This document shows, in pieces, positions 1 to 64,000 of a stretch of DNA of 64,000 nt; position 1 is the stretch's first letter, and every line of letters begins with the position of its first letter. Location of the stretch: NCBI GenBank assembly GCA_950022655.1, contig OX465584.1, positions 3,481,694 to 3,545,693 of the forward strand, in the 5' to 3' direction. The translations under genes and the position numbers were made by a program. The notes beneath the pieces were generated by a model. It saw only the letters and a list, made by a program, of their open reading frames with translations, did no database searches and was not told the DNA's origin. The DNA is from Alentia gelatinosa (taxonomy: Eukaryota; Annelida; Polychaeta; Phyllodocida; Polynoidae).

Positions 1-51
1 CCCTACACCTGCATCCCTAGCCGAAGACTTTGCTGACTGCTCCATAGTGCT
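1..51 (-). other. tRNA-like segment, cut by window edge
   Basis: This is the box A half of the minus-strand tRNA-like element described at 2132-2203. The box B half lies to the left of the window, which confirms that the array continues leftward. Confidence 0.5.
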
Positions 52-82
52 AGATGTATGACGTGGGTCAAATACTTAGTGT

Positions 83-97
83 GGTGGTGGGTTGGGG
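83..97 (+). other. G-rich tract, two-tetrad quadruplex candidate
   Basis: Four G runs of at least two are separated by loops of 1, 1 and 2 bases (GG T GG T GGG TT GGGG). The tract is invariant in the units I compared and stands out in an AT-rich context. A two-layer quadruplex is the most it can form, so stability would be modest. Confidence 0.35.
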
Positions 98-142
98 AAT
101 CAGCGGAGTTTTGAAAGAGCTACAAGATGGGTTCATTCATGT

Positions 143-159
143 AAAACATGACATGTTTT
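143..159. repeat. Inverted repeat with polymorphic T run
   Basis: AAAACAT and ATGTTTT form 7-bp arms around a 3-base loop (GAC). The T run at the right edge is 6 T in some units and 7 in others and is the main cause of the 2152/2153 length difference. Confidence 0.7.
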
Positions 160-246
160 TTGTATTGCTTTTACAACTGCAATGCTATTCCTATTGAATA
201 AAACTTTGCCCATGTAAAACTGGTGTTTTGACTTGTATTAGTTAAG

Positions 247-264
247 ATGAGAGAATTTTCTCAT
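247..264. repeat. Inverted repeat ATGAGA / TCTCAT
   Basis: Perfect 6-bp arms flank a 6-base centre GAATTT. It is present in all units compared. No function is recognised. Confidence 0.55.
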
Positions 265-329
265 ATGTACATTATTCTATTTGAGTCTAATAATGATTGA
301 TATTCATAAAATTCATCATTTGTCTTTGC

Positions 330-381
330 GGTTCTAATTAATCAAAGGAATAAATGACAATTTTCCTTTTAGATTAGAACC
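330..381. repeat. 52-nt two-stage hairpin, pre-miRNA-like in shape
   Basis: The outer arms GGTTCTAAT (330-338) and ATTAGAACC (373-381) are perfectly complementary over 9 bp. The inner arms AAAGGAA (344-350) and TTCCTTT (363-369) add 7 bp, with internal loops of 5 and 3 bases and a 12-base terminal loop. Seen variants fall outside the arms (the C/T next to the left arm) or in the loop (unit 7). It could be a structured RNA segment or the ends of a tiny MITE-like insertion; no target duplication is visible. Confidence 0.45.
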
Positions 382-491
382 CATGGCAATTTCTTGAAAA
401 TTGAATATGAAGATCTCCAAGTATTGTAGAACACATATCTAATTTAATAATTGGGGGTCGTCGTGCTAGTTTTTGATTTAGATATTAATAA

Positions 492-506
492 TATAACAAT
501 GTTATA
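492..506. repeat. Short palindrome TATAACA / TGTTATA
   Basis: Perfect 7-bp arms around a single central A, in an AT-rich context. It is kept in all units compared. It could be a cruciform or dimeric protein site; nothing more can be said. Confidence 0.5.
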
Positions 507-548
507 ACAGTATGATGGATATTAGCCACACAAAACCTGAGTCATTCC

Positions 549-850
549 GTTTCAATTAAAAGTTTATTGATGATAAGTGATGAGTACAGACAAGCTGATG
601 GTATGAGTGATAGATGATTGTATTAAAAACTCAAAATTATAAAAAAATAAATAAATAAATATGCAGTACTATATGTTTGAATATAAAAAGATCTATATGT
701 GAAAGTAGAATTTCTGACAATTACTTAACAAATCTACATGTATATGACATTCTTCAAAGAGCTACACATGTTGATAAAGATGATATGATATTATTCCCAA
801 ATCAGTGCTAAAGATCTATTAGGAGAGTAAGAAACAATATTCAATATTGG
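549..850. other. Invariant AT-rich spacer with (AAAT)n run
   Basis: This stretch has no gene. It contains an A run followed by AAAT repeats at about 642-660 and several ATG-rich words, and ends in CAATATTCAATATTG, an inverted repeat of CAATATT around one C (836-850). Across the 30 copies I saw only three differences here (unit 5 deletion, unit 24 GATTTTATT, units 25 and 28 AAAAAATATTC), fewer than in the flanking parts of the unit. Confidence 0.6.
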
Positions 851-856
851 TTCAAG

Positions 857-864
857 GCGGCCGC
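857..864. other. NotI-type GCGGCCGC site
   Basis: This CpG-containing octamer occurs once per unit, at the left edge of a GC-richer core in an otherwise AT-rich repeat. It is intact in all 30 units, 69 bases before each 68-codon frame. Retention of its two CpGs in every copy suggests little germline CpG methylation decay here or recent homogenisation. Confidence 0.95.
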
Positions 865-872
865 TTATTTAA
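865..872 (+). promoter_or_regulatory. TATA-like TTATTTAA
   Basis: An AT octamer lies directly after the GC-rich NotI site and just before the structured core. Its position would fit a start site near 890-900, but no other promoter element supports it, so this is only a candidate. Confidence 0.2.
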
Positions 873-877
873 CCCGA

Positions 878-968
878 CCAGAGCTAACGTAGTGTGGCTC
901 TGGTGGCCAGTGTAGCAGAGGCCACATGCATATCTCTATACTGTACAGTGAGTTAGTACCAGTAGAGA
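878..968 (+). ncRNA. Three consecutive hairpins, candidate structured RNA
   Basis: Hairpin 1 pairs CCAGAGC (878-884) with GCTCTGG (897-903). Hairpin 2 pairs GTGGCC (903-908) with GGCCAC (920-925), sharing base 903. Hairpin 3 pairs TCTC + TACTG (933-936, 939-943) with CAGTA + GAGA (960-968) around a 2-base bulge, and can extend by TAC/GTA inside. The arms are unchanged in all units compared, so there is no covariation evidence either way. The block may be an RNA fold or a set of DNA palindromes; transcription is not shown by sequence alone. Confidence 0.3.
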
Positions 969-1132
969 CCCCTGGTGTCAAAGTCGGGCATGAGGCTTCA
1001 CAGCTAAGTCAGAGCTCAACTGAGAATCCAGTAAAAACTGAATCTGATACCCGAGTACGCATTGGCAAAATCGAAAACGGACCAGCGGAAAAAGTTGAGG
1101 CTGAATCTAGGTCAAATCTCTCACTCTCTTGA
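926..1132 (+). CDS. 68-codon open frame, unrecognised, doubtful coding
   Basis: The frame starts at the ATG after an in-frame TAG at 890 and ends at TGA. The product would be hydrophilic and rich in Glu, Ser, Val and Lys; there is no signal peptide, membrane segment or motif I recognise. It is open in 29 of 30 units (starting 69 bases after each NotI site) and broken in unit 10. Across units, codon 41 is Asp, Gly or Tyr and codon 45 Arg or His; silent changes occur at codons 40, 48 and 49. Amino-acid-changing variants are at least as common as silent ones, which does not look like purifying selection. The N-terminal codons also form the third hairpin, which could explain conservation without translation. 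Confidence 0.15.
   Translation: MHISILYSELVPVETPGVKVGHEASQLSQSSTENPVKTESDTRVRIGKIENGPAEKVEAESRSNLSLS
1107..1119. repeat. 13-bp direct word CTAGGTCAAATCT, copy 1
   Basis: An identical 13-bp word recurs at 1298-1310, and a shorter GGTCAAAT lies at 66-73. The core AGGTCA is a nuclear-receptor half-site sequence. Spacing is far too wide for a standard paired element, so a regulatory role is speculative. Confidence 0.4.
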
Positions 1133-1261
1133 GATCATATTTTTTCAAATATCTCTGGAACGGATGGGAATTTCTGAATGATTTTTTCACAGGTGGATCG
1201 AGCGTTTCAAGCTGGACTCATCCATACCAGTTGACATGTATATGACGTGATTTAATGTAAG

Positions 1262-1283
1262 AAAATCGAAAATTATTGATTTT
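1262..1283. repeat. Inverted repeat AAAATC / GATTTT
   Basis: 6-bp arms around a 10-base AT-rich centre, unchanged in the units compared. No function is recognised. Confidence 0.4.
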
Positions 1284-1297
1284 GAAAAATGGTAAAA

Positions 1298-1310
1298 CTA
1301 GGTCAAATCT
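1298..1310. repeat. 13-bp direct word CTAGGTCAAATCT, copy 2
   Basis: Exact repeat of 1107-1119. In units 8 and 10 this copy is altered to AGGTTAAATC, which breaks the AGGTCA core there. Confidence 0.4.
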
Positions 1311-1521
1311 TTGGAGTTGTGTCATTTACTTTTAAAACAAAATAGAGACATAACTAAAGAATTAAATGAAAGCTATATATGTTGGCTTTCAGATCTTGTT
1401 TGAAATTTTGTTCAGATTGGTATATATTTGGTGTCATTAATATTTTAGACGAAGCTGATAAAAAAGAATTCTCCAATTTTCTTAAAATCGATAAAAAACA
1501 CATTCAGCTTGAAAGTATCGC
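1311..1521. other. Variable AT-rich spacer
   Basis: No gene or strong structure is seen. Several of the unit-typing variants (CTTTTAAAAC/CTTATAAAAC, AAAATAG/AAACTAG, TATATTT/TAAATTT, TCATTAATA/TTATTAGTA, ATCGAT/ATCAAT) lie here, so this part diverges more between units than the blocks on either side. Confidence 0.6.
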
Positions 1522-1642
1522 AATGACACTTTAGTCGTCATTAAACAAGATATAGATGTTCAATTCTGATGGATGTTTGATGACCTGTGACTAACCACGC
1601 CTTAGGAAATAATTTTTGAAGTTGAGAGATTTCTCTCTCTTC
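1522..1642 (+). ncRNA. Sm-site-like motif between hairpins, snRNA-like candidate
   Basis: A hairpin AATGAC / GTCATT (1522-1527, 1537-1542) is followed by AATTTTTGA (1611-1619), which fits the Sm-site form (A, U run, G, A). Right after it comes GAGAG-ATTT-CTCTC (1624-1637), a position where snRNAs carry a 3' stem-loop. The order hairpin, Sm site, 3' hairpin is snRNA-like, but I do not recognise U1, U2, U4, U5, U7 or a spliced leader, and no proximal sequence element can be named. The block is nearly invariant; units 11 and 15 carry a deletion just after the first hairpin, and unit 19 one substitution just after the last. Confidence 0.15.
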
Positions 1643-1674
1643 AGTAAATGTCAGTCTCTAAATCTGTATTTCTC

Positions 1675-1680
1675 AATAAA
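1675..1680 (+). promoter_or_regulatory. AATAAA polyadenylation-type hexamer
   Basis: AATAAATAAA lies about 540 bases after the open frame. It is frequent by chance in sequence this AT-rich; another AATAAA lies near 197. No GT-rich downstream element is evident. Confidence 0.15.
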
Positions 1681-1842
1681 TAAACACACAACTGAAACAG
1701 GTAATGGTTGAGTCATAGTAGAACAACTTTCCCAAAGTGATTGTCATAGTTTTGTTTCAATCAAACCGTAAACATTTATGGGACACTTGATTTAACTCAT
1801 ACACAGGAAAATATGGTAAAAAAGGTTTAGAATTGGGTTTGG

Positions 1843-1857
1843 AGCGCCATCTAGCAG
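1843..1857 (-). promoter_or_regulatory. CTCF-like binding motif, one per unit
   Basis: On the minus strand this reads CTGCTAGATGGCGCT. Against the CTCF core CCASYAGRKGGCRC it matches 12 of 14 positions, missing only the second and third. It also fits the form TAGATGGCGC that I recall for invertebrate CTCF. All 29 copies that fall in the window are intact and in the same orientation (start positions are given in the unit entries), although the adjacent base is polymorphic (AGATACT or AGACACT). It is known that some vertebrate macrosatellites carry CTCF sites in each unit; whether this site is bound here is inference. Confidence 0.45.
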
Positions 1858-1879
1858 ATACTATATGAAGCATAGTATC
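1857..1879. repeat. Hairpin GATACTAT / ATAGTATC beside the CTCF-like motif
   Basis: Perfect 8-bp arms with a 7-base loop in units carrying ACTATATG. The stem is reduced to 6 bp in ACTGTATG units and weakened further in GACACTG units, so the arm is not conserved as a structure. Confidence 0.4.
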
Positions 1880-1948
1880 ACTCTCCCTTGCAGAGGTTTA
1901 GCTACAATCCCCATGCTCTCAATGGAATGAGAATGCGAATGGAGAGTG
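1879..1948. repeat. 70-nt inverted repeat CACTCTCC / GGAGAGTG
   Basis: Perfect 8-bp arms at 1879-1886 and 1941-1948 enclose 54 bases that contain the word pair GCTCTCAATGG and GAATGAGAATG. It sits directly after the previous hairpin and the CTCF-like motif, giving a compact structured stretch of about 105 bp. Function unknown. Confidence 0.4.
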
Positions 1949-2131
1949 CGTAACTTGTACAGGTGCGCTTGGATCGACCTGCGAAGACGATTTTTGTCTT
2001 GTTTTGCCCATTTTGGAATATGTATGTTATTCCACATAGTTAGATCCTTTTCATAAAACTTTAGGTTATGTCAGCGATCGCCAGTCAGATCTTTTTTGTA
2101 CAGTAAAATATAGAAAAAAACGAAAAGTCAA
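1949..2131. other. Spacer before the tRNA-like segment
   Basis: No gene is seen. It holds the 3' unit-typing variants (GCGTAAC/GCATAAC at its left edge, CCACATAG/CCACTTAG, ATAAAAC/ATAAACC, GCGATCG/GCAATCG) and a short A run near 2114 that is one base longer in unit 28. Confidence 0.6.
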
Positions 2132-2203
2132 GGCCAACATGGGGATCGAACTCCCTACACCTGCATCCCTAGCCGAAGACTTTGCTGACTGCTCCATAGT
2201 GCT
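2132..2203 (-). other. tRNA-like segment (degenerate tRNA or tRNA-derived SINE head)
   Basis: Read on the minus strand, this 72-nt stretch has a box A-like TGGAGCAGTCAG and a box B-like AGTTCGATCCC. The distance between them (tRNA position 8 to 53) is exactly 45 nt, as in a tRNA with a short variable loop. It is not a working tRNA: only 2 of 7 acceptor pairs form, the T stem has mismatches, and no anticodon stem-loop with U33 is clear. It recurs in every unit from 21 bases before to 50 bases after each unit start listed here; the first copy is cut by the window edge (1-51). It could act as a weak internal Pol III promoter or be a fossil of a tRNA-derived SINE. Variants hitting it include GATCCAAC in the copy near 38739 and AGCCAAAGAC near 15095. 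Confidence 0.5.
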
Positions 2204-4305
2204 AAATGTATGACGTGGGTCAAATACTTAGTGTGGTGGTGGGTTGGGGAATCAGCGGAGTTTTGAAAGAGCTACAAGATGGGTTCATTCATGTAAAACA
2301 TGACATGTTTTTTTGTATTGCTTTTACAACTGCAATGCTATTCCTATTGAATAAAACTTTGCCCATGTAAAACTGGTGTTTTGACTTGTATTAGTTAAGA
2401 TGAGAGAATTTTCTCATATGTACATTATTCTATTTGAGTCTAATAATGATTGATATTCATAAAATTCATCATTTGTCTTTGTGGTTCTAATTAATCAAAG
2501 GAATAAATGACAATTTTCCTTTTAGATTAGAACCCATGGCAATTTCTTGAAAATTGAATATGAAGATCTCCAAGTATTGTAGAACACATATCTAATTTAA
2601 TAATTGGGGGTCGTCGTGCTAGTTTTTGATTTAGATATTAATAATATAACAATGTTATAACAGTATGATGGATATTAGCCACACAAAACCTGAGTCATTC
2701 TGTTTCAATTAAAAGTTTATTGATGATAAGTGATGAGTACAGACAAGCTGATGGTATGAGTGATAGATGATTGTATTAAAAACTCAAAATTATAAAAAAA
2801 TAAATAAATAAATATGCAGTACTATATGTTTGAATATAAAAAGATCTATATGTGAAAGTAGAATTTCTGACAATTACTTAACAAATCTACATGTATATGA
2901 CATTCTTCAAAGAGCTACACATGTTGATAAAGATGATATGATATTATTCCCAAATCAGTGCTAAAGATCTATTAGGAGAGTAAGAAACAATATTCAATAT
3001 TGGTTCAAGGCGGCCGCTTATTTAACCCGACCAGAGCTAACGTAGTGTGGCTCTGGTGGCCAGTGTAGCAGAGGCCACATGCATATCTCTATACTGTACA
3101 GTGAGTTAGTACCAGTAGAGACCCCTGGTGTCAAAGTCGGGCATGAGGCTTCACAGCTAAGTCAGAGCTCAACTGAGAATCCAGTAAAAACTGAATCTGG
3201 TACCCGAGTACACATTGGCAAAATCGAAAACGGACCAGCGGAAAAAGTTGAGGCTGAATCTAGGTCAAATCTCTCACTCTCTTGAGATCATATTTTTTCA
3301 AATATCTCCGGAATGGATGGGAATTTCTGAATGATTTTTTCACAGGTGGATCGAGCGTCTCGAGCTGGACTCATCCATACCAGTTGACATGTATATGACG
3401 TGATTTAATGTAAGAAAATCGAAAATTATTGATTTTGAAAAATGGTAAAACTAGGTCAAATCTTTGGAGTTGTGTCATTTACTTATAAAACAAAATAGAG
3501 ACATAACTAAAGAATTAAATGAAAGCTATATATGTTGGCTTTCAGATCTTGTTTGAAATTTTGTTCAGATTGGTATAAATTTGGTGTTATTAGTATTTTA
3601 GACGAAGCTGATAAAAAAGAATTCTCCAATTTTCTTAAAATCAATAAAAAACACATTCAGCTTGAAAGTATCGCAATGACACTTTAGTCGTCATTAAACA
3701 AGATATAGATGTTCAATTCTGATGGATGTTTGATGACCTGTGACTAACCACGCCTTAGGAAATAATTTTTGAAGTTGAGAGATTTCTCTCTCTTCAGTAA
3801 ATGTCAGTCTCTAAATCTGTATTTCTCAATAAATAAACACACAACTGAAACAGGTAATGGTTGAGTCATAGTAGAACAACTTTCCCAAAGTGATTGTCAT
3901 AGTTTTGTTTCAATCAAACCGTAAACATTTATGGGACACTTGATTTAACTCATACACAGGAAAATATGGTAAAAAAGGTTTAGAATTGGGTTTGGAGCGC
4001 CATCTAGCAGATACTGTATGAAGCATAGTATCACTCTCCCTTGCAGAGGTTTAGCTACAATCCCCATGCTCTCAATGGAATGAGAATGCGAATGGAGAGT
4101 GCGTAACTTGTACAGGTGCGCTTGGATCGACCTGCGAAGACGATTTTTGTCTTGTTTTGCCCATTTTGGAATATGTATGTTATTCCACATAGTTAGATCC
4201 TTTTCATAAAACTTTAGGTTATGTCAGCGATCGCCAGTCAGATCTTTTTTGTACAGTAAAATATAGAAAAAAACGAAAAGTCAAGGCCAACATGGGGATC
4301 GAACT
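2153..4305 (+). repeat. Unit 2 (2153 bp), H-type
   Basis: Type B / codon 41 Gly with Arg45 to His / m2 / 3' a with ACTGTATG. It shares the private variants GCTAAATG, TACACATT and GTCTCGAGC with unit 20, 18 units away; unit 24 shares the last two. NotI 3010, frame 3079-3285, CTCF-like 3996-4010. The minus-strand 81-codon frame 3945-4190 is intact. Confidence 0.98.
3945..4190 (-). other. 81-codon minus-strand frame, not coding
   Basis: This frame is open in ten units only (2, 4, 19, 21, 22, 24, 25, 26, 28, 29). In the others it is lost by removal of the ATG (CCACTTAG variant), by the ACTATATG variant that creates a stop, or by private stops in units 20 and 27. It overlaps the CTCF-like motif and the hairpins. 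The product has no motif I recognise. Frequent independent loss indicates a chance open frame. Confidence 0.1.
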
Positions 4306-6457
4306 CCCTACACCTGCATCCCTAGCCGAAGACTTTGCTGACTGCTCCATAGTGCTAGATGTATGACGTGGGTCAAATACTTAGTGTGGTGGTGGGTTGG
4401 GGAATCAGCGGAGTTTTGAAAGAGCTACAAGATGGGTTCATTCATGTAAAACATGACATGTTTTTTGTATTGCTTTTACAACTGCAATGCTATTCCTATT
4501 GAATAAAACTTTGCCCATGTAAAACTGGTGTTTTGACTTGTATTAGTTAAGATGAGAGAATTTTCTCATATGTACATTATTCTATTTGAGTCTAATAATG
4601 ATTGATATTCATAAAATTCATCATTTGTCTTTGCGGTTCTAATTAATCAAAGGAATAAATGACAATTTTCCTTTTAGATTAGAACCCATGGCAATTTCTT
4701 GAAAATTGAATATGAAGATCTCCAAGTATTGTAGAACACATATCTAATTTAATAATTGGGGGTCGTCGTGCTAGTTTTTGATTTAGATATTAATAATATA
4801 ACAATGTTATAACAGTATGATGGATATTAGCCACACAAAACCTGAGTCATTCCGTTTCAATTAAAAGTTTATTGATGATAAGTGATGAGTACAGACAAGC
4901 TGATGGTATGAGTGATAGATGATTGTATTAAAAACTCAAAATTATAAAAAAATAAATAAATAAATATGCAGTACTATATGTTTGAATATAAAAAGATCTA
5001 TATGTGAAAGTAGAATTTCTGACAATTACTTAACAAATCTACATGTATATGACATTCTTCAAAGAGCTACACATGTTGATAAAGATGATATGATATTATT
5101 CCCAAATCAGTGCTAAAGATCTATTAGGAGAGTAAGAAACAATATTCAATATTGGTTCAAGGCGGCCGCTTATTTAACCCGACCAGAGCTAACGTAGTGT
5201 GGCTCTGGTGGCCAGTGTAGCAGAGGCCACATGCATATCTCTATACTGTACAGTGAGTTAGTACCAGTAGAGACCCCTGGTGTCAAAGTCGGGCATGAGG
5301 CTTCACAGCTAAGTCAGAGCTCAACTGAGAATCCAGTAAAAACTGAATCTGATACCCGAGTACGCATTGGCAAAATCGAAAACGGACCAGCGGAAAAAGT
5401 TGAGGCTGAATCTAGGTCAAATCTCTCACTCTCTTGAGATCATATTTTTTCAAATATCTCTGGAACGGATGGGAATTTCTGAATGATTTTTTCACAGGTG
5501 GATCGAGCGTTTCAAGCTGGACTCATCCATACCAGTTGACATGTATATGACGTGATTTAATGTAAGAAAATCGAAAATTATTGATTTTGAAAAATGGTAA
5601 AACTAGGTCAAATCTTTGGAGTTGTGTCATTTACTTATAAAACAAAATAGAGACATAACTAAAGAATTAAATGAAAGCTATATATGTTGGCTTTCAGATC
5701 TTGTTTGAAATTTTGTTCAGATTGGTATAAATTTGGTGTTATTAGTATTTTAGACGAAGCTGATAAAAAAGAATTCTCCAATTTTCTTAAAATCAATAAA
5801 AAACACATTCAGCTTGAAAGTATCGCAATGACACTTTAGTCGTCATTAAACAAGATATAGATGTTCAATTCTGATGGATGTTTGATGACCTGTGACTAAC
5901 CACGCCTTAGGAAATAATTTTTGAAGTTGAGAGATTTCTCTCTCTTCAGTAAATGTCAGTCTCTAAATCTGTATTTCTCAATAAATAAACACACAACTGA
6001 AACAGGTAATGGTTGAGTCATAGTAGAACAACTTTCCCAAAGTGATTGTCATAGTTTTGTTTCAATCAAACCGTAAACATTTATGGGACACTTGATTTAA
6101 CTCATACACAGGAAAATATGGTAAAAAAGGTTTAGAATTGGGTTTGGAGCGCCATCTAGCAGACACTGTATGAAGCATAGTATCACTCTCCCTTGCAGAG
6201 GTTTAGCTACAATCCCCATGCTCTCAATGGAATGAGAATGCGAATGGAGAGTGCATAACTTGTACAGGTGCGCTTGGATCGACCTGCGAAGACGATTTTT
6301 GTCTTGTTTTGCCCATTTTGGAATATGTATGTTATTCCACTTAGTTAGATCCTTTTCATAAACCTTTAGGTTATGTCAGCAATCGCCAGTCAGATCTTTT
6401 TTGTACAGTAAAATATAGAAAAAAACGAAAAGTCAAGGCCAACATGGGGATCGAACT
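4306..6457 (+). repeat. Unit 3 (2152 bp)
   Basis: Type A / Asp41 / m2 / 3' b with GACACTG. NotI 5162, frame 5231-5437, CTCF-like 6148-6162. The minus-strand frame has lost its ATG (CCACTTAG variant). It is a mosaic: an A-type 5' part joined to the b-type 3' part also found in units 5-8. Confidence 0.98.
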
Positions 6458-8610
6458 CCCTACACCTGCATCCCTAGCCGAAGACTTTGCTGACTGCTCC
6501 ATAGTGCTAGATGTATGACGTGGGTCAAATACTTAGTGTGGTGGTGGGTTGGGGAATCAGCGGAGTTTTGAAAGAGCTACAAGATGGGTTCATTCATGTA
6601 AAACATGACATGTTTTTTTGTATTGCTTTTACAACTGCAATGCTATTCCTATTGAATAAAACTTTGCCCATGTAAAACTGGTGTTTTGACTTGTATTAGT
6701 TAAGATGAGAGAATTTTCTCATATGTACATTATTCTATTTGAGTCTAATAATGATTGATATTCATAAAATTCATCATTTGTCTTTGTGGTTCTAATTAAT
6801 CAAAGGAATAAATGACAATTTTCCTTTTAGATTAGAACCCATGGCAATTTCTTGAAAATTGAATATGAAGATCTCCAAGTATTATAGAACACATATCTAA
6901 TTTAATAATTGGGGGTCGTCGTGCTAGTTTTTGATTTAGATATTAATAATATAACAATGTTATAACAGTATGATGGATATTAGCCACACAAAACCTGAGT
7001 CATTCTGTTTCAATTAAAAGTTTATTGATGATAAGTGATGAGTACAGACAAGCTGATGGTATGAGTGATAGATGATTGTATTAAAAACTCAAAATTATAA
7101 AAAAATAAATAAATAAATATGCAGTACTATATGTTTGAATATAAAAAGATCTATATGTGAAAGTAGAATTTCTGACAATTACTTAACAAATCTACATGTA
7201 TATGACATTCTTCAAAGAGCTACACATGTTGATAAAGATGATATGATATTATTCCCAAATCAGTGCTAAAGATCTATTAGGAGAGTAAGAAACAATATTC
7301 AATATTGGTTCAAGGCGGCCGCTTATTTAACCCGACCAGAGCTAACGTAGTGTGGCTCTGGTGGCCAGTGTAGCAGAGGCCACATGCATATCTCTATACT
7401 GTACAGTGAGTTAGTACCAGTAGAGACCCCTGGTGTCAAAGTCGGGCATGAGGCTTCACAGCTAAGTCAGAGCTCAACTGAGAATCCAGTAAAAACTGAA
7501 TCTGGTACCCGAGTACGCATTGGCAAAATCGAAAACGGACCAGCGGAAAAAGTTGAGGCTGAATCTAGGTCAAATCTCTCACTCTCTTGAGATCATATTT
7601 TTTCAAATATCTCCGGAACGGATGGGAATTTCTGAATGATTTTTTCACAGGTGGATCGAGCGTTTCAAGCTGGACTCATCCATACCAGTTGACATGTATA
7701 TGACGTGATTTAATGTAAGAAAATCGAAAATTATTGATTTTGAAAAATGGTAAAACTAGGTCAAATCTTTGGAGTTGTGTCATTTACTTATAAAACAAAA
7801 TAGAGACATAACTGAAGAATTAAATGAAAGCTATATATGTTGGCTTTCAGATCTTGTTTGAAATTTTGTTCAGATTGGTATATATTTGGTGTTATTAATA
7901 TTTTAGACGAAGCTGATAAAAAAGAATTCTCCAATTTTCTTAAAATCGATAAAAAACACATTCAGCTTGAAAGTATCGCAATGACACTTTAGTCGTCATT
8001 AAACAAGATATAGATGTTCAATTCTGATGGATGTTTGATGACCTGTGACTAACCACGCCTTAGGAAATAATTTTTGAAGTTGAGAGATTTCTCTCTCTTC
8101 AGTAAATGTCAGTCTCTAAATCTGTATTTCTCAATAAATAAACACACAACTGAAACAGGTAATGGTTGAGTCATAGTAGAACAACTTTCCCAAAGTGATT
8201 GTCATAGTTTTGTTTCAATCAAACCGTAAACATTTATGGGACACTTGATTTAACTCATACACAGGAAAATATGGTAAAAAAGGTTTAGAATTGGGTTTGG
8301 AGCGCCATCTAGCAGACACTGTATGAAGCATAGTATCACTCTCCCTTGCAGAGGTTTAGCTACAATCCCCATGCTCTCAATGGAATGAGAATGCGAATGG
8401 AGAGTGCGTAACTTGTACAGGTGCGCTTGGATCGACCTGCGAAGACGATTTTTGTCTTGTTTTGCCCATTTTGGAATATGTATGTTATTCCACATAGTTA
8501 GATCCTTTTCATAAAACTTTAGGTTATGTCAGCGATCGCCAGTCAGATCTTTTTTGTACAGTAAAATATAGAAAAAAACGAAAAGTCAAGGCCAACATGG
8601 GGATCGAACT
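6458..8610 (+). repeat. Unit 4 (2153 bp)
   Basis: Type B with ATTATAG / Gly41 / m3 with AACTGAAG / GACACTG followed by 3' a markers. NotI 7315, frame 7384-7590, CTCF-like 8301-8315. The minus-strand frame 8250-8495 is intact with one substitution (Tyr to Cys near its C-terminus). AACTGAAG recurs only in unit 30. Confidence 0.98.
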
Positions 8611-10761
8611 CCCTACACCTGCATCCCTAGCCGAAGACTTTGCTGACTGCTCCATAGTGCTAGATGTATGACATGGGTCAAATACTTAGTGTGGTGGTGG
8701 GTTGGGGAATCAGCGGAGTTTTGAAAGAGCTACAAGATGGGTTCATTCATGTAAAACATGACATGTTTTTTGTATTGCTTTTACAACTGCAATGCTATTC
8801 CTATTGAATAAAACTTTGCCCATGTAAAACTGGTGTTTTGACTTGTATTAGTTAAGATGAGAGAATTTTCTCATATGTACATTATTCTATTTGAGTCTAA
8901 TAATGATTGATATTCATAAAATTCATCATTTGTCTTTGCGGTTCTAATTAATCAAAGGAATAAATGACAATTTTCCTTTTAGATTAGAACCCATGGCAAT
9001 TTCTTGAAAATTGAATATGAAGATCTCCAAGTATTGTAGAACACATATCTAATTTAATAATTGGGGGTCGTCGTGCTAGTTTTTGATTTAGATATTAATA
9101 ATATAACAATGTTATAACAGTATGATGGATATTAGCCACACAAAACCTGAGTCATTCCGTTTCAATTAAAAGTTTATTGATGATAAGTGATGAGTACAGA
9201 CAAGCTGATGGTATGAGTGATAGATGATTGTATTAAAAACTCAAAATTATAAAAAAATAAATAAATAAATATGCAGTACTATATGTTTGAATATAAAAAG
9301 ATCTATATGTGAAAGTAGAATTTCTGACAATTACTTAACAAATCTACATGTATATGACATTCTTCAAAGAGCTACACATGTTGATAAAGATGATATGATA
9401 TTATTCCCAATCAGTGCTAAAGATCTATTAGGAGAGTAAGAAACAATATTCAATATTGGTTCAAGGCGGCCGCTTATTTAACCCGACCAGAGCTAACGTA
9501 GTGTGGCTCTGGTGGCCAGTGTAGCAGAGGCCACATGCATATCTCTATACTGTACAGTGAGTTAGTACCAGTAGAGACCCCTGGTGTCAAAGTCGGGCAT
9601 GAGGCTTCACAGCTAAGTCAGAGCTCAACTGAGAATCCAGTAAAAACTGAATCATATACCCGAGTACGCATTGGCAAGATCGAAAACGGACCAGCGGAAA
9701 AAGTTGAGGCTGAATCTAGGTCAAATCTCTCACTCTCTTGAGATCATATTTTTTCAAATATCTCTGGAATGGATGGGAATTTCTGAATGATTTTTTCACA
9801 GGTGGATCGAGCGTTTCAAGCTGGACTCATCCATACCAGTTGACATGTATATGACGTGATTTAATGTAAGAAAATCGAAAATTATTGATTTTGAAAAATG
9901 GTAAAACTAGGTCAAATCTTTGGAGTTGTGTCATTTACTTATAAAACAAACTAGAGACATAACTAAAGAATTAAATGAAAGCTATATATGTTGGCTTTCA
10001 GATCTTGTTTGAAATTTTGTTCAGATTGGTATATATTTGGTGTTATTAATATTTTAGACGAAGCTGATAAAAAAGAATTCTCCAATTTTCTTAAAATCGA
10101 TAAAAAACACATTCAGCTTGAAAGTATCGCAATGACACTTTAGTCGTCATTAAACAAGATATAGATGTTCAATTCTGATGGATGTTTGATGACCTGTGAC
10201 TAACCACGCCTTAGGAAATAATTTTTGAAGTTGAGAGATTTCTCTCTCTTCAGTAAATGTCAGTCTCTAAATCTGTATTTCTCAATAAATAAACACACAA
10301 CTGAAACAGGTAATGGTTGAGTCATAGTAGAACAACTTTCCCAAAGTGATTGTCATAGTTTTGTTTCAATCAAACCGTAAACATTTATGGGACACTTGAT
10401 TTAACTCATACACAGGAAAATATGGTAAAAAAGGTTTAGAATTGGGTTTGGAGCGCCATCTAGCAGACACTGTATGAAGCATAGTATCACTCTCCCTTGC
10501 AGAGGTTTAGCTACAATCCCCATGCTCTCAATGGAATGAGAATGCGAATGGAGAGTGCATAACTTGTACAGGTGCGCTTGGATCGACCTGCGAAGACGAT
10601 TTTTGTCTTGTTTTGCCCATTTTGGAATATGTATGTTATTCCACTTAGTTAGATCCTTTTCATAAACCTTTAGGTTATGTCAGCAATCGCCAGTCAGATC
10701 TTTTTTGTACAGTAAAATATAGAAAAAAACGAAAAGTCAAGGCCAACATGGGGATCGAACT
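8611..10761 (+). repeat. Unit 5 (2151 bp)
   Basis: Type A / codon 41 Tyr, from two adjacent changes TCT GAT to TCA TAT / m3 with AAACTAG / 3' b with GACACTG. It has a unique one-base deletion (CCCAATCAG) near 9409 and a unique GACATGGG near the start. NotI 9466, frame 9535-9741, CTCF-like 10452-10466. Confidence 0.98.
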
Positions 10762-12914
10762 CCCTACACCTGCATCCCTAGCCGAAGACTTTGCTGACTG
10801 CTCCATAGTGCTAGATGTATGACGTGGGTCAAATACTTAGTGTGGTGGTGGGTTGGGGAATCAGCGGAGTTTTGAAAGAGCTACAAGATAGGTTCATTCA
10901 TGTAAAACATGACATGTTTTTTTGTATTGCTTTTACAACTGCAATGCTATTCCTATTGAATAAAACTTTGCCCATGTAAAACTGGTGTTTTGACTTGTAT
11001 TAGTTAAGATGAGAGAATTTTCTCATATGTACATTATTCTATTTGAGTCTAATAATGATTGATATTCATAAAATTCATCATTTGTCTTTGTGGTTCTAAT
11101 TAATCAAAGGAATAAATGACAATTTTCCTTTTAGATTAGAACCCATGGCAATTTCTTGAAAATTGAATATGAAGATCTCCAAGTATTGTAGAACACATAT
11201 CTAATTTAATAATTGGGGGTCGTCGTGCTAGTTTTTGATTTAGATATTAATAATATAACAATGTTATAACAGTATGATGGATATTAGCCACAAAAAACCT
11301 GAGTCATTCTGTTTCAATTAAAAGTTTATTGATGATAAGTGATGAGTACAGACAAGCTGATGGTATGAGTGATAGATGATTGTATTAAAAACTCAAAATT
11401 ATAAAAAAATAAATAAATAAATATGCAGTACTATATGTTTGAATATAAAAAGATCTATATGTGAAAGTAGAATTTCTGACAATTACTTAACAAATCTACA
11501 TGTATATGACATTCTTCAAAGAGCTACACATGTTGATAAAGATGATATGATATTATTCCCAAATCAGTGCTAAAGATCTATTAGGAGAGTAAGAAACAAT
11601 ATTCAATATTGGTTCAAGGCGGCCGCTTATTTAACCCGACCAGAGCTAACGTAGTGTGGCTCTGGTGGCCAGTGTAGCAGAGGCCACATGCATATCTCTA
11701 TACTGTACAGTGAGTTAGTACCAGTAGAGACCCCTGGTGTCAAAGTCGGGCATGAGGCTTCACAGCTAAGTCAGAGCTCAACTGAGAATCCAGTAAAAAC
11801 TGAATCTGATACCCGAGTACGCATTGGCAAGATCGAAAACGGACCAGCGGAAAAAGTTGAGGCTGAATCTAGGTCAAATCTCTCACTCTCTTGAGATCAT
11901 ATTTTTTCAAATATCTCTGGAATGGATGGGAATTTCTGAATGATTTTTTCACAGGTGGATCGAGCGTTTCAAGCTGGACTCATCCATACCAGTTGACATG
12001 TATATGACGTGATTTAATGTAAGAAAATCGAAAATTATTGATTTTGAAAAATGGTAAAACTAGGTCAAATCTTTGGAGTTGTGTCATTTACTTATAAAAC
12101 AAACTAGAGACATAACTAAAGAATTAAATGAAAGCTATATATGTTGGCTTTCAGATCTTGTTTGAAATTTTGTTCAGATTGGTATATATTTGGTGTTATT
12201 AATATTTTAGACGAAGCTGATAAAAAAGAATTCTCCAATTTTCTTAAAATCGATAAAAAACACATTCAGCTTGAAAGTATCGCAATGACACTTTAGTCGT
12301 CATTAAACAAGATATAGATGTTCAATTCTGATGGATGTTTGATGACCTGTGACTAACCACGCCTTAGGAAATAATTTTTGAAGTTGAGAGATTTCTCTCT
12401 CTTCAGTAAATGTCAGTCTCTAAATCTGTATTTCTCAATAAATAAACACACAACTGAAACAGGTAATGGTTGAGTCATAGTAGAACAACTTTCCCAAAGT
12501 GATTGTCATAGTTTTGTTTCAATCAAACCGTAAACATTTATGGGACACTTGATTTAACTCATACACAGGAAAATATGGTAAAAAAGGTTTAGAATTGGGT
12601 TTGGAGCGCCATCTAGCAGACACTGTATGAAGCATAGTATCACTCTCCCTTGCAGAGGTTTAGCTACAATCCCCATGCTCTCAATGGAATGAGAATGCGA
12701 ATGGAGAGTGCATAACTTGTACAGGTGCGCTTGGATCGACCTGCGAAGACGATTTTTGTCTTGTTTTGCCCATTTTGGAATATGTATGTTATTCCACTTA
12801 GTTAGATCCTTTTCATAAACCTTTAGGTTATGTCAGCAATCGCCAGTCAGATCTTTTTTGTACAGTAAAATATAGAAAAAAACGAAAAGTCAAGGCCAAC
12901 ATGGGGATCGAACT
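10762..12914 (+). repeat. Unit 6 (2153 bp)
   Basis: Type B with GATAGG and CACAAAAAACC / Asp41 with GGCAAGATC / m3 with AAACTAG / 3' b with GACACTG. NotI 11619, frame 11688-11894, CTCF-like 12605-12619. Almost identical to unit 7. Confidence 0.98.
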
Positions 12915-15067
12915 CCCTACACCTGCATCCCTAGCCGAAGACTTTGCTGACTGCTCCATAGTGCTAGATGTATGACGTGGGTCAAATACTTAGTGTGGTG
13001 GTGGGTTGGGGAATCAGCGGAGTTTTGAAAGAGCTACAAGATAGGTTCATTCATGTAAAACATGACATGTTTTTTTGTATTGCTTTTACAACTGCAATGC
13101 TATTCCTATTGAATAAAACTTTGCCCATGTAAAACTGGTGTTTTGACTTGTATTAGTTAAGATGAGAGAATTTTCTCATATGTACATTATTCTATTTGAG
13201 TCTAATAATGATTGATATTCATAAAATTCATCATTTGTCTTTGTGGTTCTAATTAATCAAAGGAATAAATGACAGTTTTCCTTTTAGATTAGAACCCATG
13301 GCAATTTCTTGAAAATTGAATATGAAGATCTCCAAGTATTGTAGAACACATATCTAATTTAATAATTGGGGGTCGTCGTGCTAGTTTTTGATTTAGATAT
13401 TAATAATATAACAATGTTATAACAGTATGATGGATATTAGCCACAAAAAACCTGAGTCATTCTGTTTCAATTAAAAGTTTATTGATGATAAGTGATGAGT
13501 ACAGACAAGCTGATGGTATGAGTGATAGATGATTGTATTAAAAACTCAAAATTATAAAAAAATAAATAAATAAATATGCAGTACTATATGTTTGAATATA
13601 AAAAGATCTATATGTGAAAGTAGAATTTCTGACAATTACTTAACAAATCTACATGTATATGACATTCTTCAAAGAGCTACACATGTTGATAAAGATGATA
13701 TGATATTATTCCCAAATCAGTGCTAAAGATCTATTAGGAGAGTAAGAAACAATATTCAATATTGGTTCAAGGCGGCCGCTTATTTAACCCGACCAGAGCT
13801 AACGTAGTGTGGCTCTGGTGGCCAGTGTAGCAGAGGCCACATGCATATCTCTATACTGTACAGTGAGTTAGTACCAGTAGAGACCCCTGGTGTCAAAGTC
13901 GGGCATGAGGCTTCACAGCTAAGTCAGAGCTCAACTGAGAATCCAGTAAAAACTGAATCTGATACCCGAGTACGCATTGGCAAGATCGAAAACGGACCAG
14001 CGGAAAAAGTTGAGGCTGAATCTAGGTCAAATCTCTCACTCTCTTGAGATCATATTTTTTCAAATATCTCTGGAATGGATGGGAATTTCTGAATGATTTT
14101 TTCACAGGTGGATCGAGCGTTTCAAGCTGGACTCATCCATACCAGTTGACATGTATATGACGTGATTTAATGTAAGAAAATCGAAAATTATTGATTTTGA
14201 AAAATGGTAAAACTAGGTCAAATCTTTGGAGTTGTGTCATTTACTTATAAAACAAACTAGAGACATAACTAAAGAATTAAATGAAAGCTATATATGTTGG
14301 CTTTCAGATCTTGTTTGAAATTTTGTTCAGATTGGTATATATTTGGTGTTATTAATATTTTAGACGAAGCTGATAAAAAAGAATTCTCCAATTTTCTTAA
14401 AATCGATAAAAAACACATTCAGCTTGAAAGTATCGCAATGACACTTTAGTCGTCATTAAACAAGATATAGATGTTCAATTCTGATGGATGTTTGATGACC
14501 TGTGACTAACCACGCCTTAGGAAATAATTTTTGAAGTTGAGAGATTTCTCTCTCTTCAGTAAATGTCAGTCTCTAAATCTGTATTTCTCAATAAATAAAC
14601 ACACAACTGAAACAGGTAATGGTTGAGTCATAGTAGAACAACTTTCCCAAAGTGATTGTCATAGTTTTGTTTCAATCAAACCGTAAACATTTATGGGACA
14701 CTTGATTTAACTCATACACAGGAAAATATGGTAAAAAAGGTTTAGAATTGGGTTTGGAGCGCCATCTAGCAGACACTGTATGAAGCATAGTATCACTCTC
14801 CCTTGCAGAGGTTTAGCTACAATCCCCATGCTCTCAATGGAATGAGAATGCGAATGGAGAGTGCATAACTTGTACAGGTGCGCTTGGATCGACCTGCGAA
14901 GACGATTTTTGTCTTGTTTTGCCCATTTTGGAATATGTATGTTATTCCACTTAGTTAGATCCTTTTCATAAACCTTTAGGTTATGTCAGCAATCGCCAGT
15001 CAGATCTTTTTTGTACAGTAAAATATAGAAAAAAACGAAAAGTCAAGGCCAACATGGGGATCGAACT
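12915..15067 (+). repeat. Unit 7 (2153 bp)
   Basis: Same type as unit 6 and nearly identical to it. The private change GACAGTTTTCC lies in the loop of the 330-381 type inverted repeat. NotI 13772, frame 13841-14047, CTCF-like 14758-14772. Confidence 0.98.
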
Positions 15068-17220
15068 CCCTACACCTGCATCCCTAGCCAAAGACTTTGC
15101 TGACTGCTCCATAGTGCTAGATGTATGACGTGGGTCAAATACTTAGTGTGGTGGTGGGTTGGGGAATCAGCGGAGTTTTGAAAGAGCTACAAGATAGGTT
15201 CATTCATGTAAAACATGACATGTTTTTTTGTATTGCTTTTACAACTGCAATGCTATTCCTATTGAATAAAACTTTGCCCATGTAAAACTGGTGTTTTGAC
15301 TTGTATTAGTTAAGATGAGAGAATTTTCTCATATGTACATTATTCTATTTGAGTCTAATAATGATTGATATTCATAAAATTCATCATTTGTCTTTGTGGT
15401 TCTAATTAATCAAAGGAATAAATGACAATTTTCCTTTTAGATTAGAACCCATGGCAATTTCTTGAAAATTGAATATGAAGATCTCCAAGTATTGTAGAAC
15501 ACATATCTAATTTAATAATTGGGGGTCGTCGTGCTAGTTTTTGATTTAGATATTAATAATATAACAATGTTATAACAGTATGATGGATATTAGCCACACA
15601 AAACCTGAGTCATTCTGTTTCAATTAAAAGTTTATTGATGATAAGTGATGAGTACAGACAAGCTGATGGTATGAGTGATAGATGATTGTATTAAAAACTC
15701 AAAATTATAAAAAAATAAATAAATAAATATGCAGTACTATATGTTTGAATATAAAAAGATCTATATGTGAAAGTAGAATTTCTGACAATTACTTAACAAA
15801 TCTACATGTATATGACATTCTTCAAAGAGCTACACATGTTGATAAAGATGATATGATATTATTCCCAAATCAGTGCTAAAGATCTATTAGGAGAGTAAGA
15901 AACAATATTCAATATTGGTTCAAGGCGGCCGCTTATTTAACCCGACCAGAGCTAACGTAGTGTGGCTCTGGTGGCCAGTGTAGCAGAGGCCACATGCATA
16001 TCTCTATACTGTACAGTGAGTTAGTACCAGTAGAGACCCCTGGTGTCAAAGTCGGGCATGAGGCTTCACAGCTAAGTCAGAGCTCAACTGAGAATCCAGT
16101 AAAAACTGAATCTGGTACCCGAGTACGCATTGGCAAAATCGAAAACGGACCAGCGGAAAAAGTTGAGGCTGAATCTAGGTCAAATCTCTCACTCTCTTGA
16201 GATCATATTTTTTCAAATATCTCCGGAACGGATGGGAATTTCTGAATGATTTTTTCACAGGTGGATCGAGCGTTTCGAGCTGGACTCATCCATACCAGTT
16301 GACATGTATTTGACGTGATTTAATGTAAGAAAATCGAAAATTATTGATTTTGAAAAATGGTAAAACTAGGTTAAATCTTTGGAGTTGTGTCATTTACTTA
16401 TAAAACAAACTAGAGACATAACTAAAGAATTAAATGAAAGCTATATATGTTGGCTTTCAGATCTTGTTTGAAATTTTGTTCAGATTGGTATATATTTGGT
16501 GTTATTAATATTTTAGACGAAGCTGATAAAAAAGAATTCTCCAATTTTCTTAAAATCGATAAAAAACACATTCAGCTTGAAAGTATCGCAATGACACTTT
16601 AGTCGTCATTAAACAAGATATAGATGTTCAATTCTGATGGATGTTTGATGACCTGTGACTAACCACGCCTTAGGAAATAATTTTTGAAGTTGAGAGATTT
16701 CTCTCTCTTCAGTAAATGTCAGTCTCTAAATCTGTATTTCTCAATAAATAAACACACAACTGAAACAGGTAATGGTTGAGTCATAGTAGAACAACTTTCC
16801 CAAAGTGATTGTCATAGTTTTGTTTCAATCAAACCGTAAACATTTATGGGACACTTGATTTAACTCATACACAGGAAAATATGGTAAAAAAGGTTTAGAA
16901 TTGGGTTTGGAGCGCCATCTAGCAGACACTGTATGAAGCATAGTATCACTCTCCCTTGCAGAGGTTTAGCTACAATCCCCATGCTCTCAATGGAATGAGA
17001 ATGCGAATGGAGAGTGCATAACTTGTACAGGTGCGCTTGGATCGACCTGCGAAGACGATTTTTGTCTTGTTTTGCCCATTTTGGAATATGTATGTTATTC
17101 CACTTAGTTAGATCCTTTTCATAAACCTTTAGGTTATGTCAGCAATCGCCAGTCAGATCTTTTTTGTACAGTAAAATATAGAAAAAAACGAAAAGTCAAG
17201 GCCAACATGGGGATCGAACT
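15068..17220 (+). repeat. Unit 8 (2153 bp)
   Basis: Type B with GATAGG / Gly41 / TTTCGAGC, TGTATTTGACG and AGGTTAAATC / m3 / 3' b with GACACTG. AGCCAAAGAC in the tRNA-like segment is private. NotI 15925, frame 15994-16200, CTCF-like 16911-16925. It shares the TTTCGAGC-AGGTTAAATC haplotype with unit 10. Confidence 0.98.
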
Positions 17221-19373
17221 CCCTACACCTGCATCCCTAGCCGAAGACTTTGCTGACTGCTCCATAGTGCTAGATGTATGACGTGGGTCAAATACTTAGT
17301 GTGGTGGTGGGTTGGGGAATCAGCGGAGTTTTGAAAGAGCTACAAGATGGGTTCATTCATGTAAAACATGACATGTTTTTTTGTATTGCTTTTACAACTG
17401 CAATGCTATTCCTATTGAATAAAACTTTGCCCATGTAAAACTGGTGTTTTGACTTGTATTAGTTAAGATGAGAGAATTTTCTCATATGTACATTATTCTA
17501 TTTGAGTCTAATAATGATTGATATTCATAAAATTCATCATTTGTCTTTGTGGTTCTAATTAATCAAAGGAATAAATGACAATTTTCCTTTTAGATTAGAA
17601 CCCATGGCAATTTCTTGAAAATTGAATATGAAGATCTCCAAGTATTATAGAACACATATCTAATTTAATAATTGGGGGTCGTCGTGCTAGTTTTTGATTT
17701 AGATATTAATAATATAACAATGTTATAACAGTATGATGGATATTAGCCACACAAAACCTGAGTCATTCTGTTTCAATTAAAAGTTTATTGATGATAAGTG
17801 ATGAGTACAGACAAGCTGATGGTATGAGTGATAGATGATTGTATTAAAAACTCAAAATTATAAAAAAATAAATAAATAAATATGCAGTACTATATGTTTG
17901 AATATAAAAAGATCTATATGTGAAAGTAGAATTTCTGACAATTACTTAACAAATCTACATGTATATGACATTCTTCAAAGAGCTACACATGTTGATAAAG
18001 ATGATATGATATTATTCCCAAATCAGTGCTAAAGATCTATTAGGAGAGTAAGAAACAATATTCAATATTGGTTCAAGGCGGCCGCTTATTTAACCCGACC
18101 AGAGCTAACGTAGTGTGGCTCTGGTGGCCAGTGTAGCAGAGGCCACATGCATATCTCTATACTGTACAGTGAGTTAGTACCAGTAGAGACCCCTGGTGTC
18201 AAAGTCGGGCATGAGGCTTCACAGCTAAGTCAGAGCTCAACTGAGAATCCAGTAAAAACTGAATCTGGTACCCGAGTACGCATTGGCAAAATCGAAAACG
18301 GACCAGCGGAAAAAGTTGAGGCTGAATCTAGGTCAAATCTCTCACTCTCTTGAGATCATATTTTTTCAAATATCTCCGGAACGGATGGGAATTTCTGAAT
18401 GATTTTTTCACAGGTGGATCGAGCGTTTCAAGCTGGACTCATCCATACCAGTTAACATGTATATGACGTGATTTAATGTAAGAAAATCGAAAATTATTGA
18501 TTTTGAAAAATGGTAAAACTAGGTCAAATCTTTGGAGTTGTGTCATTTACTTTTAAAACAAAATAGAGACATAACTAAAGAATTAAATGAAAGCTATATA
18601 TGTTGGCTTTCAGATCTTGTTTGAAATTTTGTTCAGATTGGTATATATTTGGTGTCATTAATATTTTAGACGAAGCTGATAAAAAAGAATTCTCCAATTT
18701 TCTTAAAATCGATAAAAAACACATTCAGCTTGAAAGTATCGCAATGACACTTTAGTCGTCATTAAACAAGATATAGATGTTCAATTCTGATGGATGTTTG
18801 ATGACCTGTGACTAACCACGCCTTAGGAAATAATTTTTGAAGTTGAGAGATTTCTCTCTCTTCAGTAAATGTCAGTCTCTAAATCTGTATTTCTCAATAA
18901 ATAAACACACAACTGAAACAGGTAATGGTTGAGTCATAGTAGAACAACTTTCCCAAAGTGATTGTCATAGTTTTGTTTCAATCAAACCGTAAACATTTAT
19001 GGGACACTTGATTTAACTCATACACAGGAAAATATGGTAAAAAAGGTTTAGAATTGGGTTTGGAGCGCCATCTAGCAGATACTGTATGAAGCATAGTATC
19101 ACTCTCCCTTGCAGAGGTTTAGCTACAATCCCCATGCTCTCAATGGAATGAGAATGCGAATGGAGAGTGCATAACTTGTACAGGTGCGCTTGGATCGACC
19201 TGCGAAGACGATTTTTGTCTTGTTTTGCCCATTTTGGAATATGTATGTTATTCCACTTAGTTAGATCCTTTTCATAAACCTTTAGGTTATGTCAGCAATC
19301 GCCAGTCAGATCTTTTTTGTACAGTAAAATATAGAAAAAAACGAAAAGTCAAGGCCAACATGGGGATCGAACT
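17221..19373 (+). repeat. Unit 9 (2153 bp)
   Basis: Type B with ATTATAG / Gly41 / GTTAACATG / m1 / 3' b with ATACTG. NotI 18078, frame 18147-18353, CTCF-like 19064-19078. Nearly identical to unit 11, two units downstream. Confidence 0.98.
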
Positions 19374-21526
19374 CCCTACACCTGCATCCCTAGCCGAAGA
19401 CTTTGCTGACTGCTCCATAGTGCTAGATGTATGACGTGGGTCAAATACTTAGTGTGGTGGTGGGTTGGGGAATCAGCGGAGTTTTGAAAGAGCTACAAGA
19501 TGGGTTCATTCATGTAAAACATGACATGTTTTTTTGTATTGCTTTTACAACTGCAATGCTATTCCTATTGAATAAAACTTTGCCCATGTAAAACTGGTGT
19601 TTTGACTTGTATTAGTTAAGATGAGAGAATTTTCTCATATGTACATTATTCTATTTGAGTCTAATAATGATTGATATTCATAAAATTCATCATTTGTCTT
19701 TGTGGTTCTAATTAATCAAAGGAATAAATGACAATTTTCCTTTTAGATTAGAACCCATGGCAATTTCTTGAAAATTGAATATGAAGATCTCCAAGTATTG
19801 TAGAACACATATCTAATTTAATAATTGGGGGTCGTCGTGCTAGTTTTTGATTTAGATATTAATAATATAACAATGTTATAACAGTATGATGGATATTAGC
19901 CACAAAAAACCTGAGTCATTCTGTTTCAATTAAAAGTTTATTGATGATAAGTGATGAGTACAGACAAGCTGATGGTATGAGTGATAGATGATTGTATTAA
20001 AAACTCAAAATTATAAAAAAATAAATAAATAAATATGCAGTACTATATGTTTGAATATAAAAAGATCTATATGTGAAAGTAGAATTTCTGACAATTACTT
20101 AACAAATCTACATGTATATGACATTCTTCAAAGAGCTACACATGTTGATAAAGATGATATGATATTATTCCCAAATCAGTGCTAAAGATCTATTAGGAGA
20201 GTAAGAAACAATATTCAATATTGGTTCAAGGCGGCCGCTTATTTAACCCGACCAGAGCTAACGTAGTGTGGCTCTGGTGGCCAGTGTAGCAGAGGCCACA
20301 TGCATATCTCTATACTGTACAGTGAGTTAGTACCAGTAGAGACCCCTGGTGTCAAAGTCGGGCATGAGGCTTCACAGCTAAGTCAGAGCTCAACTGAGAA
20401 TCCAGTAAAAACTGAATCTGGTACCCGAGTACGCATTGGCAAAATCGAAAACAGACCAGCGGAAAAAGTTTAGGCTGAATCTAGGTCAAATCTCTCACTC
20501 TCTTGAGATCATATTTTTTCAAATATCTCCGGAACGGATGGGAATTTCTGAATGATTTTTTCACAGGTGGATCGAGCGTTTCGAGCTGGACTCATCCATA
20601 CCAGTTGACATGTATTTGACGTGATTTAATGTAAGAAAATCGAAAATTATTGATTTTGAAAAATGGTAAAACTAGGTTAAATCTTTGGAGTTGTGTCATT
20701 TACTTATAAAACAAACTAGAGACATAACTAAAGAATTAAATGAAAGCTATATATGTTGGCTTTCAGATCTTGTTTGAAATTTTGTTCAGATTGGTATATA
20801 TTTGGTGTTATTAATATTTTAGACGAAGCTGATAAAAAAGAATTCTCCAATTTTCTTAAAATCGATAAAAAACACATTCAGCTTGAAAGTATCGCAATGA
20901 CACTTTAGTCGTCATTAAACAAGATATAGATGTTCAATTCTGATGGATGTTTGATGACCTGTGACTAACCACGCCTTAGGAAATAATTTTTGAAGTTGAG
21001 AGATTTCTCTCTCTTCAGTAAATGTCAGTCTCTAAATCTGTATTTCTCAATAAATAAACACACAACTGAAACAGGTAATGGTTGAGTCATAGTAGAACAA
21101 CTTTCCCAAAGTGATTGTCATAGTTTTGTTTCAATCAAACCGTAAACATTTATGGGACACTTGATTTAACTCATACACAGGAAAATATGGTAAAAAAGGT
21201 TTAGAATTGGGTTTGGAGCGCCATCTAGCAGACACTGTATGAAGCATAGTATCACTCTCCCTTGCAGAGGTTTAGCTACAATCCCCATGCTCTCAATGGA
21301 ATGAGAATGCGAATGGAGAGTGCATAACTTGTACAGGTGCGCTTGGATCGACCTGCGAAGACGATTTTTGTCTTGTTTTGCCCATTTTGGAATATGTATG
21401 TTATTCCACTTAGTTAGATCCTTTTCATAAACCTTTAGGTTATGTCAGCAATCGCCAGTCAGATCTTTTTTGTACAGTAAAATATAGAAAAAAACGAAAA
21501 GTCAAGGCCAACATGGGGATCGAACT
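19374..21526 (+). repeat. Unit 10 (2153 bp), nonsense copy
   Basis: Type B with CACAAAAAACC / Gly41 / TTTCGAGC, TGTATTTGACG and AGGTTAAATC / m3 / 3' b with GACACTG. It is the only unit whose 68-codon frame carries a premature stop. NotI 20231, frame equivalent 20300-20506, CTCF-like 21217-21231. Confidence 0.98.
20300..20506 (+). pseudogene. Broken copy of the 68-codon frame (unit 10)
   Basis: Relative to the other 29 copies, codon 58 is TAG (GAG to TAG at 20471-20473), leaving 57 codons, and codon 52 is changed from Gly to Arg. Unit 8, which shares its neighbouring variants, is not broken, so the nonsense change is recent. It shows that at least one copy is not needed as a coding sequence. 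Confidence 0.4.
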
Positions 21527-23678
21527 CCCTACACCTGCATCCCTAGCCGAAGACTTTGCTGACTGCTCCATAGTGCTAGATGTATGACGTGGGTCAAATA
21601 CTTAGTGTGGTGGTGGGTTGGGGAATCAGCGGAGTTTTGAAAGAGCTACAAGATGGGTTCATTCATGTAAAACATGACATGTTTTTTTGTATTGCTTTTA
21701 CAACTGCAATGCTATTCCTATTGAATAAAACTTTGCCCATGTAAAACTGGTGTTTTGACTTGTATTAGTTAAGATGAGAGAATTTTCTCATATGTACATT
21801 ATTCTATTTGAGTCTAATAATGATTGATATTCATAAAATTCATCATTTGTCTTTGTGGTTCTAATTAATCAAAGGAATAAATGACAATTTTCCTTTTAGA
21901 TTAGAACCCATGGCAATTTCTTGAAAATTGAATATGAAGATCTCCAAGTATTATAGAACACATATCTAATTTAATAATTGGGGGTCGTCGTGCTAGTTTT
22001 TGATTTAGATATTAATAATATAACAATGTTATAACAGTATGATGGATATTAGCCACACAAAACCTGAGTCATTCTGTTTCAATTAAAAGTTTATTGATGA
22101 TAAGTGATGAGTACAGACAAGCTGATGGTATGAGTGATAGATGATTGTATTAAAAACTCAAAATTATAAAAAAATAAATAAATAAATATGCAGTACTATA
22201 TGTTTGAATATAAAAAGATCTATATGTGAAAGTAGAATTTCTGACAATTACTTAACAAATCTACATGTATATGACATTCTTCAAAGAGCTACACATGTTG
22301 ATAAAGATGATATGATATTATTCCCAAATCAGTGCTAAAGATCTATTAGGAGAGTAAGAAACAATATTCAATATTGGTTCAAGGCGGCCGCTTATTTAAC
22401 CCGACCAGAGCTAACGTAGTGTGGCTCTGGTGGCCAGTGTAGCAGAGGCCACATGCATATCTCTATACTGTACAGTGAGTTAGTACCAGTAGAGACCCCT
22501 GGTGTCAAAGTCGGGCATGAGGCTTCACAGCTAAGTCAGAGCTCAACTGAGAATCCAGTAAAAACTGAATCTGGTACCCGAGTACGCATTGGCAAAATCG
22601 AAAACGGACCAGCGGAAAAAGTTGAGGCTGAATCTAGGTCAAATCTCTCACTCTCTTGAGATCATATTTTTTCAAATATCTCCGGAACGGATGGGAATTT
22701 CTGAATGATTTTTTCACAGGTGGATCGAGCGTTTCAAGCTGGACTCATCCATACCAGTTAACATGTATATGACGTGATTTAATGTAAGAAAATCGAAAAT
22801 TATTGATTTTGAAAAATGGTAAAACTAGGTCAAATCTTTGGAGTTGTGTCATTTACTTTTAAAACAAAATAGAGACATAACTAAAGAATTAAATGAAAGC
22901 TATATATGTTGGCTTTCAGATCTTGTTTGAAATTTTGTTCAGATTGGTATATATTTGGTGTCATTAATATTTTAGACGAAGCTGATAAAAAAGAATTCTC
23001 CAATTTTCTTAAAATCGATAAAAAACACATTCAGCTTGAAAGTATCGCAATGACACTTTAGTCGTCATTAACAAAATATAGATGTTCAATTCTGATGGAT
23101 GTTTGATGACCTGTGACTAACCACGCCTTAGGAAATAATTTTTGAAGTTGAGAGATTTCTCTCTCTTCAGTAAATGTCAGTCTCTAAATCTGTATTTCTC
23201 AATAAATAAACACACAACTGAAACAGGTAATGGTTGAGTCATAGTAGAACAACTTTCCCAAAGTGATTGTCATAGTTTTGTTTCAATCAAACCGTAAACA
23301 TTTATGGGACACTTGATTTAACTCATACACAGGAAAATATGGTAAAAAAGGTTTAGAATTGGGTTTGGAGCGCCATCTAGCAGATACTGTATGAAGCATA
23401 GTATCACTCTCCCTTGCAGAGGTTTAGCTACAATCCCCATGCTCTCAATGGAATGAGAATGCGAATGGAGAGTGCATAACTTGTACAGGTGCGCTTGGAT
23501 CGACCTGCGAAGACGATTTTTGTCTTGTTTTGCCCATTTTGGAATATGTATGTTATTCCACTTAGTTAGATCCTTTTCATAAACCTTTAGGTTATGTCAG
23601 CAATCGCCAGTCAGATCTTTTTTGTACAGTAAAATATAGAAAAAAACGAAAAGTCAAGGCCAACATGGGGATCGAACT
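21527..23678 (+). repeat. Unit 11 (2152 bp)
   Basis: Type B with ATTATAG / Gly41 / GTTAACATG / m1 / CATTAACAAAATA, which has a one-base deletion and G to A / 3' b with ATACTG. NotI 22384, frame 22453-22659, CTCF-like 23369-23383. The deletion haplotype is shared only with unit 15. Confidence 0.98.
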
Positions 23679-25832
23679 CCCTACACCTGCATCCCTAGCC
23701 GAAGACTTTGCTGACTGCTCCATAGTGCTAGATGTATGACGTGGGTCAAATACTTAGTGTGGTGGTGGGTTGGGGAATCAGCGGAGTTTTGAAAGAGCTA
23801 CAAGATGGGTTCATTCATGTAAAACATGACATGTTTTTTTGTATTGCTTTTACAACTGCAATGCTATTCCTATTGAATAAAACTTTGCCCATGTAAAACT
23901 GGTGTTTTGACTTGTATTAGTTAAGATGAGAGAATTTTCTCATATGTACATTATTCTATTTGAGTCTAATAATGATTGATATTCATAAAATTCATCATTT
24001 GTCTTTGTGGTTCTAATTAATCAAAGGAATAAATGACAATTTTCCTTTTAGATTAGAACCCATGGCAATTTCTTGAAAATTGAATATGAAGATCTCCAAG
24101 TATTATAGAACACATATCTAATTTAATAATTGGGGGTCGTCGTGCTAGTTTTTGATTTAGATATTAATAATATAACAATGTTATAACAGTATGATGGATA
24201 TTAGCCACACAAAACCTGAGTCATTCTGTTTCAATTAAAAGTTTATTGATGATAAGTGATGAGTACAGACAAGCTGATGGTATGAGTGATAGATGATTGT
24301 ATTAAAAACTCAAAATTATAAAAAAATAAATAAATAAATATGCAGTACTATATGTTTGAATATAAAAAGATCTATATGTGAAAGTAGAATTTCTGACAAT
24401 TACTTAACAAATCTACATGTATATGACATTCTTCAAAGAGCTACACATGTTGATAAAGATGATATGATATTATTCCCAAATCAGTGCTAAAGATCTATTA
24501 GGAGAGTAAGAAACAATATTCAATATTGGTTCAAGGCGGCCGCTTATTTAACCCGACCAGAGCTAACGTAGTGTGGCTCTGGTGGCCAGTGTAGCAGAGG
24601 CCACATGCATATCTCTATACTGTACAGTGAGTTAGTACCAGTAGAGACCCCTGGTGTCAAAGTCGGGCATGAGGCTTCACAGCTAAGTCAGAGCTCAACT
24701 GAGAATCCAGTAAAAACTGAATCTGGTACCCGAGTACGCATTGGCAAAATCGAAAACGGACCAGCGGAAAAAGTTGAGGCTGAATCTAGGTCAAATCTCT
24801 CACTCTCTTGAGATCATATTTTTTTCAAATATCTCTGGAACGGATGGGAATTTCTGAATGATTTTTTCACAGGTGGATCGAGCGTTTCAAGCTGGACTCA
24901 TCCATACCAGTTAACATGTATATGACGTGATTTAATGTAAGAAAATCGAAAATTATTGATTTTGAAAAATGGTAAAACTAGGTCAAATCTTTGGAGTTGT
25001 GTCATTTACTTTTAAAACAAAATAGAGACATAACTAAAGAATTAAATGAAAGCTATATATGTTGGCTTTCAGATCTTGTTTGAAATTTTGTTCAGATTGG
25101 TATATATTTGGTGTCATTAATATTTTAGACGAAGCTGATAAAAAAGAATTCTCCAATTTTCTTAAAATCGATAAAAAACACATTCAGCTTGAAAGTATCG
25201 CAATGACACTTTAGTCGTCATTAAACAAGATATAGATGTTCAATTCTGATGGATGTTTGATGACCTGTGACTAACCACGCCTTAGGAAATAATTTTTGAA
25301 GTTGAGAGATTTCTCTCTCTTCAGTAAATGTCAGTCTCTAAATCTGTATTTCTCAATAAATAAACACACAACTGAAACAGGTAATGGTTGAGTCATAGTA
25401 GAACAACTTTCCCAAAGTGATTGTCATAGTTTTGTTTCAATCAAACCGTAAACATTTATGGGACACTTGATTTAACTCATACACAGGAAAATATGGTAAA
25501 AAAGGTTTAGAATTGGGTTTGGAGCGCCATCTAGCAGATACTATATGAAGCATAGTATCACTCTCCCTTGCAGAGGTTTAGCTACAATCCCCATGCTCTC
25601 AATGGAATGAGAATGCGAATGGAGAGTGCGTAACTTGTACAGGTGCGCTTGGATCGACCTGCGAAGACGATTTTTGTCTTGTTTTGCCCATTTTGGAATA
25701 TGTATGTTATTCCACATAGTTAGATCCTTTTCATAAAACTTTAGGTTATGTCAGCGATCGCCAGTCAGATCTTTTTTGTACAGTAAAATATAGAAAAAAA
25801 CGAAAAGTCAAGGCCAACATGGGGATCGAACT
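23679..25832 (+). repeat. Unit 12 (2154 bp), mosaic
   Basis: Type B with ATTATAG / Gly41 / GTTAACATG / m1 / 3' a with ACTATATG. It has a private extra T after the open frame (TATTTTTTTCAAAT). NotI 24536, frame 24605-24811, CTCF-like 25523-25537. The 5' half matches unit 11 and the 3' half matches unit 1. Confidence 0.98.
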
Positions 25833-27984
25833 CCCTACACCTGCATCCCTAGCCGAAGACTTTGCTGACTGCTCCATAGTGCTAGATGTATGACGTGGGT
25901 CAAATACTTAGTGTGGTGGTGGGTTGGGGAATCAGCGGAGTTTTGAAAGAGCTACAAGATGGGTTCATTCATGTAAAACATGACATGTTTTTTGTATTGC
26001 TTTTACAACTGCAATGCTATTCCTATTGAATAAAACTTTGCCCATGTAAAACTGGTGTTTTGACTTGTATTAGTTAAGATGAGAGAATTTTCTCATATGT
26101 ACATTATTCTATTTGAGTCTAATAATGATTGATATTCATAAAATTCATCATTTGTCTTTGCGGTTCTAATTAATCAAAGGAATAAATGACAATTTTCCTT
26201 TTAGATTAGAACCCATGGCAATTTCTTGAAAATTGAATATGAAGATCTCCAAGTATTGTAGAACACATATCTAATTTAATAATTGGGGGTCGTCGTGCTA
26301 GTTTTTGATTTAGATATTAATAATATAACAATGTTATAACAGTATGATGGATATTAGCCACACAAAACCTGAGTCATTCCGTTTCAATTAAAAGTTTATT
26401 GATGATAAGTGATGAGTACAGACAAGCTGATGGTATGAGTGATAGATGATTGTATTAAAAACTCAAAATTATAAAAAAATAAATAAATAAATATGCAGTA
26501 CTATATGTTTGAATATAAAAAGATCTATATGTGAAAGTAGAATTTCTGACAATTACTTAACAAATCTACATGTATATGACATTCTTCAAAGAGCTACACA
26601 TGTTGATAAAGATGATATGATATTATTCCCAAATCAGTGCTAAAGATCTATTAGGAGAGTAAGAAACAATATTCAATATTGGTTCAAGGCGGCCGCTTAT
26701 TTAACCCGACCAGAGCTAACGTAGTGTGGCTCTGGTGGCCAGTGTAGCAGAGGCCACATGCATATCTCTATACTGTACAGTGAGTTAGTACCAGTAGAGA
26801 CCCCTGGTGTCAAAGTCGGGCATGAGGCTTCACAGCTAAGTCAGAGCTCAACTGAGAATCCAGTAAAAACTGAATCTGATACCCGAGTACGCATTGGCAA
26901 AATCGAAAACGGACCAGCGGAAAAAGTTGAGGCTGAATCTAGGTCAAATCTCTCACTCTCTTGAGATCATATTTTTTCAAATATCTCTGGAACGGATGGG
27001 AATTTCTGAATGATTTTTTCACAGGTGGATCGAGCGTTTCAAGCTGGACTCATCCATACCAGTTGACATGTATATGACGTGATTTAATGTAAGAAAATCG
27101 AAAATTATTGATTTTGAAAAATGGTAAAACTAGGTCAAATCTTTGGAGTTGTGTCATTTACTTTTAAAACAAAATAGAGACATAACTAAAGAATTAAATG
27201 AAAGCTATATATGTTGGCTTTCAGATCTTGTTTGAAATTTTGTTCAGATTGGTATATATTTGGTGTCATTAATATTTTAGACGAAGCTGATAAAAAAGAA
27301 TTCTCCAATTTTCTTAAAATCGATAAAAAACACATTCAGCTTGAAAGTATCGCAATGACACTTTAGTCGTCATTAAACAAGATATAGATGTTCAATTCTG
27401 ATGGATGTTTGATGACCTGTGACTAACCACGCCTTAGGAAATAATTTTTGAAGTTGAGAGATTTCTCTCTCTTCAGTAAATGTCAGTCTCTAAATCTGTA
27501 TTTCTCAATAAATAAACACACAACTGAAACAGGTAATGGTTGAGTCATAGTAGAACAACTTTCCCAAAGTGATTGTCATAGTTTTGTTTCAATCAAACCG
27601 TAAACATTTATGGGACACTTGATTTAACTCATACACAGGAAAATATGGTAAAAAAGGTTTAGAATTGGGTTTGGAGCGCCATCTAGCAGATACTATATGA
27701 AGCATAGTATCACTCTCCCTTGCAGAGGTTTAGCTACAATCCCCATGCTCTCAATGGAATGAGAATGCGAATGGAGAGTGCGTAACTTGTACAGGTGCGC
27801 TTGGATCGACCTGCGAAGACGATTTTTGTCTTGTTTTGCCCATTTTGGAATATGTATGTTATTCCACATAGTTAGATCCTTTTCATAAAACTTTAGGTTA
27901 TGTCAGCGATCGCCAGTCAGATCTTTTTTGTACAGTAAAATATAGAAAAAAACGAAAAGTCAAGGCCAACATGGGGATCGAACT
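25833..27984 (+). repeat. Unit 13 (2152 bp)
   Basis: Type A / Asp41 / m1 / 3' a with ACTATATG, essentially the same as unit 1. NotI 26689, frame 26758-26964, CTCF-like 27675-27689. Confidence 0.98.
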
Positions 27985-30136
27985 CCCTACACCTGCATCC
28001 CTAGCCGAAGACTTTGCTGACTGCTCCATAGTGCTAGATGTATGACGTGGGTCAAATACTTAGTGTGGTGGTGGGTTGGGGAATCAGCGGAGTTTTGAAA
28101 GAGCTACAAGATGGGTTCATTCATGTAAAACATGACATGTTTTTTGTATTGCTTTTACAACTGCAATGCTATTCCTATTGAATAAAACTTTGCCCATGTA
28201 AAACTGGTGTTTTGACTTGTATTAGTTAAGATGAGAGAATTTTCTCATATGTACATTATTCTATTTGAGTCTAATAATGATTGATATTCATAAAATTCAT
28301 CATTTGTCTTTGCGGTTCTAATTAATCAAAGGAATAAATGACAATTTTCCTTTTAGATTAGAACCCATGGCAATTTCTTGAAAATTGAATATGAAGATCT
28401 CCAAGTATTGTAGAACACATATCTAATTTAATAATTGGGGGTCGTCGTGCTAGTTTTTGATTTAGATATTAATAATATAACAATGTTATAACAGTATGAT
28501 GGATATTAGCCACACAAAACCTGAGTCATTCCGTTTCAATTAAAAGTTTATTGATGATAAGTGATGAGTACAGACAAGCTGATGGTATGAGTGATAGATG
28601 ATTGTATTAAAAACTCAAAATTATAAAAAAATAAATAAATAAATATGCAGTACTATATGTTTGAATATAAAAAGATCTATATGTGAAAGTAGAATTTCTG
28701 ACAATTACTTAACAAATCTACATGTATATGACATTCTTCAAAGAGCTACACATGTTGATAAAGATGATATGATATTATTCCCAAATCAGTGCTAAAGATC
28801 TATTAGGAGAGTAAGAAACAATATTCAATATTGGTTCAAGGCGGCCGCTTATTTAACCCGACCAGAGCTAACGTAGTGTGGCTCTGGTGGCCAGTGTAGC
28901 AGAGGCCACATGCATATCTCTATACTGTACAGTGAGTTAGTACCAGTAGAGACCCCTGGTGTCAAAGTCGGGCATGAGGCTTCACAGCTAAGTCAGAGCT
29001 CAACTGAGAATCCAGTAAAAACTGAATCTGATACCCGAGTACGCATTGGCAAAATCGAAAACGGACCAGCGGAAAAAGTTGAGGCTGAATCTAGGTCAAA
29101 TCTCTCACTCTCTTGAGATCATATTTTTTCAAATATCTCTGGAACGGATGGGAATTTCTGAATGATTTTTTCACAGGTGGATCGAGCGTTTCAAGCTGGA
29201 CTCATCCATACCAGTTGACATGTATATGACGTGATTTAATGTAAGAAAATCGAAAATTATTGATTTTGAAAAATGGTAAAACTAGGTCAAATCTTTGGAG
29301 TTGTGTCATTTACTTTTAAAACAAAATAGAGACATAACTAAAGAATTAAATGAAAGCTATATATGTTGGCTTTCAGATCTTGTTTGAAATTTTGTTCAGA
29401 TTGGTATATATTTGGTGTCATTAATATTTTAGACGAAGCTGATAAAAAAGAATTCTCCAATTTTCTTAAAATCGATAAAAAACACATTCAGCTTGAAAGT
29501 ATCGCAATGACACTTTAGTCGTCATTAAACAAGATATAGATGTTCAATTCTGATGGATGTTTGATGACCTGTGACTAACCACGCCTTAGGAAATAATTTT
29601 TGAAGTTGAGAGATTTCTCTCTCTTCAGTAAATGTCAGTCTCTAAATCTGTATTTCTCAATAAATAAACACACAACTGAAACAGGTAATGGTTGAGTCAT
29701 AGTAGAACAACTTTCCCAAAGTGATTGTCATAGTTTTGTTTCAATCAAACCGTAAACATTTATGGGACACTTGATTTAACTCATACACAGGAAAATATGG
29801 TAAAAAAGGTTTAGAATTGGGTTTGGAGCGCCATCTAGCAGATACTATATGAAGCATAGTATCACTCTCCCTTGCAGAGGTTTAGCTACAATCCCCATGC
29901 TCTCAATGGAATGAGAATGCGAATGGAGAGTGCGTAACTTGTACAGGTGCGCTTGGATCGACCTGCGAAGACGATTTTTGTCTTGTTTTGCCCATTTTGG
30001 AATATGTATGTTATTCCACATAGTTAGATCCTTTTCATAAAACTTTAGGTTATGTCAGCGATCGCCAGTCAGATCTTTTTTGTACAGTAAAATATAGAAA
30101 AAAACGAAAAGTCAAGGCCAACATGGGGATCGAACT
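27985..30136 (+). repeat. Unit 14 (2152 bp)
   Basis: Type A / Asp41 / m1 / 3' a with ACTATATG, essentially the same as units 1 and 13. NotI 28841, frame 28910-29116, CTCF-like 29827-29841. Confidence 0.98.
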
Positions 30137-32287
30137 CCCTACACCTGCATCCCTAGCCGAAGACTTTGCTGACTGCTCCATAGTGCTAGATGTATGACGT
30201 GGGTCAAATACTTAGTGTGGTGGTGGGTTGGGGAATCAGCGGAGTTTTGAAAGAGCTACAAGATGGGTTCATTCATGTAAAACATGACATGTTTTTTGTA
30301 TTGCTTTTACAACTGCAATGCTATTCCTATTGAATAAAACTTTGCCCATGTAAAACTGGTGTTTTGACTTGTATTAGTTAAGATGAGAGAATTTTCTCAT
30401 ATGTACATTATTCTATTTGAGTCTAATAATGATTGATATTCATAAAATTCATCATTTGTCTTTGCGGTTCTAATTAATCAAAGGAATAAATGACAATTTT
30501 CCTTTTAGATTAGAACCCATGGCAATTTCTTGAAAATTGAATATGAAGATCTCCAAGTATTGTAGAACACATATCTAATTTAATAATTGGGGGTCGTCGT
30601 GCTAGTTTTTGATTTAGATATTAATAATATAACAATGTTATAACAGTATGATGGATATTAGCCACACAAAACCTGAGTCATTCCGTTTCAATTAAAAGTT
30701 TATTGATGATAAGTGATGAGTACAGACAAGCTGATGGTATGAGTGATAGATGATTGTATTAAAAACTCAAAATTATAAAAAAATAAATAAATAAATATGC
30801 AGTACTATATGTTTGAATATAAAAAGATCTATATGTGAAAGTAGAATTTCTGACAATTACTTAACAAATCTACATGTATATGACATTCTTCAAAGAGCTA
30901 CACATGTTGATAAAGATGATATGATATTATTCCCAAATCAGTGCTAAAGATCTATTAGGAGAGTAAGAAACAATATTCAATATTGGTTCAAGGCGGCCGC
31001 TTATTTAACCCGACCAGAGCTAACGTAGTGTGGCTCTGGTGGCCAGTGTAGCAGAGGCCACATGCATATCTCTATACTGTACAGTGAGTTAGTACCAGTA
31101 GAGACCCCTGGTGTCAAAGTCGGGCATGAGGCTTCACAGCTAAGTCAGAGCTCAACTGAGAATCCAGTAAAAACTGAATCTGGTACCCGAGTACGCATTG
31201 GCAAAATCGAAAACGGACCAGCGGAAAAAGTTGAGGCTGAATCTAGGTCAAATCTCTCACTCTCTTGAGATCATATTTTTTCAAATATCTCCGGAACGGA
31301 TGGGAATTTCTGAATGATTTTTTCACAGGTGGATCGAGCGTTTCAAGCTGGACTCATCCATACCAGTTAACATGTATATGACGTGATTTAATGTAAGAAA
31401 ATCGAAAATTATTGATTTTGAAAAATGGTAAAACTAGGTCAAATCTTTGGAGTTGTGTCATTTACTTTTAAAACAAAATAGAGACATAACTAAAGAATTA
31501 AATGAAAGCTATATATGTTGGCTTTCAGATCTTGTTTGAAATTTTGTTCAGATTGGTATATATTTGGTGTCATTAATATTTTAGACGAAGCTGATAAAAA
31601 AGAATTCTCCAATTTTCTTAAAATCGATAAAAAACACATTCAGCTTGAAAGTATCGCAATGACACTTTAGTCGTCATTAACAAAATATAGATGTTCAATT
31701 CTGATGGATGTTTGATGACCTGTGACTAACCACGCCTTAGGAAATAATTTTTGAAGTTGAGAGATTTCTCTCTCTTCAGTAAATGTCAGTCTCTAAATCT
31801 GTATTTCTCAATAAATAAACACACAACTGAAACAGGTAATGGTTGAGTCATAGTAGAACAACTTTCCCAAAGTGATTGTCATAGTTTTGTTTCAATCAAA
31901 CCGTAAACATTTATGGGACACTTGATTTAACTCATACACAGGAAAATATGGTAAAAAAGGTTTAGAATTGGGTTTGGAGCGCCATCTAGCAGATACTGTA
32001 TGAAGCATAGTATCACTCTCCCTTGCAGAGGTTTAGCTACAATCCCCATGCTCTCAATGGAATGAGAATGCGAATGGAGAGTGCATAACTTGTACAGGTG
32101 CGCTTGGATCGACCTGCGAAGACGATTTTTGTCTTGTTTTGCCCATTTTGGAATATGTATGTTATTCCACTTAGTTAGATCCTTTTCATAAACCTTTAGG
32201 TTATGTCAGCAATCGCCAGTCAGATCTTTTTTGTACAGTAAAATATAGAAAAAAACGAAAAGTCAAGGCCAACATGGGGATCGAACT
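30137..32287 (+). repeat. Unit 15 (2151 bp), hybrid junction unit
   Basis: The 5' part is type A up to at least the CCGTTTC marker at about 30685. From the Gly41 codon at 31182 onward it matches unit 11, including GTTAACATG, the CATTAACAAAATA deletion and 3' b markers. NotI 30993, frame 31062-31268, CTCF-like 31978-31992. It reads as the joint of an unequal crossover. Confidence 0.98.
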
Positions 32288-34440
32288 CCCTACACCTGCA
32301 TCCCTAGCCGAAGACTTTGCTGACTGCTCCATAGTGCTAGATGTATGACGTGGGTCAAATACTTAGTGTGGTGGTGGGTTGGGGAATCAGCGGAGTTTTG
32401 AAAGAGCTACAAGATGGGTTCATTCATGTAAAACATGACATGTTTTTTTGTATTGCTTTTACAACTGCAATGCTATTCCTATTGAATAAAACTTTGCCCA
32501 TGTAAAACTGGTGTTTTGACTTGTATTAGTTAAGATGAGAGAATTTTCTCATATGTACATTATTCTATTTGAGTCTAATAATGATTGATATTCATAAAAT
32601 TCATCATTTGTCTTTGTGGTTCTAATTAATCAAAGGAATAAATGACAATTTTCCTTTTAGATTAGAACCCATGGCAATTTCTTGAAAATTGAATATGAAG
32701 ATCTCCAAGTATTATAGAACACATATCTAATTTAATAATTGGGGGTCGTCGTGCTAGTTTTTGATTTAGATATTAATAATATAACAATGTTATAACAGTA
32801 TGATGGATATTAGCCACACAAAACCTGAGTCATTCTGTTTCAATTAAAAGTTTATTGATGATAAGTGATGAGTACAGACAAGCTGATGGTATGAGTGATA
32901 GATGATTGTATTAAAAACTCAAAATTATAAAAAAATAAATAAATAAATATGCAGTACTATATGTTTGAATATAAAAAGATCTATATGTGAAAGTAGAATT
33001 TCTGACAATTACTTAACAAATCTACATGTATATGACATTCTTCAAAGAGCTACACATGTTGATAAAGATGATATGATATTATTCCCAAATCAGTGCTAAA
33101 GATCTATTAGGAGAGTAAGAAACAATATTCAATATTGGTTCAAGGCGGCCGCTTATTTAACCCGACCAGAGCTAACGTAGTGTGGCTCTGGTGGCCAGTG
33201 TAGCAGAGGCCACATGCATATCTCTATACTGTACAGTGAGTTAGTACCAGTAGAGACCCCTGGTGTCAAAGTCGGGCATGAGGCTTCACAGCTAAGTCAG
33301 AGCTCAACTGAGAATCCAGTAAAAACTGAATCTGGTACCCGAGTACGCATTGGCAAAATCGAAAACGGACCAGCGGAAAAAGTTGAGGCTGAATCTAGGT
33401 CAAATCTCTCACTCTCTTGAGATCATATTTTTTCAAATATCTCTGGAACGGATGGGAATTTCTGAATGATTTTTTCACAGGTGGATCGAGCGTTTCAAGC
33501 TGGACTCATCCATACCAGTTAACATGTATATGACGTGATTTAATGTAAGAAAATCGAAAATTATTGATTTTGAAAAATGGTAAAACTAGGTCAAATCTTT
33601 GGAGTTGTGTCATTTACTTTTAAAACAAAATAGAGACATAACTAAAGAATTAAATGAAAGCTATATATGTTGGCTTTCAGATCTTGTTTGAAATTTTGTT
33701 CAGATTGGTATATATTTGGTGTCATTAATATTTTAGACGAAGCTGATAAAAAAGAATTCTCCAATTTTCTTAAAATCGATAAAAAACACATTCAGCTTGA
33801 AAGTATCGCAATGACACTTTAGTCGTCATTAAACAAGATATAGATGTTCAATTCTGATGGATGTTTGATGACCTGTGACTAACCACGCCTTAGGAAATAA
33901 TTTTTGAAGTTGAGAGATTTCTCTCTCTTCAGTAAATGTCAGTCTCTAAATCTGTATTTCTCAATAAATAAACACACAACTGAAACAGGTAATGGTTGAG
34001 TCATAGTAGAACAACTTTCCCAAAGTGATTGTCATAGTTTTGTTTCAATCAAACCGTAAACATTTATGGGACACTTGATTTAACTCATACACAGGAAAAT
34101 ATGGTAAAAAAGGTTTAGAATTGGGTTTGGAGCGCCATCTAGCAGATACTATATGAAGCATAGTATCACTCTCCCTTGCAGAGGTTTAGCTACAATCCCC
34201 ATGCTCTCAATGGAATGAGAATGCGAATGGAGAGTGCGTAACTTGTACAGGTGCGCTTGGATCGACCTGCGAAGACGATTTTTGTCTTGTTTTGCCCATT
34301 TTGGAATATGTATGTTATTCCACATAGTTAGATCCTTTTCATAAAACTTTAGGTTATGTCAGCGATCGCCAGTCAGATCTTTTTTGTACAGTAAAATATA
34401 GAAAAAAACGAAAAGTCAAGGCCAACATGGGGATCGAACT
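32288..34440 (+). repeat. Unit 16 (2153 bp)
   Basis: Type B with ATTATAG / Gly41 / GTTAACATG / m1 / 3' a with ACTATATG, the same mosaic as unit 12 without its extra T. NotI 33145, frame 33214-33420, CTCF-like 34131-34145. Confidence 0.98.
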
Positions 34441-36592
34441 CCCTACACCTGCATCCCTAGCCGAAGACTTTGCTGACTGCTCCATAGTGCTAGATGTATG
34501 ACGTGGGTCAAATACTTAGTGTGGTGGTGGGTTGGGGAATCAGCGGAGTTTTGAAAGAGCTACAAGATGGGTTCATTCATGTAAAACATGACATGTTTTT
34601 TGTATTGCTTTTACAACTGCAATGCTATTCCTATTGAATAAAACTTTGCCCATGTAAAACTGGTGTTTTGACTTGTATTAGTTAAGATGAGAGAATTTTC
34701 TCATATGTACATTATTCTATTTGAGTCTAATAATGATTGATATTCATAAAATTCATCATTTGTCTTTGCGGTTCTAATTAATCAAAGGAATAAATGACAA
34801 TTTTCCTTTTAGATTAGAACCCATGGCAATTTCTTGAAAATTGAATATGAAGATATCCAAGTATTGTAGAACACATATCTAATTTAATAATTGGGGGTCG
34901 TCGTGCTAGTTTTTGATTTAGATATTAATAATATAACAATGTTATAACAGTATGATGGATATTAGCCACACAAAACCTGAGTCATTCCGTTTCAATTAAA
35001 AGTTTATTGATGATAAGTGATGAGTACAGACAAGCTGATGGTATGAGTGATAGATGATTGTATTAAAAACTCAAAATTATAAAAAAATAAATAAATAAAT
35101 ATGCAGTACTATATGTTTGAATATAAAAAGATCTATATGTGAAAGTAGAATTTCTGACAATTACTTAACAAATCTACATGTATATGACATTCTTCAAAGA
35201 GCTACACATGTTGATAAAGATGATATGATATTATTCCCAAATCAGTGCTAAAGATCTATTAGGAGAGTAAGAAACAATATTCAATATTGGTTCAAGGCGG
35301 CCGCTTATTTAACCCGACCAGAGCTAACGTAGTGTGGCTCTGGTGGCCAGTGTAGCAGAGGCCACATGCATATCTCTATACTGTACAGTGAGTTAGTACC
35401 AGTAGAGACCCCTGGTGTCAAAGTCGGGCATGAGGCTTCACAGCTAAGTCAGAGCTCAACTGAGAATCCAGTAAAAACTGAATCTGATACCCGAGTACGC
35501 ATTGGCAAAATCGAAAACGGACCAGCGGAAAAAGTTGAGGCTGAATCTAGGTCAAATCTCTCACTCTCTTGAGATCATATTTTTTCAAATATCTCTGGAA
35601 CGGATGGGAATTTCTGAATGATTTTTTCACAGGTGGATCGAGCGTTTCAAGCTGGACTCATCCATACCAGTTGACATGTATATGACGTGATTTAATGTAA
35701 GAAAATCGAAAATTATTGATTTTGAAAAATGGTAAAACTAGGTCAAATCTTTGGAGTTGTGTCATTTACTTTTAAAACAAAATAGAGACATAACTAAAGA
35801 ATTAAATGAAAGCTATATATGTTGGCTTTCAGATCTTGTTTGAAATTTTGTTCAGATTGGTATATATTTGGTGTCATTAATATTTTAGACGAAGCTGATA
35901 AAAAAGAATTCTCCAATTTTCTTAAAATCGATAAAAAACACATTCAGCTTGAAAGTATCGCAATGACACTTTAGTCGTCATTAAACAAGATATAGATGTT
36001 CAATTCTGATGGATGTTTGATGACCTGTGACTAACCACGCCTTAGGAAATAATTTTTGAAGTTGAGAGATTTCTCTCTCTTCAGTAAATGTCAGTCTCTA
36101 AATCTGTATTTCTCAATAAATAAACACACAACTGAAACAGGTAATGGTTGAGTCATAGTAGAACAACTTTCCCAAAGTGATTGTCATAGTTTTGTTTCAA
36201 TCAAACCGTAAACATTTATGGGACACTTGATTTAACTCATACACAGGAAAATATGGTAAAAAAGGTTTAGAATTGGGTTTGGAGCGCCATCTAGCAGATA
36301 CTATATGAAGCATAGTATCACTCTCCCTTGCAGAGGTTTAGCTACAATCCCCATGCTCTCAATGGAATGAGAATGCGAATGGAGAGTGCGTAACTTGTAC
36401 AGGTGCGCTTGGATCGACCTGCGAAGACGATTTTTGTCTTGTTTTGCCCATTTTGGAATATGTATGTTATTCCACATAGTTAGATCCTTTTCATAAAACT
36501 TTAGGTTATGTCAGCGATCGCCAGTCAGATCTTTTTTGTACAGTAAAATATAGAAAAAAACGAAAAGTCAAGGCCAACATGGGGATCGAACT
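34441..36592 (+). repeat. Unit 17 (2152 bp)
   Basis: Type A / Asp41 / m1 / 3' a with ACTATATG. AGATATCC, replacing AGATCTCC near 34852, is private. NotI 35297, frame 35366-35572, CTCF-like 36283-36297. Confidence 0.98.
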
Positions 36593-38744
36593 CCCTACAC
36601 CTGCATCCCTAGCCGAAGACTTTGCTGACTGCTCCATAGTGCTAGATGTATGACGTGGGTCAAATACTTAGTGTGGTGGTGGGTTGGGGAATCAGCGGAG
36701 TTTTGAAAGAGCTACAAGATGGGTTCATTCATGTAAAACATGACATGTTTTTTGTATTGCTTTTACAACTGCAATGCTATTCCTATTGAATAAAACTTTG
36801 CCCATGTAAAACTGGTGTTTTGACTTGTATTAGTTAAGATGAGAGAATTTTCTCATATGTACATTATTCTATTTGAGTCTAATAATGATTGATATTCATA
36901 AAATTCATCATTTGTCTTTGCGGTTCTAATTAATCAAAGGAATAAATGACAATTTTCCTTTTAGATTAGAACCCATGGCAATTTCTTGAAAATTGAATAT
37001 GAAGATCTCCAAGTATTGTAGAACACATATCTAATTTAATAATTGGGGGTCGTCGTGCTAGTTTTTGATTTAGATATTAATAATATAACAATGTTATAAC
37101 AGTATGATGGATATTAGCCACACAAAACCTGAGTCATTCCGTTTCAATTAAAAGTTTATTGATGATAAGTGATGAGTACAGACAAGCTGATGGTATGAGT
37201 GATAGATGATTGTATTAAAAACTCAAAATTATAAAAAAATAAATAAATAAATATGCAGTACTATATGTTTGAATATAAAAAGATCTATATGTGAAAGTAG
37301 AATTTCTGACAATTACTTAACAAATCTACATGTATATGACATTCTTCAAAGAGCTACACATGTTGATAAAGATGATATGATATTATTCCCAAATCAGTGC
37401 TAAAGATCTATTAGGAGAGTAAGAAACAATATTCAATATTGGTTCAAGGCGGCCGCTTATTTAACCCGACCAGAGCTAACGTAGTGTGGCTCTGGTGGCC
37501 AGTGTAGCAGAGGCCACATGCATATCTCTATACTGTACAGTGAGTTAGTACCAGTAGAGACCCCTGGTGTCAAAGTCGGGCATGAGGCTTCACAGCTAAG
37601 TCAGAGCTCAACTGAGAATCCAGTAAAAACTGAATCTGATACCCGAGTACGCATTGGCAAAATCGAAAACGGACCAGCGGAAAAAGTTGAGGCTGAATCT
37701 AGGTCAAATCTCTCACTCTCTTGAGATCATATTTTTTCAAATATCTCTGGAACGGATGGGAATTTCTGAATGATTTTTTCACAGGTGGATCGAGCGTTTC
37801 AAGCTGGACTCATCCATACCAGTTGACATGTATATGACGTGATTTAATGTAAGAAAATCGAAAATTATTGATTTTGAAAAATGGTAAAACTAGGTCAAAT
37901 CTTTGGAGTTGTGTCATTTACTTTTAAAACAAAATAGAGACATAACTAAAGAATTAAATGAAAGCTATATATGTTGGCTTTCAGATCTTGTTTGAAATTT
38001 TGTTCAGATTGGTATATATTTGGTGTCATTAATATTTTAGACGAAGCTGATAAAAAAGAATTCTCCAATTTTCTTAAAATCGATAAAAAACACATTCAGC
38101 TTGAAAGTATCGCAATGACACTTTAGTCGTCATTAAACAAGATATAGATGTTCAATTCTGATGGATGTTTGATGACCTGTGACTAACCACGCCTTAGGAA
38201 ATAATTTTTGAAGTTGAGAGATTTCTCTCTCTTCAGTAAATGTCAGTCTCTAAATCTGTATTTCTCAATAAATAAACACACAACTGAAACAGGTAATGGT
38301 TGAGTCATAGTAGAACAACTTTCCCAAAGTGATTGTCATAGTTTTGTTTCAATCAAACCGTAAACATTTATGGGACACTTGATTTAACTCATACACAGGA
38401 AAATATGGTAAAAAAGGTTTAGAATTGGGTTTGGAGCGCCATCTAGCAGATACTATATGAAGCATAGTATCACTCTCCCTTGCAGAGGTTTAGCTACAAT
38501 CCCCATGCTCTCAATGGAATGAGAATGCGAATGGAGAGTGCGTAACTTGTACAGGTGCGCTTGGATCGACCTGCGAAGACGATTTTTGTCTTGTTTTGCC
38601 CATTTTGGAATATGTATGTTATTCCACATAGTTAGATCCTTTTCATAAAACTTTAGGTTATGTCAGCGATCGCCAGTCAGATCTTTTTTGTACAGTAAAA
38701 TATAGAAAAAAACGAAAAGTCAAGGCCAACATGGGGATCCAACT
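36593..38744 (+). repeat. Unit 18 (2152 bp)
   Basis: Type A / Asp41 / m1 / 3' a with ACTATATG. It ends with a private GATCCAAC in the tRNA-like box B region. NotI 37449, frame 37518-37724, CTCF-like 38435-38449. Confidence 0.98.
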
Positions 38745-40896
38745 CCCTACACCTGCATCCCTAGCCGAAGACTTTGCTGACTGCTCCATAGTGCTAGATG
38801 TATGACGTGGGTCAAATACTTAGTGTGGTGGTGGGTTGGGGAATCAGCGGAGTTTTGAAAGAGCTACAAGATGGGTTCATTCATGTAAAACATGACATGT
38901 TTTTTGTATTGCTTTTACAACTGCAATGCTATTCCTATTGAATAAAACTTTGCCCATGTAAAACTGGTGTTTTGACTTGTATTAGTTAAGATGAGAGAAT
39001 TTTCTCATATGTACATTATTCTATTTGAGTCTAATAATGATTGATATTCATAAAATTCATCATTTGTCTTTGCGGTTCTAATTAATCAAAGGAATAAATG
39101 ACAATTTTCCTTTTAGATTAGAACCCATGGCAATTTCTTGAAAATTGAATATGAAGATCTCCAAGTATTGTAGAACACATATCTAATTTAATAATTGGGG
39201 GTCGTCGTGCTAGTTTTTGATTTAGATATTAATAATATAACAATGTTATAACAGTATGATGGATATTAGCCACACAAAACCTGAGTCATTCCGTTTCAAT
39301 TAAAAGTTTATTGATGATAAGTGATGAGTACAGACAAGCTGATGGTATGAGTGATAGATGATTGTATTAAAAACTCAAAATTATAAAAAAATAAATAAAT
39401 AAATATGCAGTACTATATGTTTGAATATAAAAAGATCTATATGTGAAAGTAGAATTTCTGACAATTACTTAACAAATCTACATGTATATGACATTCTTCA
39501 AAGAGCTACACATGTTGATAAAGATGATATGATATTATTCCCAAATCAGTGCTAAAGATCTATTAGGAGAGTAAGAAACAATATTCAATATTGGTTCAAG
39601 GCGGCCGCTTATTTAACCCGACCAGAGCTAACGTAGTGTGGCTCTGGTGGCCAGTGTAGCAGAGGCCACATGCATATCTCTATACTGTACAGTGAGTTAG
39701 TACCAGTAGAGACCCCTGGTGTCAAAGTCGGGCATGAGGCTTCACAGCTAAGTCAGAGCTCAACTGAGAATCCAGTAAAAACTGAATCTGATACCCGAGT
39801 ACGCATTGGCAAAATCGAAAACGGACCAGCGGAAAAAGTTGAGGCTGAATCTAGGTCAAATCTCTCACTCTCTTGAGATCATATTTTTTCAAATATCTCT
39901 GGAACGGATGGGAATTTCTGAATGATTTTTTCACAGGTGGATCGAGCGTTTCAAGCTGGACTCATCCATACCAGTTGACATGTATATGACGTGATTTAAT
40001 GTAAGAAAATCGAAAATTATTGATTTTGAAAAATGGTAAAACTAGGTCAAATCTTTGGAGTTGTGTCATTTACTTATAAAACAAAATAGAGACATAACTA
40101 AAGAATTAAATGAAAGCTATATATGTTGGCTTTCAGATCTTGTTTGAAATTTTGTTCAGATTGGTATAAATTTGGTGTTATTAGTATTTTAGACGAAGCT
40201 GATAAAAAAGAATTCTCCAATTTTCTTAAAATCAATAAAAAACACATTCAGCTTGAAAGTATCGCAATGACACTTTAGTCGTCATTAAACAAGATATAGA
40301 TGTTCAATTCTGATGGATGTTTGATGACCTGTGACTAACCACGCCTTAGGAAATAATTTTTGAAGTTGAGAGATTTCTCTCTCTTCAATAAATGTCAGTC
40401 TCTAAATCTGTATTTCTCAATAAATAAACACACAACTGAAACAGGTAATGGTTGAGTCATAGTAGAACAACTTTCCCAAAGTGATTGTCATAGTTTTGTT
40501 TCAATCAAACCGTAAACATTTATGGGACACTTGATTTAACTCATACACAGGAAAATATGGTAAAAAAGGTTTAGAATTGGGTTTGGAGCGCCATCTAGCA
40601 GATACTGTATGAAGCATAGTATCACTCTCCCTTGCAGAGGTTTAGCTACAATCCCCATGCTCTCAATGGAATGAGAATGCGAATGGAGAGTGCGTAACTT
40701 GTACAGGTGCGCTTGGATCGACCTGCGAAGACGATTTTTGTCTTGTTTTGCCCATTTTGGAATATGTATGTTATTCCACATAGTTAGATCCTTTTCATAA
40801 ACCTTTAGGTTATGTCAGCGATCGCCAGTCAGATCTTTTTTGTACAGTAAAATATAGAAAAAAACGAAAAGTCAAGGCCAACATGGGGATCGAACT
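38745..40896 (+). repeat. Unit 19 (2152 bp)
   Basis: Type A / Asp41 / m2 / ACTGTATG with 3' a except ATAAACC. TTCAATAAATG near 40385 is private. NotI 39601, frame 39670-39876, CTCF-like 40587-40601. The minus-strand frame 40536-40781 is intact. From here on every complete unit has middle type m2, unlike units 1 and 4-18. Confidence 0.98.
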
Positions 40897-43049
40897 CCCT
40901 ACACCTGCATCCCTAGCCGAAGACTTTGCTGACTGCTCCATAGTGCTAAATGTATGACGTGGGTCAAATACTTAGTGTGGTGGTGGGTTGGGGAATCAGC
41001 GGAGTTTTGAAAGAGCTACAAGATGGGTTCATTCATGTAAAACATGACATGTTTTTTTGTATTGCTTTTACAACTGCAATGCTATTCCTATTGAATAAAA
41101 CTTTGCCCATGTAAAACTGGTGTTTTGACTTGTATTAGTTAAGATGAGAGAATTTTCTCATATGTACATTATTCTATTTGAGTCTAATAATGATTGATAT
41201 TCATAAAATTCATCATTTGTCTTTGTGGTTCTAATTAATCAAAGGAATAAATGACAATTTTCCTTTTAGATTAGAACCCATGGCAATTTCTTGAAAATTG
41301 AATATGAAGATCTCCAAGTATTGTAGAACACATATCTAATTTAATAATTGGGGGTCGTCGTGCTAGTTTTTGATTTAGATATTAATAATATAACAATGTT
41401 ATAACAGTATGATGGATATTAGCCACACAAAACCTGAGTCATTCTGTTTCAATTAAAAGTTTATTGATGATAAGTGATGAGTACAGACAAGCTGATGGTA
41501 TGAGTGATAGATGATTGTATTAAAAACTCAAAATTATAAAAAAATAAATAAATAAATATGCAGTACTATATGTTTGAATATAAAAAGATCTATATGTGAA
41601 AGTAGAATTTCTGACAATTACTTAACAAATCTACATGTATATGACATTCTTCAAAGAGCTACACATGTTGATAAAGATGATATGATATTATTCCCAAATC
41701 AGTGCTAAAGATCTATTAGGAGAGTAAGAAACAATATTCAATATTGGTTCAAGGCGGCCGCTTATTTAACCCGACCAGAGCTAACGTAGTGTGGCTCTGG
41801 TGGCCAGTGTAGCAGAGGCCACATGCATATCTCTATACTGTACAGTGAGTTAGTACCAGTAGAGACCCCTGGTGTCAAAGTCGGGCATGAGGCTTCACAG
41901 CTAAGTCAGAGCTCAACTGAGAATCCAGTAAAAACTGAATCTGGTACCCGAGTACACATTGGCAAAATCGAAAACGGACCAGCGGAAAAAGTTGAGGCTG
42001 AATCTAGGTCAAATCTCTCACTCTCTTGAGATCATATTTTTTCAAATATCTCCGGAATGGATGGGAATTTCTGAATGATTTTTTCACAGGTGGATCGAGC
42101 GTCTCGAGCTGGACTCATCCATACCAGTTGACATGTATATGACGTGATTTAATGTAAGAAAATCGAAAATTATTGATTTTGAAAAATGGTAAAACTAGGT
42201 CAAATCTTTGGAGTTGTGTCATTTACTTATAAAACAAAATAGAGACATAACTAAAGAATTAAATGAAAGCTATATATGTTGGCTTTCAGATCTTGTTTGA
42301 AATTTTGTTCAGATTGGTATAAATTTGGTGTTATTAGTATTTTAGACGAAGCTGATAAAAAAGAATTCTCCAATTTTCTTAAAATCAATAAAAAACACAT
42401 TCAGCTTGAAAGTATCGCAATGACACTTTAGTCGTCATTAAACAAGATATAGATGTTCAATTCTGATGGATGTTTGATGACCTGTGACTAACCACGCCTT
42501 AGGAAATAATTTTTGAAGTTGAGAGATTTCTCTCTCTTCAGTAAATGTCAGTCTCTAAATCTGTATTTCTCAATAAATAAACACACAACTGAAACAGGTA
42601 ATGGTTGAGTCATAGTAGAACAACTTTCCCAAAGTGATTGTCATAGTTTTGTTTCAATCAAACCGTAAACATTTATGGGACACTTGATTTAACTCATACA
42701 CAGGAAAATATGGTAAAAAAGGTTTAGAATTGGGTTTGGAGCGCCATCTAGCAGATACTGTATGAAGCATAGTATCACTCTCCCTTGCAGAGGTTTAGCT
42801 ACAATCCCCATGCTCTCAATGGAATGAGAATGCGAATGGAGAGTGCGTAACTTTTACAGGTGCGCTTGGATCGACCTGCGAAGACGATTTTTGTCTTGTT
42901 TTGCCCATTTTGGAATATGTATGTTATTCCACATAGTTAGATCCTTTTCATAAAACTTTAGGTTATGTCAGCGATCGCCAGTCAGATCTTTTTTGTACAG
43001 TAAAATATAGAAAAAAACGAAAAGTCAAGGCCAACATGGGGATCGAACT
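40897..43049 (+). repeat. Unit 20 (2153 bp), H-type
   Basis: Type B with GCTAAATG / Gly41, His45 / GTCTCGAGC / m2 / 3' a with ACTGTATG. It is almost identical to unit 2. A private AACTTTTACAGG puts a stop in the minus-strand frame. NotI 41754, frame 41823-42029, CTCF-like 42740-42754. Confidence 0.98.
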
Positions 43050-45201
43050 CCTTACACCTGCATCCCTAGCCGAAGACTTTGCTGACTGCTCCATAGTGCT
43101 AGATGTATGACGTGGGTCAAATACTTAGTGTGGTGGTGGGTTGGGGAATCAGCGGAGTTTTGAAAGAGCTACAAGATGGGTTCATTCATGTAAAACATGA
43201 CATGTTTTTTGTATTGCTTTTACAACTGCAATGCTATTCCTATTGAATAAAACTTTGCCCATGTAAAACTGGTGTTTTGACTTGTATTAGTTAAGATGAG
43301 AGAATTTTCTCATATGTACATTATTCTATTTGAGTCTAATAATGATTGATATTCATAAAATTCATCATTTGTCTTTGCGGTTCTAATTAATCAAAGGAAT
43401 AAATGACAATTTTCCTTTTAGATTAGAACCCATGGCAATTTCTTGAAAATTGAATATGAAGATCTCCAAGTATTGTAGAACACATATCTAATTTAATAAT
43501 GGGGGGTCGTCGTGCTAGTTTTTGATTTAGATATTAATAATATAACAATGTTATAACAGTATGATGGATATTAGCCACACAAAACCTGAGTCATTCCGTT
43601 TCAATTAAAAGTTTATTGATGATAAGTGATGAGTACAGACAAGCTGATGGTATGAGTGATAGATGATTGTATTAAAAACTCAAAATTATAAAAAAATAAA
43701 TAAATAAATATGCAGTACTATATGTTTGAATATAAAAAGATCTATATGTGAAAGTAGAATTTCTGACAATTACTTAACAAATCTACATGTATATGACATT
43801 CTTCAAAGAGCTACACATGTTGATAAAGATGATATGATATTATTCCCAAATCAGTGCTAAAGATCTATTAGGAGAGTAAGAAACAATATTCAATATTGGT
43901 TCAAGGCGGCCGCTTATTTAACCCGACCAGAGCTAACGTAGTGTGGCTCTGGTGGCCAGTGTAGCAGAGGCCACATGCATATCTCTATACTGTACAGTGA
44001 GTTAGTACCAGTAGAGACCCCTGGTGTCAAAGTCGGGCATGAGGCTTCACAGCTAAGTCAGAGCTCAACTGAGAATCCAGTAAAAACTGAATCTGATACC
44101 CGAGTACGCATTGGCAAAATCGAAAACGGACCAGCGGAAAAAGTTGAGGCTGAATCTAGGTCAAATCTCTCACTCTCTTGAGATCATATTTTTTCAAATA
44201 TCTCTGGAACGGATGGGAATTTCTGAATGATTTTTTCACAGGTGGATCGAGCGTTTCAAGCTGGACTCATCCATACCAGTTGACATGTATATGACGTGAT
44301 TTAATGTAAGAAAATCGAAAATTATTGATTTTGAAAAATGGTAAAACTAGGTCAAATCTTTGGAGTTGTGTCATTTACTTATAAAACAAAATAGAGACAT
44401 AACTAAAGAATTAAATGAAAGCTATATATGTTGGCTTTCAGATCTTGTTTGAAATTTTGTTCAGATTGGTATAAATTTGGTGTTATTAGTATTTTAGACG
44501 AAGCTGATAAAAAAGAATTCTCCAATTTTCTTAAAATCAATAAAAAACACATTCAGCTTGAAAGTATCGCAATGACACTTTAGTCGTCATTAAACAAGAT
44601 ATAGATGTTCAATTCTGATGGATGTTTGATGACCTGTGACTAACCACGCCTTAGGAAATAATTTTTGAAGTTGAGAGATTTCTCTCTCTTCAGTAAATGT
44701 CAGTCTCTAAATCTGTATTTCTCAATAAATAAACACACAACTGAAACAGGTAATGGTTGAGTCATAGTAGAACAACTTTCCCAAAGTGATTGTCATAGTT
44801 TTGTTTCAATCAAACCGTAAACATTTATGGGACACTTGATTTAACTCATACACAGGAAAATATGGTAAAAAAGGTTTAGAATTGGGTTTGGAGCGCCATC
44901 TAGCAGATACTGTATGAAGCATAGTATCACTCTCCCTTGCAGAGGTTTAGCTACAATCCCCATGCTCTCAATGGAATGAGAATGCGAATGGAGAGTGCGT
45001 AACTTGTACAGGTGCGCTTGGATCGACCTGCGAAGACGATTTTTGTCTTGTTTTGCCCATTTTGGAATATGTATGTTATTCCACATAGTTAGATCCTTTT
45101 CATAAAACTTTAGGTTATGTCAGCGATCGCCAGTCAGATCTTTTTTGTACAGTAAAATATAGAAAAAAACGAAAAGTCAAGGCCAACATGGGGATCGAAC
45201 T
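43050..45201 (+). repeat. Unit 21 (2152 bp)
   Basis: Type A with AATGGGGGGTCG / Asp41 / m2 / 3' a with ACTGTATG. CCTTACACC at the unit start is private. NotI 43906, frame 43975-44181, CTCF-like 44892-44906. The minus-strand frame 44841-45086 is intact. Confidence 0.98.
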
Positions 45202-47353
45202 CCCTACACCTGCATCCCTAGCCGAAGACTTTGCTGACTGCTCCATAGTGCTAGATGTATGACGTGGGTCAAATACTTAGTGTGGTGGTGGGTTGGGGAA
45301 TCAGCGGAGTTTTGAAAGAGCTACAAGATGGGTTCATTCATGTAAAACATGACATGTTTTTTGTATTGCTTTTACAACTGCAATGCTATTCCTATTGAAT
45401 AAAACTTTGCCCATGTAAAACTGGTGTTTTGACTTGTATTAGTTAAGATGAGAGAATTTTCTCATATGTACATTATTCTATTTGAGTCTAATAATGATTG
45501 ATATTCATAAAATTCATCATTTGTCTTTGTGGTTCTAATTAATCAAAGGAATAAATGACAATTTTCCTTTTAGATTAGAACCCATGGCAATTTCTTGAAA
45601 ATTGAATATGAAGATCTCCAAGTATTGTAGAACACATATCTAATTTAATAATGGGGGGTCGTCGTGCTAGTTTTTGATTTAGATATTAATAATATAACAA
45701 TGTTATAACAGTATGATGGATATTAGCCACACAAAACCTGAGTCATTCCGGTTCAATTAAAAGTTTATTGATGATAAGTGATGAGTACAGACAAGCTGAT
45801 GGTATGAGTGATAGATGATTGTATTAAAAACTCAAAATTATAAAAAAATAAATAAATAAATATGCAGTACTATATGTTTGAATATAAAAAGATCTATATG
45901 TGAAAGTAGAATTTCTGACAATTACTTAACAAATCTACATGTATATGACATTCTTCAAAGAGCTACACATGTTGATAAAGATGATATGATATTATTCCCA
46001 AATCAGTGCTAAAGATCTATTAGGAGAGTAAGAAACAATATTCAATATTGGTTCAAGGCGGCCGCTTATTTAACCCGACCAGAGCTAACGTAGTGTGGCT
46101 CTGGTGGCCAGTGTAGCAGAGGCCACATGCATATCTCTATACTGTACAGTGAGTTAGTACCAGTAGAGACCCCTGGTGTCAAAGTCGGGCATGAGGCTTC
46201 ACAGCTAAGTCAGAGCTCAACTGAGAATCCAGTAAAAACTGAATCTGATACCCGAGTACGCATTGGCAAAATCGAAAACGGACCAGCGGAAAAAGTTGAG
46301 GCTGAATCTAGGTCAAATCTCTCACTCTCTTGAGATCATATTTTTTCAAATATCTCTGGAACGGATGGGAATTTCTGAATGATTTTTTCACAGGTGGATC
46401 GAGCGTTTCAAGCTGGACTCATCCATACCAGTTGACATGTATATGACGTGATTTAATGTAAGAAAATCGAAAATTATTGATTTTGAAAAATGGTAAAACT
46501 AGGTCAAATCTTTGGAGTTGTGTCATTTACTTATAAAACAAAATAGAGACATAACTAAAGAATTAAATGAAAGCTATATATGTTGGCTTTCAGATCTTGT
46601 TTGAAATTTTGTTCAGATTGGTATAAATTTGGTGTTATTAGTATTTTAGACGAAGCTGATAAAAAAGAATTCTCCAATTTTCTTAAAATCAATAAAAAAC
46701 ACATTCAGCTTGAAAGTATCGCAATGACACTTTAGTCGTCATTAAACAAGATATAGATGTTCAATTCTGATGGATGTTTGATGACCTGTGACTAACCACG
46801 CCTTAGGAAATAATTTTTGAAGTTGAGAGATTTCTCTCTCTTCAGTAAATGTCAGTCTCTAAATCTGTATTTCTCAATAAATAAACACACAACTGAAACA
46901 GGTAATGGTTGAGTCATAGTAGAACAACTTTCCCAAAGTGATTGTCATAGTTTTGTTTCAATCAAACCGTAAACATTTATGGGACACTTGATTTAACTCA
47001 TACACAGGAAAATATGGTAAAAAAGGTTTAGAATTGGGTTTGGAGCGCCATCTAGCAGATACTGTATGAAGCATAGTATCACTCTCCCTTGCAGAGGTTT
47101 AGCTACAATCCCCATGCTCTCAATGGAATGAGAATGCGAATGGAGAGTGCGTAACTTGTACAGGTGCGCTTGGATCGACCTGCGAAGACGATTTTTGTCT
47201 TGTTTTGCCCATTTTGGAATATGTATGTTATTCCACATAGTTAGATCCTTTTCATAAAACTTTAGGTTATGTCAGCGATCGCCAGTCAGATCTTTTTTGT
47301 ACAGTAAAATATAGAAAAAAACGAAAAGTCAAGGCCAACATGGGGATCGAACT
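45202..47353 (+). repeat. Unit 22 (2152 bp)
   Basis: Mixed 5' part: T6, GTGGTTC, AATGGGGGGTCG and CCGGTTC. Asp41 / m2 / 3' a with ACTGTATG. NotI 46058, frame 46127-46333, CTCF-like 47044-47058. The minus-strand frame 46993-47238 is intact. The alternation of A, B and C markers within about 400 bp suggests conversion tracts. Confidence 0.98.
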
Positions 47354-49505
47354 CCCTACACCTGCATCCCTAGCCGAAGACTTTGCTGACTGCTCCATAG
47401 TGCTAGATGTATGACGTGGGTCAAATACTTAGTGTGGTGGTGGGTTGGGGAATCAGCGGAGTTTTGAAAGAGCTACAAGATGGGTTCATTCATGTAAAAC
47501 ATGACATGTTTTTTGTATTGCTTTTACAACTGCAATGCTATTCCTATTGAATAAAACTTTGCCCATGTAAAACTGGTGTTTTGACTTGTATTAGTTAAGA
47601 TGAGAGAATTTTCTCATATGTACATTATTCTATTTGAGTCTAATAATGATTGATATTCATAAAATTCATCATTTGTCTTTGTGGTTCTAATTAATCAAAG
47701 GAATAAATGACAATTTTCCTTTTAGATTAGAACCCATGGCAATTTCTTGAAAATTGAATATGAAGATCTCCAAGTATTGTAGAACACATATCTAATTTAA
47801 TAATGGGGGGTCGTCGTGCTAGTTTTTGATTTAGATATTAATAATATAACAATGTTATAACAGTATGATGGATATTAGCCACACAAAACCTGAGTCATTC
47901 CGTTTCAATTAAAAGTTTATTGATGATAAGTGATGAGTACAGACAAGCTGATGGTATGAGTGATAGATGATTGTATTAAAAACTCAAAATTATAAAAAAA
48001 TAAATAAATAAATATGCAGTACTATATGTTTGAATATAAAAAGATCTATATGTGAAAGTAGAATTTCTGACAATTACTTAACAAATCTACATGTATATGA
48101 CATTCTTCAAAGAGCTACACATGTTGATAAAGATGATATGATATTATTCCCAAATCAGTGCTAAAGATCTATTAGGAGAGTAAGAAACAATATTCAATAT
48201 TGGTTCAAGGCGGCCGCTTATTTAACCCGACCAGAGCTAACGTAGTGTGGCTCTGGTGGCCAGTGTAGCAGAGGCCACATGCATATCTCTATACTGTACA
48301 GTGAGTTAGTACCAGTAGAGACCCCTGGTGTCAAAGTCGGGCATGAGGCTTCACAGCTAAGTCAGAGCTCAACTGAGAATCCAGTAAAAACTGAATCTGA
48401 TACCCGAGTACGCATTGGCAAAATCGAAAACGGACCAGCGGAAAAAGTTGAGGCTGAATCTAGGTCAAATCTCTCACTCTCTTGAGATCATATTTTTTCA
48501 AATATCTCTGGAACGGATGGGAATTTCTGAATGATTTTTTCACAGGTGGATCGAGCGTTTCAAGCTGGACTCATCCATACCAGTTGACATGTATATGACG
48601 TGATTTAATGTAAGAAAATCGAAAATTATTGATTTTGAAAAATGGTAAAACTAGGTCAAATCTTTGGAGTTGTGTCATTTACTTATAAAACAAAATAGAG
48701 ACATAACTAAAGAATTAAATGAAAGCTATATATGTTGGCTTTCAGATCTTGTTTGAAATTTTGTTCAGATTGGTATAAATTTGGTGTTATTAGTATTTTA
48801 GACGAAGCTGATAAAAAAGAATTCTCCAATTTTCTTAAAATCAATAAAAAACACATTCAGCTTGAAAGTATCGCAATGACACTTTAGTCGTCATTAAACA
48901 AGATATAGATGTTCAATTCTGATGGATGTTTGATGACCTGTGACTAACCACGCCTTAGGAAATAATTTTTGAAGTTGAGAGATTTCTCTCTCTTCAGTAA
49001 ATGTCAGTCTCTAAATCTGTATTTCTCAATAAATAAACACACAACTGAAACAGGTAATGGTTGAGTCATAGTAGAACAACTTTCCCAAAGTGATTGTCAT
49101 AGTTTTGTTTCAATCAAACCGTAAACATTTATGGGACACTTGATTTAACTCATACACAGGAAAATATGGTAAAAAAGGTTTAGAATTGGGTTTGGAGCGC
49201 CATCTAGCAGATACTGTATGAAGCATAGTATCACTCTCCCTTGCAGAGGTTTAGCTACAATCCCCATGCTCTCAATGGAATGAGAATGCGAATGGAGAGT
49301 GCGTAACTTGTACAGGTGCGCTTGGATCGACCTGCGAAGACGATTTTTGTCTTGTTTTGCCCATTTTGGAATATGTATGTTATTCCACTTAGTTAGATCC
49401 TTTTCATAAACCTTTAGGTTATGTCAGCGATCGCCAGTCAGATCTTTTTTGTACAGTAAAATATAGAAAAAAACGAAAAGTCAAGGCCAACATGGGGATC
49501 GAACT
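47354..49505 (+). repeat. Unit 23 (2152 bp)
   Basis: Mixed 5' part: T6, GTGGTTC, AATGGGGGGTCG, CCGTTTC. Asp41 / m2 / ACTGTATG, GCGTAAC, CCACTTAG, ATAAACC, GCGATCG, a mosaic 3' end. NotI 48210, frame 48279-48485, CTCF-like 49196-49210. The minus-strand ATG is lost. Confidence 0.98.
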
Positions 49506-51658
49506 CCCTACACCTGCATCCCTAGCCGAAGACTTTGCTGACTGCTCCATAGTGCTAGATGTATGACGTGGGTCAAATACTTAGTGTGGTGGTGGGTTGG
49601 GGAATCAGCGGAGTTTTGAAAGAGCTACAAGATGGGTTCATTCATGTAAAACATGACATGTTTTTTTGTATTGCTTTTACAACTGCAATGCTATTCCTAT
49701 TGAATAAAACTTTGCCCATGTAAAACTGGTGTTTTGACTTGTATTAGTTAAGATGAGAGAATTTTCTCATATGTACATTATTCTATTTGAGTCTAATAAT
49801 GATTGATATTCATAAAATTCATCATTTGTCTTTGTGGTTCTAATTAATCAAAGGAATAAATGACAATTTTCCTTTTAGATTAGAACCCATGGCAATTTCT
49901 TGAAAATTGAATATGAAGATCTCCAAGTATTGTAGAACACATATCTAATTTAATAATTGGGGGTCGTCGTGCTAGTTTTTGATTTAGATATTAATAATAT
50001 AACAATGTTATAACAGTATGATGGATATTAGCCACACAAAACCTGAGTCATTCTGTTTCAATTAAAAGTTTATTGATGATAAGTGATGAGTACAGACAAG
50101 CTGATGGTATGAGTGATAGATGATTTTATTAAAAACTCAAAATTATAAAAAAATAAATAAATAAATATGCAGTACTATATGTTTGAATATAAAAAGATCT
50201 ATATGTGAAAGTAGAATTTCTGACAATTACTTAACAAATCTACATGTATATGACATTCTTCAAAGAGCTACACATGTTGATAAAGATGATATGATATTAT
50301 TCCCAAATCAGTGCTAAAGATCTATTAGGAGAGTAAGAAACAATATTCAATATTGGTTCAAGGCGGCCGCTTATTTAACCCGACCAGAGCTAACGTAGTG
50401 TGGCTCTGGTGGCCAGTGTAGCAGAGGCCACATGCATATCTCTATACTGTACAGTGAGTTAGTACCAGTAGAGACCCCTGGTGTCAAAGTCGGGCATGAG
50501 GCTTCACAGCTAAGTCAGAGCTCAACTGAGAATCCAGTAAAAACTGAATCTGGTACCCGAGTACACATTGGCAAAATCGAAAACGGACCAGCGGAAAAAG
50601 TTGAGGCTGAATCTAGGTCAAATCTCTCACTCTCTTGAGATCATATTTTTTCAAATATCTCTGGAACGGATGGGAATTTCTGAATGATTTTTTCACAGGT
50701 GGATCGAGCGTCTCGAGCTGGACTCATCCATACCAGTTGACATGTATATGACGTGATTTAATGTAAGAAAATCGAAAATTATTGATTTTGAAAAATGGTA
50801 AAACTAGGTCAAATCTTTGGAGTTGTGTCATTTACTTATAAAACAAAATAGAGACATAACTAAAGAATTAAATGAAAGCTATATATGTTGGCTTTCAGAT
50901 CTTGTTTGAAATTTTGTTCAGATTGGTATAAATTTGGTGTTATTAGTATTTTAGACGAAGCTGATAAAAAAGAATTCTCCAATTTTCTTAAAATCAATAA
51001 AAAACACATTCAGCTTGAAAGTATCGCAATGACACTTTAGTCGTCATTAAACAAGATATAGATGTTCAATTCTGATGGATGTTTGATGACCTGTGACTAA
51101 CCACGCCTTAGGAAATAATTTTTGAAGTTGAGAGATTTCTCTCTCTTCAGTAAATGTCAGTCTCTAAATCTGTATTTCTCAATAAATAAACACACAACTG
51201 AAACAGGTAATGGTTGAGTCATAGTAGAACAACTTTCCCAAAGTGATTGTCATAGTTTTGTTTTAATCAAACCGTAAACATTTATGGGACACTTGATTTA
51301 ACTCATACACAGGAAAATATGGTAAAAAAGGTTTAGAATTGGGTTTGGAGCGCCATCTAGCAGATACTGTATGAAGCATAGTATCACTCTCCCTTGCAGA
51401 GGTTTAGCTACAATCCCCATGCTCTCAATGGAATGAGAATGCGAATGGAGAGTGCGTAACTTGTACAGGTGCGCTTGGATCGACCTGCGAAGACGATTTT
51501 TGTCTTGTTTTGCCCATTTTGGAATATGTATGTTATTCCACATAGTTAGATCCTTTTCATAAACCTTTAGGTTATGTCAGCGATCGCCAGTCAGATCTTT
51601 TTTGTACAGTAAAATATACAAAAAAACGAAAAGTCAAGGCCAACATGGGGATCGAACT
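49506..51658 (+). repeat. Unit 24 (2153 bp), H-type
   Basis: Type B / Gly41, His45 / GTCTCGAGC / m2 / 3' a with ATAAACC. Private changes: GATTTTATT near 50122, GTTTTAATC near 51262, ATATACAAAAA near 51616. NotI 50363, frame 50432-50638, CTCF-like 51349-51363. The minus-strand frame 51298-51543 is intact. Confidence 0.98.
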
Positions 51659-53811
51659 CCCTACACCTGCATCCCTAGCCGAAGACTTTGCTGACTGCTC
51701 CATAGTGCTAGATGTATGACGTGGGTCAAATACTTAGTGTGGTGGTGGGTTGGGGAATCAGCGGAGTTTTGAAAGAGCTACAAGATGGGTTCATTCATGT
51801 AAAACATGACATGTTTTTTTGTATTGCTTTTACAACTGCAATGCTATTCCTATTGAATAAAACTTTGCCCATGTAAAATTGGTGTTTTGACTTGTATTAG
51901 TTAAGATGAGAGAATTTTCTCATATGTACATTATTCTATTTGAGTCTAATAATGATCGATATTCATGAAATTCATCATTTGTCTTTGCGGTTCTAATTAA
52001 TCAAAGGAATAAATGACAATTTTCCTTTTAGATTAGAACCCATGGCAATTTCTTGAAAATTGAATATGAAGATCTCCAAGTATTGTAGAACACATATCTA
52101 ATTTAATAATTGGAGGTCGTCGTGCTAGTTTTTGATTTAGATATTAATAATATAACAATGTTATAACAGTATGATGGATATTAGCCACACAAAACCTGAG
52201 TCATTCCGGTTCAATTAAAAGTTTATTGATGATAAGTGATGAGTACAGACAAGCTGATGGTATGAGTGATAGATGATTGTATTAAAAACTCAAAATTATA
52301 AAAAAATAAATAAATAAATATGCAGTACTATATGTTTGAATATAAAAAGATCTATATGTGAAAGTAGAATTTCTGACAATTACTTAACAAATCTACATGT
52401 ATATGACATTCTTCAAAGAGCTACACATGTTGATAAAGATGATATGATATTATTCCCAAATCAGTGCTAAAGATCTATTAGGAGAGTAAGAAAAAATATT
52501 CAATATTGGTTCAAGGCGGCCGCTTATTTAACCCGACCAGAGCTAACGTAGTGTGGCTCTGGTGGCCAGTGTAGCAGAGGCCACATGCATATCTCTATAC
52601 TGTACAGTGAGTTAGTACCAGTAGAGACCCCTGGTGTCAAAGTCGGGCATGAGGCTTCACAGCTAAGTCAGAGCTCAACTGAGAATCCAGTAAAAACTGA
52701 ATCTGATACCCGAGTACGCATTGGCAAGATCGAAAACGGACCAGCGGAAAAAGTTGAGGCTGAATCTAGGTCAAATCTCTCACTCTCTTGAGATCATATT
52801 TTTTCAAATATCTCCGGAATGGATGGGAATTTCTGAATGATTTTTTCACAGGTGGATCGAGCGTTTCAAGCTGGACTCATCCATACCAGTTGACATGTAT
52901 ATGACGTGATTTAATGTAAGAAAATCGAAAATTATTGATTTTGAAAAATGGTAAAACTAGGTCAAATCTTTGGAGTTGTGTCATTTACTTATAAAACAAA
53001 ATAGAGACATAACTAAAGAATTAAATGAAAGCTATATATGTTGGCTTTCAGATCTTGTTTGAAATTTTGTTCAGATTGGTATAAATTTGGTGTTATTAGT
53101 ATTTTAGACGAAGCTGATAAAAAAGAATTCTCCAATTTTCGTAAAATCAATAAAAAACACATTCAGCTTGAAAGTATCGCAATGACACTTTAGTCGTCAT
53201 TAAACAAGATATAGATGTTCAATTCTGATGGATGTTTGATGACCTGTGACTAACCACGCCTTAGGAAATAATTTTTGAAGTTGAGAGATTTCTCTCTCTT
53301 CAGTAAATGTCAGTCTCTAAATCTGTATTTCTCAATAAATAAACACACAACTGAAACAGGTAATGGTTGAGTCATAGTAGAACAACTTTCCCAAAGTGAT
53401 TGTCATAGTTTTGTTTCAATCAAACCGTAAACATTTATGGGACACTTGATTTAACTCATACACAGGAAAATATGGTAAAAAAGGTTTAGAATTGGGTTTG
53501 GAGCGCCATCTAGCAGATACTGTATGAAGCATAGTATCACTCTCCCTTGCAGAGGTTTAGCTACAATCCCCATGCTCTCAATGGAATGAGAATGCGAATG
53601 GAGAGTGCGTAACTTGTACAGGTGCGCTTGGATCGACCTGCGAAGACGATTTTTGTCTTGTTTTGCCCATTTTGGAATATGTATGTTATTCCACATAGTT
53701 AGATCCTTTTCATAAAACTTTAGGTTATGTCAGCGATCGCCAGTCAGATCTTTTTTGTACAGTAAAATATAGAAAAAAACGAAAAGTCAAGGCCAACATG
53801 GGGATCGAACT
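51659..53811 (+). repeat. Unit 25 (2153 bp), C-type
   Basis: Type C with T7, AAAATTGG and AAAAAATATTC / Asp41 with GGCAAGATC / m2 / 3' a with ACTGTATG. TTCGTAAAATC near 53140 is private. NotI 52516, frame 52585-52791, CTCF-like 53502-53516. The minus-strand frame 53451-53696 is intact. Near twin of unit 28. Confidence 0.98.
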
Positions 53812-55963
53812 CCCTACACCTGCATCCCTAGCCGAAGACTTTGCTGACTGCTCCATAGTGCTAGATGTATGACGTGGGTCAAATACTTAGTGTGGTGGTG
53901 GGTTGGGGAATCAGCGGAGTTTTGAAAGAGCTACAAGATGGGTTCATTCATGTAAAACATGACATGTTTTTTGTATTGCTTTTACAACTGCAATGCTATT
54001 CCTATTGAATAAAACTTTGCCCATGTAAAACTGGTGTTTTGACTTGTATTAGTTAAGATGAGAGAATTTTCTCATATGTACATTATTCTATTTGAGTCTA
54101 ATAATGATTGATATTCATAAAATTCATCATTTGTCTTTGCGGTTCTAATTAATCAAAGGAATAAATGACAATTTTCCTTTTAGATTAGAACCCATGGCAA
54201 TTTCTTGAAAATTGAATATGAAGATCTCCAAGTATTGTAGAACACATATCTAATTTAATAATTGGGGGTCGTCGTGCTAGTTTTTGATTTAGATATTAAT
54301 AATATAACAATGTTATAACAGTATGATGGATATTAGCCACACAAAACCTGAGTCATTCCGTTTCAATTAAAAGTTTATTGATGATAAGTGATGAGTACAG
54401 ACAAGCTGATGGTATGAGTGATAGATGATTGTATTAAAAACTCAAAATTATAAAAAAATAAATAAATAAATATGCAGTACTATATGTTTGAATATAAAAA
54501 GATCTATATGTGAAAGTAGAATTTCTGACAATTACTTAACAAATCTACATGTATATGACATTCTTCAAAGAGCTACACATGTTGATAAAGATGATATGAT
54601 ATTATTCCCAAATCAGTGCTAAAGATCTATTAGGAGAGTAAGAAACAATATTCAATATTGGTTCAAGGCGGCCGCTTATTTAACCCGACCAGAGCTAACG
54701 TAGTGTGGCTCTGGTGGCCAGTGTAGCAGAGGCCACATGCATATCTCTATACTGTACAGTGAGTTAGTACCAGTAGAGACCCCTGGTGTCAAAGTCGGGC
54801 ATGAGGCTTCACAGCTAAGTCAGAGCTCAACTGAGAATCCAGTAAAAACTGAATCTGATACCCGAGTACGCATTGGCAAAATCGAAAACGGACCAGCGGA
54901 AAAAGTTGAGGCTGAATCTAGGTCAAATCTCTCACTCTCTTGAGATCATATTTTTTCAAATATCTCTGGAACGGATGGGAATTTCTGAATGATTTTTTCA
55001 CAGGTGGATCGAGCGTTTCAAGCTGGACTCATCCATACCAGTTGACATGTATATGACGTGATTTAATGTAAGAAAATCGAAAATTATTGATTTTGAAAAA
55101 TGGTAAAACTAGGTCAAATCTTTGGAGTTGTGTCATTTACTTATAAAACAAAATAGAGACATAACTAAAGAATTAAATGAAAGCTATATATGTTGGCTTT
55201 CAGATCTTGTTTGAAATTTTGTTCAGATTGGTATAAATTTGGTGTTATTAGTATTTTAGACGAAGCTGATAAAAAAGAATTCTCCAATTTTCTTAAAATC
55301 AATAAAAAACACATTCAGCTTGAAAGTATCGCAATGACACTTTAGTCGTCATTAAACAAGATATAGATGTTCAATTCTGATGGATGTTTGATGACCTGTG
55401 ACTAACCACGCCTTAGGAAATAATTTTTGAAGTTGAGAGATTTCTCTCTCTTCAGTAAATGTCAGTCTCTAAATCTGTATTTCTCAATAAATAAACACAC
55501 AACTGAAACAGGTAATGGTTGAGTCATAGTAGAACAACTTTCCCAAAGTGATTGTCATAGTTTTGTTTCAATCAAACCGTAAACATTTATGGGACACTTG
55601 ATTTAACTCATACACAGGAAAATATGGTAAAAAAGGTTTAGAATTGGGTTTGGAGCGCCATCTAGCAGATACTGTATGAAGCATAGTATCACTCTCCCTT
55701 GCAGAGGTTTAGCTACAATCCCCATGCTCTCAATGGAATGAGAATGCGAATGGAGAGTGCGTAACTTGTACAGGTGCGCTTGGATCGACCTGCGAAGACG
55801 ATTTTTGTCTTGTTTTGCCCATTTTGGAATATGTATGTTATTCCACATAGTTAGATCCTTTTCATAAAACTTTAGGTTATGTCAGCGATCGCCAGTCAGA
55901 TCTTTTTTGTACAGTAAAATATAGAAAAAAACGAAAAGTCAAGGCCAACATGGGGATCGAACT
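53812..55963 (+). repeat. Unit 26 (2152 bp)
   Basis: Type A / Asp41 / m2 / 3' a with ACTGTATG. NotI 54668, frame 54737-54943, CTCF-like 55654-55668. The minus-strand frame 55603-55848 is intact. Near twin of unit 29. Confidence 0.98.
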
Positions 55964-58115
55964 CCCTACACCTGCATCCCTAGCCGAAGACTTTGCTGAC
56001 TGCTCCATAGTGCTAGATGTATGACGTGGGTCAAATACTTAGTGTGGTGGTGGGTTGGGGAATCAGCGGAGTTTTGAAAGAGCTACAAGATGGGTTCATT
56101 CATGTAAAACATGACATGTTTTTTGTATTGCTTTTACAACTGCAATGCTATTCCTATTGAATAAAACTTTGCCCATGTAAAACTGGTGTTTTGACTTGTA
56201 TTAGTTAAGATGAGAGAATTTTCTCATATGTACATTATTCTATTTGAGTCTAATAATGATTGATATTCATAAAATTCATCATTTGTCTTTGCGGTTCTAA
56301 TTAATCAAAGGAATAAATGACAATTTTCCTTTTAGATTAGAACCCATGGCAATTTCTTGAAAATTGAATATGAAGATCTCCAAGTATTGTAGAACACATA
56401 TCTAATTTAATAATGGGGGGTCGTCGTGCTAGTTTTTGATTTAGATATTAATAATATAACAATGTTATAACAGTATGATGGATATTAGCCACACAAAACC
56501 TGAGTCATTCCGTTTCAATTAAAAGTTTATTGATGATAAGTGATGAGTACAGACAAGCTGATGGTATGAGTGATAGATGATTGTATTAAAAACTCAAAAT
56601 TATAAAAAAATAAATAAATAAATATGCAGTACTATATGTTTGAATATAAAAAGATCTATATGTGAAAGTAGAATTTCTGACAATTACTTAACAAATCTAC
56701 ATGTATATGACATTCTTCAAAGAGCTACACATGTTGATAAAGATGATATGATATTATTCCCAAATCAGTGCTAAAGATCTATTAGGAGAGTAAGAAACAA
56801 TATTCAATATTGGTTCAAGGCGGCCGCTTATTTAACCCGACCAGAGCTAACGTAGTGTGGCTCTGGTGGCCAGTGTAGCAGAGGCCACATGCATATCTCT
56901 ATACTGTACAGTGAGTTAGTACCAGTAGAGACCCCTGGTGTCAAAGTCGGGCATGAGGCTTCACAGCTAAGTCAGAGCTCAACTGAGAATCCAGTAAAAA
57001 CTGAATCTGATACCCGAGTACGCATTGGCAAAATCGAAAACGGACCAGCGGAAAAAGTTGAGGCTGAATCTAGGTCAAATCTCTCACTCTCTTGAGATCA
57101 TATTTTTTCAAATATCTCTGGAACGGATGGGAATTTCTGAATGATTTTTTCACAGGTGGATCGAGCGTTTCAAGCTGGACTCATCCATACCAGTTGACAT
57201 GTATATGACGTGATTTAATGTAAGAAAATCGAAAATTATTGATTTTGAAAAATGGTAAAACTAGGTCAAATCTTTGGAGTTGTGTCATTTACTTATAAAA
57301 CAAAATAGAGACATAACTAAAGAATTAAATGAAAGCTATATATGTTGGCTTTCAGATCTTGTTTGAAATTTTGTTCAGATTGGTATAAATTTGGTGTTAT
57401 TAGTATTTTAGACGAAGCTGATAAAAAAGAATTCTCCAATTTTCTTAAAATCAATAAAAAACACATTCAGCTTGAAAGTATCGCAATGACACTTTAGTCG
57501 TCATTAAACAAGATATAGATGTTCAATTCTGATGGATGTTTGATGACCTGTGACTAACCACGCCTTAGGAAATAATTTTTGAAGTTGAGAGATTTCTCTC
57601 TCTTCAGTAAATGTCAGTCTCTAAATCTGTATTTCTCAATAAATAAACACACAACTGAAACAGGTAATGGTTGAGTCATAGTAGAACAACTTTCCCAAAG
57701 TGATTGTCATAGTTTTGTTTCAATCAAACCGTAAACATTTATGGGACACTTGATTTAACTCATACACAGGAAAATATGGTAAAAAAGGTTTAGAATTGGG
57801 TTTGGAGCGCCATCTAGCAGATACTGTATGAATCATAGTATCACTCTCCCTTGCAGAGGTTTAGCTATAATCCCCATGCTCTCAATGGAATGAGAATGCG
57901 AATGGAGAGTGCGTAACTTGTACAGGTGCGCTTGGATCGACCTGCGAAGACGATTTTTGTCTTGTTTTGCCCATTTTGGAATATGTATGTTATTCCACAT
58001 AGTTAGATCCTTTTCATAAACCTTTAGGTTATGTCAGCGATCGCCAGTCAGATCTTTTTTGTACAGTAAAATATAGAAAAAAACGAAAAGTCAAGGCCAA
58101 CATGGGGATCGAACT
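55964..58115 (+). repeat. Unit 27 (2152 bp)
   Basis: Type A with AATGGGGGGTCG / Asp41 / m2 / 3' a with ATAAACC. The private TGAATCATAG puts a stop in the minus-strand frame, and GCTATAATCC is also private. NotI 56820, frame 56889-57095, CTCF-like 57806-57820. Confidence 0.98.
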
Positions 58116-60269
58116 CCCTACACCTGCATCCCTAGCCGAAGACTTTGCTGACTGCTCCATAGTGCTAGATGTATGACGTGGGTCAAATACTTAGTGTGGT
58201 GGTGGGTTGGGGAATCAGCGGAGTTTTGAAAGAGCTACAAGATGGGTTCATTCATGTAAAACATGACATGTTTTTTTGTATTGCTTTTACAACTGCAATG
58301 CTATTCCTATTGAATAAAACTTTGCCCATGTAAAATTGGTGTTTTGACTTGTATTAGTTAAGATGAGAGAATTTTCTCATATGTACATTATTCTATTTGA
58401 GTCTAATAATGATCGATATTCATGAAATTCATCATTTGTCTTTGCGGTTCTAATTAATCAAAGGAATAAATGACAATTTTCCTTTTAGATTAGAACCCAT
58501 GGCAATTTCTTGAAAATTGAATATGAAGATCTCCAAGTATTGTAGAACACATATCTAATTTAATAATTGGAGGTCGTCGTGCTAGTTTTTGATTTAGATA
58601 TTAATAATATAACAATGTTATAACAGTATGATGGATATTAGCCACACAAAACCTGAGTCATTCCGGTTCAATTAAAAGTTTATTGATGATAAGTGATGAG
58701 TACAGACAAGCTGATGGTATGAGTGATAGATGATTGTATTAAAAACTCAAAATTATAAAAAAATAAATAAATAAATATGCAGTACTATATGTTTGAATAT
58801 AAAAAGATCTATATGTGAAAGTAGAATTTCTGACAATTACTTAACAAATCTACATGTATATGACATTCTTCAAAGAGCTACACATGTTGATAAAGATGAT
58901 ATGATATTATTCCCAAATCAGTGCTAAAGATCTATTAGGAGAGTAAGAAAAAATATTCAATATTGGTTCAAGGCGGCCGCTTATTTAACCCGACCAGAGC
59001 TAACGTAGTGTGGCTCTGGTGGCCAGTGTAGCAGAGGCCACATGCATATCTCTATACTGTACAGTGAGTTAGTACCAGTAGAGACCCCTGGTGTCAAAGT
59101 CGGGCATGAGGCTTCACAGCTAAGTCAGAGCTCAACTGAGAATCCAGTAAAAACTGAATCTGATACCCGAGTACGCATTGGCAAGATCGAAAACGGACCA
59201 GCGGAAAAAGTTGAGGCTGAATCTAGGTCAAATCTCTCACTCTCTTGAGATCATATTTTTTCAAATATCTCTGGAATGGATGGGAATTTCTGAATGATTT
59301 TTTCACAGGTGGATCGAGCGTTTCAAGCTGGACTCATCCATACCAGTTGACATGTATATGACGTGATTTAATGTAAGAAAATCGAAAATTATTGATTTTG
59401 AAAAATGGTAAAACTAGGTCAAATCTTTGGAGTTGTGTCATTTACTTATAAAACAAAATAGAGACATAACTAAAGAATTAAATGAAAGCTATATATGTTG
59501 GCTTTCAGATCTTGTTTGAAATTTTGTTCAGATTGGTATAAATTTGGTGTTATTAGTATTTTAGACGAAGCTGATAAAAAAGAATTCTCCAATTTTCTTA
59601 AAATCAATAAAAAACACATTCAGCTTGAAAGTATCGCAATGACACTTTAGTCGTCATTAAACAAGATATAGATGTTCAATTCTGATGGATGTTTGATGAC
59701 CTGTGACTAACCACGCCTTAGGAAATAATTTTTGAAGTTGAGAGATTTCTCTCTCTTCAGTAAATGTCAGTCTCTAAATCTGTATTTCTCAATAAATAAA
59801 CACACAACTGAAACAGGTAATGGTTGAGTCATAGTAGAACAACTTTCCCAAAGTGATTGTCATAGTTTTGTTTCAATCAAACCGTAAACATTTATGGGAC
59901 ACTTGATTTAACTCATACACAGGAAAATATGGTAAAAAAGGTTTAGAATTGGGTTTGGAGCGCCATCTAGCAGATACTGTATGAAGCATAGTATCACTCT
60001 CCCTTGCAGAGGTTTAGCTACAATCCCCATGCTCTCAATGGAATGAGAATGCGAATGGAGAGTGCGTAACTTGTACAGGTGCGCTTGGATCGACCTGCGA
60101 AGACGATTTTTGTCTTGTTTTGCCCATTTTGGAATATGTATGTTATTCCACATAGTTAGATCCTTTTCATAAAACTTTAGGTTATGTCAGCGATCGCCAG
60201 TCAGATCTTTTTTGTACAGTAAAATATAGAAAAAAAACGAAAAGTCAAGGCCAACATGGGGATCGAACT
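58116..60269 (+). repeat. Unit 28 (2154 bp), C-type
   Basis: Type C with T7, AAAATTGG and AAAAAATATTC / Asp41 with GGCAAGATC / m2 / 3' a. It has a private extra A in the A run near 60231. NotI 58973, frame 59042-59248, CTCF-like 59959-59973. The minus-strand frame 59908-60153 is intact. Confidence 0.98.
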
Positions 60270-62421
60270 CCCTACACCTGCATCCCTAGCCGAAGACTTT
60301 GCTGACTGCTCCATAGTGCTAGATGTATGACGTGGGTCAAATACTTAGTGTGGTGGTGGGTTGGGGAATCAGCAGAGTTTTGAAAGAGCTACAAGATGGG
60401 TTCATTCATGTAAAACATGACATGTTTTTTGTATTGCTTTTACAACTGCAATGCTATTCCTATTGAATAAAACTTTGCCCATGTAAAACTGGTGTTTTGA
60501 CTTGTATTAGTTAAGATGAGAGAATTTTCTCATATGTACATTATTCTATTTGAGTCTAATAATGATTGATATTCATAAAATTCATCATTTGTCTTTGCGG
60601 TTCTAATTAATCAAAGGAATAAATGACAATTTTCCTTTTAGATTAGAACCCATGGCAATTTCTTGAAAATTGAATATGAAGATCTCCAAGTATTGTAGAA
60701 CACATATCTAATTTAATAATTGGGGGTCGTCGTGCTAGTTTTTGATTTAGATATTAATAATATAACAATGTTATAACAGTATGATGGATATTAGCCACAC
60801 AAAACCTGAGTCATTCCGTTTCAATTAAAAGTTTATTGATGATAAGTGATGAGTACAGACAAGCTGATGGTATGAGTGATAGATGATTGTATTAAAAACT
60901 CAAAATTATAAAAAAATAAATAAATAAATATGCAGTACTATATGTTTGAATATAAAAAGATCTATATGTGAAAGTAGAATTTCTGACAATTACTTAACAA
61001 ATCTACATGTATATGACATTCTTCAAAGAGCTACACATGTTGATAAAGATGATATGATATTATTCCCAAATCAGTGCTAAAGATCTATTAGGAGAGTAAG
61101 AAACAATATTCAATATTGGTTCAAGGCGGCCGCTTATTTAACCCGACCAGAGCTAACGTAGTGTGGCTCTGGTGGCCAGTGTAGCAGAGGCCACATGCAT
61201 ATCTCTATACTGTACAGTGAGTTAGTACCAGTAGAGACCCCTGGTGTCAAAGTCGGGCATGAGGCTTCACAGCTAAGTCAGAGCTCAACTGAGAATCCAG
61301 TAAAAACTGAATCTGATACCCGAGTACGCATTGGCAAAATCGAAAACGGACCAGCGGAAAAAGTTGAGGCTGAATCTAGGTCAAATCTCTCACTCTCTTG
61401 AGATCATATTTTTTCAAATATCTCTGGAACGGATGGGAATTTCTGAATGATTTTTTCACAGGTGGATCGAGCGTTTCAAGCTGGACTCATCCATACCAGT
61501 TGACATGTATATGACGTGATTTAATGTAAGAAAATCGAAAATTATTGATTTTGAAAAATGGTAAAACTAGGTCAAATCTTTGGAGTTGTGTCATTTACTT
61601 ATAAAACAAAATAGAGACATAACTAAAGAATTAAATGAAAGCTATATATGTTGGCTTTCAGATCTTGTTTGAAATTTTGTTCAGATTGGTATAAATTTGG
61701 TGTTATTAGTATTTTAGACGAAGCTGATAAAAAAGAATTCTCCAATTTTCTTAAAATCAATAAAAAACACATTCAGCTTGAAAGTATCGCAATGACACTT
61801 TAGTCGTCATTAAACAAGATATAGATGTTCAATTCTGATGGATGTTTGATGACCTGTGACTAACCACGCCTTAGGAAATAATTTTTGAAGTTGAGAGATT
61901 TCTCTCTCTTCAGTAAATGTCAGTCTCTAAATCTGTATTTCTCAATAAATAAACACACAACTGAAACAGGTAATGGTTGAGTCATAGTAGAACAACTTTC
62001 CCAAAGTGATTGTCATAGTTTTGTTTCAATCAAACCGTAAACATTTATGGGACACTTGATTTAACTCATACACAGGAAAATATGGTAAAAAAGGTTTAGA
62101 ATTGGGTTTGGAGCGCCATCTAGCAGATACTGTATGAAGCATAGTATCACTCTCCCTTGCAGAGGTTTAGCTACAATCCCCATGCTCTCAATGGAATGAG
62201 AATGCGAATGGAGAGTGCGTAACTTGTACAGGTGCGCTTGGATCGACCTGCGAAGACGATTTTTGTCTTGTTTTGCCCATTTTGGAATATGTATGTTATT
62301 CCACATAGTTAGATCCTTTTCATAAAACTTTAGGTTATGTCAGCGATCGCCAGTCAGATCTTTTTTGTACAGTAAAATATAGAAAAAAACGAAAAGTCAA
62401 GGCCAACATGGGGATCGAACT
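60270..62421 (+). repeat. Unit 29 (2152 bp)
   Basis: Type A / Asp41 / m2 / 3' a with ACTGTATG. ATCAGCAGAG near 60374 is private. NotI 61126, frame 61195-61401, CTCF-like 62112-62126. The minus-strand frame 62061-62306 is intact. Confidence 0.98.
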
Positions 62422-64000
62422 CCCTACACCTGCATCCCTAGCCGAAGACTTTGCTGACTGCTCCATAGTGCTAGATGTATGACGTGGGTCAAATACTTAG
62501 TGTGGTGGTGGGTTGGGGAATCAGCGGAGTTTTGAAAGAGCTACAAGATGGGTTCATTCATGTAAAACATGACATGTTTTTTGTATTGCTTTTACAACTG
62601 CAATGCTATTCCTATTGAATAAAACTTTGCCCATGTAAAACTGGTGTTTTGACTTGTATTAGTTAAGATGAGAGAATTTTCTCATATGTACATTATTCTA
62701 TTTGAGTCTAATAATGATCGATATTCATGAAATTCATCATTTGTCTTTGCGGTTCTAATTAATCAAAGGAATAAATGACAATTTTCCTTTTAGATTAGAA
62801 CCCATGGCAATTTCTTGAAAATTGAATATGAAGATCTCCAAGTATTGTAGAACACATATCTAATTTAATAATTGGAGGTCGTCGTGCTAGTTTTTGATTT
62901 AGATATTAATAATATAACAATGTTATAACAGTATGATGGATATTAGCCACACAAAACCTGAGTCATTCCGGTTCAATTAAAAGTTTATTGATGATAAGTG
63001 ATGAGTACAGACAAGCTGATGGTATGAGTGATAGATGATTGTATTAAAAACTCAAAATTATAAAAAAATAAATAAATAAATATGCAGTACTATATGTTTG
63101 AATATAAAAAGATCTATATGTGAAAGTAGAATTTCTGACAATTACTTAACAAATCTACATGTATATGACATTCTTCAAAGAGCTACACATGTTGATAAAG
63201 ATGATATGATATTATTCCCAAATCAGTGCTAAAGATCTATTAGGAGAGTAAGAAACAATATTCAATATTGGTTCAAGGCGGCCGCTTATTTAACCCGACC
63301 AGAGCTAACGTAGTGTGGCTCTGGTGGCCAGTGTAGCAGAGGCCACATGCATATCTCTATACTGTACAGTGAGTTAGTACCAGTAGAGACCCCTGGTGTC
63401 AAAGTCGGGCATGAGGCTTCACAGCTAAGTCAGAGCTCAACTGAGAATCCAGTAAAAACTGAATCTGGTACCCGAGTACGCATTGGCAAAATTGAAAACG
63501 GACCAGCGGAAAAAGTTGAGGCTGAATCTAGGTCAAATCTCTCACTCTCTTGAGATCATATTTTTTCAAATATCTCCGGAACGGATGGGAATTTCTGAAT
63601 GATTTTTTCACAGGTGGATCGAGCGTTTCAAGCTGGACTCATCCATACCAGTTGACATGTATATGACGTGATTTAATGTAAGAAAATCGAAAATTATTGA
63701 TTTTGAAAAATGGTAAAACTAGGTCAAATCTTTGGAGTTGTGTCATTTACTTATAAAACAAAATAGAGACATAACTGAAGAATTAAATGAAAGCTATATA
63801 TGTTGGCTTTCAGATCTTGTTTGAAATTTTGTTCAGATTGGTATATATTTGGTGTTATTAATATTTTAGACGAAGCTGATAAAAAAGAATTCTCCAATTT
63901 TCTTAAAATCAATAAAAAACACATTCAGCTTGAAAGTATCGCAATGACACTTTAGTCGTCATTAAACAAGATATAGATGTTCAATTCTGATGGATGTTTG
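62422..64000 (+). repeat. Unit 30, partial (first 1579 bp)
   Basis: The window ends inside this unit, before its CTCF-like motif. Type C markers combined with T6 / Gly41 and a silent ATT at codon 49 / m3 with AACTGAAG but ATCAAT. NotI 63278, frame 63347-63553. The combination is a further mosaic not seen elsewhere in the window. Confidence 0.98.

Follow-up and report, generated by a model that had tools for sequence, protein, structure and literature searches.

The whole window, a stretch of 64 kb of DNA, is one head-to-tail array of about 29.7 units of about 2152 bases, with no flank or boundary inside it, and each full unit carries one copy of a short sequence that is a real, good match to a fly-type CTCF core. 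Most likely this is an ordinary homogenized array of macrosatellite-like kind, and the good fly-type CTCF core in each unit rides along. The constancy of the core and its single direction are quite probably by-products of the amplification and homogenization of whole units, and the binding of CTCF to it is a prediction only.

The array and its repeat unit

The array extends over at least 64 kb with a repeat of 2.15 kb, and no gene was detected in it. The window was cut into 29 units, 28 of them by the spacing of the motif and the 29th at 2152 bases, and the 1579 leftover bases (a partial 30th unit) were left out of the alignment. The consensus of the 29 aligned units is 2152 bases long, and the pairwise identity between them is 98.7–99.95%. 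The array is AT-rich, with a GC content of about 35% in the window, and the ratio of observed to expected CpG in the unit is 0.61. Macrosatellites are described as tandem arrays with units of about 2 to more than 12 kb (PMC3218863), and a 2152-base unit in about 29.7 copies within the window falls in this size class.

One CTCF-type core per unit

The 15-mer CTGCTAGATGGCGCT is found on the minus strand in 29 exact copies in the window, 2151–2154 bases apart, one in each of the 29 full units and all in the same direction (Table 1). The 64-kb window holds no copy of it on the plus strand and none with one to three mismatches. The initial annotation had described a 15-mer unchanged in 29 copies, in one orientation and about every 2.15 kb, which is borne out by these counts. 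Its match to the CTCF core at 12 of 14 positions was likewise confirmed by inspection against the consensus CCANNAGRKGGCRS. Compared to CCASYAGRKGGCRSY, the core has two mismatches in 15. Sites with at most two mismatches to CCASYAGRKGGCRSY number 29, against 1.13 expected per 64 kb, and none of 100 shuffles reaches 29, but the 29 copies are one independent site, for which the expectation at this threshold is about 0.04 per unit.

The bases neighboring the core had also been said to vary. This is the case on the right, where there are variable columns 2 and 6 away, but not on the left, where the nearest one is 85 away. An imperfect inverted repeat, GATACT...AGTATC, was seen by eye at 1857–1879, adjoining the core, and the two variable columns closest to the core on the right (alignment columns 1862 and 1866) fall in it.

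Table 1. Positions in the window of the array, one repeat unit and the CTCF-type sites
Feature	Position	Strand	Basis
Head-to-tail array	1..64000	.	motif spacing 2151–2154 and 29-unit alignment
One repeat unit, arbitrary phase	1..2153	.	no Pfam match at curated cut-off, no Rfam match at gathering and no tRNA in the parts searched
Second CTCF-like site TTGACACCAGGGGTCTCTA, first copy	963..981	-	30 exact copies in window; 209-column invariant run
CTCF-type core CTGCTAGATGGCGCT, unit 1	1843..1857	-	exact match and matrix scores
CTCF-type core, unit 2	3996..4010	-	exact match
CTCF-type core, unit 3	6148..6162	-	exact match
CTCF-type core, unit 4	8301..8315	-	exact match
CTCF-type core, unit 5	10452..10466	-	exact match
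CTCF-type core, unit 6	12605..12619	-	exact match
CTCF-type core, unit 7	14758..14772	-	exact match
CTCF-type core, unit 8	16911..16925	-	exact match
CTCF-type core, unit 9	19064..19078	-	exact match
CTCF-type core, unit 10	21217..21231	-	exact match
CTCF-type core, unit 11	23369..23383	-	exact match
CTCF-type core, unit 12	25523..25537	-	exact match
CTCF-type core, unit 13	27675..27689	-	exact match
CTCF-type core, unit 14	29827..29841	-	exact match
CTCF-type core, unit 15	31978..31992	-	exact match
CTCF-type core, unit 16	34131..34145	-	exact match
CTCF-type core, unit 17	36283..36297	-	exact match
CTCF-type core, unit 18	38435..38449	-	exact match
CTCF-type core, unit 19	40587..40601	-	exact match
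CTCF-type core, unit 20	42740..42754	-	exact match
CTCF-type core, unit 21	44892..44906	-	exact match
CTCF-type core, unit 22	47044..47058	-	exact match
CTCF-type core, unit 23	49196..49210	-	exact match
CTCF-type core, unit 24	51349..51363	-	exact match
CTCF-type core, unit 25	53502..53516	-	exact match
CTCF-type core, unit 26	55654..55668	-	exact match
CTCF-type core, unit 27	57806..57820	-	exact match
CTCF-type core, unit 28	59959..59973	-	exact match
CTCF-type core, unit 29	62112..62126	-	exact match

Intactness and direction of the core

The intactness of the core and its uniform direction had been read as a sign of function, and this argument fails. Of 2158 alignment columns, 67 are variable (56 by substitution), and 66.9% of the 15-column windows in the 29-unit alignment are invariant; that a given 15-mer is intact is thus what one would expect. 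By exact count, 1587 of the 2152 15-mers of the unit have 29 or more copies in the window, as do 263 of the 460 that include a CpG; in these counts, a single miss can be masked by the partial 30th copy for 15-mers from the first 1579 bases of the unit. With 12 of the 39 CpGs in the consensus variable, a CpG too is more likely to be intact than not. The single direction, in turn, is given by the head-to-tail layout.

The invariant run that holds the core does not stand out either. It is 100 columns long, 27.8% of columns lie in runs of at least that length, and the fourth longest invariant run reaches 100 columns in 24% of random placements. The longest invariant run covers 209 columns (alignment columns 838–1046), and since 6.6% of random placements match it, it is not claimed as a constrained element. 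In unit 1 this run lies at about 835–1043 and has 47% GC within an otherwise AT-rich unit; by eye, a GC-rich word followed by TATTTAA is present near its start. The run could be a promoter-like core, yet chance produces one as long at the rate just given.

At such low divergence, a test for constraint is almost without power, and selection on the core is possible. Selection would only be detectable by comparing diverged families of units or different species. The observation chiefly calls for care: where the units of an array are 99% identical, a perfectly conserved and uniformly oriented motif is the null expectation.

Homogenization of the array

The average difference between neighboring units is 11.5 columns, compared to 15.0 under permuted order, and only 2 of 20,000 permutations were as low. 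Among pairs of biallelic columns with the minor state in at least two units, 170 of 630 show all four combinations. The similarity of neighbors, along with the reshuffling of variants, suggests local homogenization with recombination or conversion, as under concerted evolution, which is presented as the standard account of satellite homogeneity (PMC8122249). Distant units can also be nearly identical; for example, units 2 and 20 have a single difference. Copies with one or two differences lie far apart in a second group as well (units 1, 13, 14, 17 and 18), and such pairs point to exchange over long distances or duplication of blocks in the recent past.

Transitions affect 11 of 78 CpG bases compared to 13 of 668 other C or G bases (P = 7e-6), with the consensus standing in for the ancestor in this count. 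This CpG decay suggests that the array is likely methylated in the germline.

The by-product explanation would start from one founder unit in which a strong fly-type CTCF core was present by chance or had been acquired, and unequal crossing-over and gene conversion would then have copied the core along with all other parts of the unit. Given a host CTCF of fly-like specificity, the core would probably be occupied in open chromatin. A long array with CpG decay of the kind left by germline methylation is, however, more likely to be closed for the most part, and a net role as a boundary is therefore not the default expectation. Such a role for the array is no more than a possibility.

Matrix scores and the identity of the factor

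Scoring with a CTCF matrix had been proposed as a check, and the outcome depends on the matrix. The Drosophila (MA0531.1) and human (MA0139.1) matrices of JASPAR were used, both entered by hand. In the fly matrix as entered, the column totals are all equal, which speaks for its correctness without proving it. Under this matrix, the core scores 20.74 of 26.45 bits, well ahead of any other place in the unit. None of 2000 dinucleotide shuffles reaches this score (the highest shuffle has 20.21), the expectation is 0.0002 per unit, and 7 of 20,000 column-permuted matrices find as good a match in the unit. A Drosophila CTCF site at which a 2-bp mutation is reported to have abolished reporter activity (PMC7880997) scores lower than the core, at 13.6 bits, and its mutant scores −4.2. 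The human matrix, on the other hand, gives the core a weak 10.21 of 32.76 bits. Judged by expectation and by permuted matrices, this human-type score does not stand out from chance, with 0.087 expected per unit and 2278 of 20,000 permuted matrices reaching it somewhere in the unit.

In the human CTCF matrix, position 2 of the core is a C in nearly every site. The core found here has a T at this position and contains a single CpG, at position 12. For human CTCF in vitro, methylation is described as inhibitory at position 2 and as almost without effect at position 12 (PMC8084297). Weak binding is accordingly predicted for a vertebrate-type CTCF, and a methylation switch would find little to act on within the core itself. 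For a fly-like CTCF, binding at the core is predicted. CTCF binding is plausible, and the core is a candidate site.

A second CTCF-like site is present on the same strand, TTGACACCAGGGGTCTCTA, which is likewise intact, with an exact copy at each of the 30 places that the window has for it. It scores 14.67 bits under the human matrix (at 963) and 11.05 bits under the fly matrix (at 964), making it better than the core under the former and weaker under the latter. Its human score is reached by 26 of 2000 shuffles and by 267 of 20,000 permuted human matrices.

The rarity of the fly-matrix match is a point against the by-product explanation. With so few permuted matrices doing as well, pure coincidence is uncomfortable unless many recognizable motifs are counted, and the second site adds a little against coincidence. 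These small P values apply to a chosen motif, and a reader could have recognized any of many. It is nevertheless unlikely that the core is there by chance only, or is the site of some other zinc-finger or YY1/Pho-type factor with an ATGGCG core, with CTCF never binding to it. Many motifs exist, and one excellent match in a 2.15-kb unit is unsurprising after the alternatives are counted; ATGGCG is also contained in the YY1 consensus. The core, however, exceeds the reporter-tested fly site in its fly CTCF score, and YY1 is not a better fit. No match to the YY1 consensus AANATGGCGGC with fewer than three mismatches is present in the unit, and nine places have three, the core and eight others (consensus words were used for this, and no YY1 matrix). 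YY1 was rejected as the true factor, the consensus match at the core being no better than background.

Comparison with known arrays and invertebrate CTCF

The array had been likened to DXZ4, and part of the likeness stands. As in DXZ4/Dxz4 of the mammalian X chromosome, a kilobase unit that is not obviously protein coding is repeated head to tail, with a CTCF-type site in the unit, here always in the same direction. The resemblance does not extend to the composition, the partner site, the human-matrix score or position 2 of the core, which has T for C. The DXZ4 unit is 3 kb long and rich in GC and CpG, whereas the array described here has the low GC content, CpG ratio and CpG decay given above. 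DXZ4 also has an internal promoter and paired CTCF–YY1 sites conserved across mammals, while the unit here is without a YY1 match above background. Lastly, DXZ4 is X-linked, with CTCF occupancy on the inactive X. The high GC and CpG incidence, the promoter and the CTCF site are all described as kept in DXZ4 (PMC3218863), and the CTCF site of DXZ4/Dxz4 is described as paired with a YY1 site (PMC6985041).

Could the array be a CTCF-occupied boundary or anchor of the DXZ4 kind, with many sites in one direction that halt loop extrusion and keep domains apart, and with selection maintaining a site in each unit? This is distinctly improbable. One strong fly-type core per unit in one direction within a kilobase-unit array is what it would look like, and Dxz4 contacts are reported to depend on orientation (PMC6985041, PMC5899087), but the core shows no constraint above the background of invariant windows, and the differences in GC and CpG, the YY1 partner site and the human-matrix score all count against it. 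The invertebrate reports point both ways. In cephalopods, domain boundaries are described as enriched in CTCF motifs, and CTCF-like motifs are reported for loop anchors (PMC12407938), which favors the idea in some invertebrates. In echinoderms, CTCF motifs are said to be enriched at boundaries, although much less than in zebrafish and with no orientation pattern, and the domains, as in flies, are not tied to motif orientation (PMC13317027). In the annelid Dimorphilus, they are reported mostly at promoters and without a clear directional arrangement (PMC7854359). By analogy, a bound CTCF site in an invertebrate may, but need not, be a directional boundary.

The bolder version, in which a DXZ4-like CTCF array arose independently outside vertebrates and tens of same-direction sites at 2.15-kb spacing would together halt loop extrusion as a single strong, directional barrier, is highly improbable. 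In that case, a core without C at position 2 and with a CpG only at position 12 would let the array retain CTCF under methylation, in contrast to an array switched by methylation. Were the array both bound and active as a boundary, it would mean that tandem CTCF arrays evolve repeatedly, and it would test the role of motif direction outside vertebrates. 

The D4Z4 macrosatellite at 4q35, which encodes DUX4, is similar in having a kilobase tandem unit with a CTCF site. It differs in being a 3.3-kb subtelomeric human repeat, and its multimerization is reported to cause the loss of both CTCF binding and insulation (PMC2639723). This also counts against a boundary at the present array, and D4Z4 is a reminder that the CTCF sites of a long array need not be occupied.

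Another large tandem unit with a CTCF site is the tRNA tandem repeat at human 1q23.3. Its unit is 7.3 kb long and GC-rich with five tRNA genes, whereas no tRNA was found here. A 24-bp CTCF site is described as conserved there from human to mouse, unlike the remainder of the unit outside the tRNA genes (PMC4041453). The conservation of that site is thus seen across species, and that of the core here within one array only; the 1q23.3 array shows what convincing evidence for a conserved CTCF site looks like. The human gamma-satellite, with a GC-rich unit of about 220 bp, is a further satellite DNA with CTCF-type sites. Unlike the array studied here, it is a pericentric human satellite, and its CTCF sites are mentioned together with a protective effect against the silencing of a transgene close by (PMC8122249). 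Among the listed literature matches on CTCF, satellites, macrosatellites and Drosophila (titles and the starts of abstracts), the human D4Z4 and 1q23.3 arrays appear and no CTCF array in an invertebrate satellite does.

Searches for genes, RNAs and relatives of the unit

Nine open reading frames of 51–81 amino acids are listed for positions 1–6500. Five of them were scanned against Pfam, with no match at the curated cut-off: three had no match of any kind, and two had matches only at E values of 0.06–0.16, far below curated cut-offs. Two reading frames were searched for protein homologues, and none were found in a large protein set. Positions 1–8700 gave no Rfam match at gathering thresholds, and a lax Rfam scan of positions 1–2400 gave five snoRNA or miRNA matches at chance level (E 1.2–4.8), all far below gathering scores. 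ARAGORN found no tRNA or tmRNA in the whole window. A gene within the unit was rejected on these results.

No similar DNA was found among phages and plasmids (searched with one unit), in IMG/VR (two words) or in GTDB contigs (one word), and no diverged relatives of the unit were found in these same collections, which hold phages, plasmids, viral contigs and prokaryotes and possibly leave out the window’s own genome, so the negative says little.

A shorter internal periodicity was rejected, as there is no tandem repeat with a period of up to 500. The only internal repeats of one unit are four two-copy direct repeats of 14–22 bases and one short palindrome. A Helitron 3' end (a hairpin followed by CTAG on the minus strand, beside the motif) was rejected by inspection only, the distance from hairpin to end and the following base being a misfit to the rule for such ends. 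B-box-like and A-box-like words span the unit junction on the minus strand, at about 2142–2152 and 2195–2205, and are followed by a T run. In the consensus, the B-box-like word is at 2142 and the A-box-like word at 42, each with two mismatches. A tRNA-derived (SINE) piece over the junction is unsupported, as seven places match the A box and two match the B box equally well and there is no match to a tRNA model. In a scan for structured RNA over 124 windows, the best fold had z = −4.4, at 1261–1400.
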